Made by a program: the position numbers and the translations under genes. This document shows positions 1 through 60,981 of a DNA stretch of 60,981 nt, piece by piece. Source of the DNA: Bacilli bacterium (GTDB taxonomy: Bacteria; Bacillota_I; Bacilli_A; RFN20; CAG-826); contig JAFRPF010000040.1 in assembly GCA_017429285.1 (NCBI GenBank), positions 1 to 60,981 of the forward strand, given 5' to 3'. The notes below the pieces were generated by a model, which did no database searches, was not told the origin of the DNA, and saw only the letters and a list, made by a program, of their open reading frames with translations. How positions within the stretch are numbered: the first letter of the stretch is position 1; the number at the start of each line of letters is the position of its first letter.

Positions 1-129
1 AAATGGAATCAAACATTATGTGTGTTTAGATTAATGGTTTTACACATTTCGAATGTCCATTAACTTGATTATACACAATTTAACTGTCCATTTTTAAGGT
101 TCGACACAATTTGTTTTGTCCATTTTACA
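1..129. mobile_element. Terminus of an IS21-like insertion sequence (partial)
   Basis: The segment ends at 129 and reads TGTAAAATGG inward on the minus strand, so it has the 5'-TG...CA-3' end typical of this transposon group. Inside it lie three imperfect copies of a repeat (ACACAAWTT, a short spacer, TGTCCATT) starting at 42, 73 and 104, an exact 31-bp period. Multiple spaced transposase sites at a terminus are characteristic of the IS21 / Tn7 / Mu-type DDE group. No transposase is visible because the element runs off the window. The acyltransferase frame continues into this segment, so the insertion interrupts that gene. The family assignment is an inference. Confidence 0.65.
42..129. repeat. 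Three terminal repeats at 31-bp spacing
   Basis: Copies at 42-61, 73-95 and 104-129 share the core ACACAnTT, four variable bases, TGTCCATT. The starts are exactly 31 bp apart, about three helical turns, as expected for ordered transposase binding at an IS end. Confidence 0.75.
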
Positions 130-869
130 GGGTATAGTTTATTTAAATAATTTAATAAAAACCAATCACCAATTAGTAATCCACACGATAATAAATAAAT
201 GACAATCAAAAGCCACATTTTAATGTTTTTGCTATTAACATAAAGTTTTAGATAAGCACCAATAAAATATAAGACGATAAACCAAGGAAAACTATGGCCA
301 TTTCCAAAGGAAAAATTATTAGTGAATCCTAAAATATTATTGATTAAAATGGCGAGAACAGAAAGAAGAATACACGTTAATAAATGGATACTTTTATTCA
401 TATGCCTAATCGCTAAGTTTAATAAAGGAGAAACTAGGCACATAGCTACATAACAGGTGTAAAACCAGATAGCGTTTAAGGTCACTGGGAAAAATGGAAT
501 AAGATATTCCCAAGTAAAACCCTGAGGCGGATTAATGCTAAAGAGGATAATCGCACTAATAATGAGCCAAAAAGAAACAATAAGTTGTAATTTAAAAATA
601 CGGCTTAGTTTAAACTTTTGGCCGACCAAGAAAAAAGCGCTGATCAAAATAAAACAATTAACTAAAAAGTTAGAAAAACCATTAGTTATTAATCGGATAT
701 AAAAATCCGGACTTCCATCAGCAATGATTCCAGCTTGATAAGCATAATGGGAAACATGCCTAAATAAAACCATCACCATACAAATGATACGAAGAAGGTC
801 TAAACCATAATGTCGTTCATTTATATTTAACGATAGTTGTTCATTATTATTAGTGATTATATTTTCCAT
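69..869 (-). pseudogene. Acyltransferase 3 family membrane protein, 3' end cut by an IS
   Basis: The 266-residue frame starts like an OafA/WecH O-acyltransferase: residues 19-40 hold the first membrane helix with the family His in LFRHVS, and 6 to 7 further hydrophobic helices follow. Family members usually have about 330-350 residues, so roughly 80 are missing. The last 20 residues are encoded by the insertion-sequence end (69-129) and are not native; the native part stops near 130. It would acetylate a sugar of the exopolysaccharide made by the surrounding genes. The start overlaps the rfbC stop by 13 nt, so it belongs to that operon. Loss of the C-terminal helices probably inactivates it, though a truncated product cannot be excluded. 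Confidence 0.75.
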
Positions 870-1414
870 TTAAAACCGCACTCTTGTAATGTCGGGTGTT
901 TCGTGTCTTTTTCACTTAATTCAATTTTGCCAACGTTAGGCCAATTGACGCCGATTCCAGGGTCATTATATATAATTCCCCCTTCATCTTCAGGATGATA
1001 GAAATCATCGCATTTATAAGCAAATTCCGCATAATCGCTTAATACTAAAAATCCATGCGCAAATCCCTTTGGAATCAAAAATTGTTTTTTATTTTCTCCT
1101 GAAAGGAGAACACCAATCCATTTACCATAAGTTTTGCTACCATTTCTTAAATCCACACAAACATCAAAAACTTCTCCCGTTAACACTCTCACTAATTTAG
1201 TTTGAGGAAAATGTTTTTGAAAATGAAGTCCTCTTAAGACGCCTTTATGTGAAGCAGATTGATTATCTTGAACAAATTTAATATTTAATCCTTGTTCTAA
1301 AAAATCTCTTTCGCTATAGGTCTCCATAAAATAACCACGGGTATCACCAAATACCTGTGGTTCGATAATATAGACACCTTCAATTTCCGTTTTATGAAAA
1401 GTTAGTTTGCCCAT
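857..1414 (-). CDS. rfbC: dTDP-4-dehydrorhamnose 3,5-epimerase
   Basis: RfbC/RmlC epimerises dTDP-4-keto-6-deoxyglucose, the third step of dTDP-L-rhamnose synthesis. The 185-residue length is normal. The cupin core shows the signature LRGLHFQ (catalytic His) near residue 63, the segment VFDVCVDLRNGS and the FAHGFLVLS stretch. It lies 2 nt downstream of rfbA, so the two are co-transcribed. The RfbB dehydratase and RfbD reductase are not in this window and may lie beyond position 1 or elsewhere. Confidence 0.93.
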   Translation of the reverse strand: MGKLTFHKTEIEGVYIIEPQVFGDTRGYFMETYSERDFLEQGLNIKFVQDNQSASHKGVLRGLHFQKHFPQTKLVRVLTGEVFDVCVDLRNGSKTYGKWIGVLLSGENKKQFLIPKGFAHGFLVLSDYAEFAYKCDDFYHPEDEGGIIYNDPGIGVNWPNVGKIELSEKDTKHPTLQECGFKWKI

Positions 1415-1416
1415 AA

Positions 1417-2301
1417 TTAATAAATAAGTTTTCCTTCCGCAACATTCATTAAGTGTTTTCCATATGGAGAAGCACCATATTTTTCCGCGGTTTCAACAAG
1501 TTTTTCTTTAGAAATCCAACCATAATGATAAGCAATTTCTTCAGGTGCAGAAATCTTGACACCTTGTCTTGCTTCAGTCATTTGAACGAATTCTGCCGCT
1601 TGCATCAAGGAATCAACTGTTCCCGTATCTAACCAGGCAAATCCACGTCCTAATACTTTGCCCTTAAGTCTTCTCTTTCTTAAGTAAAGAGCGTTCAAGG
1701 AAGTAATTTCATATTCACCACGTGAACTTGGTCTGACCTTTTTGGCAAAATCCACAACGTCGTTTGGATAAAAATATAGTCCTGTTATACAGTAATTTGA
1801 TTTTGGAAATCTTGGTTTTTCCACAACAGATTTAATATTTCCGTTAGCGTCGACATCCATGATGCCAAATCTTTGAGGATCTTTAACATAGTATCCAAAT
1901 ATTGTCGCCGCACCTGCATCAGCCTCTATCGCGGCTTTTTTTAAAATGTGAGAAAGACCACTACCATAGAAGATATTGTCACCTAAAGCTAAAGCGCATG
2001 CATCGCCATCGATGAATTTCTCTCCGATAACAAAAGCTTGAGCTAAACCATTTGGTGTTTCTTGAACAGCGTATGATAATCTGATACCAAATTTGCTGCC
2101 ATCACCTAATAATCTCTCAAAGTTTGGTAGGTCAACAGGGGTGGAAATAATTAATATTTCTCTAATACCTGCAAGCATTAAAACTGATAATGGGTAATAA
2201 ATCATTGGTTTATCATAAACAGGTAGTAATTGTTTTGATGTAACCATTGTTAAGGGATATAGTCTTGTGCCGGCACCTCCAGCCAAAATAATACCTTTCA
2301 T
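1417..2301 (-). CDS. rfbA: Glucose-1-phosphate thymidylyltransferase
   Basis: RfbA/RmlA joins dTTP and glucose-1-phosphate to make dTDP-glucose, the first step toward dTDP-rhamnose. Residues 8-18 carry the nucleotidyltransferase signature GGAGTRLYPLT, followed by SKQLLPVYDKPMIYYPL; LALGDNIFYG (the metal-binding Asp) and the VEKP motif follow. At 294 residues it is of full family length. It sits 1 nt after the upstream glycosyltransferase stop and 2 nt before rfbC, so it is an operon member supplying activated sugar to the exopolysaccharide machinery. Confidence 0.95.
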   Translation of the reverse strand: MKGIILAGGAGTRLYPLTMVTSKQLLPVYDKPMIYYPLSVLMLAGIREILIISTPVDLPNFERLLGDGSKFGIRLSYAVQETPNGLAQAFVIGEKFIDGDACALALGDNIFYGSGLSHILKKAAIEADAGAATIFGYYVKDPQRFGIMDVDANGNIKSVVEKPRFPKSNYCITGLYFYPNDVVDFAKKVRPSSRGEYEITSLNALYLRKRRLKGKVLGRGFAWLDTGTVDSLMQAAEFVQMTEARQGVKISAPEEIAYHYGWISKEKLVETAEKYGASPYGKHLMNVAEGKLIY

Positions 2302-2302
2302 T

Positions 2303-3487
2303 TTATTTTTCCTCCAATACGGCGTTCGCCTTAGATTCTTGTTGATGCAGTTTAATTTGTTTAATTAAACCTCTAGGTCCTTTGCTGAATAAATGATACA
2401 ACAAGAGATATGTAATATCAAATAAACGATGTATACGATAGTTTAATTTTATTAAACCAAGTCCATAAACCTTCTTATTTCCACGGTCATGATTTAATAA
2501 TTCAGGAATATTTTCAAATAATGAAGAGAAAATCTTTTTAGAAGAATAATTATTTCGTATATCTTCTTGAGCAGTTGTTACAATTTCTTTTCGTTTTGAA
2601 TATTCTTCCACCGCTACTTTAAGAGCGTTATACCACTCATTAGGATCATCATTAACTAAATAACCATTAATTCCATTATTAATCACTGGACTATAAGGCT
2701 CAGTATTTGAAAAAATTCCTACTATGCCGGACAACGAATATTCTAAATATTTATTAAAATATTTGCACTTGGTAAAATTATCACTAATTAATGGAGCTAC
2801 TCCATAATCAAAATTATTATCTTTAACAAATTTTCGATAATTATCTAATGACATCGATGGATAGAATTTTATCTCTCCATATTTTTGATATTGTTCAACA
2901 TCCGGATGAACTCCAATAAAAGTAAAGCTAACTTTAGAGCCATATTCCTTCATGAACTTTTCAAATATTGGACCTAAGAACTTATTAAATAATGGTTTAT
3001 GAGTGACAGAACCAGCATAAAGGAATTTCACCTTTTCATTATCAAGATGGGTGACCATTTCTTTAGAATCTACAATCGTATTAATAAGAAAATACCTTTT
3101 ATCGATTGTTAATTCATATCTTTGTTTAGCAAAGAAGGCACTATTAGTGATGAAAATATGAGAATTAATAAGGCATTTTTTTAACATCCTTTTACGATAT
3201 GGGATATTCGGTAATCCCTTCGGAAGATGGAACAAATCATCATCGCAGAAGGTCATGACAAATAATCCAGATTTTTGTGCTTGCTTACTAAGCTTTGCAC
3301 TTATCACATCGTTTGGTCTAGCTAAATATATAGCGTCGTTATTTTTTAAGTCTTCTTTTGTTACTTCTCTCACATTTTTAAAAGAGACTACCATCCCTTG
3401 ATCTAAAAAATGCTTTCTATGAAACAGTTCGTATGTTAAAGAAATTGTGGGGATAATTTTTTCATAAGTGATTAATAATCTACGCAT
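2303..3487 (-). CDS. GT-B fold glycosyltransferase
   Basis: This 394-residue protein has no membrane helix. Its middle part resembles the C-terminal Rossmann domain of family-4 type glycosyltransferases: KVKFLYAGSVTHK starts the domain, and YFNKYLEYSLSGIVGIFSNTEPYSPV followed by NGINGYLV gives the usual donor-binding region, with Glu in the position of the EX7E motif. It presumably adds one sugar to the lipid-linked repeat unit on the cytoplasmic face. It overlaps the flippase gene by 8 nt and is followed 1 nt later by rfbA. The donor sugar cannot be told from sequence. Confidence 0.75.
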   Translation of the reverse strand: MRRLLITYEKIIPTISLTYELFHRKHFLDQGMVVSFKNVREVTKEDLKNNDAIYLARPNDVISAKLSKQAQKSGLFVMTFCDDDLFHLPKGLPNIPYRKRMLKKCLINSHIFITNSAFFAKQRYELTIDKRYFLINTIVDSKEMVTHLDNEKVKFLYAGSVTHKPLFNKFLGPIFEKFMKEYGSKVSFTFIGVHPDVEQYQKYGEIKFYPSMSLDNYRKFVKDNNFDYGVAPLISDNFTKCKYFNKYLEYSLSGIVGIFSNTEPYSPVINNGINGYLVNDDPNEWYNALKVAVEEYSKRKEIVTTAQEDIRNNYSSKKIFSSLFENIPELLNHDRGNKKVYGLGLIKLNYRIHRLFDITYLLLYHLFSKGPRGLIKQIKLHQQESKANAVLEEK

Positions 3488-5024
3488 TACTAGTCACCTC
3501 TTTTTTATCTTTGTTTTTGCCTTTATTCACAAATCCTTTAAGAACATCAAATATTTCGTCATAACCCGGAACATGCATGGCTTTAGCCACTGCAAAGTAA
3601 AATACAACACCAAACAAGACTTTGATGATTAAAGTAATGATATTGGTCACTGTAACAGAACTAATACCATAATTAAATAAACCTAAATTATCACTTCTAT
3701 ATAGGAGAACACCCATTGTTCCCGCAATGAATAACGGTAATATCACATCTGATAGGGCTTCAAAGATGTTGTAATCGATTAAGCGCCAAACATCAAAGAA
3801 GCTCACTAACATGGAAATGATGGCGATAATTGAACTAATTAAACATAATTGATAAATATCGCATTTCAAACCCACCGCAAATCCAAAGATACCAATAGCG
3901 ATTAACGCTAGTCGAATCAGTTCCGTTTTAATACGCAAGGCTGTATGGCCAAGAGATAAAAACACTTGGCAATTAATTAACATAAAAGGAGTGGCTAAAT
4001 AAAATAAACATGATAATTGCATGATTTTTAACATAGGTAGCCATTTATCGGTATATAAAACCACAATAATTTCTTTAGAAACAACGGCCATCCCAATCAT
4101 CATCGGAGCTAATAAGAAAGCGGTTAATGTGACCACTCTTCTCACCACCATCTTAATCATGCCTTTATCACCTTTATAACTCACTAATGTTGGTAAAAGT
4201 ACACTAGTTATCGCACCGAACAAATATAAGGACATCTGCATCGGTAAAGATGGCCCTTTATCATAGTAGCCTAATTCTGTGACTGAATAGATCTTACCAA
4301 TAACCAAACTAAACATACTATTACCGACAAAGGCAATTAAAGAAGCGGAAACAATGCCTAAACTAGCAAGAAGAAGCCCTCTCATCCTCTTCCAATTAAT
4401 CTTAAAACGAAGTCTCCATCTAACTGCCACGAAAAGGATGATTGTTAAAATTGCTTGTTGAGTTAATCTTTGTATAACAATGGCCCAAACACCATTTTCT
4501 GGATTATCTGGGAATCTTTTCACAATAATATAAGCGGCAATAACGCCAATAATTCCAGAAACAATTGTGGAAATTAAATTACAGATAAATAAAGTTCTAA
4601 ACTTCATCTGTCTTGTGACTACGGCTGTTCTAGTAGCCGCAAAAGCTTGGATGAAGAAAGTTATTCCAATGACTCTTAATAACGCTGTTAATAAAGCTTC
4701 GTTATAATAGCCCGCCACAATTGGGGCGATAAAGAAAGTTATTAAATATAAAACAGTTGATGTCGAAAAACTAACAAATAAAGAGTTAGAGTAATCAACA
4801 TCATCTACTTCTTTCTTAGAGATAAGTGCGGTAGAAAAACCACCATCAACAAGAATATCGCTTAAGTTGGTAAAAACAGCGGTTAAGGCAATAAGACCAA
4901 AGACACTAGCATCTAGCAAACGAGCTAGTAATATAGAGATTAGTAAAGAAACACCTTTGGAAAGGAATTGTTCAAGTATTTTCCAAAATGCGCTGGATAC
5001 AAATTGTTTCTTCGTGACCGCCAT
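3480..5024 (-). CDS. Wzx-type polysaccharide flippase (MOP superfamily)
   Basis: A 514-residue polytopic protein with about 12-14 hydrophobic helices. The N-terminus (FVSSAFWKILEQFLSKGVSL) with LLDASVFGLIALTAVF is typical of Wzx/RfbX transporters, as is the short basic, lysine-rich C-terminal tail. It would move undecaprenyl-linked repeat units across the membrane for polymerisation. It lies 1 nt downstream of the EpsG-like gene and overlaps the next glycosyltransferase by 8 nt. Confidence 0.88.
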   Translation of the reverse strand: MAVTKKQFVSSAFWKILEQFLSKGVSLLISILLARLLDASVFGLIALTAVFTNLSDILVDGGFSTALISKKEVDDVDYSNSLFVSFSTSTVLYLITFFIAPIVAGYYNEALLTALLRVIGITFFIQAFAATRTAVVTRQMKFRTLFICNLISTIVSGIIGVIAAYIIVKRFPDNPENGVWAIVIQRLTQQAILTIILFVAVRWRLRFKINWKRMRGLLLASLGIVSASLIAFVGNSMFSLVIGKIYSVTELGYYDKGPSLPMQMSLYLFGAITSVLLPTLVSYKGDKGMIKMVVRRVVTLTAFLLAPMMIGMAVVSKEIIVVLYTDKWLPMLKIMQLSCLFYLATPFMLINCQVFLSLGHTALRIKTELIRLALIAIGIFGFAVGLKCDIYQLCLISSIIAIISMLVSFFDVWRLIDYNIFEALSDVILPLFIAGTMGVLLYRSDNLGLFNYGISSVTVTNIITLIIKVLFGVVFYFAVAKAMHVPGYDEIFDVLKGFVNKGKNKDKKEVTSNA

Positions 5025-5025
5025 A

Positions 5026-6174
5026 TTACATACCTAGAAAATTCAAAATATAATTATTCTTGAAAATCAAGAATCCGTCAATATCAGTACCAGCATATGG
5101 TAGATTTGCAAAAATAAATAATAATGCTGAATAAGCAATTATTGGTAAAGAGTTAAAAGACAAACTCTTATATAACGTAGATCCAGTCTTGACTGATTGA
5201 ATGGATAATAATTCAGCGGCATTAACTAAAACACAGAAATTTAATGGTAGTACTACCCAAATAAATCTTAAATAAACACTGGTTATAAATAAGAACGGGC
5301 AAATGATAATCATGATGATATTGATATATTTGGTGACATTAGCTAGTCTTGCCGGATAAGAATTCAAATCATATCCAATTGTTTTATGTGCTTTATCGTA
5401 GATGCGATTTGCAAAAATCATCAAAGCGATGTTAGCTACTACCACTAATAAAGATCCAATAATACCTTTTGTGTTGCTTCTATCAGTCACATTTTCAAAA
5501 GACACCCAAGATAAAATCTTTCCTCTATTAGTGAAGATGGATAAAAATTTATAAATTGTTCCCATATTAAATAGGACATAAACTAGCACCGCTAACAAGA
5601 TAGAAATGAAAATAAAACCTGTGCTTTTTCTTTTTCTACCAGTTACTAATATTAAAGGTAAGAATATAATGGCTGAATAATGGAAAAGCGCTGCAATTAC
5701 TACATAAATTAAGAATTTAAGAATCCATAACTTTTTCATTTTAACTAGATGATCAACACCTAATAAAATGATAATTCCTGATAAACCCGCTCTTAAAACA
5801 GAGAAAAAGTAAGTGAATGGGAATAATAAAACAATAAATAAAACCATCGCTGGACAATTGGTATATTTATTAACGACACGATATAAAAGTGCTAAATAAA
5901 TAACTGCCAAAACAATACGGAATCCTAAAAATGGCATGTGTAAAGCATTGCATAGGAGCATGATAAGAGTAAAAGCGGGTTCGAATTCACTCATCATTTT
6001 TCCTTGTCCGACATTTTTATAAACTAGTTCATAGATTTCTGAATCGCCAGAAAATGAACTAAATCCATAAATAATAAACATAAAAAGAAGGATGCCAAGA
6101 GCAGCCCATTTCGAGCGCGGCCATATGAGCGCACACGCGAACGCGATAGCTAAAAGAAAGTACCCTAAAAACAT
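5026..6174 (-). CDS. EpsG-family polysaccharide polymerase (Wzy-like)
   Basis: The 382-residue membrane protein has about 10 helices. SSFSGDSEIYELVYKNVGQG near residues 41-60 and FFSVLRAGLSGIIILLG near 124-140 (RxG context) match the EpsG/Wzy class of Gram-positive polymerases. It would join flipped repeat units outside the cell. It sits between a putative glycosyltransferase (9 nt upstream) and the flippase (1 nt downstream). A second Wzy/ligase-like protein is encoded at 10537-12354, so the division of labour is unclear. Confidence 0.78.
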   Translation of the reverse strand: MFLGYFLLAIAFACALIWPRSKWAALGILLFMFIIYGFSSFSGDSEIYELVYKNVGQGKMMSEFEPAFTLIMLLCNALHMPFLGFRIVLAVIYLALLYRVVNKYTNCPAMVLFIVLLFPFTYFFSVLRAGLSGIIILLGVDHLVKMKKLWILKFLIYVVIAALFHYSAIIFLPLILVTGRKRKSTGFIFISILLAVLVYVLFNMGTIYKFLSIFTNRGKILSWVSFENVTDRSNTKGIIGSLLVVVANIALMIFANRIYDKAHKTIGYDLNSYPARLANVTKYINIIMIIICPFLFITSVYLRFIWVVLPLNFCVLVNAAELLSIQSVKTGSTLYKSLSFNSLPIIAYSALLFIFANLPYAGTDIDGFLIFKNNYILNFLGM

Positions 6175-6183
6175 ATACTCTAA

Positions 6184-7116
6184 TTACTCTTTGACTGGTT
6201 TATTTTCTATAAAAGTCTTGGCGTATGTTTTTATTGTATAACGATCAATAATTTCTTTCGGAGCTGGTTTTAACGGCTCTTTTAAGAATTTATCAATCTT
6301 TTCAAAATCATCAACACCTAAAACAAAATATCGGCTTTTATCATATAAATCAGATGTTAATACACCTTTATTATTCGTAATACACTTTATGTTATAAAAT
6401 GCAGACTCAATTTCTCTTTGCGTGATGCTTGTTTGCCCATCTGGCATGATATTTAATATGGCTCGACTCTTCTTTACTAATTCTAAGTAGTCGGTATATG
6501 ACATAAGTGGCTTATATTTTTTATTTTTAAATTTCAAAAATGAGCGATCAGCACATATATAGAAGTAAGTTTTTAAATTCTTTTCCTTAAGTTTGTTTTC
6601 TAAATCTTGTAAATACCCTAAACGATTTTTATCTCTTCCAAGGAACAAGACATCATATGTAGGGTTATTATTTTCCCTAGCGTCAAACATATAAGATTCC
6701 ACGAGTGCGGCATGAACAAAATTCATATGGTATTTTTCACAATCGTCTTTGTCATACGACCATTTTTCAATAATACTTGAATCCACTAGTTCGGGGTTAA
6801 AAGTTTTATTAACGCGGTTTTCATAATTTAAACAAATTCTGGAATTTGGATGAGTATCTTTCAACCAATATAAAAATTGTTTGCACATTAATGGATCGCT
6901 CACTACAAAAACTTCAGAATCAACCTTTAATAGTTTTTTATTAAAGAAAATCTTTTTGCCAGGTAGGTGTAATCTAAACCAAAATTCTCTAATTAAACGA
7001 CGAAAGAGATTTGTATCTTTATATGGAATATAGATCTGATAGCCGAGTTTTTTAAAACCATCAGAAATATAATCCCCTTCACTTTTATAACATCTAATAA
7101 AACATATTTTGTCCAT
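6184..7116 (-). CDS. Putative glycosyltransferase of the polysaccharide locus
   Basis: A soluble 310-residue protein whose best-supported part is the C-terminal half. YDVLFLGRDKNRLGYLQDLE opens a Rossmann-like domain, and Ser/Thr-Gln-Arg-Glu-Ile-Glu (near residue 236) followed by ITNNKGV resembles the donor-binding segment of GT-B enzymes that lack a clear family. No membrane helix or signal is seen. It appears to begin a transcription unit: a terminator lies upstream at 7196-7219 and a promoter at 7134-7162. There is no Shine-Dalgarno. A non-enzymatic capsule role is possible. Confidence 0.55.
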   Translation of the reverse strand: MDKICFIRCYKSEGDYISDGFKKLGYQIYIPYKDTNLFRRLIREFWFRLHLPGKKIFFNKKLLKVDSEVFVVSDPLMCKQFLYWLKDTHPNSRICLNYENRVNKTFNPELVDSSIIEKWSYDKDDCEKYHMNFVHAALVESYMFDARENNNPTYDVLFLGRDKNRLGYLQDLENKLKEKNLKTYFYICADRSFLKFKNKKYKPLMSYTDYLELVKKSRAILNIMPDGQTSITQREIESAFYNIKCITNNKGVLTSDLYDKSRYFVLGVDDFEKIDKFLKEPLKPAPKEIIDRYTIKTYAKTFIENKPVKE

Positions 7117-7133
7117 ACTGGAAAACCGCTAAC

Positions 7134-7162
7134 ATTCTAAAACAAAAAAATGTTTTAGGCAA
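7134..7162 (-). promoter_or_regulatory. Promoter with a palindromic spacer
   Basis: On the minus strand TTGCCT (7162-7157), a 17-nt spacer and TAGAAT (7139-7134) precede the ATG at 7116 by 17 nt. An 8-bp inverted repeat, CTAAAACA / TGTTTTAG (7137-7158), fills the spacer and touches both boxes, which suggests an operator. Confidence 0.6.
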
Positions 7163-7195
7163 CACTATAATCAAAATCAATTTTATTTTAAAATA

Positions 7196-7219
7196 AAAAA
7201 CCGATTAATTCGGCTTTTT
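7196..7219 (-). terminator. Terminator after the phosphoglycosyl transferase gene
   Basis: The minus strand folds as AAGCCGA / TCGGTTT with a 5-nt loop, followed by a T-rich run (TTTTTTATTTT). The stop codon of the 7205-7825 gene lies inside the hairpin. Confidence 0.75.
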
Positions 7220-7825
7220 CTCTGTATCTTCTCTTCTAATGACTTTAAAGAAGGTTTTAAAGAATATCTTGATATCCATTCCAAAAGAAATTTTTTGATA
7301 ATATTGCCCGTCATATTCACCTTTCTTTTCTGGATCTAGATTAATACGTCCAGAAATTTGTGCTAGACCAGTGATGCCTGGTTTTAGATGAATAGAGCCA
7401 TTTTCTCTTCTTTTTTGAATAGTTAAAGCATCTTCATGTTTATCAATAAGTGGTCTTGGACCGATAAAACTCATTTGACCAACAAAAACATTAAATAATT
7501 GTGGTAATTCATCAAGGGAAGACTTTCTTAAAATCCGACCAAATTTAGTTGTGTAGTTACTGATATCGCCAACTTGAGCGGAAGTCATCTCGTGATTGAC
7601 ATTCTGTGTCATGGAACGGAATTTCAATAATTTAAATGGTTTGTCATGTTGACCAACACGTTCTTGAACAAAAAGAATTGTTCCTTTATTAAAAATCTTT
7701 TGAAGGATGCAAATTAAGAGAATAACCCATCCTAATAATAAGATGGCAATAAAGGAGAATAATATATCTAACAATCTCTTAATTACGAGATAGAATTTTT
7801 GATGGCCTTTTAATTGATATTCCAT
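7205..7825 (-). CDS. Initiating phosphoglycosyl transferase (bacterial sugar transferase)
   Basis: This PF02397-type monotopic enzyme transfers a sugar phosphate from a UDP-sugar to undecaprenyl phosphate and starts the repeat unit. The 206-residue small form has one hydrophobic re-entrant segment (residues 18-41), KLLKFRSM (66-72), the catalytic pair in SSLDELPQ (Asp105-Glu106), FIGPRP (120-125) and LKPGITGLAQISGR (147-160). The N-terminal CoA-binding-like domain of WcaJ/WbaP is absent, which resembles PglC/EpsL. It has its own promoter (7841-7869) and terminator, so it is expressed as a single gene divergent from the 7925 glycosyltransferase. Confidence 0.93.
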   Translation of the reverse strand: MEYQLKGHQKFYLVIKRLLDILFSFIAILLLGWVILLICILQKIFNKGTILFVQERVGQHDKPFKLLKFRSMTQNVNHEMTSAQVGDISNYTTKFGRILRKSSLDELPQLFNVFVGQMSFIGPRPLIDKHEDALTIQKRRENGSIHLKPGITGLAQISGRINLDPEKKGEYDGQYYQKISFGMDIKIFFKTFFKVIRREDTEKKPN

Positions 7826-7840
7826 AAATGAAACGTCATT

Positions 7841-7869
7841 ATTTAACCAAACATAAAGATAAAAGGCAA
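7841..7869 (-). promoter_or_regulatory. Promoter of the phosphoglycosyl transferase gene
   Basis: TTGCCT (7869-7864), 17 nt, TTAAAT (7846-7841). The -35 hexamer is identical to that of the 7134-7162 promoter. The ATG is 16 nt away, leaving a leader of roughly 8 nt without Shine-Dalgarno. Confidence 0.55.
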
Positions 7870-7886
7870 GGACTTATTTTGGATAG

Positions 7887-7915
7887 TTGAAAAAGATAAA
7901 ACTTTTTGTTATTCT
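7887..7915 (+). promoter_or_regulatory. Promoter giving a near-leaderless transcript
   Basis: TTGAAA (7887-7892), 17 nt, TATTCT (7910-7915). The ATG follows after 9 nt, so transcription would start within about 3 nt of the start codon. Confidence 0.65.
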
Positions 7916-7924
7916 ACGTTTGAT

Positions 7925-9013
7925 ATGAAAATCCTATTAATTTGCGAGGCTAGCTGGACAGTGGTTAGCTTTCGAAAAGAACTTGTCGAATATCTAAATT
8001 CTAAAGGGCATCAAACTTATGTCATTACGGGTGATGAAGATCGCTTAGAAGAGATATCTTCTTTTACCACTGCTAAACTAATTAGATTTACAAATAGAAG
8101 CATGAATCCTATTAAACTTATGAAGCTTAAAAAAGCGATCAGAAGTTATATAAAAGAAGTAAAACCCGATGTTGTCATGTCATTTTTTATTAAACCAAAC
8201 ACTGTTGGCGTGAAGGCTGCTTATCAAGCAGGCATAAGAAATATCTATCCAATGGTAGAAGGTTTAGGTGATCCTTTTCAACCAAAGAATTTTAAAGGAA
8301 AGTTAATAAGATACGTGTGTACGCACATGTATAGGGGCGCGTTTAAGAAAGCTAAAAAAGTTTTCTTTTTAAATCATGATGATCATAAATATTTTTTGGA
8401 ACACAAAATTTGTTCTTCGAAACAAGGAATTGTGATTCCTGGTATCGGAATTGATTGTTCCAAATTTGAAACATCCTCTCTTCCAAAAGAAGATTCAGTG
8501 CTCATGATGTCTCGATTAATTGAAAATAAGGGTGTTTACGATTTTTGCAAAATTGCCAGAAGAGTAAGAGAGAATAATCCAAACATCACCTTTAATCTAT
8601 TAGGAAAAGAAGCCTCTATTACTAAAGAAGATTTAAAAGAATATATCGAAAGTAAAGACATCAATTATTTAGGAAGCACAAATGATGTTAAACCTTATAT
8701 CAAAAATTCCTCACTACTTTTACTCCCATCAACATATCGGGAAGGATTACCGAGATCGATATTAGAAGCAATGGCGATGTCAAAAGCCACTGTGGCATAT
8801 AAAAATGTCGGTGTTAATGAATGTGTTTTTGATAAAGAAACCGGCATATTAACTAACCCGCATGATATCGAAGGAACCGCAGAAGCAATTATTAACCTAT
8901 TTAAGAATAAAGAAACACTGGAACTATACGGTAAAAACGCCCGTCAAAAAGTTGAAGAAATATTTGACAGCCAAAAGGTGAATAAAAAAATATTGGAGCT
9001 TATCTCTAAATAG
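7925..9013 (+). CDS. Family-4-type glycosyltransferase
   Basis: The 362-residue GT-B enzyme shows the N-terminal Rossmann start MKILLICEASWTVVSFRKEL, the EADP-like segment KPDVVMSFFIKPNTVGVKAA, and in the C-terminal domain SYREGLPRSILEAMA-type sequence (STYREGLPRSILEAMAMSK), which is the EX7E donor-binding motif of GT4. Its likely role is a second-sugar transferase in repeat-unit assembly. It is the only gene of the locus on the plus strand, divergent from the initiating transferase, and has its own promoter (7887-7915) and terminator (8990-9035). There is no Shine-Dalgarno. Confidence 0.88.
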   Translation: MKILLICEASWTVVSFRKELVEYLNSKGHQTYVITGDEDRLEEISSFTTAKLIRFTNRSMNPIKLMKLKKAIRSYIKEVKPDVVMSFFIKPNTVGVKAAYQAGIRNIYPMVEGLGDPFQPKNFKGKLIRYVCTHMYRGAFKKAKKVFFLNHDDHKYFLEHKICSSKQGIVIPGIGIDCSKFETSSLPKEDSVLMMSRLIENKGVYDFCKIARRVRENNPNITFNLLGKEASITKEDLKEYIESKDINYLGSTNDVKPYIKNSSLLLLPSTYREGLPRSILEAMAMSKATVAYKNVGVNECVFDKETGILTNPHDIEGTAEAIINLFKNKETLELYGKNARQKVEEIFDSQKVNKKILELISK

Positions 9014-9035
9014 AGGTCTCCAATATTTTTATTTT
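8990..9035. terminator. Bidirectional terminator between convergent genes
   Basis: ATATTGGAG (8990-8998) pairs with CTCCAATAT (9018-9026), followed by TTTTATTTT. On the minus strand the same stem is followed by TTTTTTTATT. The stop codon of the 7925 gene is in the loop. Confidence 0.85.
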
Positions 9036-9044
9036 AATAACAAA

Positions 9045-10496
9045 TTATTTTTCTTTCTTTTCGAACTTATCTTTTTTAGCGATATAAATAAGTGTGAAAA
9101 CAAGTGTGGAGATAAGGAATAAACCAACAGCACCAACCGCTAAACCGATTGCACTACTTACATGTCCTTCCATTTTTGCAACACCAGATGTGAAATAGTT
9201 CACTTGATTACGGTATTGATTATTTACAAAACCATAAACGTCACTAGTTGTTTTTCTATCAGCTTGCAACTTACTTGATACTTCAGTAAGTGCGATTTTG
9301 AAATCGTCACATTGTTTTTTCCAACTTGCCTCTCCGGCAGTCATTGATTGAATGACGCCTTCATTAGTGGCTTCGTATTTTATTTGATCGATATTTTCTA
9401 ATGTAACTTCGCTTGGAACTGTATATCCTAAATTGATTATTTCCTTTATATATTTTGCATCGATCTCTTTAATCTTTAGGATTTCTTCATTGGTTTCAAT
9501 AATTTCTTTTTCAATAACTGAAGTATTTCCTTCTAAATTGTTGATTTTTACAGTAATTAATTTTTCTAATGCAACTTCTAACGATTTTAAATCAATAAGA
9601 TTGTTTCTTAAATTTTCTTTATAAGCTTCAGCTTGTGAAGTGAGACTTTCAACTGTAACAGTATGATAATCCACTAAGTGGTTATGATATAAATCACCTT
9701 CGTATTTAAGGATTAAGTTGCTGGCCCCGTATTCATATGAAGAAATAAATGAACTATAAAGTTTATTTAATGTATCGCCATTAGAATTACCTTGGGAAGA
9801 ATAATCAAAATCTTTAATCAGTGTTTCAAAGCATTTATCAATAGCGTCGTATTCAGATTTTAAATTACTAACAAATAAACCATAGGAGCTATTATCATTT
9901 CCGCTTAAATAATCCATGATTTCATAATTGTCATTAGCGGTTTTAGCCACTTCTAATTGATATTTTAATAAGGCATCGATAAAGGATTTGGCTTGTTTTT
10001 CGTTAGCAAAATAGCTCTTACTAGCGCTTAAAGTATAACGAGCGGGATATTCAAAAACGACACGACCAGTAGTCTGATCAGTATATGAGGCTCTAGAAAT
10101 GCTAATACCACCATTTTCCGCCATCTTATCGGTATTAATTTTGCCAAATTCTTGAAGATTCTTTTCTTTAACAGCGTTTAGTCTTTCTTTAGAAACAACA
10201 TCTGTATAAGAGAAAATGCTACTATCGGATAGATAAAGAGTTTGTGTAGCCATCTCTTCTTGTTTGATGGTCGTGCCTTCCGCGATTTTTGGCTTCGCAT
10301 TGATATTAAATTCAAAAGATGAGACCATTCTTTCTCTTCCTGGATTCACACCTTTGGAGAATATTAAATATCCTGCCACACCACCAACAACAGTTGCGCC
10401 AAGAATGAACCATTTAAATTTATTGATGGCTTTACCGATGTTTCTAAAATTGAACTGGTTTTCAGCTACTGGTAAGTTTTTGTTTGTTTCTTCCAT
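9045..10496 (-). CDS. Wzz-like polysaccharide chain-length / co-polymerase protein
   Basis: The 483-residue protein has the topology of a polysaccharide co-polymerase: a cytoplasmic N-terminus, a first membrane helix near residues 30-46, a large extracellular helical region rich in coiled-coil type heptads (about 270-430), a second helix near 452-474 and a short lysine-rich tail. Wzz/Wzc-N proteins set polymer length with Wzy. No kinase domain is fused and no BY-kinase gene is nearby. Its start has a Shine-Dalgarno (GAGGT), and it lies 40 nt downstream of the 605-residue Wzy/ligase-like gene, so the two are probably co-transcribed. Primary sequence similarity to Wzz is weak; the assignment rests on topology and context. 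Confidence 0.7.
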   Translation of the reverse strand: MEETNKNLPVAENQFNFRNIGKAINKFKWFILGATVVGGVAGYLIFSKGVNPGRERMVSSFEFNINAKPKIAEGTTIKQEEMATQTLYLSDSSIFSYTDVVSKERLNAVKEKNLQEFGKINTDKMAENGGISISRASYTDQTTGRVVFEYPARYTLSASKSYFANEKQAKSFIDALLKYQLEVAKTANDNYEIMDYLSGNDNSSYGLFVSNLKSEYDAIDKCFETLIKDFDYSSQGNSNGDTLNKLYSSFISSYEYGASNLILKYEGDLYHNHLVDYHTVTVESLTSQAEAYKENLRNNLIDLKSLEVALEKLITVKINNLEGNTSVIEKEIIETNEEILKIKEIDAKYIKEIINLGYTVPSEVTLENIDQIKYEATNEGVIQSMTAGEASWKKQCDDFKIALTEVSSKLQADRKTTSDVYGFVNNQYRNQVNYFTSGVAKMEGHVSSAIGLAVGAVGLFLISTLVFTLIYIAKKDKFEKKEK

Positions 10497-10536
10497 AATC
10501 TATACCTCAATATTTAAAATAACAAATTTTAACCAA

Positions 10537-12354
10537 TTATACATCTATATTGTTTTTATTGCTAATCTTATAAGATAAGCCGAGCAAACGATTATCTAAT
10601 TCTTCATGACATTCAATAGTTCTTCTCGCTAAAGGGAATTTAACAAATATCATATTGACCGTTAATAAGATGAATAAAGCCAAAATAGTAGAAATAACAA
10701 TCATCGTAATGCTGGTGTAAACAAAAGATAATAAGATAGATAATCCGATTAATAATAAAAGGATAATATTGAAAATAATAACATCTTTTAAATAATCCTT
10801 ATTTATTTTGATGAAAATACATGAAACACAAATTGAAGATACATAAAGAAGTGATAACAAAACAATAAATATTGTTCTTAATATATTTGTGTTCCACATC
10901 ATCATAGAAGAAGATAATCCAACAATTAATAAAGTGGAGACATATACGTAAATAGCAAATAGTCTATTTACTTTAGAAGATTGTCTAACTGTTTGAAGCA
11001 TTTCTTCTCTCTCATATTTCATCGCTAGAATAGGAACAAATAATAAAGCGTTCATCGCTAAATATTCTAAGGTTGTGGTAAAGGTTGGAACCATAACTTC
11101 AAAGATCATATAAATAAGTAATAAAGTCATTAAAAGTAAAGTGAATAGAGATAATTCTCTATCTTTTTTAAAATTCTTAATGCATTGATAGATAAGATAG
11201 GCTTGTCCGATTAGCGCGAGTAATAAATAAAGGATTCCACCTTCACCAAGCATTTCTAAATACCCATTATGAGCATTAGTGGTAAAGCCTTCTCCACCAC
11301 CTGGATCAGAGTGGTTATAGACACTAATAAGAGCGTTAAAAGTGCCATATCCCTTACCAGTAAACCAACCGCTACCATTTAAAATTATTCTCGCATTACT
11401 CCAGATATATTCTCTGACTTCGATTGTTCGATCACCGACATTTATCAAATTACTATAAATCCAGTTTCTTAAAGGAGTTATAGCGAATAAGCAAATTATA
11501 ATTAATAAAATGGATCCACCAATAATGCTAATTAAGGTAATGTTTCTTTTTTTATTTTCTTGGAAAGTTATAACTAAGCGATAAATAACATAAAGGAAAA
11601 TCAAAACAAAAGATAAAATGATGATGCTTTTGCATATTGTTAATAATATTAAAAAGTACGATAAAGCAACAAAAATATAGACCCATTTTCTTCTAGTGTA
11701 ATGGTCAATTAATAGTAACGAAACGATATTTAAAAATAAGACAAAAGCGAATGAATTTTTGTTTGGAAAGACACTTTTAGGAGAAGATAAAAACATTCCT
11801 TGTGGATCGCCTTTAAAAGCAAACTTAAAGAAATCAATATAATGATTGAATTCAAATACAAAACTATAAAGAATCAGTACTACGCACACAAACGTCACAA
11901 TGTAAAACATTGTTAATAATTTGCCCTTGTTATTAAGTTTTTGAGGAAATAAATAAATAACAAAATATGTATTAGACAAAATAACAAAGAATCTAAATAT
12001 TGATTGGAAACGATAAAAGTTATCGATTTCAAAATGGCACATCCAATATTCACCATGTAAACCTAAAACCATCATATCCTGTGGTGATTTCATAATGATG
12101 GACATAATCATATCTAAAATAAAGATTAATCCTAATGAGGCAATTACTACGTAATTATGTTTAATGTTATCTCTATCCAAAAATAGATATAGCCCACCAA
12201 ATAATAAATAAAGAACACTAACTAAAATAAATTCAACATGTGAATATCCGTTCTGCTCGTTAAATAAATTGTTAGACAAAACATATATTCCAATTAAAAC
12301 CGTGAATAACAATATAAAGATATTTAAAATAGGAAAACTTTTTCTTAGTTTCAT
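10537..12354 (-). CDS. O-antigen ligase / Wzy-like polymerase family membrane protein
   Basis: A 605-residue polytopic protein with about 14 helices. The large loop near residues 300-360 ends in TNAHNGYLEMLGEGGILYLLL, the conserved His-containing segment of the O-antigen ligase (PF04932, Wzy_C) family, preceded by REYIWSNARIILNGSGWFTGKGYG. In Gram-positives such proteins act as polymerases or as ligases attaching polymer to a lipid or cell wall. An extra block of helices (about 470-585) follows the family domain. A strong extended -10 promoter lies 8 nt before the ATG and there is no Shine-Dalgarno, suggesting a leaderless mRNA. Confidence 0.85.
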   Translation of the reverse strand: MKLRKSFPILNIFILLFTVLIGIYVLSNNLFNEQNGYSHVEFILVSVLYLLFGGLYLFLDRDNIKHNYVVIASLGLIFILDMIMSIIMKSPQDMMVLGLHGEYWMCHFEIDNFYRFQSIFRFFVILSNTYFVIYLFPQKLNNKGKLLTMFYIVTFVCVVLILYSFVFEFNHYIDFFKFAFKGDPQGMFLSSPKSVFPNKNSFAFVLFLNIVSLLLIDHYTRRKWVYIFVALSYFLILLTICKSIIILSFVLIFLYVIYRLVITFQENKKRNITLISIIGGSILLIIICLFAITPLRNWIYSNLINVGDRTIEVREYIWSNARIILNGSGWFTGKGYGTFNALISVYNHSDPGGGEGFTTNAHNGYLEMLGEGGILYLLLALIGQAYLIYQCIKNFKKDRELSLFTLLLMTLLLIYMIFEVMVPTFTTTLEYLAMNALLFVPILAMKYEREEMLQTVRQSSKVNRLFAIYVYVSTLLIVGLSSSMMMWNTNILRTIFIVLLSLLYVSSICVSCIFIKINKDYLKDVIIFNIILLLLIGLSILLSFVYTSITMIVISTILALFILLTVNMIFVKFPLARRTIECHEELDNRLLGLSYKISNKNNIDV

Positions 12355-12362
12355 GTTAGTAA

Positions 12363-12390
12363 ATTATAGCAATAAATTTTTAAATTCAAA
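12363..12390 (-). promoter_or_regulatory. Extended -10 promoter of the Wzy/ligase-like gene
   Basis: TTTGAA (12390-12385), 16 nt, TATAAT (12368-12363), with TGC before the -10. Only 8 nt separate the -10 from the ATG. Confidence 0.7.
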
Positions 12391-12396
12391 GTTTTA

Positions 12397-12423
12397 TTAA
12401 AATAAAAGAGGGCCGAAGCCCTC
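12397..12423 (-). terminator. Terminator of the desulfoferrodoxin gene
   Basis: A perfect 6-bp GC stem GAGGGC / GCCCTC with a UUCG tetraloop (12408-12423), followed on the minus strand by TTTTATTTT. Confidence 0.93.
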
Positions 12424-12427
12424 AATA

Positions 12428-12799
12428 TTAAGCCTTAAATAAACTGTGTAAATTGCAATAGGCGTAAGCCGCAACAACTTCTTCGCCTTCTAATAAAGCG
12501 AATTCAGCTTTAGGGGCATCCCCTGGTTTTAATTGTTTTCTTTGATTGCCTTTATTTGTTTCTAAAGCAATCCATTCAATATAATGAACATCCACCATTG
12601 GGTGAGCAACACTACCCACTTCAACAGTCACGTGTCTACCATCTACTTTAACAACTGGTACGTGTTTTTCCGCTGCGCCATCGCTTGTGTTAGGAACGAT
12701 TTCTTTCATTGCCTCTCCACAACATTTTGTGGGACAAGATGAGCAATCATTAACCATGGCGATAATTTTGCCACAAACATCACATTTTAAAAATTTCAT
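12428..12799 (-). CDS. dfx: Desulfoferrodoxin (superoxide reductase)
   Basis: Superoxide reductase reduces superoxide to peroxide without making oxygen and is typical of anaerobes. The 123-residue protein has both iron sites. The N-terminal desulforedoxin-like centre I uses Cys6, Cys9, Cys26 and Cys27. Centre II (four His, one Cys) is His46 (EKHVP), His66 (VAHPM), His72 (VHYIEW), Cys115 and His118 (CNLH). Two extra cysteines (19 and 22) form a second CxxC inside the centre I loop. The start at 12799 has Shine-Dalgarno AGGAAGG; an in-frame upstream extension of 15 codons is not family-like. It is probably a single-gene transcript, since a perfect terminator follows. Confidence 0.95.
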   Translation of the reverse strand: MKFLKCDVCGKIIAMVNDCSSCPTKCCGEAMKEIVPNTSDGAAEKHVPVVKVDGRHVTVEVGSVAHPMVDVHYIEWIALETNKGNQRKQLKPGDAPKAEFALLEGEEVVAAYAYCNLHSLFKA

Positions 12800-12864
12800 A
12801 TAATCTACCTTCCTTAAGCTTTCTTCTTGTCTATACATAACCATATTTATATAAATAAATCAAG

Positions 12865-13365
12865 TTAATAAATAGTTTTGATAATTTGATAGGCATCTAT
12901 TAATTTATCCATTTGTATGGATGCATTCGCAGGACTAGAGCTAGGCAATGATATAGCCTCTATATTGCATTGCCTAAATAAATAACGATCATATAATTCT
13001 TTGGCTTTCTTACCTGTGGTCATAATCACTTTTATATTTGGATAATCTTCCAATAATTGTTTTATATTAATCGCTTTTACATTCTTAATAGAAGAATCAC
13101 TACTACCACATATATCGCATTCATAAATCACATCATATAAACCTATTCGATGTTTTATTAGAAATTCTTTTCTTTCTATAGTAGTCTTTGGTTCATTTTC
13201 GTTAAAAACCTCCGCTAGAAGTTTAAAGAATCTATTTTGTGGATGAGCGTAATAAAAACCATATTCTCGAGATTTAACACTCGGTAAAGAACCTAATATC
13301 AATATTTTGGAATCTTTATTAATAAAAGGTGGGATGGATTCATGAGTGACGTGTTTTATTTTCAT
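12865..13365 (-). CDS. Uracil/hypoxanthine-DNA glycosylase, family-6-like
   Basis: The 166-residue protein belongs to the UDG superfamily (COG3663). Motif 1 is ILILGSLPSV (residues 21-30) with FYYAHPQNRFF (37-47), and motif 2 is LPSSSPAN near 139-146. This arrangement fits family 6 hypoxanthine-DNA glycosylases, which remove deaminated adenine (and sometimes uracil), better than classical UNG. A -10-like TAAAAT lies 6 nt before the ATG and no Shine-Dalgarno is seen. It stands alone, back to back with the secreted nuclease gene. Confidence 0.85.
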   Translation of the reverse strand: MKIKHVTHESIPPFINKDSKILILGSLPSVKSREYGFYYAHPQNRFFKLLAEVFNENEPKTTIERKEFLIKHRIGLYDVIYECDICGSSDSSIKNVKAINIKQLLEDYPNIKVIMTTGKKAKELYDRYLFRQCNIEAISLPSSSPANASIQMDKLIDAYQIIKTIY

Positions 13366-13384
13366 AACATTATTTTAGACTGAA

Positions 13385-13414
13385 TTTATATTAATAAATA
13401 TGATTTAATATAAT
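13385..13414 (+). promoter_or_regulatory. Promoter of the first nuclease gene
   Basis: A perfect -10 TATAAT (13409-13414) with a weak -35 (TTTATA, 18 nt upstream). The leader contains AAGGAG 8 nt before the ATG. Confidence 0.5.
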
Positions 13415-13437
13415 AGTAGAGAAAAAGGAGATTCATC

Positions 13438-15069
13438 ATGAAAAAAACCTTTAAAAATATTATTAAATCATCGGCGTTAATTATGTCAGTAGCGGCATGT
13501 GCTTCTATAGCCGCAACATTATCAAATAAATCGTTTTTAAAAGCAGAAGCTTATCCAACTTCTTCTTTACCAACTACTATTGATTTAAACGACACTCCCG
13601 AAGAAACCATTAGGAGTTATTATTCTTCATTAGAAAGCTTAAATGATGATGAAAGAAAAGGAACCAATCTTTTGAAGAATCTCAAAACGATCTTAATGAA
13701 AGATCAAAAGTATTATTCTTATGACACCGATAGTAATGGTAGAAAAATATGGCAAATTTATGAAATTGCTGATCGAGATTGGGAAAAATCACCAGCCTCC
13801 GAATTAGCTGGTTATGATGAAACCACTAATACTATTAATGGATATAAATACGGTACATCTGCAAGCGACAAGCAAACTAATCCTTTTATTCATGCTTTAT
13901 ACGTAAATCGTGAAGTAGATAATAAAGTTCGCGCTTGGGCAGTTGATGGAGGTAGTAAAACCAGCCATGGTGATAATGCTGAATGGTGCATAGACCGTGA
14001 ACATATCTGGCCAAAATCACAAGGTTTTGAAGCTGAAGGCACGGGTGGCGCTAGAGGTGACTTAATGCATTTATGGCCAGGTGATAGCGATGTAAATAGT
14101 TCTGTTCACAATAACCAATTATATGGTTTTGTTAATATCACCTCTTCTACTAAAAAAGGTAAATGGAGTTACGCCACAAATAACTATGTTGGTACTTCCT
14201 TAACTATTGGAAGTGGCGAAAATGTTTTTGAACCGCAAGATAGTGATAAAGGAGATATTGCTAGAGCGATATTTTACATGGTAGCGAGATATAATAATCT
14301 TGCTGGAAATGATACTAATATTAGCGCTGATAATCCTAACCTAGAATTAGCACAAACTAATGCTGTATTATCCGCTTATACTTCCACTGCTACTAATCCT
14401 GGAAAAATGGGTATATTGACAGACTTATTAGAATGGCATCACCTAGATCCAGTAGATGAATTTGAAATACATAGAAATAACCTATTATTCACAAACTATA
14501 CAAATAACAGAAATCCATTTATCGACTTCCCTGATTGGGTTGATTATATCTGGGGAACTGCTGTTTATGAAGATCGTGTTTATAAATCATATGACAACAC
14601 TCCTACCGGTTTAGCAACCCCTAGTACTGATAAGATTGGTGTCGGTGAAGTTTGTACAAAATTAGAAATCACTTCTCCTGCCACTAAAACACAATATAAG
14701 GTTGGTGACAAATTAGATAAAACCGGATTAGTTGTTACCGCAACATTTGAAGATGAAACAACTAGAAATGTGACAAAATCATGTAATTACAAATATGATT
14801 TCTCTGAAGCTGGTGAAAAGACAGTAACTATATCATTTAGAGGAAAATCAGTTTCTTATAATGTCACTGTTGCTAAAAAAGGAATCGATTGGAAGATGAT
14901 TGCGATAATCGCTGCTGTTGTCGTTGTGGTTATATTAGTTATTGTTGGAATTTCAATTGGTGTCCTTAAAGTTAACAAAAAAGGTAAAATTAAAGTCAAT
15001 AAATCTGGAGTTAAAAAATTAGCTAAAGGTTCATCAAAAGCTAAGTCTTCATCAAAGAAAAAGAAATAA
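13438..15069 (+). CDS. Membrane-anchored secreted endonuclease I family protein
   Basis: A 543-residue extracellular nuclease. An N-terminal signal sequence (residues 1-36) precedes an endonuclease I / NucM-like domain (about 55-375) with DREHIWPKS (186-194, His189 of the beta-beta-alpha-metal fold), GDLMHLWPGD, HNNQLYGFVN and FEPQDSDKGDIARAIFYMVARY. A Big_3-type bacterial Ig-like domain (about 405-475) follows, then one membrane helix (about 484-506) and a strongly basic Lys/Ser tail that would stay in the cytoplasm. It should degrade DNA or RNA outside the cell. Next downstream is a paralogous nuclease. Shine-Dalgarno AAGGAG supports the start. Confidence 0.9.
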   Translation: MKKTFKNIIKSSALIMSVAACASIAATLSNKSFLKAEAYPTSSLPTTIDLNDTPEETIRSYYSSLESLNDDERKGTNLLKNLKTILMKDQKYYSYDTDSNGRKIWQIYEIADRDWEKSPASELAGYDETTNTINGYKYGTSASDKQTNPFIHALYVNREVDNKVRAWAVDGGSKTSHGDNAEWCIDREHIWPKSQGFEAEGTGGARGDLMHLWPGDSDVNSSVHNNQLYGFVNITSSTKKGKWSYATNNYVGTSLTIGSGENVFEPQDSDKGDIARAIFYMVARYNNLAGNDTNISADNPNLELAQTNAVLSAYTSTATNPGKMGILTDLLEWHHLDPVDEFEIHRNNLLFTNYTNNRNPFIDFPDWVDYIWGTAVYEDRVYKSYDNTPTGLATPSTDKIGVGEVCTKLEITSPATKTQYKVGDKLDKTGLVVTATFEDETTRNVTKSCNYKYDFSEAGEKTVTISFRGKSVSYNVTVAKKGIDWKMIAIIAAVVVVVILVIVGISIGVLKVNKKGKIKVNKSGVKKLAKGSSKAKSSSKKKK

Positions 15070-15108
15070 AGCTTATATTTTTAGCGTAGAAACTTATATA
15101 AATTAAAT

Positions 15109-15161
15109 ACACTTCAAGTCATAAATATGTTTTAATATTTATATCTCTTGAGGTGTTTTTT
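15109..15161 (+). terminator. Terminator hairpin that also contains the next ribosome binding site
   Basis: ACACTTCAAG (15109-15118) pairs with CTTGAGGTGT (15147-15156), enclosing a nested stem AAATAT / ATATTT, and is followed by a T tract up to the ATG at 15162. The 3' arm contains the Shine-Dalgarno GAGGTG of the second nuclease gene. It may act as terminator, attenuator and translational switch. Confidence 0.7.
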
Positions 15162-18100
15162 ATGAAAAGAAAAACAATATTAAATGGAATTGCTACTCTG
15201 TCTTCAGCTACATTTATGGTAGTTGCGGGAGTTACTGCTTTTAACGGCAAAAAAGATGAAATAGCAAAAACTGAAGCTACTATTCCCTCCACTGATGTTC
15301 CAACAGAAAATATTCTTTTAGATGATTGCACAGACGAAGAGATAATTGCATATTATGATGGCTTAAATGGTTTAACACCTTCTCAATTGTCTGGAGAAAA
15401 TCTTTTAATTCAATTAAAAAGTATTATTAGAAATAATGTTAGTTATTACTCATATGGTTCAGGCGTTAAAAGCGCTTACGTTGTAACTGAAAGAGACTGG
15501 AAAAACAGCGGACCAGAAACATTTTCTGATTACGATCCAGTCACGAATACTATTAAAACAATCAATTATACTGAAGAACAAAATAAAAACCCTTACTATC
15601 ATTTGCTATACCATGATTACACTTTAGTAGATAAAACGAGAAGAAGCGGAGATGGCGATGTTTCTTCATCATCCGTTTCTTATGACCAGGAACATATTTG
15701 GAGTCAATCCCATGGTTTTGATAATAGCATTAAAGCAAATTTAACTGGTGCTGGAAGTGATATGCATCATTTACAAGCCGGAGCGCAATATGGTAATAGA
15801 TATCTCCATAGCAATTATTCCTATGGTTTTGTGAAAAATTTGGATTGGAAAGATTCTGATGTGCCTCAAGTCGAGAAGAAAAATAAAAGAGGCTCACCTC
15901 TATTTCCAAGATCTGGAGATCAGGAGAATAAGGTGTTTGAACCTCAAGACTCAGACAAAGGTGATATTGCAAGATCTTTGTTATACATGGTTGCGGCTTA
16001 CAACAATTTAGATGGAAGCACACCAACTCCAGAAGACCCCGCATTAAAATTAGTTAATTATATTATTTCCGAAAATAATACAGGCTATTCAAGCGACGAA
16101 ATCACTAACGGATATTATGGCGCATTAGAAGATATTTTAGCCTGGCACTACATGGATCCTGTCGATGAATATGAAATTCATAGAAACAACTTGATTTATA
16201 GAAATTATCAACATAATAGAAATCCATTTATCGATTACCCAGAATGGGTAGATTATATCTGGGGTAGAGCGGTTTATAATCCTACAACTAAACAAATCAC
16301 CCATGAAAGTCCATCTGGATATGTTGATTTAGATTACGACGCAATTAATGATTATCGCGAAAATATGAAAACCATCACTAAGATGGAAATCACCAAACAA
16401 CCAAGCAAAACAGTTTATTATGATGACGAAACATTCGATGCAACAGGTATGGAAGTAACTGTTACTTATGATGATTTAACCACTAAAGATGTAACTGATT
16501 TAGTTTCTATTGAAGTAGATTTGACTACAGTTGGAACACAAACCGTCACCGTTAAATATAAAAAAGAAGTAGCTACCACTACTGTCACTGTTTTAGAAAG
16601 AACTGACCCCGTTTCAAGTGTTGAGCTAGACAAAGATTCTCTTACTTTTAGAGTCGGTGACGTAGCATTCTTAAATCCAACAGTCCTTCCTAGAAGCGCT
16701 GCTAACAAAAACATTGTTTGGTCAAGTAGTGATAACAGCGTTGTCACTGTTGAAAATGGTAAATTGACTGGTACTGGTGAAGGAACTGCTGTTATTACAG
16801 CAACTTCAGAAAGTGATTCTACAATTTACGATACTTGTAATATCACTATCAGTGGCATTCGTTACGATTTATCCGAAACCACTTATGAACTAGTTCAATC
16901 AAACGATCAAATCGATCTAGAACGTAAATTTATCATTGCTTCTTCCGCTAATGAGTTGGTTATGAACAATCAAGATTCAACCAATAGAAGAACATATGAG
17001 GCATTCAAAAATGAAGAAGATAAAACTTTAGATGTTTCTGATGAATTTGCCGCTTTTACATTAGAATCCGGAACTGTTGAAGGCACATATGCGTTTAAAG
17101 ATAATGAATCGAACCAATATCTATATGCAAATGGAAATGGAAACAATTATCTAAAAAGCCAAAGTGAAATTGATGAATACGCATCTTTCACAATTGATAT
17201 TTCAACAGATGCAGATACAGGAATAACCACTACTAACATTTACGGTAATGGTGACAATCCAAATAAATATATGGGTTTTAATACACCTAACATTATTTCT
17301 TGTTATAGTAGTCAAAAAACTGGAGCTAACGGCATTAATCTTTACCAGCAAGTTGAAAGAACTGGGGGAGATGAAATACATGTCACCGGTATTAGATTAA
17401 ACAAAACATCTTTGATTTTAAATAAAGGAGAAACCGAAACATTATCCGCGAGAGTGCTACCAGGTGACGCAAATAATAGGAATTTTGAATGGACATCTTC
17501 TGCCCCAGATGTCGCAACAATTGATGACACCGGACTAATTACTGCTGTTTCCGTAGGAAATACTGTTATTACAGCAACCACTGAAGAAGGTGAGTTTGTT
17601 GACGCATGTGAACTCAGAGTAAACAGCGAATCAACAGGTACAGCTTATTACGAAAAAATATCGTCACTCAATGAATTTGAAGACGGGAATTATGTAATCG
17701 CAGCATATGTCAACGAGAACTATTACGCCTTACCTAATGCATTTCCAACAACTTATGGGAAAATATCGTCCCCAAATGCTATTAACGTTACCGATAATAA
17801 AATATCGACCTCTAATGCAACTAACTATGTTGTTACAATTGAAACTAACGGATCGACAATAACAATAAGCAATGGAACTAGTTTACTTGGAGCAAATGCA
17901 TCATATAATCTAAAAGCTGATGGTGATAATACAGATTGGACTCTTGACGTTATAAACAATAAAGGAACTTTCTCAATTACATGTTCGACAGGATATTTAT
18001 TAAAGTACCAAGCCAATAATCAGGAATATGGAGCTTATAAAGCATCTACAGCAGCATATTACAATCTTGAGCTATTCAAATACACCGAAGGTGAAGGTGA

Positions 18101-18500
18101 TTATGTAGTTGATAACTTTGTCGCTGATTTCTTAGGTGCATTTACTTGCGATCAAACAGGATTAACTGAACCAGTATTTAAAGAAGGTTGGTCCTGGACT
18201 ATATTAAAAGGTAAATATGAATCTTTAACTTCTGAAGAACAATTAGAATTAAAGAATTATGTAGCAAATGAATTCGGTAATGATGAAGCCAAATGCGTTG
18301 CTAGATATGACTATATTGTTAAGAAATATGGCACGACCAAATATCCAAACTGGATGAATAGAACTATATCTCCAAATGCTAATGTCATGATATTTAAGAC
18401 TGGAACGAATATTGTGTTTATCAATATAATTATTGGCTCGTTATTAGCATTATCAATCGGCTCATTCATCTTCTTCCGTAAGAAAAGAAAAGAATACTAA
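15162..18500 (+). CDS. Large multidomain surface endonuclease
   Basis: A 1112-residue paralogue of the preceding nuclease. After a signal sequence (1-30) comes an endonuclease I domain (about 45-385) with DQEHIWSQSHGF and GSDMHHLQAG in place of the first enzyme's motifs. It continues with a Big_3 domain (about 410-480), a Big_2 domain (about 485-562), a beta-rich module (about 570-735), a second Big_2 (about 745-825), a second copy of the beta-rich module (about 835-970), a C-terminal helical domain containing ARYDYIVKKYG, and a membrane helix with a KKRK stop. It is anchored without an LPXTG motif. The start at ATG 15162 has GAGGTG upstream; a GTG nine bases earlier is less likely. Confidence 0.88.
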   Translation: MKRKTILNGIATLSSATFMVVAGVTAFNGKKDEIAKTEATIPSTDVPTENILLDDCTDEEIIAYYDGLNGLTPSQLSGENLLIQLKSIIRNNVSYYSYGSGVKSAYVVTERDWKNSGPETFSDYDPVTNTIKTINYTEEQNKNPYYHLLYHDYTLVDKTRRSGDGDVSSSSVSYDQEHIWSQSHGFDNSIKANLTGAGSDMHHLQAGAQYGNRYLHSNYSYGFVKNLDWKDSDVPQVEKKNKRGSPLFPRSGDQENKVFEPQDSDKGDIARSLLYMVAAYNNLDGSTPTPEDPALKLVNYIISENNTGYSSDEITNGYYGALEDILAWHYMDPVDEYEIHRNNLIYRNYQHNRNPFIDYPEWVDYIWGRAVYNPTTKQITHESPSGYVDLDYDAINDYRENMKTITKMEITKQPSKTVYYDDETFDATGMEVTVTYDDLTTKDVTDLVSIEVDLTTVGTQTVTVKYKKEVATTTVTVLERTDPVSSVELDKDSLTFRVGDVAFLNPTVLPRSAANKNIVWSSSDNSVVTVENGKLTGTGEGTAVITATSESDSTIYDTCNITISGIRYDLSETTYELVQSNDQIDLERKFIIASSANELVMNNQDSTNRRTYEAFKNEEDKTLDVSDEFAAFTLESGTVEGTYAFKDNESNQYLYANGNGNNYLKSQSEIDEYASFTIDISTDADTGITTTNIYGNGDNPNKYMGFNTPNIISCYSSQKTGANGINLYQQVERTGGDEIHVTGIRLNKTSLILNKGETETLSARVLPGDANNRNFEWTSSAPDVATIDDTGLITAVSVGNTVITATTEEGEFVDACELRVNSESTGTAYYEKISSLNEFEDGNYVIAAYVNENYYALPNAFPTTYGKISSPNAINVTDNKISTSNATNYVVTIETNGSTITISNGTSLLGANASYNLKADGDNTDWTLDVINNKGTFSITCSTGYLLKYQANNQEYGAYKASTAAYYNLELFKYTEGEGDYVVDNFVADFLGAFTCDQTGLTEPVFKEGWSWTILKGKYESLTSEEQLELKNYVANEFGNDEAKCVARYDYIVKKYGTTKYPNWMNRTISPNANVMIFKTGTNIVFINIIIGSLLALSIGSFIFFRKKRKEY

Positions 18501-18518
18501 TTAATTTATTTATAAATT

Positions 18519-18552
18519 AAAAGACCACAGCGTTCAGCGATGTGGTCTTTAT
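18519..18552. terminator. Bidirectional terminator between nuclease and pepC
   Basis: AAAGACCACA (18520-18529) pairs perfectly with TGTGGTCTTT (18541-18550). T-rich or A-rich flanks are present on both sides. Confidence 0.88.
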
Positions 18553-18573
18553 TATCCTTATATAATAATTATA

Positions 18574-19902
18574 TTAATCAGCAAGTGAACCCATTGGATC
18601 CCAAGGTTTAAGTTCTATTGGTTGCTTGTTATAAGCTTTTAATTCATCTTCTGATAGATATTTCTTATTCACTACTGCTTGATAGACAAATTGGTCAAAC
18701 CAACTAGCGGACATGTAATAATATCCGTCTTTTCCGTTAGCGGTGCCCCAGGAATTTTCAATCTTCCATTTTGTGGGTTTGCCGTTTTTAATCGCCACAC
18801 CGGTGATACACATCGCATGGTTCATCGCACTTGCTCTATAATCTAAGGATTCGCCTTTATCCATTTTAAAGCCTAATCCAAATGGGGTTTCATAATCGAA
18901 TAAACGATCATCCCAGAAGCCATTTTCTCTATCTCCTAAGAAAGAGACATCACTACCAAACCAAACGATCTCACCATCTTTAAGTTGTTTAATGATGAGT
19001 TCTTTTAATCTCTTCATTTCTAGATTTAAGTGAGTAACAACTTTACCACCGACAACATTACCTAAATATTTAACTGTATAAGATTTATTAAAGGCTTTTT
19101 CTTTTGTTGGAGCGTTAATAATAGAAACATAATTATCTAATTTATCTCCGATATATTTTTCCTTAAAGGAAAGAGGAGTTAAATTACTAACACGATGATA
19201 TTTTCCATCCTTATCAGTGTATTCAAATTCAAAGCTCTCTGGTGGCACACCATAAGCATCAATTAATAAGAAATAGATTTTCTTTAAAACTTGCTTTTTA
19301 GCTCTATTAACCGCTTCAATACCTTTCTTATTAAATAATTCTTTAGCTTCACTAGCGAACTTTCTAATATTGAAATTAATTAAAGAGGCAGTGTCTCTAG
19401 TGGCAGAACTGGTACATGTTTCTGGGAAGGCATGTTTTGGGCATAAACCATATTTATTAACGACGTTAACAAACATATCCCATTGTCCACCATCACCGAT
19501 ACCATTTTGTAATAAATAAGTTAATGTTCTATCATCATGATCTTTACTGACTAATTCAATAACTGCTTCTAATAAGAAATTACATTTTTCTAAGCGATCA
19601 TAAAAAGCAATATAACTTTGTGATAGTTCAAATGATTCGATATTTAAATCTTTAGCAATCTTTTCTCTTAAGAAATTTGTGGCTGCGAAAATCCAACATC
19701 TACCAGATTGTTTTTGATTAGCGGCGCTTAATGTTTTGATGTTGATATCAAAATCAAAATTAACATCGCTAATTTCATCTTGAGAACGGACCACTGTTGA
19801 AACAGGAGTTTTACTCATCGCATGTCTTAAAATGGTGTTAGAGGAATCTTTATTATATTCTTCTAAGTCTTTTTTGAGATTATTTAATTTAATTTCATCC
19901 AT
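18574..19902 (-). CDS. pepC: Aminopeptidase C (bleomycin hydrolase family C1B)
   Basis: A cytoplasmic papain-like aminopeptidase of 442 residues, the normal length. The catalytic Cys is Cys69 in KQSGRCWIFA, the His lies in SAMNHAMCITG and the Asn in IENSWG. It trims N-terminal residues from imported peptides. No signal peptide is present, and the C-terminus ends in PMGSLAD, consistent with the self-inserting C-terminal arm. Shine-Dalgarno AAGGAAG precedes the start. Confidence 0.95.
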   Translation of the reverse strand: MDEIKLNNLKKDLEEYNKDSSNTILRHAMSKTPVSTVVRSQDEISDVNFDFDINIKTLSAANQKQSGRCWIFAATNFLREKIAKDLNIESFELSQSYIAFYDRLEKCNFLLEAVIELVSKDHDDRTLTYLLQNGIGDGGQWDMFVNVVNKYGLCPKHAFPETCTSSATRDTASLINFNIRKFASEAKELFNKKGIEAVNRAKKQVLKKIYFLLIDAYGVPPESFEFEYTDKDGKYHRVSNLTPLSFKEKYIGDKLDNYVSIINAPTKEKAFNKSYTVKYLGNVVGGKVVTHLNLEMKRLKELIIKQLKDGEIVWFGSDVSFLGDRENGFWDDRLFDYETPFGLGFKMDKGESLDYRASAMNHAMCITGVAIKNGKPTKWKIENSWGTANGKDGYYYMSASWFDQFVYQAVVNKKYLSEDELKAYNKQPIELKPWDPMGSLAD

Positions 19903-19965
19903 AGTTAGTACTTCCTTTATTTCTAAAATATTAAATCATAATTTTTATTATTTGTTTATCAAAAC

Positions 19966-19997
19966 GATAATAAAAACCACGCATTTTAGCGTGGTTT
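19966..19997 (-). terminator. Terminator of the HAD / hypothetical operon
   Basis: AAACCACGC (19974-19982) pairs with GCGTGGTTT (19989-19997); on the minus strand the stem is followed by TTTTTATTAT. Confidence 0.88.
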
Positions 19998-20013
19998 ATA
20001 AGTTTAATAAGAA

Positions 20014-20448
20014 TTATTCAGCTTTTTCTTCTTGAGCAGGAGCTACTTCCACATCGATGATTTCCGCTTCTTTTGCTTCTGCTTTTTCTTCTTCTGCTTC
20101 AAGCTGCGCTAATCTTTGAGCACGTCTCACATTCTTTTCATATTCTCTATCAACTTTGTTGGAGAATAATAATAAGACGATAACAGCGGCTAAAGAGGCA
20201 ATCGCTAAGATAATTAATCCCCAACCGAGGAAATCTAATCCGAACTTCTTCGCGAAATCAAGATTCACTTTTACTAAACCTTCATTCGTGGCTTTAATTG
20301 GTAAGTTCTCTGCAACTAAGCCAAGAACGATATAAGTGATACCCCAAATACCCACGAGGCAACATAGTGTATACCAAACTAATTCAAATGGGTGTAAAGG
20401 TAATTTCTTTTTATTATTCTTTTTGCTTGGATCTTTAATTTTACTCAT
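20014..20448 (-). CDS. Unrecognised two-helix membrane protein
   Basis: A 144-residue protein I do not recognise. A lysine-rich N-terminus (residues 7-15) precedes two hydrophobic helices (about 24-45 and 73-97) separated by about 27 residues. The C-terminal 40 residues are highly charged and Glu/Ala-rich, likely a helix in the cytoplasm. It is the last gene of an apparent operon with the HAD phosphatase and the 281-residue protein, 18 nt after the latter, and is followed by a strong terminator. Shine-Dalgarno AAGGAG precedes the ATG. Confidence 0.75.
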   Translation of the reverse strand: MSKIKDPSKKNNKKKLPLHPFELVWYTLCCLVGIWGITYIVLGLVAENLPIKATNEGLVKVNLDFAKKFGLDFLGWGLIILAIASLAAVIVLLLFSNKVDREYEKNVRRAQRLAQLEAEEEKAEAKEAEIIDVEVAPAQEEKAE

Positions 20449-20466
20449 GAGTATTTCTCCTTTTTA

Positions 20467-21312
20467 TTAAGCTTGTGGTTCTGGTTTTTTATTAGTTAAT
20501 TCCACCATTTGTTTAAAGAGAGCTTCATAGCAAGCTTTCCATTGTGGTTCAACCTTCGCCACATATTCATTTAAACGTTTATTTAAATCATCAAAAATAT
20601 CTTTAAAAGATCTATCATTTCTTCTATCTCTTCTACCTTCGGTATTTTCGATAACTTCGTTAACGAAATCTAATAAATCTAATGTTTCGTTATCTGTGCA
20701 GTGAGCGTGAGCACGAGAGAATCTTAACATAGAGGCCATTTTAGAAATTTCATTTTGAACGATGAAATTAGATTGTGGGGTTGGTTGGCCATTACTTTCA
20801 CCCATCACCTTTTGGAATTCACCGAATGATTTTTGGAAATCTCTCATCACTAACATAGCGATAATGCTTCTGGTCATTCTTTCATCTAAAACGATTAATT
20901 TGACCATATCTTCATCGGTTTCATTTTTGCTTCTGGCGTAGTTCATATATCCATAAAGGATATCTCTTACTGATTCTTGTAAGCCAACGACTTCATCAAA
21001 TAATTTGACGTGTTGAGTGTGGTCCACTCTTACTTTGCCATCTTCAGTAATCTTGATGATTGTGCTATCTGGGCCATAGAAATCATTAATGAATTCTTCT
21101 AATTTTTCTTTGATTTTATCGCCTTGTTCTTTGTTGTTTTCTAAGAAATTGCCTAAAGCGCTACCTTTTTCTAAACCCTTGGTTAAGACATTTTTTCTAG
21201 TTTCATATAATTCCTTAGAATGTTCTCTATCAATCGCATATTCAAGAGTGTCTCTTAAATTTAATAAGTAGTGATAGATATTAAAGATGTATTGATTTGT
21301 TCCGTTTAACAT
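20467..21312 (-). CDS. Unrecognised helical cytoplasmic protein
   Basis: A 281-residue protein without signal or membrane segments and with no motif I can name. It is almost entirely charged and predicted helical: RDTLEYAIDREHSKELYETR near the N-terminus, KIKEKLEEFINDFY, and an Arg/Asp-rich stretch (TEGRRDRRNDRSFKDIFDDL) near residue 230. It lies 2 nt after the HAD gene and 18 nt before the two-helix protein. Shine-Dalgarno GGAG (AAAGGAG) lies in the end of the HAD gene. A structural or scaffold role with the membrane protein is possible but only inferred from context. Confidence 0.75.
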   Translation of the reverse strand: MLNGTNQYIFNIYHYLLNLRDTLEYAIDREHSKELYETRKNVLTKGLEKGSALGNFLENNKEQGDKIKEKLEEFINDFYGPDSTIIKITEDGKVRVDHTQHVKLFDEVVGLQESVRDILYGYMNYARSKNETDEDMVKLIVLDERMTRSIIAMLVMRDFQKSFGEFQKVMGESNGQPTPQSNFIVQNEISKMASMLRFSRAHAHCTDNETLDLLDFVNEVIENTEGRRDRRNDRSFKDIFDDLNKRLNEYVAKVEPQWKACYEALFKQMVELTNKKPEPQA

Positions 21313-21314
21313 AG

Positions 21315-22160
21315 TTACTTTTCTCCTTTCAATACAAGCTTGTCTAACTTATAGACACGTGTGACTATATGTTTTGCGTATTTCTTCACACTCGGATAGG
21401 AATGCGCCATACAATAACTGTTTTCATGAAATTTTTGAAACATTGCAATGTCATTACCACTATCGCCGATGACATAGACATCTTCTTTAGCGATATTTAA
21501 GGCTTTACAATATTCCTCAACACCTTCACCTTTATTGCAACCTTTTGGGGTTAACTCATTAACGATGAGGCTCCATGATGATTCAATCTCGGGGTATTTT
21601 TCACGAAGTTCTTTATTAATTTCTTTACTAAGAACTCCTTTCTTCTTACCAAATCCGAAGAAAGTCATCACTTTATAGACTTTACCATTTTCTAATAAAT
21701 TTAGAAATAATTTATTATCGATTTCTACTCTTTCGCGGTATTTAAATTGGAATATTTGCCATAATTTATACATAAATAATAAAAACCAACTTAATCTACC
21801 AGGATCATAAACCACACAAGGATGTCCTTCTGCGGTTAACATAATGCCTCTTGGTTTATATTTAGCATCCACTTGATGGAAGATTTCACTTAATTCTTTA
21901 TTATTCATCCAAGTATGCTTAATACATTTTCCATCCGCAAATATTAAAGATGATGTACAAGGCATATAATCAAAGGGCCTTTGTATTTCTTTTTCTAACT
22001 TTTGAACAAATTCTAAACTTCTAGAAGTAATTAGAACTACTCTATTACCCGCGTCGATCCAGCGTCTTAAAAAACGAACATTTCTTTTTGAAATGCATCT
22101 AGATAATCTACGAGGGTAGAATAATGTACCATCTAAGTCGACCGCTAATAATTTAGGCAT
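21315..22160 (-). CDS. Cof-type HAD family phosphatase
   Basis: A 281-residue HAD hydrolase of the Cof/IIB subgroup, which dephosphorylates sugar phosphates or related metabolites. Motif I is AVDLDGTLF (Asp8 nucleophile, Asp10), motif II is LITSRS near residue 47, and motif IV is VYVIGDSGNDIAMF near 230. The C2-type cap lies between them. The substrate cannot be predicted. It is the first gene of a three-gene operon. TATAAT lies only 6 nt before the ATG with TTTACA 16 nt upstream and no Shine-Dalgarno, indicating a leaderless transcript. Confidence 0.88.
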   Translation of the reverse strand: MPKLLAVDLDGTLFYPRRLSRCISKRNVRFLRRWIDAGNRVVLITSRSLEFVQKLEKEIQRPFDYMPCTSSLIFADGKCIKHTWMNNKELSEIFHQVDAKYKPRGIMLTAEGHPCVVYDPGRLSWFLLFMYKLWQIFQFKYRERVEIDNKLFLNLLENGKVYKVMTFFGFGKKKGVLSKEINKELREKYPEIESSWSLIVNELTPKGCNKGEGVEEYCKALNIAKEDVYVIGDSGNDIAMFQKFHENSYCMAHSYPSVKKYAKHIVTRVYKLDKLVLKGEK

Positions 22161-22166
22161 AGCCTT

Positions 22167-22194
22167 ATTATACGCACTTGTTCGCGCATGTAAA
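22167..22194 (-). promoter_or_regulatory. Promoter for a leaderless HAD operon mRNA
   Basis: TTTACA (22194-22189), 16 nt, TATAAT (22172-22167). The ATG at 22160 begins 7 nt from the -10 end, where transcription would be expected to start. Confidence 0.75.
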
Positions 22195-22222
22195 AGAAAA
22201 AGCGAACTCTAATGAGCTCGCT
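22192..22222 (-). terminator. Terminator of hpf
   Basis: AGCGAACTC (22201-22209) pairs with GAGCTCGCT (22214-22222) with a 4-nt loop and one mismatch; TTTTTCTTTT follows on the minus strand. Confidence 0.85.
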
Positions 22223-22240
22223 TATTGAATTTAAGTTATT

Positions 22241-22792
22241 TTATTTAATTGGGTTCTCCGCTTGGATGACTCCATATCCGCCATCTCTTCTATTATAAAC
22301 AACGGAAATTCGATCATCTTCTTTATCCAAATATAAGAAGAAGTCATGACCTAATGCTTGCATACGAGTAATCGCTTCTTCAATATCCATCGCGGTTAAA
22401 TAATAAGATTTAGCTCTAACCACAACATCTTTTTCTTCTGGTTCTTTTTCCGCTTCGATATTTTCAAAATCGATAGCTTCGCCTAAAGACATTCTGTTGT
22501 TACTTCTATCCATACGAGTTTTAATCTTTCTCATCTGGCCTTCTAATCTATCAACAGCGATATCTAAAGCAGCATATAAATCTGGATTACTAACTTCTGC
22601 ACGTAGAGGCATTTGTGGCAAGAAAATTGTCACTTCAATCCTTTGTTCTAACTCATGTGCGCTACAAACAACGCGGCATTCTACTTCATCATTAATGAGG
22701 AAGTATTTGTCCATCTTTTTCAGTTTCTTTTCGATGGCAGCCGAAATCCCTTCAGTGATCTTAATGTTTTTTCCGATAATTTGGTACTTCAT
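22241..22792 (-). CDS. hpf: Ribosome hibernation promoting factor, long form
   Basis: Long HPF dimerises 70S ribosomes into inactive 100S particles in stationary phase. The 183-residue protein has the N-terminal HPF/RaiA domain (residues 1-100; MKYQIIGKNIKITEGI, then basic helices) and the C-terminal dimerisation domain (about 122-180; VVRAKSYYLTAMDIEEAITRMQALGHDFFLY). A strong Shine-Dalgarno (GGGAGG) precedes the start, and TATAAT lies about 40 nt upstream, next to the metK terminator. It is transcribed alone. Confidence 0.95.
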   Translation of the reverse strand: MKYQIIGKNIKITEGISAAIEKKLKKMDKYFLINDEVECRVVCSAHELEQRIEVTIFLPQMPLRAEVSNPDLYAALDIAVDRLEGQMRKIKTRMDRSNNRMSLGEAIDFENIEAEKEPEEKDVVVRAKSYYLTAMDIEEAITRMQALGHDFFLYLDKEDDRISVVYNRRDGGYGVIQAENPIK

Positions 22793-22845
22793 ATGTTATC
22801 CTCCCTTCCCAAATATAGAGAGCTATATCATCACTTATATTATAA

Positions 22846-22879
22846 AAGAAAAAATCCCATTGTTCACTATGAACAACGA
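22846..22879 (-). terminator. Terminator of metK
   Basis: TTGTTCA (22860-22866) and TGAACAA (22870-22876) form a perfect 7-bp stem that can be extended by 2 to 3 weaker pairs; GATTTTTTCTTTT follows on the minus strand. Confidence 0.75.
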
Positions 22880-22902
22880 AATTTTGTCTCATTTTTTAAT
22901 TA

Positions 22903-24069
22903 TTAATTTAATAATTTCTTTATTTCTTCTACTTTATCTAATTTTTCCCATGGAAGATCTAAGTCAGGTCTACCTAAATGACCATAATTAGATAAATCTT
23001 GATATTTGAAACTTGGTTTAGTTAAAGAGAAGTTTTTGATAATCATTCCAGGTCTACAATCAAATAACCTATAAATAATATCTAAAATCTTATCATCGGC
23101 GTATTTTGCGGTGTGATAAGTTTTAATTCCGATTGATATTGGCTCAGCAACACCAATCGCATATGCTAATTGAACTTGTAATCTATCAGCTACACCAGCG
23201 GCTACTAAATTTTTAGCAATATATCTCGCCATATAGGCAGCACTTCTATCAACTTTGGAAGGATCTTTTCCAGAGAAAGCGCCACCACCATGTTCCGCGG
23301 TTCCCCCATAAGTATCAACAATAATTTTTCTTCCCGTTAAGCCTGTATCACCAGCTGGTCCACCAATAACAAATCGACCTGTTGGATTGATTAAATATTT
23401 GAAATCTGAATTTAAACCGAATGATTTAACGACTTTTTGCATGATATTTTGATGAATATATCTCTTGAACTCTTCTAAATCAATTCCATCATCATGTTGA
23501 ACAGACATAAGGACTGTATCCACCCTAATATGCTTTGGATCACTATAATCAATAGTCACTTGAGACTTCATATCCGGACGTGCATGTAAGAATTTTCCGC
23601 TTTTTCTTTGAGCGGTCGCTTCTCTTACTAATTTATGAGCCATTGAAATAGCTAGAGGCATATATCCTTTAGTCTCGTTTGTAGCGTAGCCAAACATAAT
23701 TCCTTGGTCTCCAGCCCCTTGTTCTTCTGGAGATTTTTTATCAACACCTTGATTAATATCAGGACTTTGCTCTTTAACCTTCACTAAAACATTTACGGTA
23801 TGGTAATCAGTTCCTAATTCTTCTCTATCATATCCGATGTTTTTAAGAACATCTTTAACGATAGCTTTATAATCGGGTTTGCATTTAGAAGTAATTTCTC
23901 CAGCGATGATAATGTCGTTATTCGTGGCAAACACTTCACAAGCAACATGTGATTTTGGATCTTCTTTTAAACATGCATCTAAAATAGCGTCACTAATTTG
24001 ATCGCATACTTTGTCTGGGTGACCTTCACTAACAGATTCACTAGTGAATAAAATTTTTCTTTCTTTCAT
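22903..24069 (-). CDS. metK: S-adenosylmethionine synthetase
   Basis: MetK makes SAM from methionine and ATP. The 388-residue protein is of family length and shows SVSEGHPDKVCDQISDAILD at residues 11-30 (ATP-binding), GAGDQGIMFGYA and GGGAFSGKDPSKVDRSAAY (the P-loop-like GGGAFSGKD). SAM supply here matters for the radical-SAM enzyme MiaB encoded in the same window. The gene is preceded by a SAM-I-type riboswitch with its own terminator (24086-24236). Shine-Dalgarno AGGAAG. Confidence 0.97.
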   Translation of the reverse strand: MKERKILFTSESVSEGHPDKVCDQISDAILDACLKEDPKSHVACEVFATNNDIIIAGEITSKCKPDYKAIVKDVLKNIGYDREELGTDYHTVNVLVKVKEQSPDINQGVDKKSPEEQGAGDQGIMFGYATNETKGYMPLAISMAHKLVREATAQRKSGKFLHARPDMKSQVTIDYSDPKHIRVDTVLMSVQHDDGIDLEEFKRYIHQNIMQKVVKSFGLNSDFKYLINPTGRFVIGGPAGDTGLTGRKIIVDTYGGTAEHGGGAFSGKDPSKVDRSAAYMARYIAKNLVAAGVADRLQVQLAYAIGVAEPISIGIKTYHTAKYADDKILDIIYRLFDCRPGMIIKNFSLTKPSFKYQDLSNYGHLGRPDLDLPWEKLDKVEEIKKLLN

Positions 24070-24085
24070 ATCTATTTACTTCCTA

Positions 24086-24118
24086 TAAAAAATGCCCTCC
24101 CATAACATGGAAAGGCAT
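24086..24118 (-). terminator. Riboswitch-controlled terminator before metK
   Basis: Minus-strand AUGCCUUUCCAU / AUGGGAGGGCAU with a 3-nt loop, then UUUUUU. Part of its 3' arm (GUUAUGGG) is complementary to the P4 loop of the upstream aptamer. Confidence 0.85.
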
Positions 24119-24134
24119 AATAATTCTTCCTTTA

Positions 24135-24236
24135 CTCATCGTTCAAGGTTATGGGACCTTGCTAGAGAAGAGCACTTACTCACTTCTGAGAGTTGCTACT
24201 GTGATCTTGCATCTCTATTTCACAGTTCTTGATAAG
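24135..24236 (-). promoter_or_regulatory. SAM-I-type (S-box) riboswitch aptamer upstream of metK
   Basis: On the minus strand: P1 CUUAUC / GAUGAG (24236-24231 with 24140-24135), the conserved AUCAAGA, P2 CUGUGA / UCACAG, a GCAAC segment matching the canonical GGCAACC, P3 ACUC / GAGU, a J3/4 with GUGCU as in S-boxes, and P4 CAAGG / CCUUG. The P2 loop UAGAGA is complementary to UCUCUA in J3/4, the expected pseudoknot. It is compact compared with textbook S-boxes, and the usual GAUGAAACC is replaced. The P4 loop CCCAUAAC can pair with GUUAUGGG of the terminator, giving an antiterminator. Confidence 0.85.
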
Positions 24237-24243
24237 CGTATTT

Positions 24244-24249
24244 ATTATA
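24244..24249 (-). promoter_or_regulatory. -10 box of the metK riboswitch transcript
   Basis: TATAAT on the minus strand, 7 nt before the P1 stem of the aptamer. No convincing -35 was seen in the very AT-rich upstream sequence. Confidence 0.5.
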
Positions 24250-24281
24250 ATAAAAAGATATATAAAAAGATATAAGAATTT

Positions 24282-24309
24282 TGTAAAAATAAAACTAGGT
24301 TTCCCTAGT
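24282..24309 (-). terminator. Terminator of the pduL-TSCPD operon
   Basis: ACTAGG / CCTAGT with a GAAA tetraloop (24294-24309), followed on the minus strand by TTTATTTTT. Confidence 0.85.
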
Positions 24310-24310
24310 C

Positions 24311-24565
24311 TTACATTCCTTTTAAACCAATTGCAAGTTGATCTGGGCAACTGGTATCACCATATCTACTACCACGGCATTTGATTCCTTCAAGTTTTTT
24401 AATGACAGCATCAACTTTCATGCCTTCGATAAGACGGCATAAACCTTGAAGATTACCCATACAACCACCGATGACTTTAGCGTTAACGATAATATCATTA
24501 TCATCAACTTCTAATATCATCTCTCTGGAGCAGACATTTTGAGGTTTGATATTAATAGTTTTCAT
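24311..24565 (-). CDS. TSCPD domain protein (TIGR03905-like)
   Basis: An 84-residue protein with the name-giving TSCPD motif at residues 71-75, GGCMGNLQG at 33-41 and GIKCRG at 60-65. The same fold occurs at the C-terminus of vitamin B12-dependent ribonucleotide reductases; the stand-alone form is of unknown function and its conserved cysteines suggest metal binding. Its start overlaps the pduL stop (TAATG), so the two are translationally coupled. Confidence 0.88.
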   Translation of the reverse strand: MKTINIKPQNVCSREMILEVDDNDIIVNAKVIGGCMGNLQGLCRLIEGMKVDAVIKKLEGIKCRGSRYGDTSCPDQLAIGLKGM

Positions 24566-25167
24566 TATTTAACTAATTTCCCGTAAACGGTTCCACTTGC
24601 ACAAGCAGCGTTACTTTCATCAGTATCGATGTGAGCGGCTAAAGCGAAATCTTCTCTCACTCTAACGACGACATCACCAAAGGTGAGACTTCTTTCAGGT
24701 GTATTAAGTTCTAATTTCACAATGTCACCATTTTTAACACCGAATTCTTCGGCATCCGCTGGTGTCATATGAATGTGTCTTTTAGCCACAATAACACCTT
24801 CAGATAATTCTACTTCTCCGCATGGACCCACTAATTTACAAGCACCACTACCTTTTGTATCTCCGCTTTCTCTAATTGGAGCATTGATACCAACACTTCT
24901 AGCGTCAGTCGCGGATAATTCGACTTGATCAGCCTTACGACATGGACCTAAGATGGAAACGTTTTTTAAAACGGCTTCGATTTTTTGTCCTGTAGCTTTA
25001 TCAGTTTTATAACCGACAACATTAACTCTTTGTTTGCTAACAAATTGTCCAGGTTGAGAGAGCATCGCTCTTACTTCTAATTCAGCGCCTTTACCAAATA
25101 AAACTTCTAATGTTTCTTTTGTGACATGGACGTGTCTAGCGCTTGTTTCTACTAAAATTTCTTTCAT
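24565..25167 (-). CDS. pduL: PduL-type phosphate acyltransferase (phosphotransacetylase)
   Basis: PduL interconverts acyl-CoA and acyl phosphate. Two zinc-binding repeats are seen: SARHVHVT at 9-16 and AKRHIHMTP at 128-136, with MLSQPGQF at 35-42. The 200-residue form begins directly with the first catalytic repeat, without the N-terminal encapsulation peptide of microcompartment PduL, and no shell genes are near. It therefore most likely serves as the housekeeping Pta for acetate formation and ATP production through acetate kinase. Promoter, inverted repeat and Shine-Dalgarno AAGGAAG lie upstream. Confidence 0.9.
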   Translation of the reverse strand: MKEILVETSARHVHVTKETLEVLFGKGAELEVRAMLSQPGQFVSKQRVNVVGYKTDKATGQKIEAVLKNVSILGPCRKADQVELSATDARSVGINAPIRESGDTKGSGACKLVGPCGEVELSEGVIVAKRHIHMTPADAEEFGVKNGDIVKLELNTPERSLTFGDVVVRVREDFALAAHIDTDESNAACASGTVYGKLVK

Positions 25168-25183
25168 ATAAGTTACTTCCTTT

Positions 25184-25234
25184 ATGCGTTTGTTATTGTA
25201 TCAAACTCAATCATAAATGTGTATAGAAACGCAT
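25184..25234. repeat. 8-bp inverted repeat spanning the pduL promoter
   Basis: ATGCGTTT (25184-25191) and AAACGCAT (25227-25234) are perfect reverse complements, 35 bp apart, flanking the pduL -10 region. This could be an operator for a looping regulator or a weak leader hairpin. Confidence 0.45.
25195..25203 (-). promoter_or_regulatory. Extended -10 promoter of pduL
   Basis: TGATACAAT on the minus strand (extended -10 form TGn followed by TACAAT), 27 nt before the ATG. No good -35 at 17 nt. Confidence 0.5.
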
Positions 25235-25261
25235 CAAATATAAATAACAATTAAATTTCTA

Positions 25262-25290
25262 TTGAAATTAAGTTACTTTTTAAACAAAAT
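25262..25290 (+). promoter_or_regulatory. Candidate mgtE promoter
   Basis: TTGAAA (25262-25267), 17 nt, CAAAAT (25285-25290). The mRNA leader is too short for an M-box magnesium riboswitch. Confidence 0.45.
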
Positions 25291-25307
25291 TATGAAGAGG
25301 AAAGAAA

Positions 25308-26768
25308 ATGAGCGAAATTCAAGTTAAGGATTTAATACTTAATGCGATTAAGAATCGAAAGGTTAATGTTTTAAAAGAATTATTTGAAACAGTACCAACA
25401 ATCGATATCGCAGAAGTGATGGATGACATCGAGGATGTTTCTCTTTTATTATTTCCTTTCCGTGTTATTTCTAGTGAATATACCGGTGAATTATTCGCTG
25501 AACTATCTAGTGAACAACAAGAAAAGATTATTAATGCTTTTTCCGATAAAGACTTAATCAAATTATTAGAGGAAAGCTACGCTGACGATATCGTTGACAC
25601 ATTACAAGAATTACCTGCTAATATCGTCTCTCGTGTTTTAAGAGTGGCGCCTACTGATTTAAGAAAAGATATTAACCAATTATTGAATTACGCAGAAAAT
25701 ACCGCTGGTAGCATCATGACCACTGAGTTCTTAGAGATGAAGAACACAGTAACGGTGAAAGAAGCCATCTCCACGATTAGAGCCAAAGGTAAAGATGCGG
25801 AAACTGTTTATACAATATTTGTAAGAGATGCCAAAAGAACATTTGTTGGTACCGTCAACTTAGATGACTTAATCTTTGCTAAAGATGATGAAACATTAGA
25901 TGACATTATGGATCGTGACTTTGTTTCATGTCATGTTAATGACGACCAAGAAGATGTCGCTAATATGTTCAAACGTTATGACCTTAACGCGATGGCGGTA
26001 TTAAATAAAGAAGATAAAATCGTCGGTATCATCACCATCGATGACGTCGTTGATATTATCGTTGAAGAAGCTAACGAAGACGTTGCTGCTTTAAGCCACG
26101 TCGCTCCTTTAGAAGACTCATATCTCGATACACCGGCATGGCGTATGGCGGTTAAATGTATCCCTTGGATTATCATTCTTATTATTCTTGGAACATTTAC
26201 CACAATGGCCTTAGATAGAATTGAAAAAACCGCAATTTTCACACTAATTCCTGTTTTAATCTCCTTTGTCCCTACTTTGATGGATACCGGAGGAAATACC
26301 GGTGGACAAACTATCGCCTTAATGATTCGTGGGTTAGGAACTAAAGAATTTGGACCAAAAGATTTCTTAAGAATTATCGGTAAAGAAGCTCTTACCGCTT
26401 TAATCGTTGCGGCATGTGTTGGAGCCTTTGGATTTATTTGGTTTACTGTCGAACAATATACAGGTATTGTCACCAATGAAAAATTATTCGTTGATGGCGT
26501 TGCGGCAACTATATGGAACGGGAAATGTTGGACTGGTGCATTTGCTAGTCAAACATTAGCGATCTCTGGTATCGTTGCTTCCACTTTATTTGTTGGTTCT
26601 TTCTTATCAAAATGTGTGGCCGTTATGCTTCCTTTAGGAGTTGCGGCTTTAAAGAAAGATCCAGCGATTGTGGCTCAACCAATTTTAACTACCATTGTAG
26701 ATGTTGTTAGCTTAATTGCTTATCTATTAATTGCCTTAGGGGCAAGTCACTTATTTGGTATATTCTAA
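25308..26768 (+). CDS. mgtE: Magnesium transporter MgtE
   Basis: MgtE is a Mg2+-gated Mg2+ channel. The 486-residue protein has the helical N domain (about 10-130; repeated ELPANIVSRVLR-type helices), two CBS domains (about 135-265) that sense cytosolic Mg2+, the plug helix, and five membrane helices (about 280-486) with the pore signature PTLMDTGGNTGGQT near residue 325. Shine-Dalgarno GAGGAAAG. The stop overlaps the next start (TAATG), so GtrA is translationally coupled. Confidence 0.96.
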   Translation: MSEIQVKDLILNAIKNRKVNVLKELFETVPTIDIAEVMDDIEDVSLLLFPFRVISSEYTGELFAELSSEQQEKIINAFSDKDLIKLLEESYADDIVDTLQELPANIVSRVLRVAPTDLRKDINQLLNYAENTAGSIMTTEFLEMKNTVTVKEAISTIRAKGKDAETVYTIFVRDAKRTFVGTVNLDDLIFAKDDETLDDIMDRDFVSCHVNDDQEDVANMFKRYDLNAMAVLNKEDKIVGIITIDDVVDIIVEEANEDVAALSHVAPLEDSYLDTPAWRMAVKCIPWIIILIILGTFTTMALDRIEKTAIFTLIPVLISFVPTLMDTGGNTGGQTIALMIRGLGTKEFGPKDFLRIIGKEALTALIVAACVGAFGFIWFTVEQYTGIVTNEKLFVDGVAATIWNGKCWTGAFASQTLAISGIVASTLFVGSFLSKCVAVMLPLGVAALKKDPAIVAQPILTTIVDVVSLIAYLLIALGASHLFGIF

Positions 26769-27298
26769 TGACTAATAAAAAAACTAGTCGTAAATGGGAA
26801 CTGATTCGTTTTTTAATATGTGGTGTTGCTGCCGCATTAACGGATTATATTTTTAGCCAATTAGCGGTTTTATTAATTCATAATGCCTTACCACAAATAT
26901 GGGTCACTATTATTTCTACTGCTATCGGATTTATCTTTGGGGTAATTGTTAATTATTTAATCTCCACATTTTGGGTTTATCAAAATGTCGATAAAGATAT
27001 CAAAACTAAATCAAAATTATTTATCACTTGGTTTGTGATTCTTTCTTTAGCGGCGATGCTATTAAGCATAGGTGCGATGCTATTATGTAACTTAGTTATT
27101 ACTTCCATCTGGGGTATGAAAAATAGTATCGTCAATATTTCCGTTATGGAACTAATGAAAGAAAACGGCATCAAATTCTTAACTACATTTATCTTCTGGG
27201 CTTATTTCTTCTCATTCTGCATCAAAACTATTGTTGGTTTAGTTTTTAATTATTTCACTAGAAAATATATTCTTTATAAAGAACCTAAAAACTCCTAG
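26768..27298 (+). CDS. GtrA-like family membrane protein
   Basis: The 176-residue protein has four hydrophobic helices (about 12-38, 42-65, 88-112, 143-165). IRFLICGVAAALTDYIF at the start, NYLISTFWVY in the middle and VFNYFTRKYILYK at the end match PF04138 (GtrA), whose members are linked to transport or flipping of lipid-linked sugars used in surface glycosylation. Coupling to mgtE is by a TAATG overlap; the functional reason is unclear. A longer loop between helices 3 and 4 is unusual for the family. Confidence 0.82.
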   Translation: MTNKKTSRKWELIRFLICGVAAALTDYIFSQLAVLLIHNALPQIWVTIISTAIGFIFGVIVNYLISTFWVYQNVDKDIKTKSKLFITWFVILSLAAMLLSIGAMLLCNLVITSIWGMKNSIVNISVMELMKENGIKFLTTFIFWAYFFSFCIKTIVGLVFNYFTRKYILYKEPKNS

Positions 27299-27316
27299 TT
27301 TCTTAAAAATAAGAAA
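27299..27316 (+). terminator. Weak terminator-like hairpin after gtrA-like gene
   Basis: TTTCTTA (27299-27305) pairs with TAAGAAA (27310-27316); the downstream T content is modest (TATTCTTGTCTTTT). Confidence 0.35.
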
Positions 27317-27321
27317 TATTC

Positions 27322-27350
27322 TTGTCTTTTAACATTAATTTACATACAAT
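27322..27350 (+). promoter_or_regulatory. Promoter of tRNA-Leu(GAG)
   Basis: TTGTCT (27322-27327), 17 nt, TACAAT (27345-27350), 17 nt before the mature tRNA. Confidence 0.7.
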
Positions 27351-27367
27351 TAACAAGCAACTTAGTT

Positions 27368-27452
27368 GCGCGAGTGGCGGAATTGGTAGACGCGTACGTT
27401 TGAGGGGCGTATTGGTATCCCAGTGTGAGTTCGATTCTCATCTCGCGCACCA
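27368..27452 (+). tRNA. tRNA-Leu (anticodon GAG)
   Basis: The acceptor stem GCGCGAG / CTCGCGC is perfect, followed by A and encoded CCA. The anticodon loop is TTGAGGG in stem TACGT / GCGTA. The long variable arm is typical of class II tRNAs. It has its own promoter and terminator. Confidence 0.95.
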
Positions 27453-27462
27453 AAAAGAATAT

Positions 27463-27490
27463 GAAGAGGAAATTAAGTTCCTCTTTTTTT
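27463..27490 (+). terminator. Terminator of tRNA-Leu(GAG)
   Basis: AAGAGGAA (27464-27471) pairs with TTCCTCTT (27478-27485), then TTTTT. Confidence 0.88.
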
Positions 27491-27589
27491 CTAACAATTT
27501 ATCTCTTATTTAAATAAAATACTTGCATTAAATAGTCGTTATGACTTTAAATTATTAAGTAAGAATTTAAACTTATCGAGGTCTTAAAT

Positions 27590-28066
27590 ATGAAAAAATA
27601 TCTAAAATTAGTCTCCGCTTTAATGGCGGTTGTCGCTGTCATCATGATGTTCTTTACACAAGTGACTGTCGAATGGATTTCCGGTGCTAAAGAAGTAATC
27701 GGTGTATCTGCTTTAGTGGGTGGTAAATTCCCACACTTAGGTACCACTATTAACGGCGTTGGCTCAGGCTTAGCCGGTTATATCTTAGTTGGCGTTGCCG
27801 CTTTAATTTTATTAGCCGTTGCTTTAATTCCATATTTTAATGAACACGATATCTTAGCTGCTGTTGTGACAGGATTAGCCGTTATCTTATTAATTATCGG
27901 TGTTATCTTCTTATTTTTAATCCGTAAGAACTTCGCTTCCGCTAACGGTATTGCTAACGGTGCTAAAGTTTATGTCGGATGGGCCGCTATTACCGCTGGA
28001 TGTTTAGGATCAGTTTCTGCTTTATTAGGTTCCATCGGTGTGGTCATGGATGTTGCTAATAGCTAA
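27590..28066 (+). CDS. Unrecognised small four-helix membrane protein
   Basis: A 158-residue protein I do not recognise. It has four hydrophobic helices (about 5-22, 62-82, 88-111, 126-150), with an external loop of about 35 residues between the first two (WISGAKEVIGVSALVGG, Gly-rich). The Ala/Gly/Val-rich helices resemble small tetraspan proteins of low-GC Gram-positives. Shine-Dalgarno GAGGTC precedes the ATG. It stands alone between a tRNA terminator and a bidirectional terminator. Confidence 0.78.
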   Translation: MKKYLKLVSALMAVVAVIMMFFTQVTVEWISGAKEVIGVSALVGGKFPHLGTTINGVGSGLAGYILVGVAALILLAVALIPYFNEHDILAAVVTGLAVILLIIGVIFLFLIRKNFASANGIANGAKVYVGWAAITAGCLGSVSALLGSIGVVMDVANS

Positions 28067-28084
28067 TTAACTTATTAATTAATA

Positions 28085-28122
28085 AAAAATCTCTTCCGTT
28101 CATAAATGGGAGAGATTTTTAT
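28085..28122. terminator. Bidirectional terminator
   Basis: AAAAATCTCTTCC pairs with GGGAGAGATTTTT around a 10-nt loop; T runs on both strands serve the 27590 gene and the convergent M3 peptidase gene. Confidence 0.9.
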
Positions 28123-28135
28123 TTGCCTAACAGTA

Positions 28136-29848
28136 TTAGAATTTTGTAGTATCAAATTCTTTTAATAATTTTTCTAATGGTTTAATGACTTTTGCGACAT
28201 TACCATCTTCAAATGGATTTCTTAAATGGTTATGTTCAAGTAATCCAACGAATGGAGCTTGTCCACCAAATTTACATAATTTGATATATTTCTTCCAAGC
28301 TTTTTCATGGTTCTTTCTCATTTCCACGAGGAATTGGAAGGCACACACTTGCGCGAGCGTATAATCAATATAATAAAATGGTGTACCAAAGATATGTGAT
28401 TGTCTCATCCAATAAGCACCATGAGCGAATGTTGGAGTGTCATCATATTTCTTTTGAGGAGTATATTTTTCTTCTAAACTTCTCCAATAAGCACATCTTT
28501 CTTGATGGCTAGCATTTGGATGTTCATAAACCCAGTGTTGGAATTCATCAACGGTAATACCATATGGTAAGAATTCAATGGCATCAGATAAATGCATATA
28601 TCTATATTTATCAGCGTCTTTTCCAAAGAATTTTTCCATATATGGCCAAGCGAAGAATTCCATACTCATAGAATGAATTTCACAAGATTCTAAAGTTGGA
28701 TTTTGATACTCTGGAATCTTAATTGGGAAAGATAAATATGCTTGTAAAGCATGTCCACCTTCATGACATAAAACATTAACATCACCATCAGTGCCGTTAA
28801 AGTTAGAGAAGATGAATGGAGCTTTATAAAGTGGGAATTGAGTGCAATATCCACCTGGAGCTTTACCTTTTCTAGCTTCTAAATCCATTAAGTCATGTTT
28901 CATCATGAATTCAAAGAATTCTTTACTTTCTGGACCTAAATCAGAATACATTTCATGAGCGACATTCACTAAGAATTTCGCATCACCCGCTGGTTTTGGA
29001 TTACCGGATTTGAATTTTAAATTGTAGTCGTAGTTTCTTGGATCTTTGATACCAAGCTCTTTCATCTGTTTCTTATATAACTTTTGAGCAACAGGTACAA
29101 CTGTCGCGGCAATCTGTTCACGATAGCCTTTAACCATCTTCGCGTTATAATCCATTCTTCCTAAACGGAGATAGCCTAAATCAACGAAGTTCTTATAGCC
29201 GAGTTTCTTCGCCATTGAATCTCTTAAATGGACTAATTCATCATAGATGGCGCCAATTCTTTCTTCGTGTTCACCAAGCCATTTATCCATCGCTTGAGAA
29301 GCTTCTTTTCTTGTTTCACGATCAACGTCTTGACAGTATTTACCAATTTGAGAAAGATTTAAAACTTCACCACGGAAAGGAATTTCCGCTCCACCTAAAA
29401 TGGAATCGTATTCACTAGTTAATTTATTTTCCTTAATTAATTCAGGAATGATTTTTTCATCAAATGACTTTAATGAAGCATCCATCATTTGGAAATAATA
29501 TTTACCATATTTTTTCTCTAAATCTTTTCTATATTTTGCCTTGGTTAAAATCTTTGCAAATTTATTGGAATAATTAGAAATGATTGGTGAGAGTTCATCA
29601 CATCTATCTTGTGCTTTCTTATAAGCAGGATTTCTTGTATCGCAAGAATAACGAACATAAATAATGTTCATATCATTGCTTAACTGTGTCATGTATTTAT
29701 TCCAGTGTTTGATCGCTAAGTTTGCCGTTAACGCACTACCGCACTCTTCTAAATCACTAATTAAAGACTCTAATTTATTAACGATTCTTTTCTCACTAGG
29801 AACGTTAAGAGGAAAGTCTTCAAACTTCATATCTAATTCATATTTCAT
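28136..29848 (-). CDS. M3 family oligoendopeptidase
   Basis: A cytoplasmic zinc peptidase that cuts short peptides. The 570-residue protein carries HEGGH at residues 362-366 (HExxH class) with the third ligand expected in the following PTLESCEIHSMSMEFF segment. The N-terminal half and overall length fit the subgroup of M3 enzymes distinct from classical PepF (TIGR02289 type). A good Shine-Dalgarno (AAAGGAG) and a promoter at 29873-29901 are present; it is monocistronic and ends at the bidirectional terminator. Confidence 0.93.
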   Translation of the reverse strand: MKYELDMKFEDFPLNVPSEKRIVNKLESLISDLEECGSALTANLAIKHWNKYMTQLSNDMNIIYVRYSCDTRNPAYKKAQDRCDELSPIISNYSNKFAKILTKAKYRKDLEKKYGKYYFQMMDASLKSFDEKIIPELIKENKLTSEYDSILGGAEIPFRGEVLNLSQIGKYCQDVDRETRKEASQAMDKWLGEHEERIGAIYDELVHLRDSMAKKLGYKNFVDLGYLRLGRMDYNAKMVKGYREQIAATVVPVAQKLYKKQMKELGIKDPRNYDYNLKFKSGNPKPAGDAKFLVNVAHEMYSDLGPESKEFFEFMMKHDLMDLEARKGKAPGGYCTQFPLYKAPFIFSNFNGTDGDVNVLCHEGGHALQAYLSFPIKIPEYQNPTLESCEIHSMSMEFFAWPYMEKFFGKDADKYRYMHLSDAIEFLPYGITVDEFQHWVYEHPNASHQERCAYWRSLEEKYTPQKKYDDTPTFAHGAYWMRQSHIFGTPFYYIDYTLAQVCAFQFLVEMRKNHEKAWKKYIKLCKFGGQAPFVGLLEHNHLRNPFEDGNVAKVIKPLEKLLKEFDTTKF

Positions 29849-29872
29849 AAAAAATCTCCTTTGAACTGCTTT

Positions 29873-29901
29873 ATTTTATATAAATTAAAATCATCTCACA
29901 A
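29873..29901 (-). promoter_or_regulatory. Promoter of the M3 peptidase gene
   Basis: TTGTGA (29901-29896), 17 nt, TAAAAT (29878-29873). The -35 lies inside the terminator of the upstream LemA-like gene. Confidence 0.5.
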
Positions 29902-29923
29902 GCATTATACTTACGAGATGATT
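29889..29923 (-). terminator. Terminator of the LemA-like gene
   Basis: AATCATCTC (29889-29897) pairs with GAGATGATT (29915-29923); TTTAATTT follows on the minus strand. The stop codon is within the hairpin. Confidence 0.75.
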
Positions 29924-30441
29924 TCTTTTTTCTGAAACTTCAATATTTTAAACACAAACCGACAAGGTAAGAAACTAATCCAATAGTTATAGCCCAAAAC
30001 ATCAGCGTTATACATCGCGACATTGCTTCGATACATGTAATCCGCTTGATCGATGTTATTTTTTGAAACTACAAATTCGTAGTTATTCTTTAAATCGATA
30101 TGCGAATTAGTAGCGAATAATATCTCATCCTTTAGGTAGGATAATGAATTCTTGCTTTTAGTAAATATTGTGGAACCAGGTTCATCAAAGTCTTTTTCAC
30201 CAATTTGGCCTAAAACTTCAAATAATTCGGGTTTAATTTCGACACCTGACTGCTTGCTAACAGAATAGATTCTTTTCATGTTTTCAAACTTTGTATATAG
30301 GATAACTGACATTCCTCTTTTATGTTTTCTAAATATCGTTGAATAAGAGACGACAAAAACGACGTCGACAAGTAATAACAACAACCAAAATCCGACGAGA
30401 GAAACAATGACAATTAAAGTAATTCTTAAAGCTTCAGGCAT
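29911..30441 (-). CDS. Divergent LemA-like membrane protein
   Basis: The 176-residue protein has one N-terminal membrane helix (about 5-30) and a helical cytoplasmic or external domain. The end, YRSNVAMYNADVLGYNYWI followed by SFLPCRFVFKILKFQKKE, aligns with the LemA C-terminal pattern (YN..V..YN..I..FP......FGFKKK). LemA function is unknown. The start at 30441 has AAAGGA upstream; an open frame of 44 further codons toward 30573 overlaps the promoter and start of the divergent HAD gene and is unlikely to be translated. Confidence 0.7.
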   Translation of the reverse strand: MPEALRITLIVIVSLVGFWLLLLLVDVVFVVSYSTIFRKHKRGMSVILYTKFENMKRIYSVSKQSGVEIKPELFEVLGQIGEKDFDEPGSTIFTKSKNSLSYLKDEILFATNSHIDLKNNYEFVVSKNNIDQADYMYRSNVAMYNADVLGYNYWISFLPCRFVFKILKFQKKEIIS

Positions 30442-30514
30442 CTTTTTTCCTTTACTAGATAATCTTAATTTTTGTAAGGACAAAATACAAGATTTTGTTA
30501 GAAACTTGTTAAAT

Positions 30515-30543
30515 TTGCTAATAATATCTTTTTGTGATATTAT
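30515..30543 (+). promoter_or_regulatory. Promoter of the HAD phosphatase gene
   Basis: TTGCTA (30515-30520), 17 nt, TATTAT (30538-30543), then a leader of about 12 nt with GAGGT before the ATG. Confidence 0.7.
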
Positions 30544-30561
30544 TTCAAGCGAGGTAAATTT

Positions 30562-31395
30562 ATGGCAAAACAACCTATTATCGCTATCATGTACGATTTT
30601 GATAAAACATTATCCACTACTGATATGCAAAATTATGACTTTATTCCTAATTTAGGAATGACTCCTGAACAATTCTGGGGAGCCACCACTGAATTCACCG
30701 AAAAGACCGGTGTGGAAAGAATCTTATCTTACATGTATATGATGATTCAAAAAGCCAAAGAAAAAGATATTAAAATCACTAGAGAATATCTCCGTGAATG
30801 TGGTAAAAACATCAAATTCTATCCAGGTGTTTCTACTTGGTTTAATAGAATTAATAAATACGGTGAAGAAAAAGGTGTTCAAGTAGAACATTATCTTGTT
30901 AGTTCTGGCACTATGGAAATCGTCGAAGGGTGTTCAATCTTCAATCACTTCACGAAAGCTTGGGGTTGTGAATATTACTATAACGAAGAGGGTGAACCAA
31001 TCTGGCCAAAACTCGCTATCAACTACACCCAAAAAACACAATTCTTCTTTAGAATTTCTAAAGGTGTCGTCGATGATAAAGATGATAATTCCGTTAATGA
31101 AAAGAATCGCAATAGAAGAATTCCATATCAAAACATCATCTATATGGGTGATGGAATGACCGATGTCGCTTGTATGACATTAGTGAAACATAACGATGGC
31201 ACTAGTATCGCGATCTATCCAGAAAAAGAAAGCGATAAAGTCAGAAACCTATACACTGATGGCAGATGTAACTTTATGTGCCGTGCCGATTATAGCGCAG
31301 GCAGCGATCTCGAATCAGTGGTGAAACTTATCATAGATAAGGTGGCCATGCTTCATCAAATTGAAGATCGTGAGAAGAAATTAGCGAACAAATAA
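30562..31395 (+). CDS. HAD family hydrolase (phosphoserine phosphatase-like)
   Basis: A 277-residue HAD protein. Motif I is YDFDKTLST (Asp12, Asp14), motif II is HYLVSSGTMEIVEG (Ser/Thr near 115), and motif III/IV is IIYMGDGMTDVACM near 200. The insert between motifs fits the C1 cap of the SerB-like group. Charged C-terminal residues extend past the domain. Substrate unknown. It is the first of three genes separated by a terminator from the S1 protein gene. Confidence 0.85.
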   Translation: MAKQPIIAIMYDFDKTLSTTDMQNYDFIPNLGMTPEQFWGATTEFTEKTGVERILSYMYMMIQKAKEKDIKITREYLRECGKNIKFYPGVSTWFNRINKYGEEKGVQVEHYLVSSGTMEIVEGCSIFNHFTKAWGCEYYYNEEGEPIWPKLAINYTQKTQFFFRISKGVVDDKDDNSVNEKNRNRRIPYQNIIYMGDGMTDVACMTLVKHNDGTSIAIYPEKESDKVRNLYTDGRCNFMCRADYSAGSDLESVVKLIIDKVAMLHQIEDREKKLANK

Positions 31396-31399
31396 TTAT

Positions 31400-31428
31400 G
31401 AAAGGTAGTTATTGCTACCTTTTTTATT
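31400..31428 (+). terminator. Terminator of the HAD gene
   Basis: AAAGGTAG (31401-31408) pairs with CTACCTTT (31415-31422), then TTTTATTT. Confidence 0.88.
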
Positions 31429-31462
31429 TGATAAATGCTAATATTATTTTTGGTCGGTAAAT

Positions 31463-31831
31463 ATGAAGTACGAAGTTGGACAAGATATCATCGGTACAGT
31501 AATTAACGTCAAGCCCTATGCTTTATTCATGGAATTTGAAGATGGGGTCACTGGTTTATTGCATATTTCAGAAATTTCTGATTCTTTTATTCGTGATATC
31601 GAAAAATTTGGCACTATTGGTGATAAGCTTAAAGTCCGTGTTGTTTCAATCGATGAAAATAACGGATTTTTAAGAGTCTCTTATAAACAAATTCCGAAAG
31701 AAGAATCTTATTCCACTCACACTAATGAAGTAAGAAAAGCTTTAGAAGCAAGTCAAGAAGAATTCCAACCACTAGCTGAGAAATTACCAGAATGGATTGA
31801 AAAAACTTTGAAAGAAGCAAGAGGAAAATAA
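31463..31831 (+). CDS. S1 RNA-binding domain protein (general stress protein 13-like)
   Basis: The 122-residue protein is a single S1 (OB-fold) domain in residues 1-72 (GTVINVKPYALFMEFEDGVTGLLHISEIS, then KVRVVSIDENNGFLRVSYK) followed by a charged helical tail. It resembles the YugI/CvfD class of Firmicute ribosome-associated S1 proteins that affect translation and stress response. It lies 2 nt before pgi, as in several Bacilli, and probably shares its transcript. A -10-like TATTAT and a leader with CGGTAAAT precede the ATG. Confidence 0.88.
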   Translation: MKYEVGQDIIGTVINVKPYALFMEFEDGVTGLLHISEISDSFIRDIEKFGTIGDKLKVRVVSIDENNGFLRVSYKQIPKEESYSTHTNEVRKALEASQEEFQPLAEKLPEWIEKTLKEARGK

Positions 31832-31833
31832 AT

Positions 31834-33111
31834 ATGAAATTACAACTTAACAATCAAATGAATGAAGAAATTATCTCTTCTTATCAAAAAGATGTCGAAC
31901 GCATCAACAAGATGATCAATGAAAAAAGTGGTCCAGGAAATGACTACTTAGGTTGGGCGGATTGGCCAATTAATTACGATAAAGAAGAATTAGAAAGAAT
32001 CAAAAAAGACGCTAAATATGTTAGAGACAACTTTGATATTTTAGTGGTCTGTGGAATCGGTGGTTCTTATCTTGGTGCAAGAGCGGCTTTAGAAGCTCTT
32101 AACGGTTTAAAAAGTGATGACAAATTAGAAGTTATTTTTATGGGTCAAACCTTCTCTCCTAATTACGTCGCTCAAGTCATGAATTACCTTAAAGACAAAA
32201 AATTCGCTATTAACGTCATTTCCAAAAGTGGCACCACTACCGAAACTAGTATTTCTTTTAGACTCTTAAAAGAATTATTAGAAAAACAAGTTGGTAAAGA
32301 AAAAGCCAGAAAAGCAATCTATGCCACTACCGATAAAGAAAAAGGTGCTTTAAAAACCTTATGTAATCAAGAAGGATATAGCACCTATGTTTTACCAAGT
32401 GATATCGGTGGTAGATATAGTGTTTTAACTGCCGTCGGTTTATTCCCATTAGCAGCGGCGGGCGTTGATATACAAGCTATGCTTGATGGAGCCAAAGAAG
32501 CTAGAGAAGCTTATAACTCCACCGATTTAAAAACTAATTTATGTTACCGCTATGCGGTTACTCGTGATTATATGTTAAGACATGGTAAACCAGTTGAGAT
32601 GTATGTCACTTATGAACCTCAAATGAGCCAAATTAGCGAATGGTTAAAACAATTATTCGGTGAATCTGAAGGTAAAGAAAAGAAGGGATTATTCCCTGCT
32701 TCCGCTACCTTCTCTACTGACTTACATTCATTAGGTCAATTTATTCAAGATGGTACACCACTTTTATTTGAAACAATCATCAATGTTATTAATCCAAAAC
32801 AAGATATCAAAATCCCCCATGATGATGAAGATTTAGATGGATTAAATTATTTAGAAGGCAAAGACTTAGCCTTTGTTAATCAAAAAGCTTTTGAAGGAAC
32901 ACTTAAAGCCCATGTTGAAGATGGAAAGGTTCCATGTAATGTTATCTATTTAGATAAATTAGATGAAAAGACCTTAGGTCATCTCTTCTATTTCTTCATG
33001 AGAGCTTGTGCGATGTCTGCTTATTTATTAGACATTAATCCATTCAACCAACCAGGTGTCGAAATCTATAAGAAAAATATGTTCCGCCTCCTTGGAAAAA
33101 AGGGTTATTAA
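31834..33111 (+). CDS. pgi: Glucose-6-phosphate isomerase
   Basis: Pgi interconverts glucose-6-phosphate and fructose-6-phosphate in glycolysis. The 425-residue protein is of the short bacterial type. VVCGIGGSYLGARA (sugar-phosphate loop), ISKSGTTTETSISFR, and the C-terminal INPFNQPGVEIYKK are the family signatures; the catalytic Glu lies in the FGESEGKEKKG region near residue 280. It follows the S1 gene by 2 nt, with GAGGAAAAT as ribosome binding site, and ends in a terminator. Confidence 0.97.
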   Translation: MKLQLNNQMNEEIISSYQKDVERINKMINEKSGPGNDYLGWADWPINYDKEELERIKKDAKYVRDNFDILVVCGIGGSYLGARAALEALNGLKSDDKLEVIFMGQTFSPNYVAQVMNYLKDKKFAINVISKSGTTTETSISFRLLKELLEKQVGKEKARKAIYATTDKEKGALKTLCNQEGYSTYVLPSDIGGRYSVLTAVGLFPLAAAGVDIQAMLDGAKEAREAYNSTDLKTNLCYRYAVTRDYMLRHGKPVEMYVTYEPQMSQISEWLKQLFGESEGKEKKGLFPASATFSTDLHSLGQFIQDGTPLLFETIINVINPKQDIKIPHDDEDLDGLNYLEGKDLAFVNQKAFEGTLKAHVEDGKVPCNVIYLDKLDEKTLGHLFYFFMRACAMSAYLLDINPFNQPGVEIYKKNMFRLLGKKGY

Positions 33112-33132
33112 TTGAAAATTAGAACCTCAAAA

Positions 33133-33161
33133 AAGAACGCTCAAAAATTGGGCGTTTTTTC
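33133..33161 (+). terminator. Terminator of pgi
   Basis: AACGCTC (33136-33142) pairs with GGGCGTT (33150-33156), then TTTT. Confidence 0.85.
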
Positions 33162-33163
33162 AA

Positions 33164-33193
33164 TTGACTACTAATATTTATAAGTGATATATT
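33164..33193 (+). promoter_or_regulatory. Promoter of the tRNA array
   Basis: TTGACT (33164-33169), 18 nt, TATATT (33188-33193) with TGA before the -10. The first tRNA starts 38 nt downstream. Confidence 0.75.
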
Positions 33194-33196
33194 ATT

Positions 33197-33224
33197 TAAG
33201 CGCATATTTTAATAAGCGCATATT
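33197..33224 (+). repeat. 12-bp direct repeat before tRNA-Val
   Basis: TAAGCGCATATT occurs at 33197-33208 and again at 33213-33224, just downstream of the promoter and before the tRNA array. Confidence 0.7.
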
Positions 33225-33230
33225 CCAGTT

Positions 33231-33306
33231 GGATGCTTAGCTCAGCTGGGAGAGCATCGCCTTTACACGGCGGAGGTCGGCGGTTCGATCCCGTCAGCAT
33301 CCACCA
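33231..33306 (+). tRNA. tRNA-Val (anticodon TAC)
   Basis: Acceptor GGATGCT / AGCATCC, anticodon loop TTTACAC, encoded ACCA end. First gene of a five-tRNA array. Confidence 0.96.
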
Positions 33307-33329
33307 TAAAGGTTGCAAAACTACCCGCT

Positions 33330-33414
33330 GGGAGGGTAGCGAAGTGGCTAAACGCGGCAGACTGTAAATCTGTTACCTCCGGTTTCGGCAGTTCGAATCT
33401 GCCCCCTCCCACCA
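33330..33414 (+). tRNA. tRNA-Tyr (anticodon GTA)
   Basis: Acceptor GGGAGGG / CCCTCCC, anticodon loop CTGTAAA, long variable arm as in bacterial tRNA-Tyr, encoded CCA. Confidence 0.96.
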
Positions 33415-33425
33415 TCAAAGGTTCT

Positions 33426-33501
33426 TGGGGTGTAGCCAAGCGGTAAGGCAACAGACTTTGACTCTGTCATCTCAGTGGTTCGATCCCACTCACCCCAGCC
33501 A
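33426..33501 (+). tRNA. tRNA-Gln (anticodon TTG)
   Basis: Acceptor TGGGGTG / CACCCCA, anticodon loop CTTTGAC, discriminator G and encoded CCA. Its 5' half is identical to that of tRNA-Gln(CTG) at 36754. Confidence 0.96.
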
Positions 33502-33509
33502 ACTTATCT

Positions 33510-33585
33510 CACTCTCTAGCTCAGTCGGTAGAGCACTTGACTTTTAATCAAGGGGTCCGGAGTTCGAATCTCCGGAGAGTGACCA
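33510..33585 (+). tRNA. tRNA-Lys (anticodon TTT)
   Basis: Acceptor CACTCTC / GAGAGTG, anticodon loop CTTTTAA, T loop TTCGAAT, encoded ACCA. Confidence 0.96.
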
Positions 33586-33588
33586 CTT

Positions 33589-33675
33589 GCCCAGGTGGCG
33601 GAACAGGTAGACGCACAGGACTTAAAATCCTGCGGTAGCGATACCATACCGGTTCGATTCCGGTCCCGGGCACCA
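33589..33675 (+). tRNA. tRNA-Leu (anticodon TAA)
   Basis: Class II tRNA with anticodon loop CTTAAAA in stem CAGGA / TCCTG, long variable arm and encoded CCA. The acceptor GCCCAGG / CCCGGGC has one A-C mismatch at pair 5. Last gene of the array. Confidence 0.95.
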
Positions 33676-33683
33676 AGTGATAA

Positions 33684-33712
33684 AAATCTGGCATTTATTG
33701 CCAGTTTTTTAT
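33684..33712 (+). terminator. Terminator of the tRNA array
   Basis: CTGGCA (33688-33693) pairs with TGCCAG (33699-33704), then TTTTTT. Confidence 0.9.
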
Positions 33713-33729
33713 TGTTTAAAAATTAATCT

Positions 33730-33758
33730 TTGTTTTTTATTATATACTAAAGTATTAT
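33730..33758 (+). promoter_or_regulatory. Promoter of the lipid-kinase cluster
   Basis: TTGTTT (33730-33735), 17 nt, TATTAT (33753-33758), then a short leader with GAGGT before the ATG at 33786. Confidence 0.65.
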
Positions 33759-33785
33759 TAAGATAACTACGAGGTATAAGTAAAT

Positions 33786-34709
33786 ATGAAACATTTAATT
33801 GTTGTTAATAATGCTTCAGGTGGTTTTAAAGAGTCATTTGAACAAGAAATTAATAATTCTTTTAAAGGTCTAGATTTTGAAATTTATAAAACAACTGGTC
33901 CAAAATCCGTTATTCCATTTTTAAAGGAATATTTAAAAAAGAATAAGGACACAGTGAGAGTATATGCTTGTGGCGGAGACGGCACAGTTCATGAAGTGGT
34001 CAACGCATTAGTCGGAGCAAAGAATGCAGAACTTGCGATCTATGCTTCCGGAACCGGAAATGACTTTGTTAAAATTTATGGTGGCAAAGAAAAATTCCAA
34101 GATTTTAAAACATTGATCAACGGTAAAGTTCATCCAATCGATGTTTCTAAACTCACTTCTCCTGATTTAAAAGAAGAATTATATTCTGTCAACGTCATTA
34201 ACTTCGGTTTCGACGCGATTGTTGGGGCAATGGGTAACTTCTATAAAGATAACGGTTTACCAGAAGAAGCGAAGAAAAAAGGCTTAGGACCTTATGACTA
34301 TGCTTTAAAACACGACGCGATGAAACATGGTCGTTTCAACGATATTGAAGTTTTCGCAGATGGTGAAAAATTAAATGAAAAACAAATGTTATTAGCCACA
34401 TTAGCCCAAGGCCAATATGTCGGTGCAAAATTTAGATGCGCTCCAAAAAGCGATAACACTGATGGGCTAATCGATGTTTGCGTGTTAAAAACTATGACCT
34501 TCTTAGGTTTAGGTATGATTATTGGTACATATACCAAAGGTAATCACTTAAATAGAAAGAGAAGAAAAATCGTTTATAGAAGAGCTAAAGAAATCGAGAT
34601 GAAAGGCCCAAAAGCATTCGATGTCTGTGTTGATGGAGAAATGATTAAAGGTAACAACTTCAAAGTGAGCGTTGTTCCAGGCGCGATCAATTTAGTTATT
34701 CCTGAATAG
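33786..34709 (+). CDS. Diacylglycerol/lipid kinase family protein
   Basis: A 307-residue DagK/YegS-like kinase. NNASGG (8-13), ACGGDGTVHEVVNAL (GGDGT at 63-67) and YASGTGNDF near residue 95 are the nucleotide- and catalysis-related signatures; a C-terminal beta-rich domain with DGLIDVCVL and DGEMIKG follows. In Gram-positives DgkB returns diacylglycerol from lipoteichoic acid turnover to phosphatidate. The next gene, 3 nt away, is a PlsC-type acyltransferase that also makes phosphatidate, so a phospholipid operon is likely. Confidence 0.9.
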   Translation: MKHLIVVNNASGGFKESFEQEINNSFKGLDFEIYKTTGPKSVIPFLKEYLKKNKDTVRVYACGGDGTVHEVVNALVGAKNAELAIYASGTGNDFVKIYGGKEKFQDFKTLINGKVHPIDVSKLTSPDLKEELYSVNVINFGFDAIVGAMGNFYKDNGLPEEAKKKGLGPYDYALKHDAMKHGRFNDIEVFADGEKLNEKQMLLATLAQGQYVGAKFRCAPKSDNTDGLIDVCVLKTMTFLGLGMIIGTYTKGNHLNRKRRKIVYRRAKEIEMKGPKAFDVCVDGEMIKGNNFKVSVVPGAINLVIPE

Positions 34710-34712
34710 TTT

Positions 34713-35540
34713 ATGTTTTTAGAATTAATCTGTTTTTTATGTGGCGCTGCTTTAGCAGTTAGTGGTTCAATTACTTTTTGGCCAATTCGAAATTGGTGGG
34801 ATTTTTATATTCCTATCGTTTTATATACTGTCGGTTGGATTATGGGTATCGGTGTTATCTTTTTAACCGAACTTGTCGCCTGTTTATTTGTTAATCCTAA
34901 AAAGGAATATAACAAAGTTAGCCGCTATGCGAGATTTTGGTTCTTAACCGGTTTAAGATTTATCGCTAATCACGCTCATATCTGGGTCGATATGCATGGC
35001 GAAGAAAAGATTCCTGATAAGGAAAGATTTGTTATTGTTTGTAATCATCGTAGCAAATTTGATAACTTTGTTATCTCTAATAAATTTGGTAAAAAAGATA
35101 TCGCTTTTATCACTAAACAAGAAAATAAAAAGATTCCTATCGCTGGTAGATTATTCCCAGGTTTATGTTATATAAGCGTTGACCGTGATGATAAACTCCA
35201 ATCATTAGAAGCTTTTAAAAGAGCGGTAACCTTAATGAATGATGATGTGACATCAATCGGCGTGTTCCCAGAAGGGACTAGACAAACCGAGAAAGTTATC
35301 GGTGAATTCCATGAAGGCCCATTTAATATCGCCATTCACGCGAAAGCTCCAATTGTGGTATCTACTTTGGTGAATACTGATCGAGTCGCGAAGAACTGGC
35401 CATTTAAACCCACGACTGTGAGATTCGATATCATCTCAGTCATCAGATATGAAGAATATCAAGGGATGACCGCTAAAGCGGTAAGTGATATGGTTCATAA
35501 CATGATGGAAGAACATTTAAAGAAAGTAAGGGGGCTATAA
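34713..35540 (+). CDS. plsC: 1-acyl-sn-glycerol-3-phosphate acyltransferase (PlsC-like)
   Basis: The 275-residue enzyme acylates lysophosphatidate to phosphatidate at the membrane. Two N-terminal hydrophobic helices (about 3-24 and 32-60) precede the catalytic NHRSKFD (111-117, HX4D) and the acceptor-binding FPEGTR near 190. It starts 3 nt after the lipid kinase stop and lacks a clear Shine-Dalgarno, which implies coupled translation. Confidence 0.9.
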   Translation: MFLELICFLCGAALAVSGSITFWPIRNWWDFYIPIVLYTVGWIMGIGVIFLTELVACLFVNPKKEYNKVSRYARFWFLTGLRFIANHAHIWVDMHGEEKIPDKERFVIVCNHRSKFDNFVISNKFGKKDIAFITKQENKKIPIAGRLFPGLCYISVDRDDKLQSLEAFKRAVTLMNDDVTSIGVFPEGTRQTEKVIGEFHEGPFNIAIHAKAPIVVSTLVNTDRVAKNWPFKPTTVRFDIISVIRYEEYQGMTAKAVSDMVHNMMEEHLKKVRGL

Positions 35541-35573
35541 TTTTGCTCCCTTTATATTTATGAGAAAAATAGT

Positions 35574-36422
35574 ATGGATGAGTTGTTAAAGCAAATATTT
35601 AAAAAAGAGGCAAAAGTCATCTCCCCATTAGTGGGTGGAATGATGAATAAATCTTTTATTGTTTCTTCTAATAACAAAAAATATGTTTTATATATCTCTA
35701 CCGAACAAGCTAATGAGATGGTTGATAGAGAACTTGAAAAAGCTAATCAAAAATTAATTATCGATTTAGGTCTAACCAGTAAGAACGTTTATTTTGACAC
35801 CAAAAAAGGGATCAAAGTGAACGAATATATTGAAGGTAGTTCATTAGATAAAGCGGACTGTTTTGATTCTAAAAAAGTCGCCTCATTATTAAAGAAAATG
35901 CATGAATCAGGATTATTATCAAAAGAAGATTATCATCCATTTAAAAGATTTATGGCTTATGAAATAGAAGCTAAAACATTCCAAAATGATTTAGGTGAAG
36001 ATTATAAAAAACTTCGCAAAACCTTGTTCGATAATAAAGATTTCTTAGAAAAACAAGAATTGGTGCTTTGCCATAACGACGCTCAAAAGAGCAATATTGT
36101 GAAAGATTTAAATGATCATTATTACCTAATCGATTTTGAGTTCATGGGTAACAATGATCCAATATACGACATCGCCACTTTTGGTAACGGCTTAGTAAGT
36201 GAAGGATATCAACTATTAATGGATTATTATAAAAATCCGAGTTTAGAAGAAAAGAGACGTTATTATTTGTGGAGAATATTTGTTTCGCTCCAGTGGCACA
36301 ATGTCGCGATTGTAAAACATTATCGTGGAGAAGGCAAAACGCACGGCTTTGACTTTTTAGCGGTCGCGAATTTCTTCTTAAATAATGCATTAGATGCCTA
36401 TAAAGGGTATAACTCCTTATGA
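35574..36422 (+). CDS. Choline/ethanolamine kinase-like phosphotransferase
   Basis: A 282-residue protein of the aminoglycoside/choline kinase fold. The catalytic loop HNDAQKSN (167-174) and the metal-binding LIDFEFMGNNDPIYDIA (IDFEF at 186-190) closely follow the choline kinase pattern of LicA. It would phosphorylate choline, ethanolamine or a similar small alcohol for attachment to surface polymers. The other licABCD genes are not in the window. It lies 33 nt after plsC and ends with a terminator. A different small-molecule kinase is possible. Confidence 0.78.
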   Translation: MDELLKQIFKKEAKVISPLVGGMMNKSFIVSSNNKKYVLYISTEQANEMVDRELEKANQKLIIDLGLTSKNVYFDTKKGIKVNEYIEGSSLDKADCFDSKKVASLLKKMHESGLLSKEDYHPFKRFMAYEIEAKTFQNDLGEDYKKLRKTLFDNKDFLEKQELVLCHNDAQKSNIVKDLNDHYYLIDFEFMGNNDPIYDIATFGNGLVSEGYQLLMDYYKNPSLEEKRRYYLWRIFVSLQWHNVAIVKHYRGEGKTHGFDFLAVANFFLNNALDAYKGYNSL

Positions 36423-36428
36423 TAAAGT

Positions 36429-36457
36429 GACCAAAGCAGAAATGTTTTGGTTTTTTA
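36429..36457 (+). terminator. Terminator of the lipid-kinase cluster
   Basis: CCAAAGCA (36431-36438) pairs with TGTTTTGG (36443-36450) around a GAAA loop, then TTTTTT. Confidence 0.88.
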
Positions 36458-36479
36458 TGAGCATATTTATAAACAAATT

Positions 36480-36493
36480 AACACATTTGTGTT
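36480..36493. repeat. Palindrome abutting the nfu -10 box
   Basis: AACACA (36480-36485), TT, TGTGTT (36488-36493). The last base begins the TATTAT -10 (36493-36498) of the Nfu-like gene, an operator-like position. Confidence 0.45.
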
Positions 36494-36516
36494 ATTATCA
36501 AATGCGGTAAATAATT

Positions 36517-36747
36517 ATGGACGATGTTAAAAAATTAATAGTTGCTACTTTAGATAAAATCAGACATTTCTTACAAAAAGATGGAGGAGATGTTATTTTT
36601 CACGAATTTAAAGATGGTGTTGTTTACGTTAAGATGATTGGTGCTTGCCAGGATTGTATGTATGCGAATAACGATATCAAAGATTTAGTGGAAGTTATCC
36701 TTCAAGAAGAAGTGCCTGGAGTTATTGAAGTTAAATTAGTTGACTAA
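36517..36747 (+). CDS. NifU C-terminal-like iron-sulfur scaffold protein
   Basis: A 76-residue stand-alone Nfu domain. LDKIRHFLQKDGGDVIF is the family start, and the CxxC pair is Cys44/Cys47 in GACQDC, which binds a [4Fe-4S] cluster between two monomers for delivery to target proteins. One of the likely users in this window is MiaB. The transcript appears to run on into tRNA-Gln(CTG) 6 nt after the stop. A leader with CGGTAAAT and no strong Shine-Dalgarno precedes the ATG. Confidence 0.9.
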   Translation: MDDVKKLIVATLDKIRHFLQKDGGDVIFHEFKDGVVYVKMIGACQDCMYANNDIKDLVEVILQEEVPGVIEVKLVD

Positions 36748-36753
36748 GGATAT

Positions 36754-36828
36754 TGGGGTGTAGCCAAGCGGTAAGGCAGTGGACTCTGAATTCACCATTC
36801 ACTGGTTCGATCCCAGTCACCCCAGCCA
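36754..36828 (+). tRNA. tRNA-Gln (anticodon CTG)
   Basis: Acceptor TGGGGTG / CACCCCA, anticodon loop CTCTGAA in stem GTGGA / TTCAC, encoded CCA. The first 25 bases are identical to tRNA-Gln(TTG) at 33426. No own promoter or terminator is obvious. Confidence 0.94.
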
Positions 36829-36856
36829 AAGTTAATATTTAATAATTAAAATATTA

Positions 36857-36894
36857 TTGATAATATAAATATAGAAGTTTCTTTCTATTATCAA
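36857..36894 (+). repeat. Inverted repeat in the mgtC-like leader
   Basis: TTGATAATA (36857-36865) pairs with TATTATCAA (36886-36894), with an inner ATAGAA / TTCTAT (36871-36876 and 36883-36888). It lies just before the ribosome binding site (GGAGGT) and could be an operator or leader hairpin. Confidence 0.5.
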
Positions 36895-36913
36895 AAAGTG
36901 ATGGAGGTAAGTT

Positions 36914-37654
36914 ATGACCACTCTTGATCAAAAATTGGCTGAACTTTTAAATAACTACCAAGTTAATGGTTGGCCTATTGGAAATTTTATACTCGTTTTA
37001 ATAGCTATCTTCTTATCTGTTATTCTCTGCGGTGCTATCGGTATTGAAAGAGAATGGAGAGGTAGAAGTGCTGGTTTAAGAACACACTTATTAGTCGGCG
37101 TTGGTTCATGCATTATCATGATCATCTCCATATATGGCTTCCCCGCGATGTTTAGTGAACACCGCGATGTCGCCAGATTAGCCGCCCAGATTATTACTGG
37201 TGTTGGTTTCTTAGGTGCTGGTGCTATTATTCACCGCAATAGCGGTATTAAAGGTTTAACCACTGCTGGAACAATTTGGATTGTTATGGCTATTGGTATT
37301 GCCTGTGGTTCATTTAACTTCATCCTTGCTTTAATATCCACTATTGTCATCTTATTTGTCTTAGTAACATTTAAGAAAGTGGAAGCAAGAATCAATAAAA
37401 AGAATCCTGTGGTTATTTTATCCGCTCCAGCAAATACTCCAATCTTAGAAAAGATTCTTTCTGTTTCTAAAGAATTTGATTGTACAATTCATGGGTTATC
37501 CACTGATATCGTTGAAGCCGATGCAAATAAGGCTGTTGAATGTACTTTCCAAGTTGAATTCTCTGGATCTAGTGATCGCTTGAATGACTATTTATCTAGA
37601 CTAGAAAGTGAAACAAAAGCTTATTCAATTCGTTTATTAAATAATCATCGATAA
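36914..37654 (+). CDS. MgtC/SapB family membrane protein
   Basis: The 246-residue protein has five hydrophobic helices in the N-terminal part (about 19-165). GAIGIEREWRGRSAGLRTHLLVGVG-type sequence (GIEREWRGRSAGLRTH) and AAQIITGVGFLGAGAIIHR with GLTTAGTIWI are the family signatures. A C-terminal ACT-like cytoplasmic domain (about 170-246) follows. MgtC proteins are tied to growth in low Mg2+ and to virulence, often through F-ATPase control. Shine-Dalgarno GGAGGT. A second magnesium-related gene, mgtE, lies 10 kb away. Confidence 0.9.
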   Translation: MTTLDQKLAELLNNYQVNGWPIGNFILVLIAIFLSVILCGAIGIEREWRGRSAGLRTHLLVGVGSCIIMIISIYGFPAMFSEHRDVARLAAQIITGVGFLGAGAIIHRNSGIKGLTTAGTIWIVMAIGIACGSFNFILALISTIVILFVLVTFKKVEARINKKNPVVILSAPANTPILEKILSVSKEFDCTIHGLSTDIVEADANKAVECTFQVEFSGSSDRLNDYLSRLESETKAYSIRLLNNHR

Positions 37655-37670
37655 GATAAATTGATATGAA

Positions 37671-37699
37671 AAAAGGTAGCTTAGCTACCTTCTTTTTTT
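37671..37699. terminator. Bidirectional terminator
   Basis: AAGGTAGC (37673-37680) pairs with GCTACCTT (37684-37691); TTTTTTT follows on the plus strand and A/T-rich sequence on the other. It separates convergent mgtC-like and cysQ. Confidence 0.88.
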
Positions 37700-38474
37700 A
37701 TAATAAGATGTTTTCTTTGCGATTTACAACCACATATCCTTTACGGTTATAAACATCTTTTCGATTATAAGTGATACGCGAACCATCTGGTTCTACAAAT
37801 ATACCACCCGCTTCTTCAACAATGATTTGGCAAGCGGCTGTATCCCATTCCTTAGTGCCAGCGCTCATACGATAGGTAATTTCTGCTAATCCTTCAGCGA
37901 TACGACACGGTTTTAAGGAAGAGCCATATTTCATGACGTGTTTAATTTTATCACTATGCTTTTCGATTAATTTTAATTCAGTCTCATTGGTGTGGAAGAC
38001 GCTACATAAACAAGTTAAATCTTCTAATTTATCATTAACATGGATCTTTTTATCAACACCATTAATGCGATGATAGCTTCCACCATTTTTAGTAGCGAAA
38101 TAACAATCTCCGGTAACTGGAGCCACAACCACACCCACTACTAATTCATGTTTATAAGCAAGGGCGATATTTGTGGTAAATCCACCATCTCTAGCGACAA
38201 AATCTTTTGTGCCGTCAACAGGATCAACAATCCAAACATAATCATTATTTAATCTATCTAGATTATCTTCAGATTCTTCAGTTAAAAAAGCATGATTTGG
38301 GAAAAGTTTATGTAGATGCTCTCTAATAATCTTATCGGCAGTCTTATCAGCTAAGGTGACAGGAGAATTGTCTTCCTTGATTTCGACATCAAAACCTTGA
38401 TTATAGATTTCCATAATCTTTTCTCTGGCGAGCATGCCGGCTTCAATAGCGGCATTAAGTTCTTTTTCCCACAT
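37698..38474 (-). CDS. cysQ: CysQ-like 3'(2'),5'-bisphosphate nucleotidase / inositol monophosphatase family
   Basis: A 258-residue Mg2+-dependent phosphatase of the inositol monophosphatase superfamily. EE66-67 (LTEESED), DPVDGTKDF (84-92) and EWDTAACQIIVEEAGG near 214 give the three-metal site. The CysQ subgroup removes the 3' phosphate from pAp. It follows nrnA by 2 nt, and NrnA also dephosphorylates pAp, so the operon contains two enzymes for the same by-product. An IMPase role is the alternative. Confidence 0.85.
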   Translation of the reverse strand: MWEKELNAAIEAGMLAREKIMEIYNQGFDVEIKEDNSPVTLADKTADKIIREHLHKLFPNHAFLTEESEDNLDRLNNDYVWIVDPVDGTKDFVARDGGFTTNIALAYKHELVVGVVVAPVTGDCYFATKNGGSYHRINGVDKKIHVNDKLEDLTCLCSVFHTNETELKLIEKHSDKIKHVMKYGSSLKPCRIAEGLAEITYRMSAGTKEWDTAACQIIVEEAGGIFVEPDGSRITYNRKDVYNRKGYVVVNRKENILL

Positions 38475-38476
38475 AA

Positions 38477-39433
38477 TTATTCCTCTTTTTGATACTCTTT
38501 AATGACAGTATCTAAATCATCAATAATCATTTGAATTGTTTCTTCGTTCATATCGGCTAATGTCACACCGGCAGCATGGTAATGACCTCCACCACCATAT
38601 TTGGCAGCGACTGGTTGAACACCTGGACCACTACTTCTAAATTCAGCGTGACACGTTCCATCTTCGTTTTCACAGAAGAAAGCCCATATTGGATAACCGA
38701 GAACATTATTTAATAAATTAACCATTCCTCCAGCTTTACTTGGTGAAACTTTTAACTCTTCTAAAGTTTTATATTTGAAGGTTAGATAGATAACACCAGT
38801 TTCCGTCTTTTGATAATGGGTGAAAACATATCCTTTAAATTTAAGAGCGTCTTCATTAGTAATATTCAAAACTTTGTTAATTGCCTTTGGATCTGCGCCA
38901 TTTTCACATAAATAAGAGGCTTCTTTAAATGCAATTGGGAAATCTTCAATGAACTGAAATCTTCCAGTATCAGTTAAAATTCCTAAGAATAATGCGTTAC
39001 AGATTGTAGGATTAACTTTCCATTTTGCTTCCCATATGAATTTAACGATAAGTTCACATGTTGAATTAGCGTTATCGTCAATAACAAATTTACCTTCTGT
39101 GAACTTATTATTTTCCATGTGGTGATCAATTTTTATAAATTCTTTAGCGGTTCCGATTCTTTGATCTTCCATTCTCATCAAATCGTTACCGTCAACAAGA
39201 ATCGCTAATGACTTTTTAATAATCTCATCGTCCACGACATCCATGTTTCCAATAAGATTAAAAAAGCGTCGCCATCCACTTCCGACAGCATAGACTTTTT
39301 TATTTGGATAGTTGAGTCTTAATAAATCTCTTAATCCAATTTGGCTACCGTAACAGTCACCATCTGGATTAATGTGTCCAAAAATAACGATATATTCATT
39401 TTTTTCAATGATATGTCGTAGTTCTTCAAACAT
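38477..39433 (-). CDS. nrnA: DHH/DHHA1 phosphoesterase, NrnA-like
   Basis: The 318-residue protein fits NrnA, a nanoRNase and pAp phosphatase of Firmicutes. GHINPDGDCYGSQ (19-31), LVDGND near 80, the DHH motif at 103-105 and the C-terminal DHHA1 GGGGHYHAAGV near 280 are present. It degrades 2-5 nt RNAs left by RNases such as RNase Y and hydrolyses pAp. Its start overlaps the rpoE stop (TAATG). GdpP-type domains are absent. Confidence 0.93.
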   Translation of the reverse strand: MFEELRHIIEKNEYIVIFGHINPDGDCYGSQIGLRDLLRLNYPNKKVYAVGSGWRRFFNLIGNMDVVDDEIIKKSLAILVDGNDLMRMEDQRIGTAKEFIKIDHHMENNKFTEGKFVIDDNANSTCELIVKFIWEAKWKVNPTICNALFLGILTDTGRFQFIEDFPIAFKEASYLCENGADPKAINKVLNITNEDALKFKGYVFTHYQKTETGVIYLTFKYKTLEELKVSPSKAGGMVNLLNNVLGYPIWAFFCENEDGTCHAEFRSSGPGVQPVAAKYGGGGHYHAAGVTLADMNEETIQMIIDDLDTVIKEYQKEE

Positions 39434-39843
39434 TATCTTTCCTCTTCTTCGTTAATTCTTTCTTCTTCAGACTCAGAACCTTCTTCTTCCTCATTTTCTT
39501 CATTTGGTTCTTCGAAGGCTTTGTTATATTCTTTTTCTTCGTCTTCATCAGCTTCTTCAGCGTCGTCATTGACATCACTTTCAACATCAGAATAGACATC
39601 TTTCATATCGATGTGAACCTTGTCAAAAGTATGACGTTCTCTTAAGTCCCACTGGTTTTCACCTAAGGTGACAAAACGACCATCTAACATTAAGTTGGTG
39701 TAGAATCCCGCTAACTTTTTACTAGCTTCTTCTTCACTTAAGTCAGCGGCTTTGCAAATATAAGCCCATAAGTTTTTAAAACTGACTTGTCCTTTGCTTT
39801 GATTAATAAAATCATAAGCATGATCTAATAATGATTTTGCCAT
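39433..39843 (-). CDS. rpoE: RNA polymerase delta subunit
   Basis: RpoE (delta) binds RNA polymerase in low-GC Gram-positives and raises promoter recycling and sensitivity to the initiating NTP. The 136-residue protein has the HARE-HTH domain (1-80; SLLDHAYDFINQSKGQVSF, then FYTNLMLDGRFVTLG and WDLRERHTFD) and a very acidic disordered tail (Asp/Glu, 90-136). The start at 39843 has AAGGAG; a longer frame to 39891 is not family-like. It lies 19 nt after argS and overlaps nrnA. Confidence 0.93.
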   Translation of the reverse strand: MAKSLLDHAYDFINQSKGQVSFKNLWAYICKAADLSEEEASKKLAGFYTNLMLDGRFVTLGENQWDLRERHTFDKVHIDMKDVYSDVESDVNDDAEEADEDEEKEYNKAFEEPNEENEEEEGSESEEERINEEEER

Positions 39844-39862
39844 GTATTTATTTCTCCTTTTA

Positions 39863-41482
39863 TTACATGTGTTCTGGGGCACTAACTCCAATTAAGTTAA
39901 GTGCGTTTTTCATCACTATTTCACTAGCCTTACATAAAGCTAAACGTGATGATGATGTCTCTATGTTATCTCTATCGATAACACGACACTCTGTATAAAA
40001 TTCATGAATCATACCTGCTAAGTCATGAATATAATTGGTAATTTTATAAGGGGCTCTTTCTTTTGCGGAATCACTAACTATATTAGGGAAGTTCGCTAAG
40101 AGCTTTAACAAAGACATTTCACTAGGCATTGATAGTTTTTTTCCTTCAATATCTAAAGGAATGTCGCTTCCTTGATTAAGAATTGAGCATAATCTAGCAT
40201 GAGCGTATTGTGCATAATAAACAGGGTTATTAGAACTTTGTTCTAACGCCAAATTCATATCAAAATCCATATGCGCACTTGCAGCACGCATCGCAAAGAA
40301 ATAACGCATCGCATCAACACCGACATCTTCACAGATCTCTTTTAAAGTAATAGCGTCACCACTTCTTTTACTAGCTTTTAATTCAACGCCATCTTTAATG
40401 AATCTGACCATTTGAATAAGTTCCACTTCTAAAGCATCTTCTTTATAACCATGCATCATAAGAGCGCTCTTCATACGGTTGATATAACCGTGATGGTCTG
40501 CGCCTAATACATCAATTAGTTGATCAAAACCTCGAGAGATTTTATTGACATGATAAACAATGTCAGGCATGAAATAAGTATATTCACCATTGCTTTTGAC
40601 AATGACACGATCCTTATCATCTAAATAGTCTGTGGTTTTTAAAACTTTAGCAGTTCCATCACTATAAATGTGCTTATCTAAATACTTAATTTCCTTTTCG
40701 ATTTCATCTTTACCTCTGATGTCTAGTTCAGATGAAAAAACATCAAAATGTACTCTAAAAGTGTCTAAATCACGGATAATTTTCTCTAATTCAAGTTCTT
40801 TGCCTCTCTTTTTTAAGAAAGGGATTGGGTCTTTTTCAGATAACAATTTGTCACCAACTTCATCCTTAATTATTTTGGCAACATAAATGATATCTTCGCC
40901 ATGATATCCATCTTCTGGAAGTTCAGCTTTTAAACCAAATAATTGTTTATATCTTGCTAAAATTGATTCCGCTAAATGATCAATTTGATTGCCGGCATCA
41001 TTAATGTAATATTCTCTAGTCACATCATAACCAGCGAAAGATAAGATTCTAGAAATTGAATCACCGATAGCTGCACCTCTGGCGTGACCAACATGTAAAT
41101 CGCCAGTCGGATTAGCGCTCACGAATTCAACATTTACTTTAAAATTCTTGTTTTCGCCACAACCATAGTTTTCATTACTTTGAATAATCTTTTTGACAAA
41201 TTGTTGTAATGAATCTTTCTTCATAAAGAAATTAATAAATCCAGGACCAGCAATTTCAACTTTTTCAATTGAGGACATATCAAGTTTCTCTATTAATAAA
41301 GAAGCAACATCTCTTGGAGATTTAGAAAACAAACGGCAGTTCTTCATCGCTGCGCTTGTTGCGTAATCACCGTGACTAGGATCTTTACTATTTTCAATAA
41401 TAATATCGTTTAAAGCCACTTCATGACCTAAGGCCTGAAATGCTTTTTGAATATTAAGTTTTAAGTTTTCTTTAACGTCCAT
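39863..41482 (-). CDS. argS: Arginyl-tRNA synthetase
   Basis: Class I synthetase charging tRNA-Arg. From the start chosen here (539 residues) the N-terminal Add-1 domain (1-85) is followed by VSANPTGDLHVGHARG (HIGH-type HVGH 130-133), a KMSKS-like KASKRSG near 365, and the DALR anticodon-binding domain at the C-terminus. An upstream in-frame ATG at 41497 overlaps a perfect TATAAT; transcription from it would begin after that ATG, so 41482 is preferred. argS-rpoE adjacency is common in Bacilli. Confidence 0.95.
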   Translation of the reverse strand: MDVKENLKLNIQKAFQALGHEVALNDIIIENSKDPSHGDYATSAAMKNCRLFSKSPRDVASLLIEKLDMSSIEKVEIAGPGFINFFMKKDSLQQFVKKIIQSNENYGCGENKNFKVNVEFVSANPTGDLHVGHARGAAIGDSISRILSFAGYDVTREYYINDAGNQIDHLAESILARYKQLFGLKAELPEDGYHGEDIIYVAKIIKDEVGDKLLSEKDPIPFLKKRGKELELEKIIRDLDTFRVHFDVFSSELDIRGKDEIEKEIKYLDKHIYSDGTAKVLKTTDYLDDKDRVIVKSNGEYTYFMPDIVYHVNKISRGFDQLIDVLGADHHGYINRMKSALMMHGYKEDALEVELIQMVRFIKDGVELKASKRSGDAITLKEICEDVGVDAMRYFFAMRAASAHMDFDMNLALEQSSNNPVYYAQYAHARLCSILNQGSDIPLDIEGKKLSMPSEMSLLKLLANFPNIVSDSAKERAPYKITNYIHDLAGMIHEFYTECRVIDRDNIETSSSRLALCKASEIVMKNALNLIGVSAPEHM

Positions 41483-41495
41483 AAACTGACCATTC

Positions 41496-41523
41496 ATTAT
41501 ATCTATTAAAAGAGAAAAGACAA
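41496..41523 (-). promoter_or_regulatory. Promoter of argS
   Basis: TTGTCT (41523-41518), 16 nt, TATAAT (41501-41496). Predicted transcription start near 41489 gives a leader of about 6 nt to the ATG at 41482. Confidence 0.72.
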
Positions 41524-41538
41524 AGAATTTATTCTTTT
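41513..41538 (-). terminator. Weak AT-only terminator of ispF
   Basis: AAAGAA and TTCTTT pair around TAAA at the ispF stop; GTCTTTTCTCTTTT follows on the minus strand. Confidence 0.4.
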
Positions 41539-42005
41539 TCTTTCAATAAAACAATTGCTTCCGCTTTAACGGCCTCTCCTTTACCAACAGCATCAAAGCC
41601 TTCATTTGTTCCAGCTTTAATCGATACTTTATCTAAATCAACATTTAATAATGTTGCAACATTTTCTCTCATCTTTAAAATATATGGTTTTAATTTCGGT
41701 TTTTCTAATGAAATAGAAATATCGACATTATTCACTAGATAGCCTTTCTCGTCCATCATCTTAACTACTGATCTCACGATAAGGGCGCTATCCATATCTT
41801 TATATTTATTATCATTATCAGGGAAATGAGTTCCTAAATCACCTAACGCTAAAGCGCCTAAAATAGATTCTGCTAAAGCGTGGTATAAGACATCACCATC
41901 AGAATGAGCTAATTCTCCACGCTCAAAAGGAACGGTGACTCCGCCTAAAATTAATTTTCTATTTTCCACTAATGCGTGTATGTCACTTGCAAAACCAATT
42001 CTCAT
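41529..42005 (-). CDS. ispF: 2-C-methyl-D-erythritol 2,4-cyclodiphosphate synthase
   Basis: IspF catalyses the fifth step of the MEP isoprenoid pathway. The 158-residue trimeric enzyme has the zinc ligands Asp8 and His10 (SDIH) and His42 (YHAL), and the signature HSDGDVLYHAL at 34-44. GLNTEGFD-type loop AGTNEGFDAVG lies near 132. It supplies isoprenoid precursor for undecaprenyl carrier and for MiaA. Its start overlaps the ychF stop by one base (TAATG). Confidence 0.96.
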   Translation of the reverse strand: MRIGFASDIHALVENRKLILGGVTVPFERGELAHSDGDVLYHALAESILGALALGDLGTHFPDNDNKYKDMDSALIVRSVVKMMDEKGYLVNNVDISISLEKPKLKPYILKMRENVATLLNVDLDKVSIKAGTNEGFDAVGKGEAVKAEAIVLLKEKE

Positions 42006-43120
42006 TATTTTTTACCTGAAACATTAAATTTAAAGAACATGATATCTCCATCTTTTGGATAATATCCCTTACCTTCAGTACGTAATTTACCAGCTTCTTT
42101 CACAGCGGTTTCGCTTCCTAATGTTTTGATAGCCTCAAATGGATAAACTTCCGCACAGATAAAACCTCTTTGGAAATCAGTATGGATTACTCCAGCACAT
42201 TCAGGAGCGCTATAACCATTTTTAAAAGTCCAAGCGCGACATTCATCAGGACCAACTGTAAAGAAAGTTGATAAATTTAATAATCTATATGTCGCTTTAA
42301 TAACTTTAGTTAAACCAGACTCGGTGACATTTAAATCTTTTAAATATTCCGCTCTATCTTCTGGGGATAATTCCGATAATTCACTTTCAATTTCGCAAGA
42401 TACTGGTATAACTTCATTATTCTCTTTATGAGCATAATCCACTACTAACTTATAATTAGTCGCATTATCTAAATTTGATAATTCTTCTTCGCTGACATTA
42501 GCGACATAAATAATCGGTTTCTTGGTTAATAAGTGATAACTCTTTAGATATAATTCTTGTTCTTCGTTAAATGAAACACTTCTAGCGGGTCGACCTTGTT
42601 CAAGCGCTTCTTTAAGTGGAGTTAAGATGCTCATTTCAAGCATCGATTCTTTATCCTTTTGAATTCTCGCTTTATTAGCGATTTTATCAATACGTTTACT
42701 AACGGTATCTAAATCCGCCATAACGAGTTCAAGATTAATTACTTCAATATCTCTTATTGGATCAACACTACCTTCAACATGAACGATATCTTCACTTTCA
42801 AAACAACGAACAACTTCCACAATGGCGTCGCATTCACGTATATGAGATAAAAATTGGTTACCTAATCCTTCACCTTTAGAGGCACCTCTAACTAAACCAG
42901 CAATATCATAGAATTCGACAGTCGCTGGGATAGTTCTTTCAGGTTTAAATAAGTTAGATAAAAAATCTAATCTTTCATCAGGAACATTCACCACACCAGT
43001 ATTTGGATTGATGGTCGCGAAAGGATAATTCGCGGCTTCAACATGCGAATTTGTTATCGCGTTAAATAGAGTGGATTTACCGACATTTGGTAATCCGACA
43101 ATTCCTGCTTTTAATCCCAT
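42005..43120 (-). CDS. ychF: YchF/OLA1 family ATPase
   Basis: A 371-residue Obg-related P-loop ATPase that binds the ribosome. GLPNVGKS (9-16) is Walker A, FYDIAGLVRGASKGEGLGNQFL follows, NxxE replaces NKxD (VANVSEEEL) as in ATP-using YchF, and the TGS domain ends with RTEGKGYYPKDGDIMFF. The start at 43120 has Shine-Dalgarno AGAGGT; a longer frame to 43177 is not family-like. A promoter is seen at 43145-43173. Confidence 0.95.
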   Translation of the reverse strand: MGLKAGIVGLPNVGKSTLFNAITNSHVEAANYPFATINPNTGVVNVPDERLDFLSNLFKPERTIPATVEFYDIAGLVRGASKGEGLGNQFLSHIRECDAIVEVVRCFESEDIVHVEGSVDPIRDIEVINLELVMADLDTVSKRIDKIANKARIQKDKESMLEMSILTPLKEALEQGRPARSVSFNEEQELYLKSYHLLTKKPIIYVANVSEEELSNLDNATNYKLVVDYAHKENNEVIPVSCEIESELSELSPEDRAEYLKDLNVTESGLTKVIKATYRLLNLSTFFTVGPDECRAWTFKNGYSAPECAGVIHTDFQRGFICAEVYPFEAIKTLGSETAVKEAGKLRTEGKGYYPKDGDIMFFKFNVSGKK

Positions 43121-43144
43121 ATCTAAACCTCTTAGTTCCATAGT

Positions 43145-43173
43145 ATTATACGAGTTTGCCATTATTAAAACAA
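43145..43173 (-). promoter_or_regulatory. Promoter of ychF-ispF
   Basis: TTGTTT (43173-43168), 17 nt, TATAAT (43150-43145), 25 nt before the ATG. Confidence 0.7.
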
Positions 43174-43191
43174 ACAAAAATATTTTGTTTA
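43165..43191 (-). terminator. Terminator of the ABC transporter operon
   Basis: AAACAAAA (43172-43179) pairs with TTTTGTTT (43183-43190); GTTTTAATAAT follows on the minus strand. The stem is AT-rich and therefore weak. Confidence 0.5.
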
Positions 43192-43203
43192 TATAATAAT
43201 GCT

Positions 43204-46011
43204 CTACTGTTTCAAAGCGGTTAAAGGATCTAGTTTGTTCAAACGATGGGCAATAAATAAAGAGGAGGCAATAGAAATAAAGAAGGCTAAAACAAACATA
43301 TAAACCAAAGATAAAGCGTTAAAAGACAATGAAAATGATGCTCCTGATTGTCTAGATAATTCCTCACTTATCACAAATGAGATAATAAATAGTTCAATCG
43401 AAGAAAGAATAAAGGAAATTAGACACATAATTAAGCTATGTGTTAAAGAAAATTTTCTTGATTCCTTCTTACTTAAACCGATACATCTCACTAAGCCGAT
43501 ATCCTTTTTATTTTCAAAAACATAGAGATAATTACAAATCGATAGCAATATCGTTGAGATAATAACTGCGATAATCGAAAAACACATTAAAGCAATTTCA
43601 ATATAGGAGCAAACAGTATTGATACTATTGCTTATTTCCTTCATCGGTTCCTCTATTTGAAAATCAGGAAAGGCGATCGTTAATTTCTTCGCCACGGCTG
43701 ATATTTCTTTTTTATTTTTCACATCCACCATAATGGAATTTACTCCTAAATCAAATGCCGAAACTTCTAACATTGTTTGAAAAAATAATAAAGGCCAATA
43801 TTGATTATGATAGATGCAGTTTTCATCCATATCGATAACACCACAAACCTGAACTTTTGTTGTTTTAAATTTTCTTATTAATTCGCCATCACTATTCCGA
43901 TTTTGAAAATATAGATAGGCAACTTCTAATTCCTTATAAAGACATTCCCCCTCATATAAAGATTCATTAAGTTTTGATGATATCAGTATTTCGTCATAAC
44001 TATTGGGTAATCTTCCGTACTTTAAAGGGTAATTATAGTTTTTAAAATTCATTCCGCCTTTGATTGATTCAGAAAAATGACCTGATATCACCTTATCAGG
44101 AAGTTTTAGATTCTCATTTTCATTCATTACTGTATTTGTGTTGATATCAATAGTTTCGCTTAACGCATCTTCATCGCTAGAAAAATACATATAATTAGCG
44201 AATCCATACATCATAGATGAAGGGTAAATAGCATAACCGGAACTACTTCCAAATATAGGGTTTTCAATCATACCAGTCATATCCTTAAATAAATCGTAAT
44301 AATAGATTGGTATATCCGCTAAAGTATTGGAAAAAACTAGTATTCTTTTCAGTAAATCAGGCATATTTGCCTTTTCTAATAGTGGAAAATAGGTTTTATT
44401 TGCAATCTCAAATATAAAAGGGGATAATTCTTTATCACTATATCCTTTTTCTAAGAAAGAATAATTATTTGTAGTTAGGTATATGTAGTATATCTTTTTT
44501 AATATCCAAGGCACGCTTGTTTCTTCTTCGATATTATCAGTTATAGGAAACCTCATTCTTGTTTCAAACATATACTCATTCCACATGTGATTAGTGTGAT
44601 ATATGCCACCTTCTTTTTCTAAAGTAAAACCAATAACTGTTAATAGTTGTTCATCGCCATATTCCCAATTATCATTTCTGAAGTCGAAATATATTCTTAA
44701 TGGAGAAGTTTGTAGATATCTAGATAATGATGTCACTGTTCTTTCAATTTTTAGCCCATAACAGATGTCATAAACCATATCAATTGTTAAAGACAAAACA
44801 ACTTCATCGTCACTTAGGGTTTCTATTTGTTCTGGATATATAGTTTCCGGTTTATTAGTATCAAGCCAACGATACTCATTAATATGTCGAGCTGTTAATC
44901 CTTCAATCGGAGTTCTATAGGTAGTGTCTGCTAAGCAGATGGTATTACTATGTGGGAAAAATGACTCAAAATCATTATCATAAGTTGCCCCTACATCATA
45001 GATATCACTTTTATATTTATCTTTGATATCCATAATTTCATAATAGCTAGCAGCGTATCTTCCATAGATGTCTGTGTCGTAATGTTTTCTAGTGATGGTA
45101 ATCTTAGAATCATCCACAATTTTGGAATAAGCGTTTTTAATATTAGAAGAAATGGAAGAAGATAAAGACGTGGCTAATCCCACACCTATAAGACCTAAGG
45201 AAGTCACAAGATTACAAATCATCGTTCGATATTTCTTTTGCTTAATCGAATTAATGGTGTGGTGAATTAAAAATGAAGATGGAATAGATGGCTTTCTTTC
45301 CACATAAAAAGCTTTTGATATTGGTAAATATTTATCTTTATGTTCTTTTTCTTGATGAATAACATCTTTAATTTTTCCATCTAACATATGAATGATGATG
45401 TCAGCGTAATTATTAGTGATTTCATCATCATGAGACACCATTACCACTAATGATTTTGAAGATACTTTTCTTAATATCTTCATAATTTCATTCGCAGTAT
45501 TATAATCTAAAGAACCAGTCGGTTCGTCCGCTAAAATAATTTTTGGGTTATTTACTAAAGCTCTAGCGATAGCGACACGTTGTTTTTCTCCGCCTGATAA
45601 TTTAGAAACTTTTTGTTTGTAATTTTTCTTTAATCCAACTAGATTAATTAGCTCTAAACATTTTCTAATTTTGTTATCTTTATTAGAGGAGCCAATCGCG
45701 TCTAAAGGCAACATAATGTTATTAATAACATTTTCATCTTCAAATAACTTATAATCTTGAAAGATAAAACCCATGTTTTTTAAACGGAAATCTCCTAATG
45801 ATTTCTCATTCATCATTTTGATGTGTTTATTATCAATTTGTATATCACCATTAAAATCAATTAAACCTGAGAGGCAATTTAAAAGCGTGGTTTTACCACA
45901 TCCTGATGGACCTTCAATAATTACTAAACCCTTATTTGGTAATTTAATAGAAACATCATAAAGAACATGGTTACCGTTATAATCTTTAGATAATTTATTA
46001 ATTTTTATCAT
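43204..46011 (-). CDS. Fused ATPase-permease ABC transporter (MacB/FtsX type), long
   Basis: A 935-residue single-chain half-transporter. The N-terminal ATPase (1-225) has Walker A GPSGCGKT (34-41), LSGGEKQ (138-144), Walker B IILADEP (158-164) and VSHDD. A membrane helix near 265-285 begins the permease, followed by an unusually large extracellular region of about 490 residues, then three C-terminal helices with the FtsX-like IGLVRCIGLSKKESR loop. This type-VII-like (mechanotransmission) design is used for lipoprotein, peptide or antibiotic handling. Its start overlaps the stop of the next transporter gene (ATGA), so the two probably form a pair. Confidence 0.88.
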   Translation of the reverse strand: MIKINKLSKDYNGNHVLYDVSIKLPNKGLVIIEGPSGCGKTTLLNCLSGLIDFNGDIQIDNKHIKMMNEKSLGDFRLKNMGFIFQDYKLFEDENVINNIMLPLDAIGSSNKDNKIRKCLELINLVGLKKNYKQKVSKLSGGEKQRVAIARALVNNPKIILADEPTGSLDYNTANEIMKILRKVSSKSLVVMVSHDDEITNNYADIIIHMLDGKIKDVIHQEKEHKDKYLPISKAFYVERKPSIPSSFLIHHTINSIKQKKYRTMICNLVTSLGLIGVGLATSLSSSISSNIKNAYSKIVDDSKITITRKHYDTDIYGRYAASYYEIMDIKDKYKSDIYDVGATYDNDFESFFPHSNTICLADTTYRTPIEGLTARHINEYRWLDTNKPETIYPEQIETLSDDEVVLSLTIDMVYDICYGLKIERTVTSLSRYLQTSPLRIYFDFRNDNWEYGDEQLLTVIGFTLEKEGGIYHTNHMWNEYMFETRMRFPITDNIEEETSVPWILKKIYYIYLTTNNYSFLEKGYSDKELSPFIFEIANKTYFPLLEKANMPDLLKRILVFSNTLADIPIYYYDLFKDMTGMIENPIFGSSSGYAIYPSSMMYGFANYMYFSSDEDALSETIDINTNTVMNENENLKLPDKVISGHFSESIKGGMNFKNYNYPLKYGRLPNSYDEILISSKLNESLYEGECLYKELEVAYLYFQNRNSDGELIRKFKTTKVQVCGVIDMDENCIYHNQYWPLLFFQTMLEVSAFDLGVNSIMVDVKNKKEISAVAKKLTIAFPDFQIEEPMKEISNSINTVCSYIEIALMCFSIIAVIISTILLSICNYLYVFENKKDIGLVRCIGLSKKESRKFSLTHSLIMCLISFILSSIELFIISFVISEELSRQSGASFSLSFNALSLVYMFVLAFFISIASSLFIAHRLNKLDPLTALKQ

Positions 46012-48119
46012 TCTTCACTTAGTTCCTCCTTTGGTGAGATTTTTTTCGAAAAAAATAAGGGGATATAAGTCGCTAATAGACAAACTAAAAATGTCGAAAG
46101 AAAAATCATTAAAGGAAACAACAAAGGAACGCCTAAAAAGATAGCATAAGGAATTTTAATAATGCCTTCAAATGTTGTGATATTTTTAATAATCGTATTT
46201 GCTAATAAGGAGAATAAAGGGGCAATCATTATCGAGGTAAGTGAAGCTATACCACCAATAAATAGATTCTCCATAAGATAAATCTTAAATATGCTATTTT
46301 TATTAGATCCTAAACAAGTTAATATCGCACTAATCTTTTTATCTTCAGTAAAGGAAGAAAAAGAAATAATACCGAGAATTAATCCAGTTCCTAATAAAGC
46401 AATCATTAAAAATAAACTCATCCCTAATGTCGCGGCCCCGATTAAATCATTTAATGCTTTATATGTTTCATAAGTAGTAGATTCAATTTTATAAGGACTA
46501 GGAATGTTATTTATTATTGTTTCTATCTCATTTCTTTTATCACTTCTTTTTAAAAATAATTGATATGAATAAGAAGATAGAGATTCCTCGTCTAGGCATG
46601 TTAATAAGCGTTCATACCAAGATATAGTGTTATTTTCCTCTTTAGATAGATTCACTAATATAGAATCAGTTAGATAATCTTTCATAGAAAGATAGGAATA
46701 ATAAATCTTTGGTGTTGATAAAAAATTAAAATCATCCACCACGCCCATAATTTTGATATTTTTTTCATAAATAAAATAATCAGTGATGACAGGATTAAGA
46801 GGATCATCTTTATAAAAATGATGCTCATATTTAATTGATAAATATAAATCGATATTTAACGGTTCGATATTTAATTTGTTTTTTAAATATTTATAACCAG
46901 TTTTATTTATAACGACTTCATTTAAATTATCTTCTTTTGGAAATTGTCCTTTTATTAATAAAGATTTATCAATGCTTTCTTCAATAAATGAATAAACAGG
47001 ATAATACCCTAAATTATCAATTCTTTCTTCACCGATAATGACATTTGGGTAATTAGTCACTAATGTGGAGATGTTTGGCTCTATATAATAATCCTTTAAA
47101 TAATTATTAATAGTGTATAGTTCATCAATCTTAGGTCTAATCATCTGGACCAAAGACATCTTGCTACCAGGGATGTTATTATTAATTTCTTTATATATAG
47201 AAGCCACTCCATAATCTAGCTGATGATAGCTTCTCTTTTTTATCGATTCCCCACTACCTAAATCAAATCCGATAATTAATATGGAACTAATTAAACAAAT
47301 GATAAGGGAAATTATTGAAACAATATTTCTTTTTAATCTTCTTTTAAAATTAGAAATCGATAAATGTTTGATCCATCCATTCTTATAAACGATTTTCGTT
47401 TCGTTCTTATTTTCATTAACATCTACTATTTCATTAATCTCTTCAATATTATCGATAAGTCCATCTTTAAGATGAATAATCGTATCAGAATATTCTCTTA
47501 CTAGCTCTTGGTTATGGCTAACTAGTATCACTAATCGAGTCTTAGAAATCTCTTTTAATAAATCCATCACAATTTTGGAATTCTTTGTATCTAATGCCCC
47601 TGTTGGTTCATCCGCTAAAATAATTGATGGGTCATTAATAAGGGCCCTTAATATCGCTACTCTTTCTTTCTCTCCACCAGATAGATCTTTGCATTTTTGA
47701 TAATATAGGTTTTCCTTAAAATTTATGCTTTTTAAAAGGTTTTTCGCTTCAATTTCAGCTTCTTTTAACTTTTTTCCACTAATTAAAGCGGGAAGCATAA
47801 TATTAAAAATTACTGTTTCATTTTCTAATAGATGATAGCTTTGAAATACAATCCCAATATCTTTATTTCGATATAAATTTCTTTCTTTATCTTTCCACTT
47901 TAAAACGTTTTTATTTCGATAATAAATAGTTCCACTGGTGGGTTCATCAAGCATACTGATGATATTTAATAAAGTGGATTTACCACTACCTGATTTACCA
48001 TTAATTGAAAATAAACCTCTTTCTGGAAACATTAAAGAGATCTTATTTAAAACCACTTTATCTTTACTATTCTCTAACTTATATTTTTTCCTTATTGAAG
48101 ATAGTCTTAAAATATACAA
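46008..48119 (-). CDS. Fused ATPase-permease ABC transporter (MacB/FtsX type), short
   Basis: A 703-residue partner of the preceding protein. The ATPase (1-225) has Walker A GKSGSGKS (41-48), LSGGEKERVAILRAL, Walker B IILADEP and VSHNQ. A helix near 260-285 is followed by an extracellular region of about 270 residues and three C-terminal helices, with SAILTCLGSNKNSIF as coupling loop. The start codon is TTG at 48119, 10 nt after AGGAGG; that Shine-Dalgarno sits inside the fhs terminator. UGA is the stop codon, which shows the standard code. Confidence 0.87.
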   Translation of the reverse strand: MYILRLSSIRKKYKLENSKDKVVLNKISLMFPERGLFSINGKSGSGKSTLLNIISMLDEPTSGTIYYRNKNVLKWKDKERNLYRNKDIGIVFQSYHLLENETVIFNIMLPALISGKKLKEAEIEAKNLLKSINFKENLYYQKCKDLSGGEKERVAILRALINDPSIILADEPTGALDTKNSKIVMDLLKEISKTRLVILVSHNQELVREYSDTIIHLKDGLIDNIEEINEIVDVNENKNETKIVYKNGWIKHLSISNFKRRLKRNIVSIISLIICLISSILIIGFDLGSGESIKKRSYHQLDYGVASIYKEINNNIPGSKMSLVQMIRPKIDELYTINNYLKDYYIEPNISTLVTNYPNVIIGEERIDNLGYYPVYSFIEESIDKSLLIKGQFPKEDNLNEVVINKTGYKYLKNKLNIEPLNIDLYLSIKYEHHFYKDDPLNPVITDYFIYEKNIKIMGVVDDFNFLSTPKIYYSYLSMKDYLTDSILVNLSKEENNTISWYERLLTCLDEESLSSYSYQLFLKRSDKRNEIETIINNIPSPYKIESTTYETYKALNDLIGAATLGMSLFLMIALLGTGLILGIISFSSFTEDKKISAILTCLGSNKNSIFKIYLMENLFIGGIASLTSIMIAPLFSLLANTIIKNITTFEGIIKIPYAIFLGVPLLFPLMIFLSTFLVCLLATYIPLFFSKKISPKEELSEE

Positions 48120-48120
48120 A

Positions 48121-48155
48121 TTAAAAATGCCTCCTATATATTAACTAGGGGGCAT
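48121..48155 (-). terminator. fhs terminator containing the transporter ribosome binding site
   Basis: On the minus strand ATGCCCCCTA pairs with TAGGAGGCAT (48155-48146 with 48136-48127, one mismatch), then TTTTTAATTT. The 3' arm contains AGGAGG for the TTG start at 48119. Read-through RNA would have its Shine-Dalgarno hidden. Confidence 0.78.
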
Positions 48156-48180
48156 TATGCTAAAAATGTTCAAAAATAAT

Positions 48181-49776
48181 TTACATTTTTGTCGCCGCAG
48201 GTACTTTTGGTAATCCTGGCATAGTCATTACCGATCCCGCTAAAGGAACGATGAAGTTTGCACCAGCGGATAATCTGACTTCTCTAATAGTGATGACAAA
48301 ATCTTTTGGAACACCTAATAGTTTAGGATTATCTGATAATGATTGCGGGGTTTTAGCAATACAGATTGGAGTTTTTGAAAATCCAAGTTTGTTATATTCT
48401 TCAATCTGTTTGTTAGCTTCTTCGGTATAAATAACTTCTTTAGCACCATAGATTTTTTTAGCAATGATATCAATCTTTTCTTTGATTGGTAATTTAGTAT
48501 CATATAGATATTCAAATTTTGGTTTTTTATTATATAAAACTTCACTAACTTTCTTTGCTAATTCTTTAGCGCCTTCTCCACCATTAGAGAATCCAGAACA
48601 GAAAGCATAATCATAGCCTTGTTCTTCGCACCATTTAATTAAAGCTTTTGTTTCTTTTTCTGTATCTGATTCAAAGTGATTAATGCAAATAACAGCAGGA
48701 ACACCATATAAAGAGATGTTATCCATATGTTTTTTTAAATTACAGACACCGTTAAGTAATGCTTCGACATTTTCATTATTTAATTCTTCAAATAATTGCC
48801 CACCATGCATTTTAAGAGCTCTAATAGTAGCGACCATCACAATAGCATCGGGTTTAAATTCACCCACTCGACAAGTGATATCTAAAAATTTCTCGGCTCC
48901 TAAATCACTAGCGAATCCGGCTTCAGTAATGACCACAGGCGCTAATTTTAAAGCAAGCTTTGTAGCGATTATAGAATTACATCCATGAGCAATATTAGCG
49001 AAAGGACCACCATGAATTAACACTGGATTTTCTTCTAAAGTTTGAACGAGGTTTGGATTTAATGCTACTCTCATTAATTTAAATATCGCATTGGTAATAT
49101 GTAATTGTTCTAATCTAACCGGTTTATCATCTAAGTCATAAGCGACAATTATATTGTTGACTCTATCTTTAAAATCTTCTTCATCTTTTGCTAAACAGAA
49201 AATCGCCATCAATTCACTAGCGACAGTAATGACAAATTCTTCGTGATGAGGAATAGCTTTTTTATCATCTTGAGCAATAGTAATACTTCTTAAAGCGCGA
49301 TCGTTCATATCTAAAGCTCTTCTCCATAAGATGCGATTAGGATTAATTCTTAATTCGTTTCCTTGATAGATATGATTATCGATAACCGCGGCAATTAAAT
49401 TAATAGAACTAGTTAAAGCATGTAAATCACCTGTGAAATGTAAATTGATATCTTCACTAGGAGTTACCGAAGCTTTTCCACCACCAGTTGCTCCACCTTT
49501 TAAACCGAAAACTGGGCCTAATGAAGGCTCTCTTAAGCAAAGTAAAGAATTAATGCCAATCTTATGCATGCCATCGGTTAAACCGATAGAAGTTGTAGTT
49601 TTACCTTCACCCGCTTTAGTGGGAGTAATAGCAGTCACTAAAACTAATTTGCCATCAGGATTATCTTTAACTTTATCTTTTATAGATAAATCTATTTTGG
49701 CTTTATCCTTTCCAAAAGGAATTAAATATTCTTCATCTATATTTATTTTTTTAGCAATCTCGTTAATCGGTTTCAT
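48181..49776 (-). CDS. fhs: Formate-tetrahydrofolate ligase
   Basis: Fhs makes 10-formyl-THF from formate, THF and ATP for purine and initiator Met-tRNA formylation. The 531-residue protein is slightly shorter than the usual ~555. TPTKAGEGKTTTSIG (51-65) is the P-loop, with SLGPVFGLKGGATGGGKASV (two GxxGG-type loops) and HGGPFANIAHGCNSI. It starts right after the miaA stop (TAG then ATG); its Shine-Dalgarno (GAGGGGGG) lies in the end of miaA. Confidence 0.96.
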   Translation of the reverse strand: MKPINEIAKKINIDEEYLIPFGKDKAKIDLSIKDKVKDNPDGKLVLVTAITPTKAGEGKTTTSIGLTDGMHKIGINSLLCLREPSLGPVFGLKGGATGGGKASVTPSEDINLHFTGDLHALTSSINLIAAVIDNHIYQGNELRINPNRILWRRALDMNDRALRSITIAQDDKKAIPHHEEFVITVASELMAIFCLAKDEEDFKDRVNNIIVAYDLDDKPVRLEQLHITNAIFKLMRVALNPNLVQTLEENPVLIHGGPFANIAHGCNSIIATKLALKLAPVVITEAGFASDLGAEKFLDITCRVGEFKPDAIVMVATIRALKMHGGQLFEELNNENVEALLNGVCNLKKHMDNISLYGVPAVICINHFESDTEKETKALIKWCEEQGYDYAFCSGFSNGGEGAKELAKKVSEVLYNKKPKFEYLYDTKLPIKEKIDIIAKKIYGAKEVIYTEEANKQIEEYNKLGFSKTPICIAKTPQSLSDNPKLLGVPKDFVITIREVRLSAGANFIVPLAGSVMTMPGLPKVPAATKM

Positions 49777-50655
49777 CTATCTTTCCCCCCTCATCTTGGC
49801 AATCAATTCATCATTACTACTATAGTATTCAATAGGGAATTGATTTTTAAAAAATGTCACTTGTCTTTTTGCATAATTTCTCGATCTCTTTTTAATAAGT
49901 TCTTTGCAATCATCTAAACTCATTTGGCCATTTAGATAATCAATTACTTCTTTATATCCAATCGCCGCTTTAGCGGTAAGTGATAAATCATATTTATTAA
50001 GGAGCGATTTCACTTCCTCCACTAAACCAAGAGCAAACATCTTATCAACTCTTTGATTAATGTTTTCATAAAGTTCTTCTCGATTAGGATTAATCATTAA
50101 AAACCTTACATGAGGATAAATTAGTTTATGTTCTTGAGAATCAATTATTTCTGATTTTGTTTTACCACGACTAGCGATATTAAGCGCTCGAATAATTCTT
50201 TTACGGTTATTCATATGAATTTTATTCGCCGCTTCTTTATCAACACTTAATAATTTGCTATATAGTTCTTCATTAGATAAATCATCATATTCGTGACTTT
50301 CTAATTCTTCATTTTCTTCATCAAATACATAATCATATAAAGATGCTTTTATATATAATCCAGTACCACCACAAACGATGATATTTTGATATTTTTCCTG
50401 CAAATCCCCTATTTTTTGACGAAAAAGTGTTTGATATTCCTTAACTGAGAAAGTTTCATTCGGCTTTTTTATATCTAATAAATAATGCTTTTTATAGTAA
50501 GGATCTTTCTTACTAATTTTTGCAGTTCCGATATCCATATCTTTATAAATTTGAAAAGCATCAGCATTGATAATTGGTGCCTCAAAAATATCGCTAAGAG
50601 CTTTAGCGGCATTAGTTTTTCCACTTCCTGTAGGCCCGCATATAACATATATCAT
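49777..50655 (-). CDS. miaA: tRNA dimethylallyltransferase
   Basis: MiaA transfers a dimethylallyl group to A37 of tRNAs reading UNN codons, the substrate for MiaB encoded just upstream. The 292-residue protein shows GPTGSGKT (7-14), NADAFQIYKDMDIGTAK, LDIKKPNETFSVKEYQ, IVCGGTGLYIK and the C-terminal KRSRNYAKRQVTFFKN. TAGTAT lies 6 nt before the ATG and there is no Shine-Dalgarno, so it may be leaderless. A terminator separates it from ymcA, so miaA-fhs is its own unit. Confidence 0.95.
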   Translation of the reverse strand: MIYVICGPTGSGKTNAAKALSDIFEAPIINADAFQIYKDMDIGTAKISKKDPYYKKHYLLDIKKPNETFSVKEYQTLFRQKIGDLQEKYQNIIVCGGTGLYIKASLYDYVFDEENEELESHEYDDLSNEELYSKLLSVDKEAANKIHMNNRKRIIRALNIASRGKTKSEIIDSQEHKLIYPHVRFLMINPNREELYENINQRVDKMFALGLVEEVKSLLNKYDLSLTAKAAIGYKEVIDYLNGQMSLDDCKELIKKRSRNYAKRQVTFFKNQFPIEYYSSNDELIAKMRGER

Positions 50656-50671
50656 GCCTATATACTAACAC

Positions 50672-50700
50672 GAAAAAATGCGAAATTTAATTCGCATTTA
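50672..50700 (-). terminator. Terminator of the rny-ymdB-miaB-ymcA operon
   Basis: AAATGCGAA (50676-50684) pairs with TTCGCATTT (50691-50699); TTTTTTC follows on the minus strand. The ymcA stop is within the stem. Confidence 0.88.
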
Positions 50701-50973
50701 ATCTAATATATTCTTTATCGCTAATAAGATTTCTTCCACTTCTTCTTTCGCGGATAAATAATTAGCCACTAAGGGATGGGAGTTATAGATCTTAAGAAGA
50801 TTATTTCTTTCTTCTTCTTTACCTTTAGACTTTAAGGTCGCGATATCTAATCTCATCTTTCTTAATTCATCATCTTTTTCATAGATTTCTTTAAGTCTTA
50901 GATATTCTTTCACTTCCGGAAGAGAATTAATTTCTTCTTTTAATTCTTTGGCTTTAACAATCACCTTATCCAT
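50698..50973 (-). CDS. ymcA: YmcA/YlbF family protein
   Basis: A 91-residue helical protein of the YlbF/YmcA family (KAKELKEEINSLPEVKEYLRL, then a central helix with KMRLDIATLKSKGK, then HPLVANYLSAKEEVEEIL). In Bacillus, YmcA, YlbF and YaaT form the Y-complex that binds two [4Fe-4S] clusters and specifies RNase Y cleavage of operon mRNAs. Here the gene overlaps miaB by 8 nt, as miaB-ymcA in Bacillus, and rny is in the same operon. The start at 50973 has GGAG 7 nt upstream; a TTG five codons earlier is less likely. Confidence 0.85.
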   Translation of the reverse strand: MDKVIVKAKELKEEINSLPEVKEYLRLKEIYEKDDELRKMRLDIATLKSKGKEEERNNLLKIYNSHPLVANYLSAKEEVEEILLAIKNILD

Positions 50974-52405
50974 TAACAAGTTCTCCAATCAGTGAATAAG
51001 TATGAGATTCTTTTATTTTCACTTTAACGATTGTGCCCACTAATGAGAGGTCACCTTTAAAGTGAACTAATTTATTAGTTTCCGTATATCCAGATAACAT
51101 ATTTTCATCAGTTTTAGAAACACCATCCACTAAGACATCGTAGGTATTACCAACCATCGCGTTAGAATATTCTTCAATATGTTTTTCTAAATGTTTGACA
51201 AGCTCTTGAAATCTTCTAGTCTTTGTTTCTTTTGAAACATTATCTTCCATCTTTGCTGCAGGTGTTCCTTTTCTTGGTGAATAAATAAATGTAAATGCAG
51301 CTTCATATTGAACAATATCCACTAAAGAACATGTATCTTGGAATTGTTCTTCATTTTCATTTGGAAACCCGACAATAATGTCTGTGGATAAAGATAAACC
51401 CGGAATCTTTTCTCTCATTTCTTTGACAAGATTTAAATATTGTTCTCTTGTATATCTTCGACCCATCTTTCTTAAAATTTCATCGTTTCCAGATTGGACA
51501 GGTAAATGAATAAATTTCATGATGTTAGGATATTTAGCGATAACATCGATCATCTTGCTAGAAAAATCCCATGGATGAGAAGTGGTAAATCTTAATCTTG
51601 GAATGCCAAGTTTAGCCACTGCTTCTAATAGATCAGCAAAGTCTTTACCTTCATCTAAATCTTTACCATAAGCATTAACATTTTGACCTAATAAAGTGAT
51701 TTCTTGATAACCAGCATCGATTAATCTTTGGCATTCTTTAATAACGTCATTAAAATGTCTCGATCTTTCCTTGCCTCTTGTATAAGGAACAATGCAATAA
51801 GTACAGAATTTATTACATCCATAAATAATATTTACATATGCTTTGTAGTGATTATTACGGCAGTCCGGAATAAATTCCACGACTTCACCTTGTTTCGATT
51901 CAATAGCCACTATTCTTTCATTAGAAGAATAACAATCATAAATTAAATCTAATAATTGAGCGATTTCATGGGTTCCAAAGAAAAGATTAACTTCTGGGAA
52001 AGTATCCATTAATCTTTTTAAGATTTCTGGTTGTTCCACCATACAGCCACAGATCGCTAATATTAAATTTTTATTCTTTTTTCTAAGTCTTTTTAAATTG
52101 CCAATTTCACCATAAACCTTATCTTCAGCGTTTTCTCTAACCGCGCAGGTATTAATGATAATAACATCGACATTTTCAACCTCTTTAGAAAAAGAATATC
52201 CGACATCTTCAAGCATCGCTCTCATCGTTTCTTCATCTCTCACATTAGCTTGGCAACCATAGGTTCTAATGTAATATTTTTTACCTTTAGCTAAAGGTTT
52301 TAAATCTTTCAAATGTTTAGCGTTAGCAACACAAAAATTCGTCACTTCTTTTTTTCTAGAAGCGGCTTTTAATAAATCCGGGGTATTAATAATTTTTGTT
52401 TTCAT
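50966..52405 (-). CDS. miaB: tRNA-2-methylthio-N6-dimethylallyladenosine synthase
   Basis: MiaB is a radical-SAM methylthiotransferase that converts i6A37 to ms2i6A37. The 479-residue protein has the N-terminal UPF0004 domain with cysteines in YIRTYGCQANVRDEE, NTCAVRENAE and ICGCMVEQPE, the radical-SAM motif CNKFCTYC near 197, and a C-terminal TRAM domain. It acts directly after MiaA and needs SAM (metK) and iron-sulfur clusters (Nfu). GGAGG in the ymdB end serves as ribosome binding site. Confidence 0.97.
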   Translation of the reverse strand: MKTKIINTPDLLKAASRKKEVTNFCVANAKHLKDLKPLAKGKKYYIRTYGCQANVRDEETMRAMLEDVGYSFSKEVENVDVIIINTCAVRENAEDKVYGEIGNLKRLRKKNKNLILAICGCMVEQPEILKRLMDTFPEVNLFFGTHEIAQLLDLIYDCYSSNERIVAIESKQGEVVEFIPDCRNNHYKAYVNIIYGCNKFCTYCIVPYTRGKERSRHFNDVIKECQRLIDAGYQEITLLGQNVNAYGKDLDEGKDFADLLEAVAKLGIPRLRFTTSHPWDFSSKMIDVIAKYPNIMKFIHLPVQSGNDEILRKMGRRYTREQYLNLVKEMREKIPGLSLSTDIIVGFPNENEEQFQDTCSLVDIVQYEAAFTFIYSPRKGTPAAKMEDNVSKETKTRRFQELVKHLEKHIEEYSNAMVGNTYDVLVDGVSKTDENMLSGYTETNKLVHFKGDLSLVGTIVKVKIKESHTYSLIGELVNG

Positions 52406-52407
52406 AA

Positions 52408-53190
52408 TTAATCCTCCAAATAATATATCGGGAATATACTTTTTGCTAATCCAGTATTATCATCCACATCGATAACTACCGCGGAAAATAAACCTCTACC
52501 TTCATCAGGTAAAGTAAATTTATTTTGTTCCCCATACATGAGTTTACCAACAACACTTTCTTTTTCAAAACCGAGGACACCATCGGCAAAGCCAGTCATA
52601 CCTACATCGCTAATAAAAGCGGTCCCTTTTTCTAATATTTGCGCATCATTAGTTTGAACATGAGTATGAGTCCCAATGACCGCACTAACTTTACCATCAA
52701 GAGCGAAAGCTAATGATTTCTTTTCACCTGTAGCTTCCGCATGGAAATCGACAATATGAATATTAGTGGGTTCTTCATTTTCGAGTAGCTCTAACATCGC
52801 AAAATATGGAGAATTAACTTCCTCATTTATAAATGCGGAGCCAAGCAAATTAGTGACTCTAATCGTGATGCCATCAGAGTCAAAAACCATTGAGCCTTCA
52901 CCAGGATACTCATTTTTTAAATTTAATGGTCTTATCACTCGATCAACGCGATCAATGTAACTTCTTAAATCTTTCTTTGAGTCATAATGATTACCTAAGG
53001 TAATCGCATCACAACCCGCATCGATAAGTTCGTAATAATGATTACGATTTAAACCTTTGCCATGTGTCGCATTTTCCCCGTTAGCGATCACAAAATCAAT
53101 CTCGTATTTTTTAACAAAATATGGGACTTTTTCTTTGATCATTCTTCGACCGATACGGCCGACAACATCACCGATAAATAATATTTTCAA
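52408..53190 (-). CDS. ymdB: YmdB family metallophosphoesterase
   Basis: The 260-residue protein fits TIGR00282 (YmdB), a phosphodiesterase of 2',3'-cAMP that affects biofilm and sporulation decisions in Bacillus. FIGDVVGRIGRR (4-15), ANGENATHGKGLN near 38, TLGNHYDSK near 64, DFHAEATGEK near 147 and GTHTHVQTNDAQIL near 173 supply the metal ligands. It lies 28 nt after rny and 2 nt before miaB, the order known from Bacillus. Confidence 0.95.
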   Translation of the reverse strand: MKILFIGDVVGRIGRRMIKEKVPYFVKKYEIDFVIANGENATHGKGLNRNHYYELIDAGCDAITLGNHYDSKKDLRSYIDRVDRVIRPLNLKNEYPGEGSMVFDSDGITIRVTNLLGSAFINEEVNSPYFAMLELLENEEPTNIHIVDFHAEATGEKKSLAFALDGKVSAVIGTHTHVQTNDAQILEKGTAFISDVGMTGFADGVLGFEKESVVGKLMYGEQNKFTLPDEGRGLFSAVVIDVDDNTGLAKSIFPIYYLED

Positions 53191-53218
53191 AATATAAACT
53201 TTCTATGAAATAAATAAA

Positions 53219-54790
53219 TTATTTCGCAGTTTCCACCGCTCTATATTCACGGATAACAGAAACTTTGATTTGACCTGGATAGGTCATTTCATTTTCAATT
53301 CTTTCTTTGATTTCACGTGCTAAACGGAAAGCACCGACATCATCGATCTTATCTGGTATTACCATGACACGTAATTCACGGCCAGATTGTAAAGCATAGG
53401 ATTGATAAACACCGTCGTATGATTTACAAATCTCTTCGAGTTGTTCAATACGTTTGATGTAATTTTCAAGCATTTCGCTTCTCGCACCTGGTCTAGCCGC
53501 TGATAAAGTATCGGCCGCTTGTACTAAGTTAGCGATAATAGATTTAGCAGGAACATCACCGTGGTGAGATTCAATAGAATTGATAACCACATCTGGTTCA
53601 CCATATTTCTTTGCTAATCTAGAGCCTAATTCCACGTGACTTCCTTCAACTTCGAAGTCAACAGCTTTACCGATATCATGTAATAAACCAGCGCGTTTGG
53701 CTAAGTTTTGATCTAAGCCAAGTTCCGCCGCCATCATACCGGTTAAATAAGCAACTTCTACTGAGTGTTCTAAAGCATTTTGGCCATAAGAAGTACGATA
53801 TTTTAATCTACCAACATAATCTAATAATTCACGATTAATTTTTGGTAAACCAAGTTTAAAGGCCACTTCTTGACCAGTTTTATGCATGCTTTCTTCCACT
53901 TCTTTTTTGGTCTTTTCAACGATTTCTTCGATACGACCTGGTTGGATACGTCCATCCTTAATTAAAGCTTCTAAAGATAAACGAGCGATTTCTCTTCTGA
54001 TTGGATTAAAACAACTAATAGTAATAACTTCTGGTGTGTCATCAATAATTAAATCGACACCTAATAATTGTTCTAAAGAACGAATGTTACGACCTTCACG
54101 ACCGATAATTCTGCCTTTCATTTCATCACTAGGTAAAGCAACAACGGAAACAGTTCTTTCAGTAGTCACTTCTTGAGCATATTTAGCACAAGCCATACCG
54201 AGTAATTCTTTAGCTTTTTCATCAGCGGTTTCTTTCGCCTCTTCTTCTTTATTCTTAATGTAAGCTGCGATTTCTTTGCTGATTTTAGATTCCACTCGAT
54301 CCATTAGTTCGTCTTTCGCTTCTTGAGTGGACATTTGAGCGACTTTTTCAAGTTCACCGATAATGCTATCGATTTTTTCTTGTAAATCAGCTTCCTTCTT
54401 ATCGACGTCTTTCAAACGACGATTTAAAGTTTCGTTCTTTTGTTCAAGAGTGTTTTCTTTTTGAATTAAAGCCGCATCACGACGATCGATATTTTGTTCA
54501 CGAATAGTTAATTTATTTTCTAAATTAGCTACTTCTTGTTTTCTTTCATGGATCTCTTTGCTAGCTTCTTGTTTCATTTCATAGACAGCTTGTTTGCCAT
54601 CTAATTGAGCATTCTTAGCAATATGCTCCGCTTTAATTTCTGCATCACGAATAATCTTCTGGGCGCTGACTTTAGCTCTATTCTTTTTAAAAGCAGGAAC
54701 GAGGAAAATAATTAATCCACCGATTAATAATCCCGCTACGCCGCAGACGATAGGTAGCCATATGTTTATGGCGGAATCAAATACTAACAT
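53219..54790 (-). CDS. rny: Ribonuclease Y
   Basis: RNase Y is the membrane-bound endoribonuclease that starts mRNA decay in many Firmicutes. The 523-residue protein has an N-terminal membrane helix (about 9-32), a long coiled coil (40-200), a KH domain with [10 protein letters not shown] (226-235), and an HD domain with [10 protein letters not shown] (His371-Asp372). Partners in this window are the YmcA-like protein and the nanoRNase NrnA. Its leader of about 170 nt carries several hairpins. AAAGGAA precedes the ATG. Confidence 0.97.
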
Positions 54791-54966
54791 ATAGTATTCC
54801 TTTCTATTGTCTTATAGACAAAACATAGTTCATCACTATGATTACCTAAAAATCCCTATTATTCCATTAGGTTAAGGATTCAAATGTATATTTACAGGAC
54901 CAGCCTGATAATAAAGTTCTCAATGAGAGAATATATAGGTAAGTACCTTTCGAAGGGTACGTGTTT
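54791..54966 (-). promoter_or_regulatory. Structured 5' leader of rny
   Basis: About 170 nt are transcribed before rny. Minus-strand hairpins: GTACC / GGTAC at 54943-54960, at the predicted 5' end; CAGG / CCTG at 54895-54907; ACCTAA / TTAGGT at 54844-54872; CATAGT / ACTATG at 54824-54840; TTGTCT / AGACAA at 54807-54821, next to the ribosome binding site. It matches no riboswitch class I know and holds no credible small open frame. Control of rny by its own product is a reasonable inference. Confidence 0.55.
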
Positions 54967-54996
54967 ATTATATATGCAGGCGCACATTATTATCAA
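54967..54996 (-). promoter_or_regulatory. Promoter of rny
   Basis: TTGATA (54996-54991), 18 nt, TATAAT (54972-54967). Predicted start near 54960, exactly at the first leader hairpin. Confidence 0.75.
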
Positions 54997-55029
54997 ATTA
55001 AAAAATTAAAAGGAGAACGAGTCTCCTTC
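54997..55029 (-). terminator. Terminator of the large surface-protein gene
   Basis: AAGGAGA (55010-55016) pairs with TCTCCTT (55022-55028); TTTAATTTTTTAATTT follows on the minus strand. Confidence 0.85.
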
Positions 55030-55032
55030 TAA

Positions 55033-58000
55033 TTAAGCTTGAAATTGTTTGTTAAGTTCGTCATTTTGATGCTTGCTTACCCAATTATCAAAATAATCCA
55101 AACTATGTCCTTTATAATCTGTGTCATAGTCGTCTAATTGAATATTTAAGCTACCAAACATATTGAAGTTAAGAGCAAGGTTCATATTAAATGAAGCTTC
55201 AATCTTTTTCATAATTCCTTTATTAACCACCACTAATGGGTTACCTAATTCGTCAACTTCTTTTTCAGAATATTCAATGTGTTGGCCTTGAGTGACAGTT
55301 AAACCTAATGTGCCCATCTTATCATTTCCTGCTAATTCAGCAAGATTTAAGGAAAGATTATAAACACCATTTGAACAAGTATAGTTATCAATTAAATTGT
55401 CATAGTGTATTTGATGTTCTTCAGCACCACCAGCATCAGCAACCATGTCAGTAATAAAGTCGGCTAATCCTAAGATATCTTTAAGAAGAATATCAAAGAT
55501 ATTGTCCATAGCATAATCAACTGTACAACGACGATAATATTTGGCACTGCTGTTGCTTGCAGAGAATAAATAATATCCAGATTTCTTCGTGTCGTTACGA
55601 GAAGTATATAAGCATTCAGTTTCACTATCGTACATCAAGTAAGATGTTGGACCACTTGTTAAACCATAATTACCAACAACAACGTATTGAGAAACAAATG
55701 GAACTTCAAACTTTGCTAATACTTTAACATGGTTGTTTTCATTTAAGATTTCTAAAGTAATTGGAACAGTGACCGTTTTTAAACTAAGTTGAGAACCAAA
55801 GAATTCAGCGGTGATATTGATGTTAGCAGTTCCAGTAATTTTATAGTAATTAAATTCGGTTGTGTTAATACCAATATCAAGTAAAGTAGCAACACTGGAA
55901 ATGTCTAAATAACTAGCATTATCAGGTAATAAATTTTTATAAGAATTGTAGGAAATTTCATCAAAATCATGAAGATTTGCAGACATATTGATGGTTTTTC
56001 CACCAAATTCGAATCCTGTAAGAGCGATGCTATCAACTGTGTCATTAGCGAAGTGAACCTCTAATTCAAAGTCAGTTGCTTCAAGGTTAATAATGGCACC
56101 ATTAAGACCTAAAACAATTGTGTCTTCACTAACATCTAAACTATTTAAAATCTTAGTGTCAAATAAGACTCCAAAATCACCATTAATAAGTCTAGAAATT
56201 GGAAGTTCTTCGCTATTATCCATGAATGAATTAATCATAGAAACAGCGTTTGAAGCTTCACCATTCATTAATCTAGAAATTGTTCCAACAAGTGAATCCA
56301 CCATATTACGATTAAAGGAAGCATAAATATGGTTATCATCACTTACTTCGGAACCATTTTTGAGTTCTCTCATATCGTATTTTAGATGGATGTCTCCATT
56401 ATCGATTGCATACGCATTAATCTTATGGAGAACATTTGTCTCTTTAATGTTTAAATAGCCAGCACCTAAATCGAAGTTACGGGTTTTATCCATAAAGCTA
56501 CCACTTAATGTGAATTGGAATTCACCATTTAAGAATAGATTCTTGTTCGCATCTTCATTATCTAAAACATCAATATTGAAATCGATACCAAAATTGTCTT
56601 TTTCAATAAGCTCACTGATGTCATCGATCATGCCAACCGCTGGATCTAATCTTAAATAGCTGGATTCATTGATCGAAAAATCCACATATTCACTGACGTC
56701 TAAAGATAAATTAATGAGCATGTCATCGATTCTTAATCCATTAACGGTAATAGATTTAATAGCCACGCTATCAAAATCAATTCTTAAATAAACTTTTCCT
56801 AAGGATAAATTAAAGTAACTTGTGTCAATATAGAAAGATAGATGATTGTTATTTAATTCAAATTCATCAACAAAGGTTGGAATATCATTTACTATTTTTA
56901 AAATAGTACGGAGATCCATTTCTAAAGCAAAATCACCCAAGCCTTCTAAAATAGCAGGAGCCTCTTCCATAGGGAATTTAGTGGTGATGATTTCCACTAA
57001 AGATTCAATAGATTGTTTTTCTATAGAAATACTTAAATCGTTATTTTCACTATAGAAGTTTTTATATCTAGCAAAGACAGTGTTATTGCTAAAAGCGGCT
57101 TCAATATTATGTTTTCTACCACTTTCAGAAATGGTTAAAGAACTATTTAATAAAAGATTAGATAAATTATGAGCGTCAAAATCTAGTTCACCATTAACAT
57201 CGATAAAAGATTCTAGTCCAGATTCACCCTCTTTTAAAACTTCTAAATCTAAACCAACATGCGCTTGTTTTAACGTGATAATACGCATAACATCCGCTGC
57301 TAAGGTAAAAGCGGATTTGAAGTTAGTGTATTTGGGAGCATCAGGTTTATTAATTGGAGATATAATCTCTCTTTTTTCAGAACTAGTCTTAATTGTGCTT
57401 GTTGCGCTAATGCGATAACCACCAATTTCAATGCCAGGTAATTCGACACCTGACATATTGAGATTTTCATCAACATTAAATCTAATAGTGATTTCAGGAG
57501 TTAAATTAAATAAGAAATAATGTTCATCATTTTCATTAAATTCTTCAACATTATTCAAAGAATTAGTCAAAGTATCAATATCTAAATCAAAAGAAATATC
57601 GCCTTCTTGTGAATTAAGTAAAGAAGCTATGCTAGATCCAACACTTGGAATCATAAGAACACCTTCGAGTAAATCACTGGTCTTTAAGTACCAATGGGTG
57701 TCTTCGTAATCTAAAAAGATAGTGTTATCAATGTAAGCTAAGGAAAGGCTTAAATCTAAATCTTCTGTTTTAACTGAAAGATCAGCTTCTAATTTCAAAT
57801 CGCTTAAATTAGAGAAATCAACATTAAGATTCTTTAAAGAAAGATCAACATCACCTAAATCATTTAGGTCTAACGCTCTAGTTGGCATTTGAGTAACTGG
57901 CTCATTATTAATCTTTTCGATTTTTAAATCGATATCTCCATATACCGCTTGAGCGGATGATAAACTGCTTAAAAATTTATCTTTTGATGTTGGAACGTAA

Positions 58001-58164
58001 TTTGGTGTGTTAGTTTGAGAAGTGGAATTAGTTATTGCCTCATTTTCATTAAAATTTTGTTTTTGTGGAGTGCTATAGGCAGCTAAAAAACCACCACCGG
58101 CACCTAAAGCAAACACCGCTGTAAATATTCCAATTTCTAATAATATTTTCTTCCAAGTTTTCAT
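55033..58164 (-). CDS. Large repetitive membrane-anchored surface protein, function unknown
   Basis: I do not recognise this 1043-residue protein. An N-terminal signal-anchor (about 8-31) is followed by a low-complexity Asn/Thr/Ser linker (about 35-62) and a very beta-rich, acidic region. Three related units of roughly 200-250 residues are visible: each contains a strand series around NTVFARY- or NTIFLDY-like sequence and ends in a segment such as GVELPGIEIGGYRI, ITVNGLRIDDMLI or ALTGFEFGGKTI. The pattern recalls LolA/LppX-like half-barrels used for lipid or polymer binding, but that is only a structural guess. It lies 13 nt after the 291-residue secreted protein; Shine-Dalgarno AAGGGG. Confidence 0.8.
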   Translation of the reverse strand: MKTWKKILLEIGIFTAVFALGAGGGFLAAYSTPQKQNFNENEAITNSTSQTNTPNYVPTSKDKFLSSLSSAQAVYGDIDLKIEKINNEPVTQMPTRALDLNDLGDVDLSLKNLNVDFSNLSDLKLEADLSVKTEDLDLSLSLAYIDNTIFLDYEDTHWYLKTSDLLEGVLMIPSVGSSIASLLNSQEGDISFDLDIDTLTNSLNNVEEFNENDEHYFLFNLTPEITIRFNVDENLNMSGVELPGIEIGGYRISATSTIKTSSEKREIISPINKPDAPKYTNFKSAFTLAADVMRIITLKQAHVGLDLEVLKEGESGLESFIDVNGELDFDAHNLSNLLLNSSLTISESGRKHNIEAAFSNNTVFARYKNFYSENNDLSISIEKQSIESLVEIITTKFPMEEAPAILEGLGDFALEMDLRTILKIVNDIPTFVDEFELNNNHLSFYIDTSYFNLSLGKVYLRIDFDSVAIKSITVNGLRIDDMLINLSLDVSEYVDFSINESSYLRLDPAVGMIDDISELIEKDNFGIDFNIDVLDNEDANKNLFLNGEFQFTLSGSFMDKTRNFDLGAGYLNIKETNVLHKINAYAIDNGDIHLKYDMRELKNGSEVSDDNHIYASFNRNMVDSLVGTISRLMNGEASNAVSMINSFMDNSEELPISRLINGDFGVLFDTKILNSLDVSEDTIVLGLNGAIINLEATDFELEVHFANDTVDSIALTGFEFGGKTINMSANLHDFDEISYNSYKNLLPDNASYLDISSVATLLDIGINTTEFNYYKITGTANINITAEFFGSQLSLKTVTVPITLEILNENNHVKVLAKFEVPFVSQYVVVGNYGLTSGPTSYLMYDSETECLYTSRNDTKKSGYYLFSASNSSAKYYRRCTVDYAMDNIFDILLKDILGLADFITDMVADAGGAEEHQIHYDNLIDNYTCSNGVYNLSLNLAELAGNDKMGTLGLTVTQGQHIEYSEKEVDELGNPLVVVNKGIMKKIEASFNMNLALNFNMFGSLNIQLDDYDTDYKGHSLDYFDNWVSKHQNDELNKQFQA

Positions 58165-58177
58165 ATATATAACCCCT

Positions 58178-59053
58178 TTAGTAATGATAACTTTCTTCTA
58201 AAGAAGGAATTGTCTCACTACTCTCTCTATAAAATTTTTGTGTTAAAGTTCCTTTTGAATCATTCGTGCCAATAACGTAAACCACATAATGCTCATCGGT
58301 TTTTAATTCTTCAATATTTAGATCTTTATCCATTGTGAATTGTAGCTTCACATATTTGAAATCTGGATATCTATCTAATGAGGAGATGTTAACCATCTGA
58401 CGGATATAACGAGATACAGATGTAACAGGATCAAGTTCCAAATTAACAACATATTTGCCATCAACTTCCGTTAGTGTTTCACTAAGCACCGTTTTAGAAG
58501 ATATGTTATAAATGACAGGTCTATCGAGTGTCTTGCCCCATACCTCTTCATGACTTTCAAGATTTCTGGCTATAGAATCATCCTCAGAATAGCTAGCAGT
58601 TCCGTTATCTTTTACTTTTGAAGCGGTATAAGACTTAACTACACCGTTTTCTTGGTAGAAACGAACACCGACTTTCTTCATACCAGCGGATAATGACTCA
58701 GTAAAGAATCGATCTCCATCTCTAACATCGTGAGCAAAGATCTTTTGAGTGGCTACAGATGCGGTAACAGTACCTAAACTCACAGTATGAGTATGTTCAA
58801 GCTGTCCAAATTTAAGCCAGGATATATTAGCAAGTTCATAAGGACGATATGATTCAACGTTTTTGTCATTTTCATATTTTTCCATTAATGCCGCATAGTC
58901 ATCTTCAATACCTGTATCAATCTTTCCAGCAGGAGCTACAGGTGTTTTAGGAGAAAGCGCTTTTCCTAAGACAATGCCTAAAGCTAGTCCTCCCGCAACC
59001 GCAGAAGTGACTACTATAGATGTAATGACAATCGTAGAAACCTTAATTTTCAT
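58178..59053 (-). CDS. Secreted or membrane-anchored protein of unknown function
   Basis: A 291-residue protein with an N-terminal hydrophobic segment (about 7-31, VITSIVVTSAVAGGLALGIVLG) and no Cys lipobox. The rest is a soluble, beta-rich extracellular domain without motifs I recognise. It is the first gene of a two-gene operon with the 1043-residue protein. There is no Shine-Dalgarno; TATAGT lies 9 nt before the ATG. The divergent gene encodes an XRE-type membrane regulator, a plausible controller. Confidence 0.8.
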   Translation of the reverse strand: MKIKVSTIVITSIVVTSAVAGGLALGIVLGKALSPKTPVAPAGKIDTGIEDDYAALMEKYENDKNVESYRPYELANISWLKFGQLEHTHTVSLGTVTASVATQKIFAHDVRDGDRFFTESLSAGMKKVGVRFYQENGVVKSYTASKVKDNGTASYSEDDSIARNLESHEEVWGKTLDRPVIYNISSKTVLSETLTEVDGKYVVNLELDPVTSVSRYIRQMVNISSLDRYPDFKYVKLQFTMDKDLNIEELKTDEHYVVYVIGTNDSKGTLTQKFYRESSETIPSLEESYHY

Positions 59054-59100
59054 AACTCATAAACTATACACGCGTAGAAAAAAATGTGTTCCTACTTTTT

Positions 59101-59134
59101 AAAATTTAAAAAGAGAGTTTATTCTCCAACTCTC
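59101..59134 (-). terminator. Possible attenuator hairpin before the 58178 gene
   Basis: Minus-strand GAGAGTT (59134-59128) pairs with AACTCTC (59119-59113), followed by TTTTTAAATTTT. No gene ends here, so if transcribed it lies in the leader of the 58178-59053 gene. Confidence 0.4.
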
Positions 59135-59199
59135 CAAAAAAGAGAATAGATAAAATTTTTAGGCTTCCAATCATCAAAAAATGAGATATCATATTATAT

Positions 59200-59811
59200 A
59201 TGGACGACTTAAAAACGATAGTAGGCAAGAATTTAGCTAGTTTAAGGAAATCAAAAAAGCTAACCCAAGTTGAATTAGCAGAAAAATTCGATTATTCGGA
59301 TAAAGCGGTGTCAAAATGGGAGCAAGGATCCACTATGCCGGACCTAGAAACCCTTAAACAACTATGTGATTATTATGGTGTTTCTTTGGATTATTTAACA
59401 AATCCTAATAACATCCAAAATCCACACACGGATAGGTCAAAAGAAAGAACTATAATGCTTAATCATATAGCTATTACTTTCCTTGTTGATTCGATCGTTT
59501 GGATGATAGCCACTATTATCTTTATATATCCTTTATTATTCCAAGGTAAAAAAGACGCTTATTGGGTGGTATTCGTTTGGGCGGTACCAATCTCCGCTTT
59601 ATTATTACTATTTTTCAATCGACTATATTTTAATCGAAGAAAAGTAATAACCTTAATCGCACTATCTACTTTAATATGGACATTACTAACATCTGTCTTC
59701 CTTCATTTCGCGTTTTTTACAACAGAAGGAACTAACTTAGCAATGATCTATATTATTGGAATTCCACTGCAAATATCCGCTATTTTGTGGTTTATGATCA
59801 AAAAACAATAA
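59200..59811 (+). CDS. XRE-family regulator with four membrane helices
   Basis: The 203-residue protein starts with a Cro/CI-type helix-turn-helix domain (residues 1-66; LRKSKKLTQVELAEKFDYSDKAVSKWEQG), then has four hydrophobic helices (about 87-112, 119-139, 147-171, 179-199). This HTH plus membrane-domain design is common in Firmicutes and could sense the membrane state. It is divergent from the two surface-protein genes and may control them. TATCAT ends 7 nt before the ATG and there is no Shine-Dalgarno, suggesting a leaderless mRNA. Confidence 0.88.
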   Translation: MDDLKTIVGKNLASLRKSKKLTQVELAEKFDYSDKAVSKWEQGSTMPDLETLKQLCDYYGVSLDYLTNPNNIQNPHTDRSKERTIMLNHIAITFLVDSIVWMIATIIFIYPLLFQGKKDAYWVVFVWAVPISALLLLFFNRLYFNRRKVITLIALSTLIWTLLTSVFLHFAFFTTEGTNLAMIYIIGIPLQISAILWFMIKKQ

Positions 59812-59812
59812 A

Positions 59813-59853
59813 AAACACTTGGCTTATAAAATATCTTACCAAGTGTTATTTTT
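59813..59853. terminator. Bidirectional terminator between the regulator and recA
   Basis: AACACTTGG (59814-59822) pairs with CCAAGTGTT (59839-59847); ATTTTTTT follows on one strand and TTTTTATT on the other. Confidence 0.9.
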
Positions 59854-60843
59854 TTATTCAGTTACACCAGTTTTAATTTGGCTTAATAATTCGTTAGCGA
59901 CATCTGGATTGCTCTTCAAATAATCTTTAGCGGCATCTCTACCTTGAGCAATCTTATTGCCTTGATATTCATACCAAGCACCACTCTTTTTAATGATGCC
60001 TAATTCCACTGAACGATCAAGGATTTCACCTTCTTTGGAAATGCCTTGTCCATAGATAATATCGATCTCGCATTGTTTAAATGGTGGCGCAACTTTGTTT
60101 TTAACGATTTTGATGCGGCAACTATTACCGATAATTTCACTACCATTTTTAATTGCTTCAAGTCTTCTAATATCTATTCTTATTGAAGAATAGAATTTTA
60201 AGGCTCTGCCACCTGAAGTGGTCTCAGGATTTCCATAAAGAACACCAACTTTTTCTCTTAATTGGTTAATAAATATAACTGCGCAATTCTTTAAATTTAG
60301 CACACCGGCGAGCTTTCTCATCGCCTTGCTCATTAAACGAGCTTGCAAACCGACAGAATTATCACCCATTTCACCGTCAAGTTCAGCTTGAGGCACTAAA
60401 GCGGCGACTGAGTCGACGATAATTAAGGAAATTGCACCACTATCAGCGAGCATTTCCACAATTTCTAAAGCTTGTTCACCACTATCGGGTTGAGAAAGGA
60501 TTAATTCATCAATATCAACACCTAATGCTTTAGCATATTGTGGATCAATTGCGTGTTCTGCATCGACAAACGCAGCCTTTCCTCCTTGCTTTTGACATTC
60601 TGCAATAGCGTGCAAAGCTAATGTAGTTTTGCCACTTGATTCAGGACCGTAGATTTCGATAATACGGCCTTTAGGGTATCCACCCACACCAAGAGCTTCA
60701 TCTAAAATTAATGAACCACTTGGAATAACATCGACGTCGACAGGTTTACGGTCACCTAATCTCATGACGCTACCTTTACCGAACATCTTTTGAATTTCTT
60801 TCAGCGTTTCTTCTAAGCTGACATTTTCTTTTTCTTTTGCCAT
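59854..60843 (-). CDS. recA: Recombinase RecA
   Basis: RecA drives strand exchange and LexA self-cleavage. The 329-residue protein has Walker A GPESSGKT (66-73), the MAW-equivalent acidic segment, [22 protein letters not shown] (Walker B and L1), and [17 protein letters not shown] with the L2 region NPETTSGG. The acidic C-terminal tail is short. AGGAGA precedes the start. No LexA-type operator is visible in the 54 nt before it. Confidence 0.97.
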
Positions 60844-60897
60844 AAAAAGTCTCCTCTACTTATTAACTACCCTCTTTTTTTAAAAAATTACGGTAGA

Positions 60898-60981
60898 TTA
60901 TCCTTTTATTACTTGTAATAACTTTTTTAACGCAAATTCCATACTTTGGTCTTGGATCTCTTTTCTAGAGCCTTCAAAGCG
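60898..60981 (-). CDS. cinA: C-terminal end of CinA (partial, runs off the window)
   Basis: 27 codons plus TAA are in frame to the window edge. The residues (RFEGSRKEIQDQS, then MEFALKKLLQ) resemble the end of CinA, the competence/damage-inducible nicotinamide-nucleotide amidase, where GxRxxIRxxxxxxAL is usual. cinA directly upstream of recA is the usual order in Firmicutes, which supports the call. A short AT-rich gap precedes recA; no terminator is seen there. Confidence 0.65.
   Translation of the reverse strand, partial: RFEGSRKEIQDQSMEFALKKLLQVIKG

Follow-up and report, generated by a model that had tools for sequence, protein, structure and literature searches.

A predicted tethered string of LolA/LppX-fold domains as a possible lipid uptake module in a Bacilli bacterium

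Three neighbouring genes of a Bacilli bacterium (assembly GCA_017429285.1, contig JAFRPF010000040.1; the window is the whole analysed stretch of 60,981 nucleotides) encode a long repeat protein, P0001, an anchored partner, P0002, and a divergently transcribed regulator, P0003. The reading that best accommodates our results, to which we give an even chance, is that P0001 and P0002 form an outward-facing tethered string of LolA/LppX-fold carriers that takes up lipids, where the architecture and regulation are drawn from computation and both the ligand and the direction are what we infer. The module may thus be an unrecognised route for lipid pickup from the surroundings. The features are as follows (minus strand unless stated; basis in brackets).

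55004-55034: terminator-like hairpin 3' of P0001, 13 pairs with a T-rich tail (sequence)
55033-58164: P0001, 1043-aa repeat protein with N-terminal membrane helix, linker and four LolA/LppX-like units (ORF)
55036-55914: P0001 unit D or C-terminal cap, residues ~751-1043 (LolA-type matches; enlarged profile)
55915-56658: P0001 unit C, residues ~503-750 (B-C profile match)
56659-57339: P0001 unit B, residues ~276-502 (LprF/LprG structural matches)
57340-57993: P0001 unit A, residues ~58-275 (model topology; A-B profile match)
58072-58161: P0001 membrane helix at the N-terminus, residues 2-31 (predicted helix, pLDDT <50)
58173-58179: AAAGGGG across the P0002 stop, a likely ribosome-binding site for P0001 (sequence)
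58178-59053: P0002, 291-aa anchored partner with membrane helix and one LppX-like domain (ORF, model)
58181-58897: LppX-like domain of P0002 (model and structural matches)
58955-59041: membrane helix of P0002, model residues 5-33 (low-confidence helix in model)
59129-59147, no strand: operator-like palindrome ACTCTC-N7-GAGAAT, 11/12 to the consensus ACTCTC-N7-GAGAGT (sequence)
59200-59811, plus strand: P0003, divergent regulator with XRE-type HTH (residues ~12-66) and four membrane helices (ORF, HTH_3, hydropathy)

Gene arrangement, distribution and the divergent regulator

The open reading frames at 55033-59811 are exactly those of the original prediction (1043 aa, 291 aa and a divergent HTH protein, here 203 aa), and because relatives of all three exist across genera, they are real genes rather than chance frames. 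The 13-nt gap between P0002 and P0001, the AAAGGGG before the P0001 start and the hairpin 3' of P0001 make a single P0002-P0001 transcript plausible, and the arrangement, as read from the sequence, fits one. Elsewhere in the window, two ABC-FtsX genes lie at 43204-48119; upstream of rny, no Rfam family reached the gathering score, and a snoRNA match there was below threshold.

P0001 matches were found in 27 of the 95 genomes searched, own genome included, and P0002 in 51. The three genes stand together at 22 of 25 named loci, and P0002 adjoins P0001 in 26 of the 27 P0001-bearing genomes (side by side in G072, for example). Altogether 32 cassettes were counted in 21 different flanking-gene settings, so that the three-gene arrangement, whose distribution in relatives had been proposed as a check, does recur across many different settings. 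The distance matrices of the three proteins agree (r 0.82-0.85, 31 loci), an agreement that plain common descent also gives. Within the class, three further families show both large proteins fused into one chain at all 11 loci examined, from a set of 20 matching genomes outside the family; these chains have 1361-2802 aa and ~5-12 units. We infer that P0001 and P0002 are the split form of this long single chain and are partners in the cell. A constant ABC-transporter partner was considered and rejected. ABC_membrane exporters lie near P0002-like genes at L083, L089 and L067 (Pfam, few loci scanned) and a phosphate-uptake set neighbours the fused protein L148; because these sets differ between lineages, ABC-type neighbours were treated as chance.

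P0003 carries an HTH_3 domain (E 2.7e-16, 59.8 bits against a Pfam cut-off of 23) and four hydropathy segments, which are also found in 18 of 24 family members, consistent with the HTH protein with four membrane helices described earlier. Among the best HTH matches in the 95 genomes, 26 of 27 adjoin P0002, which marks a cassette-linked subfamily. Moreover, the palindrome ACTCTC-N7-GAGAGT is present in the shared intergenic region of 25 of 33 cassettes (0.22 expected) and in 12 of 17 held-out cassettes (0.17 expected), and occurs in none of 166 control gaps. Co-occurrence and the operator-like palindrome common to the cassettes thus support the suggestion that a membrane-bound regulator controls both large genes. 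P0003 is probably a repressor reading the state of the membrane.

Predicted fold and domain organization of P0001 and P0002

Both proteins are predicted to have the LolA/LppX fold, a half-open barrel of ~11 strands with helices over the open side. The P0002 model (pLDDT 86.5, pTM 0.80) has helices, then strands and helices, in LolA/LppX fold order. Its best structural match is LppX (2byo, Z 11.8), followed by LprG (3mh8, Z 11.1), and its match list includes LprG entries with bound PIM and triacylglyceride (titles of 3mha and 4zra). Further matches are the outer-membrane barrel PcoB (Z 9.2) and RseB (2v42, Z 9.0). P0002 had been called both secreted and anchored; the predicted N-terminal helix favours the latter and not the former.

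The AlphaFold2 model of P0001 is moderate only (pLDDT 72.8, pTM 0.47), so the placement of its units is tentative and a continuous groove hypothetical. The model repeats, four times, a helix, ~six strands, helices and ~five strands. Three related beta-rich units had been proposed. Units A, B and C are indeed related by profile (A-B, E 2.3e-12, 97.7%; B-C, E 3.3e-21, 99.4%; A-C, E 2.3e-5) and contain the GG(Y/K)xI and GLRIDDxxI segments, but the unit count is four. Unit D has no direct profile link to A, B or C (best probability 3.7%) and joins them via a unit profile to which fused relatives had been added (84.4%, E 7.1e-6; reversed control 0.38). Unit B matches LprF (4qa8, Z 10.5, 156 residues, rmsd 3.8) and LprG (3mh9, Z 10.4), while unit D matches LolA3 (9tp6) and LolA (8v1k), both at Z 10.1, with the outer-membrane barrel CymA close behind (Z 9.4). 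The fold thus rests on Z ~10 for B and D and on profile homology to B for A and C. In a Foldseek search with the whole P0001 model, the top rows were TbpB chains with a TM-score of at most 0.07. Of the folds suggested for comparison, LolA/LppX was borne out, with LppX, LprG and LolA-type structures as top matches of P0002 and units B and D, and YceI was absent among the 50 matches listed for either model. The idea that P0002 is one more copy of the unit at sequence level was not supported (hhalign 0.1%), its link to the units being through the predicted fold alone.

A confident assignment to known families, which was to count against the original prediction, did not emerge: P0001 and P0002 match no Pfam or NCBIfam family at cut-off, and the two collections yielded nothing usable for either. 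LppX_LprAFG (PF07161) was absent for both among Pfam matches up to E 1 and for all 33 P0002 homologues among the matches listed; it matched weakly one of 21 P0001 homologues (E 0.025) and one of 40 units (E 0.022). Other Pfam families match single units equally well or better, such as WapI in one of 40 (E 1.2e-5). The unit profile had LprG as its top PDB match, a weak one (E 0.15). Two direct routes of assignment were rejected: Pfam searches with the homologues (33 of P0002, 21 of P0001) gave scattered matches, nearly all in one member each, and PDB sequence profiles of P0001 and P0002 gave weak matches to unrelated chains alone.

The N-terminal anchor claimed for P0001 is retained as a predicted helix of low confidence. 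The N-terminal stretches of P0001 and P0002 contain no cysteine, so a lipoprotein signal is absent. In some distant homologues (L078, L079, L087, L155 and L156), a lipobox stands where P0001 has its helix. Given this lipoprotein signal, the chain of P0001 and P0002 should, judging from these sequences, face outside.

Such a chain could also be a surface coat, adhesin or spacer, in which beta-rich units build an elongated rod and the LolA-like fold holds no ligand. This explanation would suit the unit number, which ranges from 4 to ~12 per protein, and the recent tandem duplications of two units in three fused proteins, both of which resemble surface proteins of variable length. However, the order of helix and half-barrel is kept in the models of all four P0001 units and of P0002, and a dedicated regulator and near-constant pairing would exceed the needs of a plain rod. 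We therefore regard it as unlikely.

The fold itself does not give the function, because the same fold serves as a sensor (RseB) and as an enzyme (VioE, among the listed fold matches of P0002 and of P0001 units). An RseB-like P0002 could inform the regulator of lipid or membrane damage, with P0001 as effector or bait. The RseB match, the membrane-bound regulator and a P0002-like gene overlapping a sigma-70-type factor gene (L088, on the same contig as L104) point this way. Yet a single genome showed the sigma-factor neighbour, with Pfam-scanned neighbours from few loci, and sensing alone would leave four or more tandem units unexplained, which makes an envelope sensor very improbable.

Membrane context of the bacterium and proposed function

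This gut bacterium seems, from its gene content, to have no cell wall. Profile searches of its genome found no PF00905 penicillin-binding transpeptidase, Omp85 or ketoacyl synthase, although absence from a 94.6% complete draft can be an assembly gap; neither PF00905 nor PF00109 turned up in any of the six genomes of the genus. The Omp85 (PF01103) search was positive in 7 of 14 reference genomes as a control. Six DegV (FakB-like) matches were found in the own genome, but DegV is present in 94 of 95 genomes and is therefore not specific to the module. Ketoacyl synthase exceeded the cut-off in 7 of 95 genomes, in full length in two of these; since it is rare everywhere yet P0001 and P0002 occur in 27 and 51 genomes, respectively, the need for lipids does not predict the module. 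Little weight was likewise given to a link between wall loss and the module. PF00905 occurs in 2 of 27 P0001-positive (G010 and G040) against 20 of 68 P0001-negative genomes (Fisher p 0.029; genomes related), and in 8 of 51 P0002-positive against 14 of 44 P0002-negative genomes (p 0.088; genomes related); the association was discounted because of this relatedness and the P0002 value.

LprG, LppX and LprF are carriers on an outward path, LprG and LppX probably for mycobacterial envelope lipids. As they are the nearest folds, the string might carry a cell-made lipid, lipoglycan or polyprenyl-linked product off the membrane. However, because neither Omp85 nor PF00905 was found in the own genome, no outer layer was detected there as a target for export, and no gene constantly adjoins the cassette in its 21 flanking sets. 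Outward transport is accordingly rated as distinctly unlikely.

For the preferred reading, uptake, the one domain of P0002 and the four of P0001 would act together as a tethered string, each domain a predicted half-open beta-barrel with helices over its opening, similar to the barrel in which LprG holds acyl lipids. In a bacterium in which no wall or outer-membrane markers and no ketoacyl synthase were detected, lipids or fatty acids would most likely be taken from outside, be it from the diet, the host or nearby cells, and handed along the string or down to the single membrane, while P0003 would bind the palindrome between the genes and set expression on both sides. The suggestion of a surface module that possibly binds lipid is in this respect supported by the fold matches and co-occurrence. 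A fuller and more tentative proposal, which we hold to be possible but rather doubtful, is that wall-less gut Bacilli have a bridge-like chain of up to ~13 tandem carrier domains in a single anchored polypeptide that passes lipids inward from hand to hand, arose independently of P116, grew by duplication of two-unit blocks and is, in its split form, controlled by a membrane-bound repressor and a dedicated operator.

For wall-less gut bacteria seemingly without fatty-acid synthesis, the source of membrane lipids has, to our knowledge, been explained in Mycoplasma only. A chain of tandem carriers under a dedicated regulator would, if true, be a concrete and testable answer on lipid supply, would add a strung-together architecture to the single carriers of the LolA/LppX fold, and would assign a role to two protein families missed by Pfam and NCBIfam. 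Among the open-licence PMC papers listed, no earlier report of such a chain was found, judged by title and start of abstract.

Comparison with known systems

LppX, LprG and LprF, the best structural matches of P0002 (LppX, LprG) and unit B (LprF), are single-domain, membrane-anchored, extracytoplasmic lipoproteins. The proteins in the window are likewise predicted to be membrane-anchored and extracytoplasmic. In contrast, they have membrane helices, stay below the Pfam cut-off and comprise five domains in two proteins, or ~6-13 in the fused chain. LolA and LolB share the fold class (unit D matches LolA at Z ~10), but LolA is soluble and single-domain and the Lol pathway serves the outer membrane, whereas Omp85 was not found in the own genome. 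The E. coli envelope-stress sensor RseB has a LolA-like domain that P0002 matches (Z 9.0), but the gene partners differ and the window cassette has no sigma factor.

The closest system in proposed job and setting is P116 (MPN_213) of Mycoplasma pneumoniae. Sequence searches of the PDB (up to E 1 or 5) and the fold matches listed contained no P116 chain. As reported (PMC10023570), P116 is a large surface protein, anchored to a bacterium that has no wall; it extracts host lipids, forms a homodimer and has a large hydrophobic cavity and a fold that its authors call previously unseen. The module described here differs from P116 by its predicted tandem LolA/LppX-like units.

Gene arrangement and co-occurrence

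The original prediction placed three open reading frames in the window, and their positions agreed exactly with the sequence:

55033-58164, minus strand: P0001, the 1043-aa repeat protein with units A to D
58178-59053, minus strand: P0002, the 291-aa anchored partner
59200-59811, plus strand: P0003, the HTH protein with four predicted membrane helices

The minus-strand genes lie head to tail with 13-nt spacing; before the start of the P0001 gene, an AAAGGGG overlaps the P0002 stop codon, a terminator-like hairpin follows the P0001 gene, and the HTH gene is divergent from the pair. The window is an entire contig; the draft genome to which it belongs measures 1.26 Mb and is 94.6% complete. The recA-rny placement of this cassette (we presume the names recA, rny, miaB and ymdB by recognition from sequence and gene order) was common to 4 of the 5 other searched genomes of the genus (L051, L053, L054 and L055), with one additional gene adjoining recA in L051; in the remaining genome, L052, a diverged cassette lies at another site. 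Further features of the window are:

54785-54999, minus strand: long rny leader region carrying a strong promoter-like pair (TTGATA-18-TATAAT at 54996-54967)
43204-48119, minus strand: large proteins of 935 and 703 aa, each a fusion of ABC-ATPase and FtsX, located seven kilobases away from the cassette and either candidate partners or chance neighbours of it
13438-15069 and 15153-18500, plus strand: adjacent large proteins, each with Endonuclease I and bacterial Ig-like domains (Big_3, Big_2); both are apparently nucleases that are secreted or located at the surface

The rny leader hairpins are near-invariant across five genomes of the genus (mean column identity 79%), and 9 of 64 predicted pairs show a double change, yet the covariation term is unfavourable and no Rfam family matched; the leader is possibly an autoregulatory RNA of RNase Y.

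Counting the genome of the window, P0002 was present in 51 of 95 genomes and P0001 in 27, and in 26 of these 27 the two were adjacent on the same contig by match coordinates (G072 was confirmed separately); the sole exception, G089, contained P0001 without a P0002 match. Among 25 named loci retrieved via P0002, 16 of which duplicate genomes already covered, the divergent HTH gene was found in 23 (truncated by the contig end in L110), a full-length P0001-like protein in 23 and all three genes in 22; L096 lacked the HTH gene, L104 lacked both partners, and the P0001-like partner in L114 was short and weak. Flanks, mostly fetched over 3-10 kb per side, were compared for 32 cassettes (31 loci with a strong match to P0001 plus the window, 14 repeat loci being excluded), and merging those with at least two flanking genes in common left 21 distinct settings. 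The 22 complete loci of 25 and the 21 settings among 32 cassettes therefore indicate that the cassette genes stay together amid changing surroundings. The distance matrices of the three proteins correlated (r 0.84, 0.85 and 0.82; 0 of 1000 permutations) across 31 loci where each protein occurs once (17 repeat or near-identical loci removed), an agreement for which common descent by itself can suffice.

Variant neighbourhoods were also observed:

L164 4944-13312 and L079 7168-16001: enlarged cassettes of a P0002-like gene, two P0001-like genes and an HTH gene on the same strand as the others, without divergence
L088 2859-4437 (contig of L104): P0002-like gene overlapping a sigma-70-type factor gene, without P0001 or HTH, possibly a sensor version of the domain
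L083 6655-12532 and L090 6303-12220: P0002-like gene encoding a lipobox-like N-terminus, then two ABC transporters flanking a DUF1854 protein (domain scan on L083 only)
L185 9488-10075: orphan cassette-type HTH membrane regulator, with no P0001 or P0002 near

The HTH regulator and an operator-like palindrome

The 27 best HTH matches among the 95 genomes scored at least 225 bits, and 26 of them adjoin P0002; the next match scored 208 bits. By these matches, P0003 belongs to a cassette-linked subfamily. One of the 27, in G024, had no partner within the 19 kb inspected, and G022 contains a rearranged cassette with a lower-scoring HTH protein (175 bits). The palindrome ACTCTC-N7-GAGAGT is common to the HTH-P0002 intergenic regions, and in the window it is found at:

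59129-59147: palindrome site with one mismatch to ACTCTC-N7-GAGAGT

Of 33 non-redundant regions (out of 49), 25 matched it in at least 10 of its 12 positions, against a shuffled expectation of 0.22 and none of the 166 other gaps at the same loci; with the threshold at 9 positions, the counts were 28/33 and 11/166. It was rediscovered from 16 regions (13/16) and found in 12 of 17 held-out regions versus 0.17 expected, some related genomes being represented in both halves. Where P0002 occurs without a local HTH gene, the palindrome was present at 3 of 25 loci, two of them from the same genome, and in 0 of the 10 fused genes among these loci. Read by eye, it abuts a TTGACA-like hexamer upstream of the HTH gene in L060, L062 and L102. 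The genome of the window has only one other one-mismatch site (G000:C37); allowing up to two mismatches gave 19 matches versus 26 for the reversed pattern, and the remaining matches are thus background, being no commoner than that pattern. We infer repression and autorepression by the HTH protein via the palindrome. With such a membrane-bound regulator linked to them, a sensing role for P0002, with P0001 as effector or bait, could be considered, which we regard as quite improbable.

Anchoring, fold and repetition of the domains

P0001 and P0002 each begin with a predicted membrane helix preceded by lysines. A lipobox takes the place of the helix in P0001 homologues from L078, L079, L087, L155 and L156 and in P0002 homologues from L080/L081, L083, L087 and L089. 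The lipobox pattern is loose; only cases ending a signal-like N-terminus were kept, hits inside or before helices were excluded (L055, L061, L062, L066, L075, L078, L084, L085, L106 and L164), and a similar cysteine in L090 was missed by the pattern. That the anchor can be of either type points to an external location of P0001 and P0002.

The P0002 model (pLDDT 86.5, pTM 0.80) comprised a low-confidence membrane helix and an open barrel with helices, and its top match was LppX (Z 11.8, 168 residues, rmsd 4.1), followed by LprG (Z 11.1), LprF (10.4), LolA (9.4) and RseB (9.0); this margin is real but modest, because outer-membrane barrels reached Z 8-9.2. Foldseek's own ranking placed LprG first and LolB second. 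The P0001 model (pLDDT 72.8, pTM 0.47) runs four times through a helix, about six strands, helices and about five strands. Unit B matched LprF (Z 10.5) and also LprG, and unit D matched LolA proteins (Z about 10) with the barrel CymA close (9.4), the parts outside B and D being barely tested; for the whole model, Foldseek's first rows were TbpB chains at TM-scores of at most 0.07, and LolA ranked fifth. A plain surface coat is another reading of these repeated units, which we consider unlikely.

Profile comparison gave E values of 2.3e-12 (A-B), 3.3e-21 (B-C) and 2.3e-5 (A-C), with reversed controls at 2.5% probability or below, and units A, B and C are by this measure homologues of one another. 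Unit D had no link to them in direct comparison (probability up to 3.7%) and joined via an enlarged unit profile (84.4%, E 7.1e-6; reversed control 0.38), to which P0002 had no link (0.1%). The sequence searches gave only hints of LppX/LprG kinship: LprG was the top match of the unit profile among PDB sequences (E 0.15), and LppX_LprAFG matched 1 of 21 homologues and 1 of 40 units, other single units matching unrelated families equally well or better.

A class-wide profile search covering 395 genomes detected P0001-like sequence in 50, and 20 of these lie outside the order of the window. All 11 loci sampled from these 20 genomes (nine from family f27, one each from f16 and f23) encode a single protein of 1361-2802 aa with a P0002-like domain first and P0001-like units after it, one of them (1710 aa) truncated by the contig end; unfused P0002-like proteins also occur in these families (e.g. 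L186, and a second copy in L189). With a profile of units B and C only, 8 of the 11 fused chains yielded 3-7 units, and L146, L148 and L149 yielded none. After three rounds of enlargement using hits from the fused chains themselves, the profile covered all 11 end to end, with best controls of E 3.8 (shuffled sequence) and 0.023 (unrelated window protein).

Table. Units found with the enlarged profile
L148: about 12 (13 hits, two being halves)
L152, L145, L146: 10 each
L151, L154: 8 each
L147, L153: 7 each
L149, L150: 6 each
L159: 5
P0001: 4, the fourth partial (E 8e-4)

Two-unit blocks have been duplicated recently in L148, L145 and L152, all of the fused genes tested: the copies lie 975-1059 nt apart with 92-100% identity across 300 nt. 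No such duplication was found in the window. At phylum scale, P0002-like sequence occurred in 66 of 392 genomes, all bearing the label of the same class or closer, the share of other classes among the 392 not being given. In L157, L158, L161 and L163, a 637-640-aa protein adjoins a 1520-1622-aa protein matching P0001 (BLAST E at most 1e-5), a pair that is perhaps an additional, more diverged version of the module.

Lifestyle markers and proposed function

Ketoacyl synthase was not found in the genome of the window; it was above the cut-off in 7 of 95 genomes and full-length in only 2, both without P0001 and P0002. Six DegV hits were present in the genome of the window, DegV being the family of the fatty-acid-binding FakB. 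The same genome had no match to PF00905 (penicillin-binding transpeptidase; control positive in 10 of 14 reference genomes) or to Omp85 (7 of 14), and PF00905 was absent from all 6 genomes of the genus and present in 3 of 57 family genomes. A published survey predicts that the orders RFN20, RF39 and ML615J-28 include members deficient in peptidoglycan, and expects a wall in most members of RF39 (PMC10868615). The genome of the window may itself belong to RFN20.

Capture of external lipids by the P0001/P0002 string is the most economical reading, given the fold, the tandem repetition, the outward anchoring, the missing markers of a wall or an outer membrane, and the apparent lack of fatty-acid synthesis. 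Its main weakness is that ketoacyl synthase is also missing from relatives without the module, so the module cannot be the sole solution. The same fold could serve export of a lipid product rather than import; with no Omp85 or PF00905 found in the genome of the window, export seems rather unlikely.

The LolA/LppX-type fold is itself already known. Among the open-licence papers that the searches reached, titles and abstract openings contained no description of a string of five (window) to about 13 such domains, whether divided between two proteins and linked to a membrane-bound regulator or joined in one chain. On the proposed reading, the string of LolA/LppX-like domains would capture external lipids in the manner of P116 (PMC10023570).
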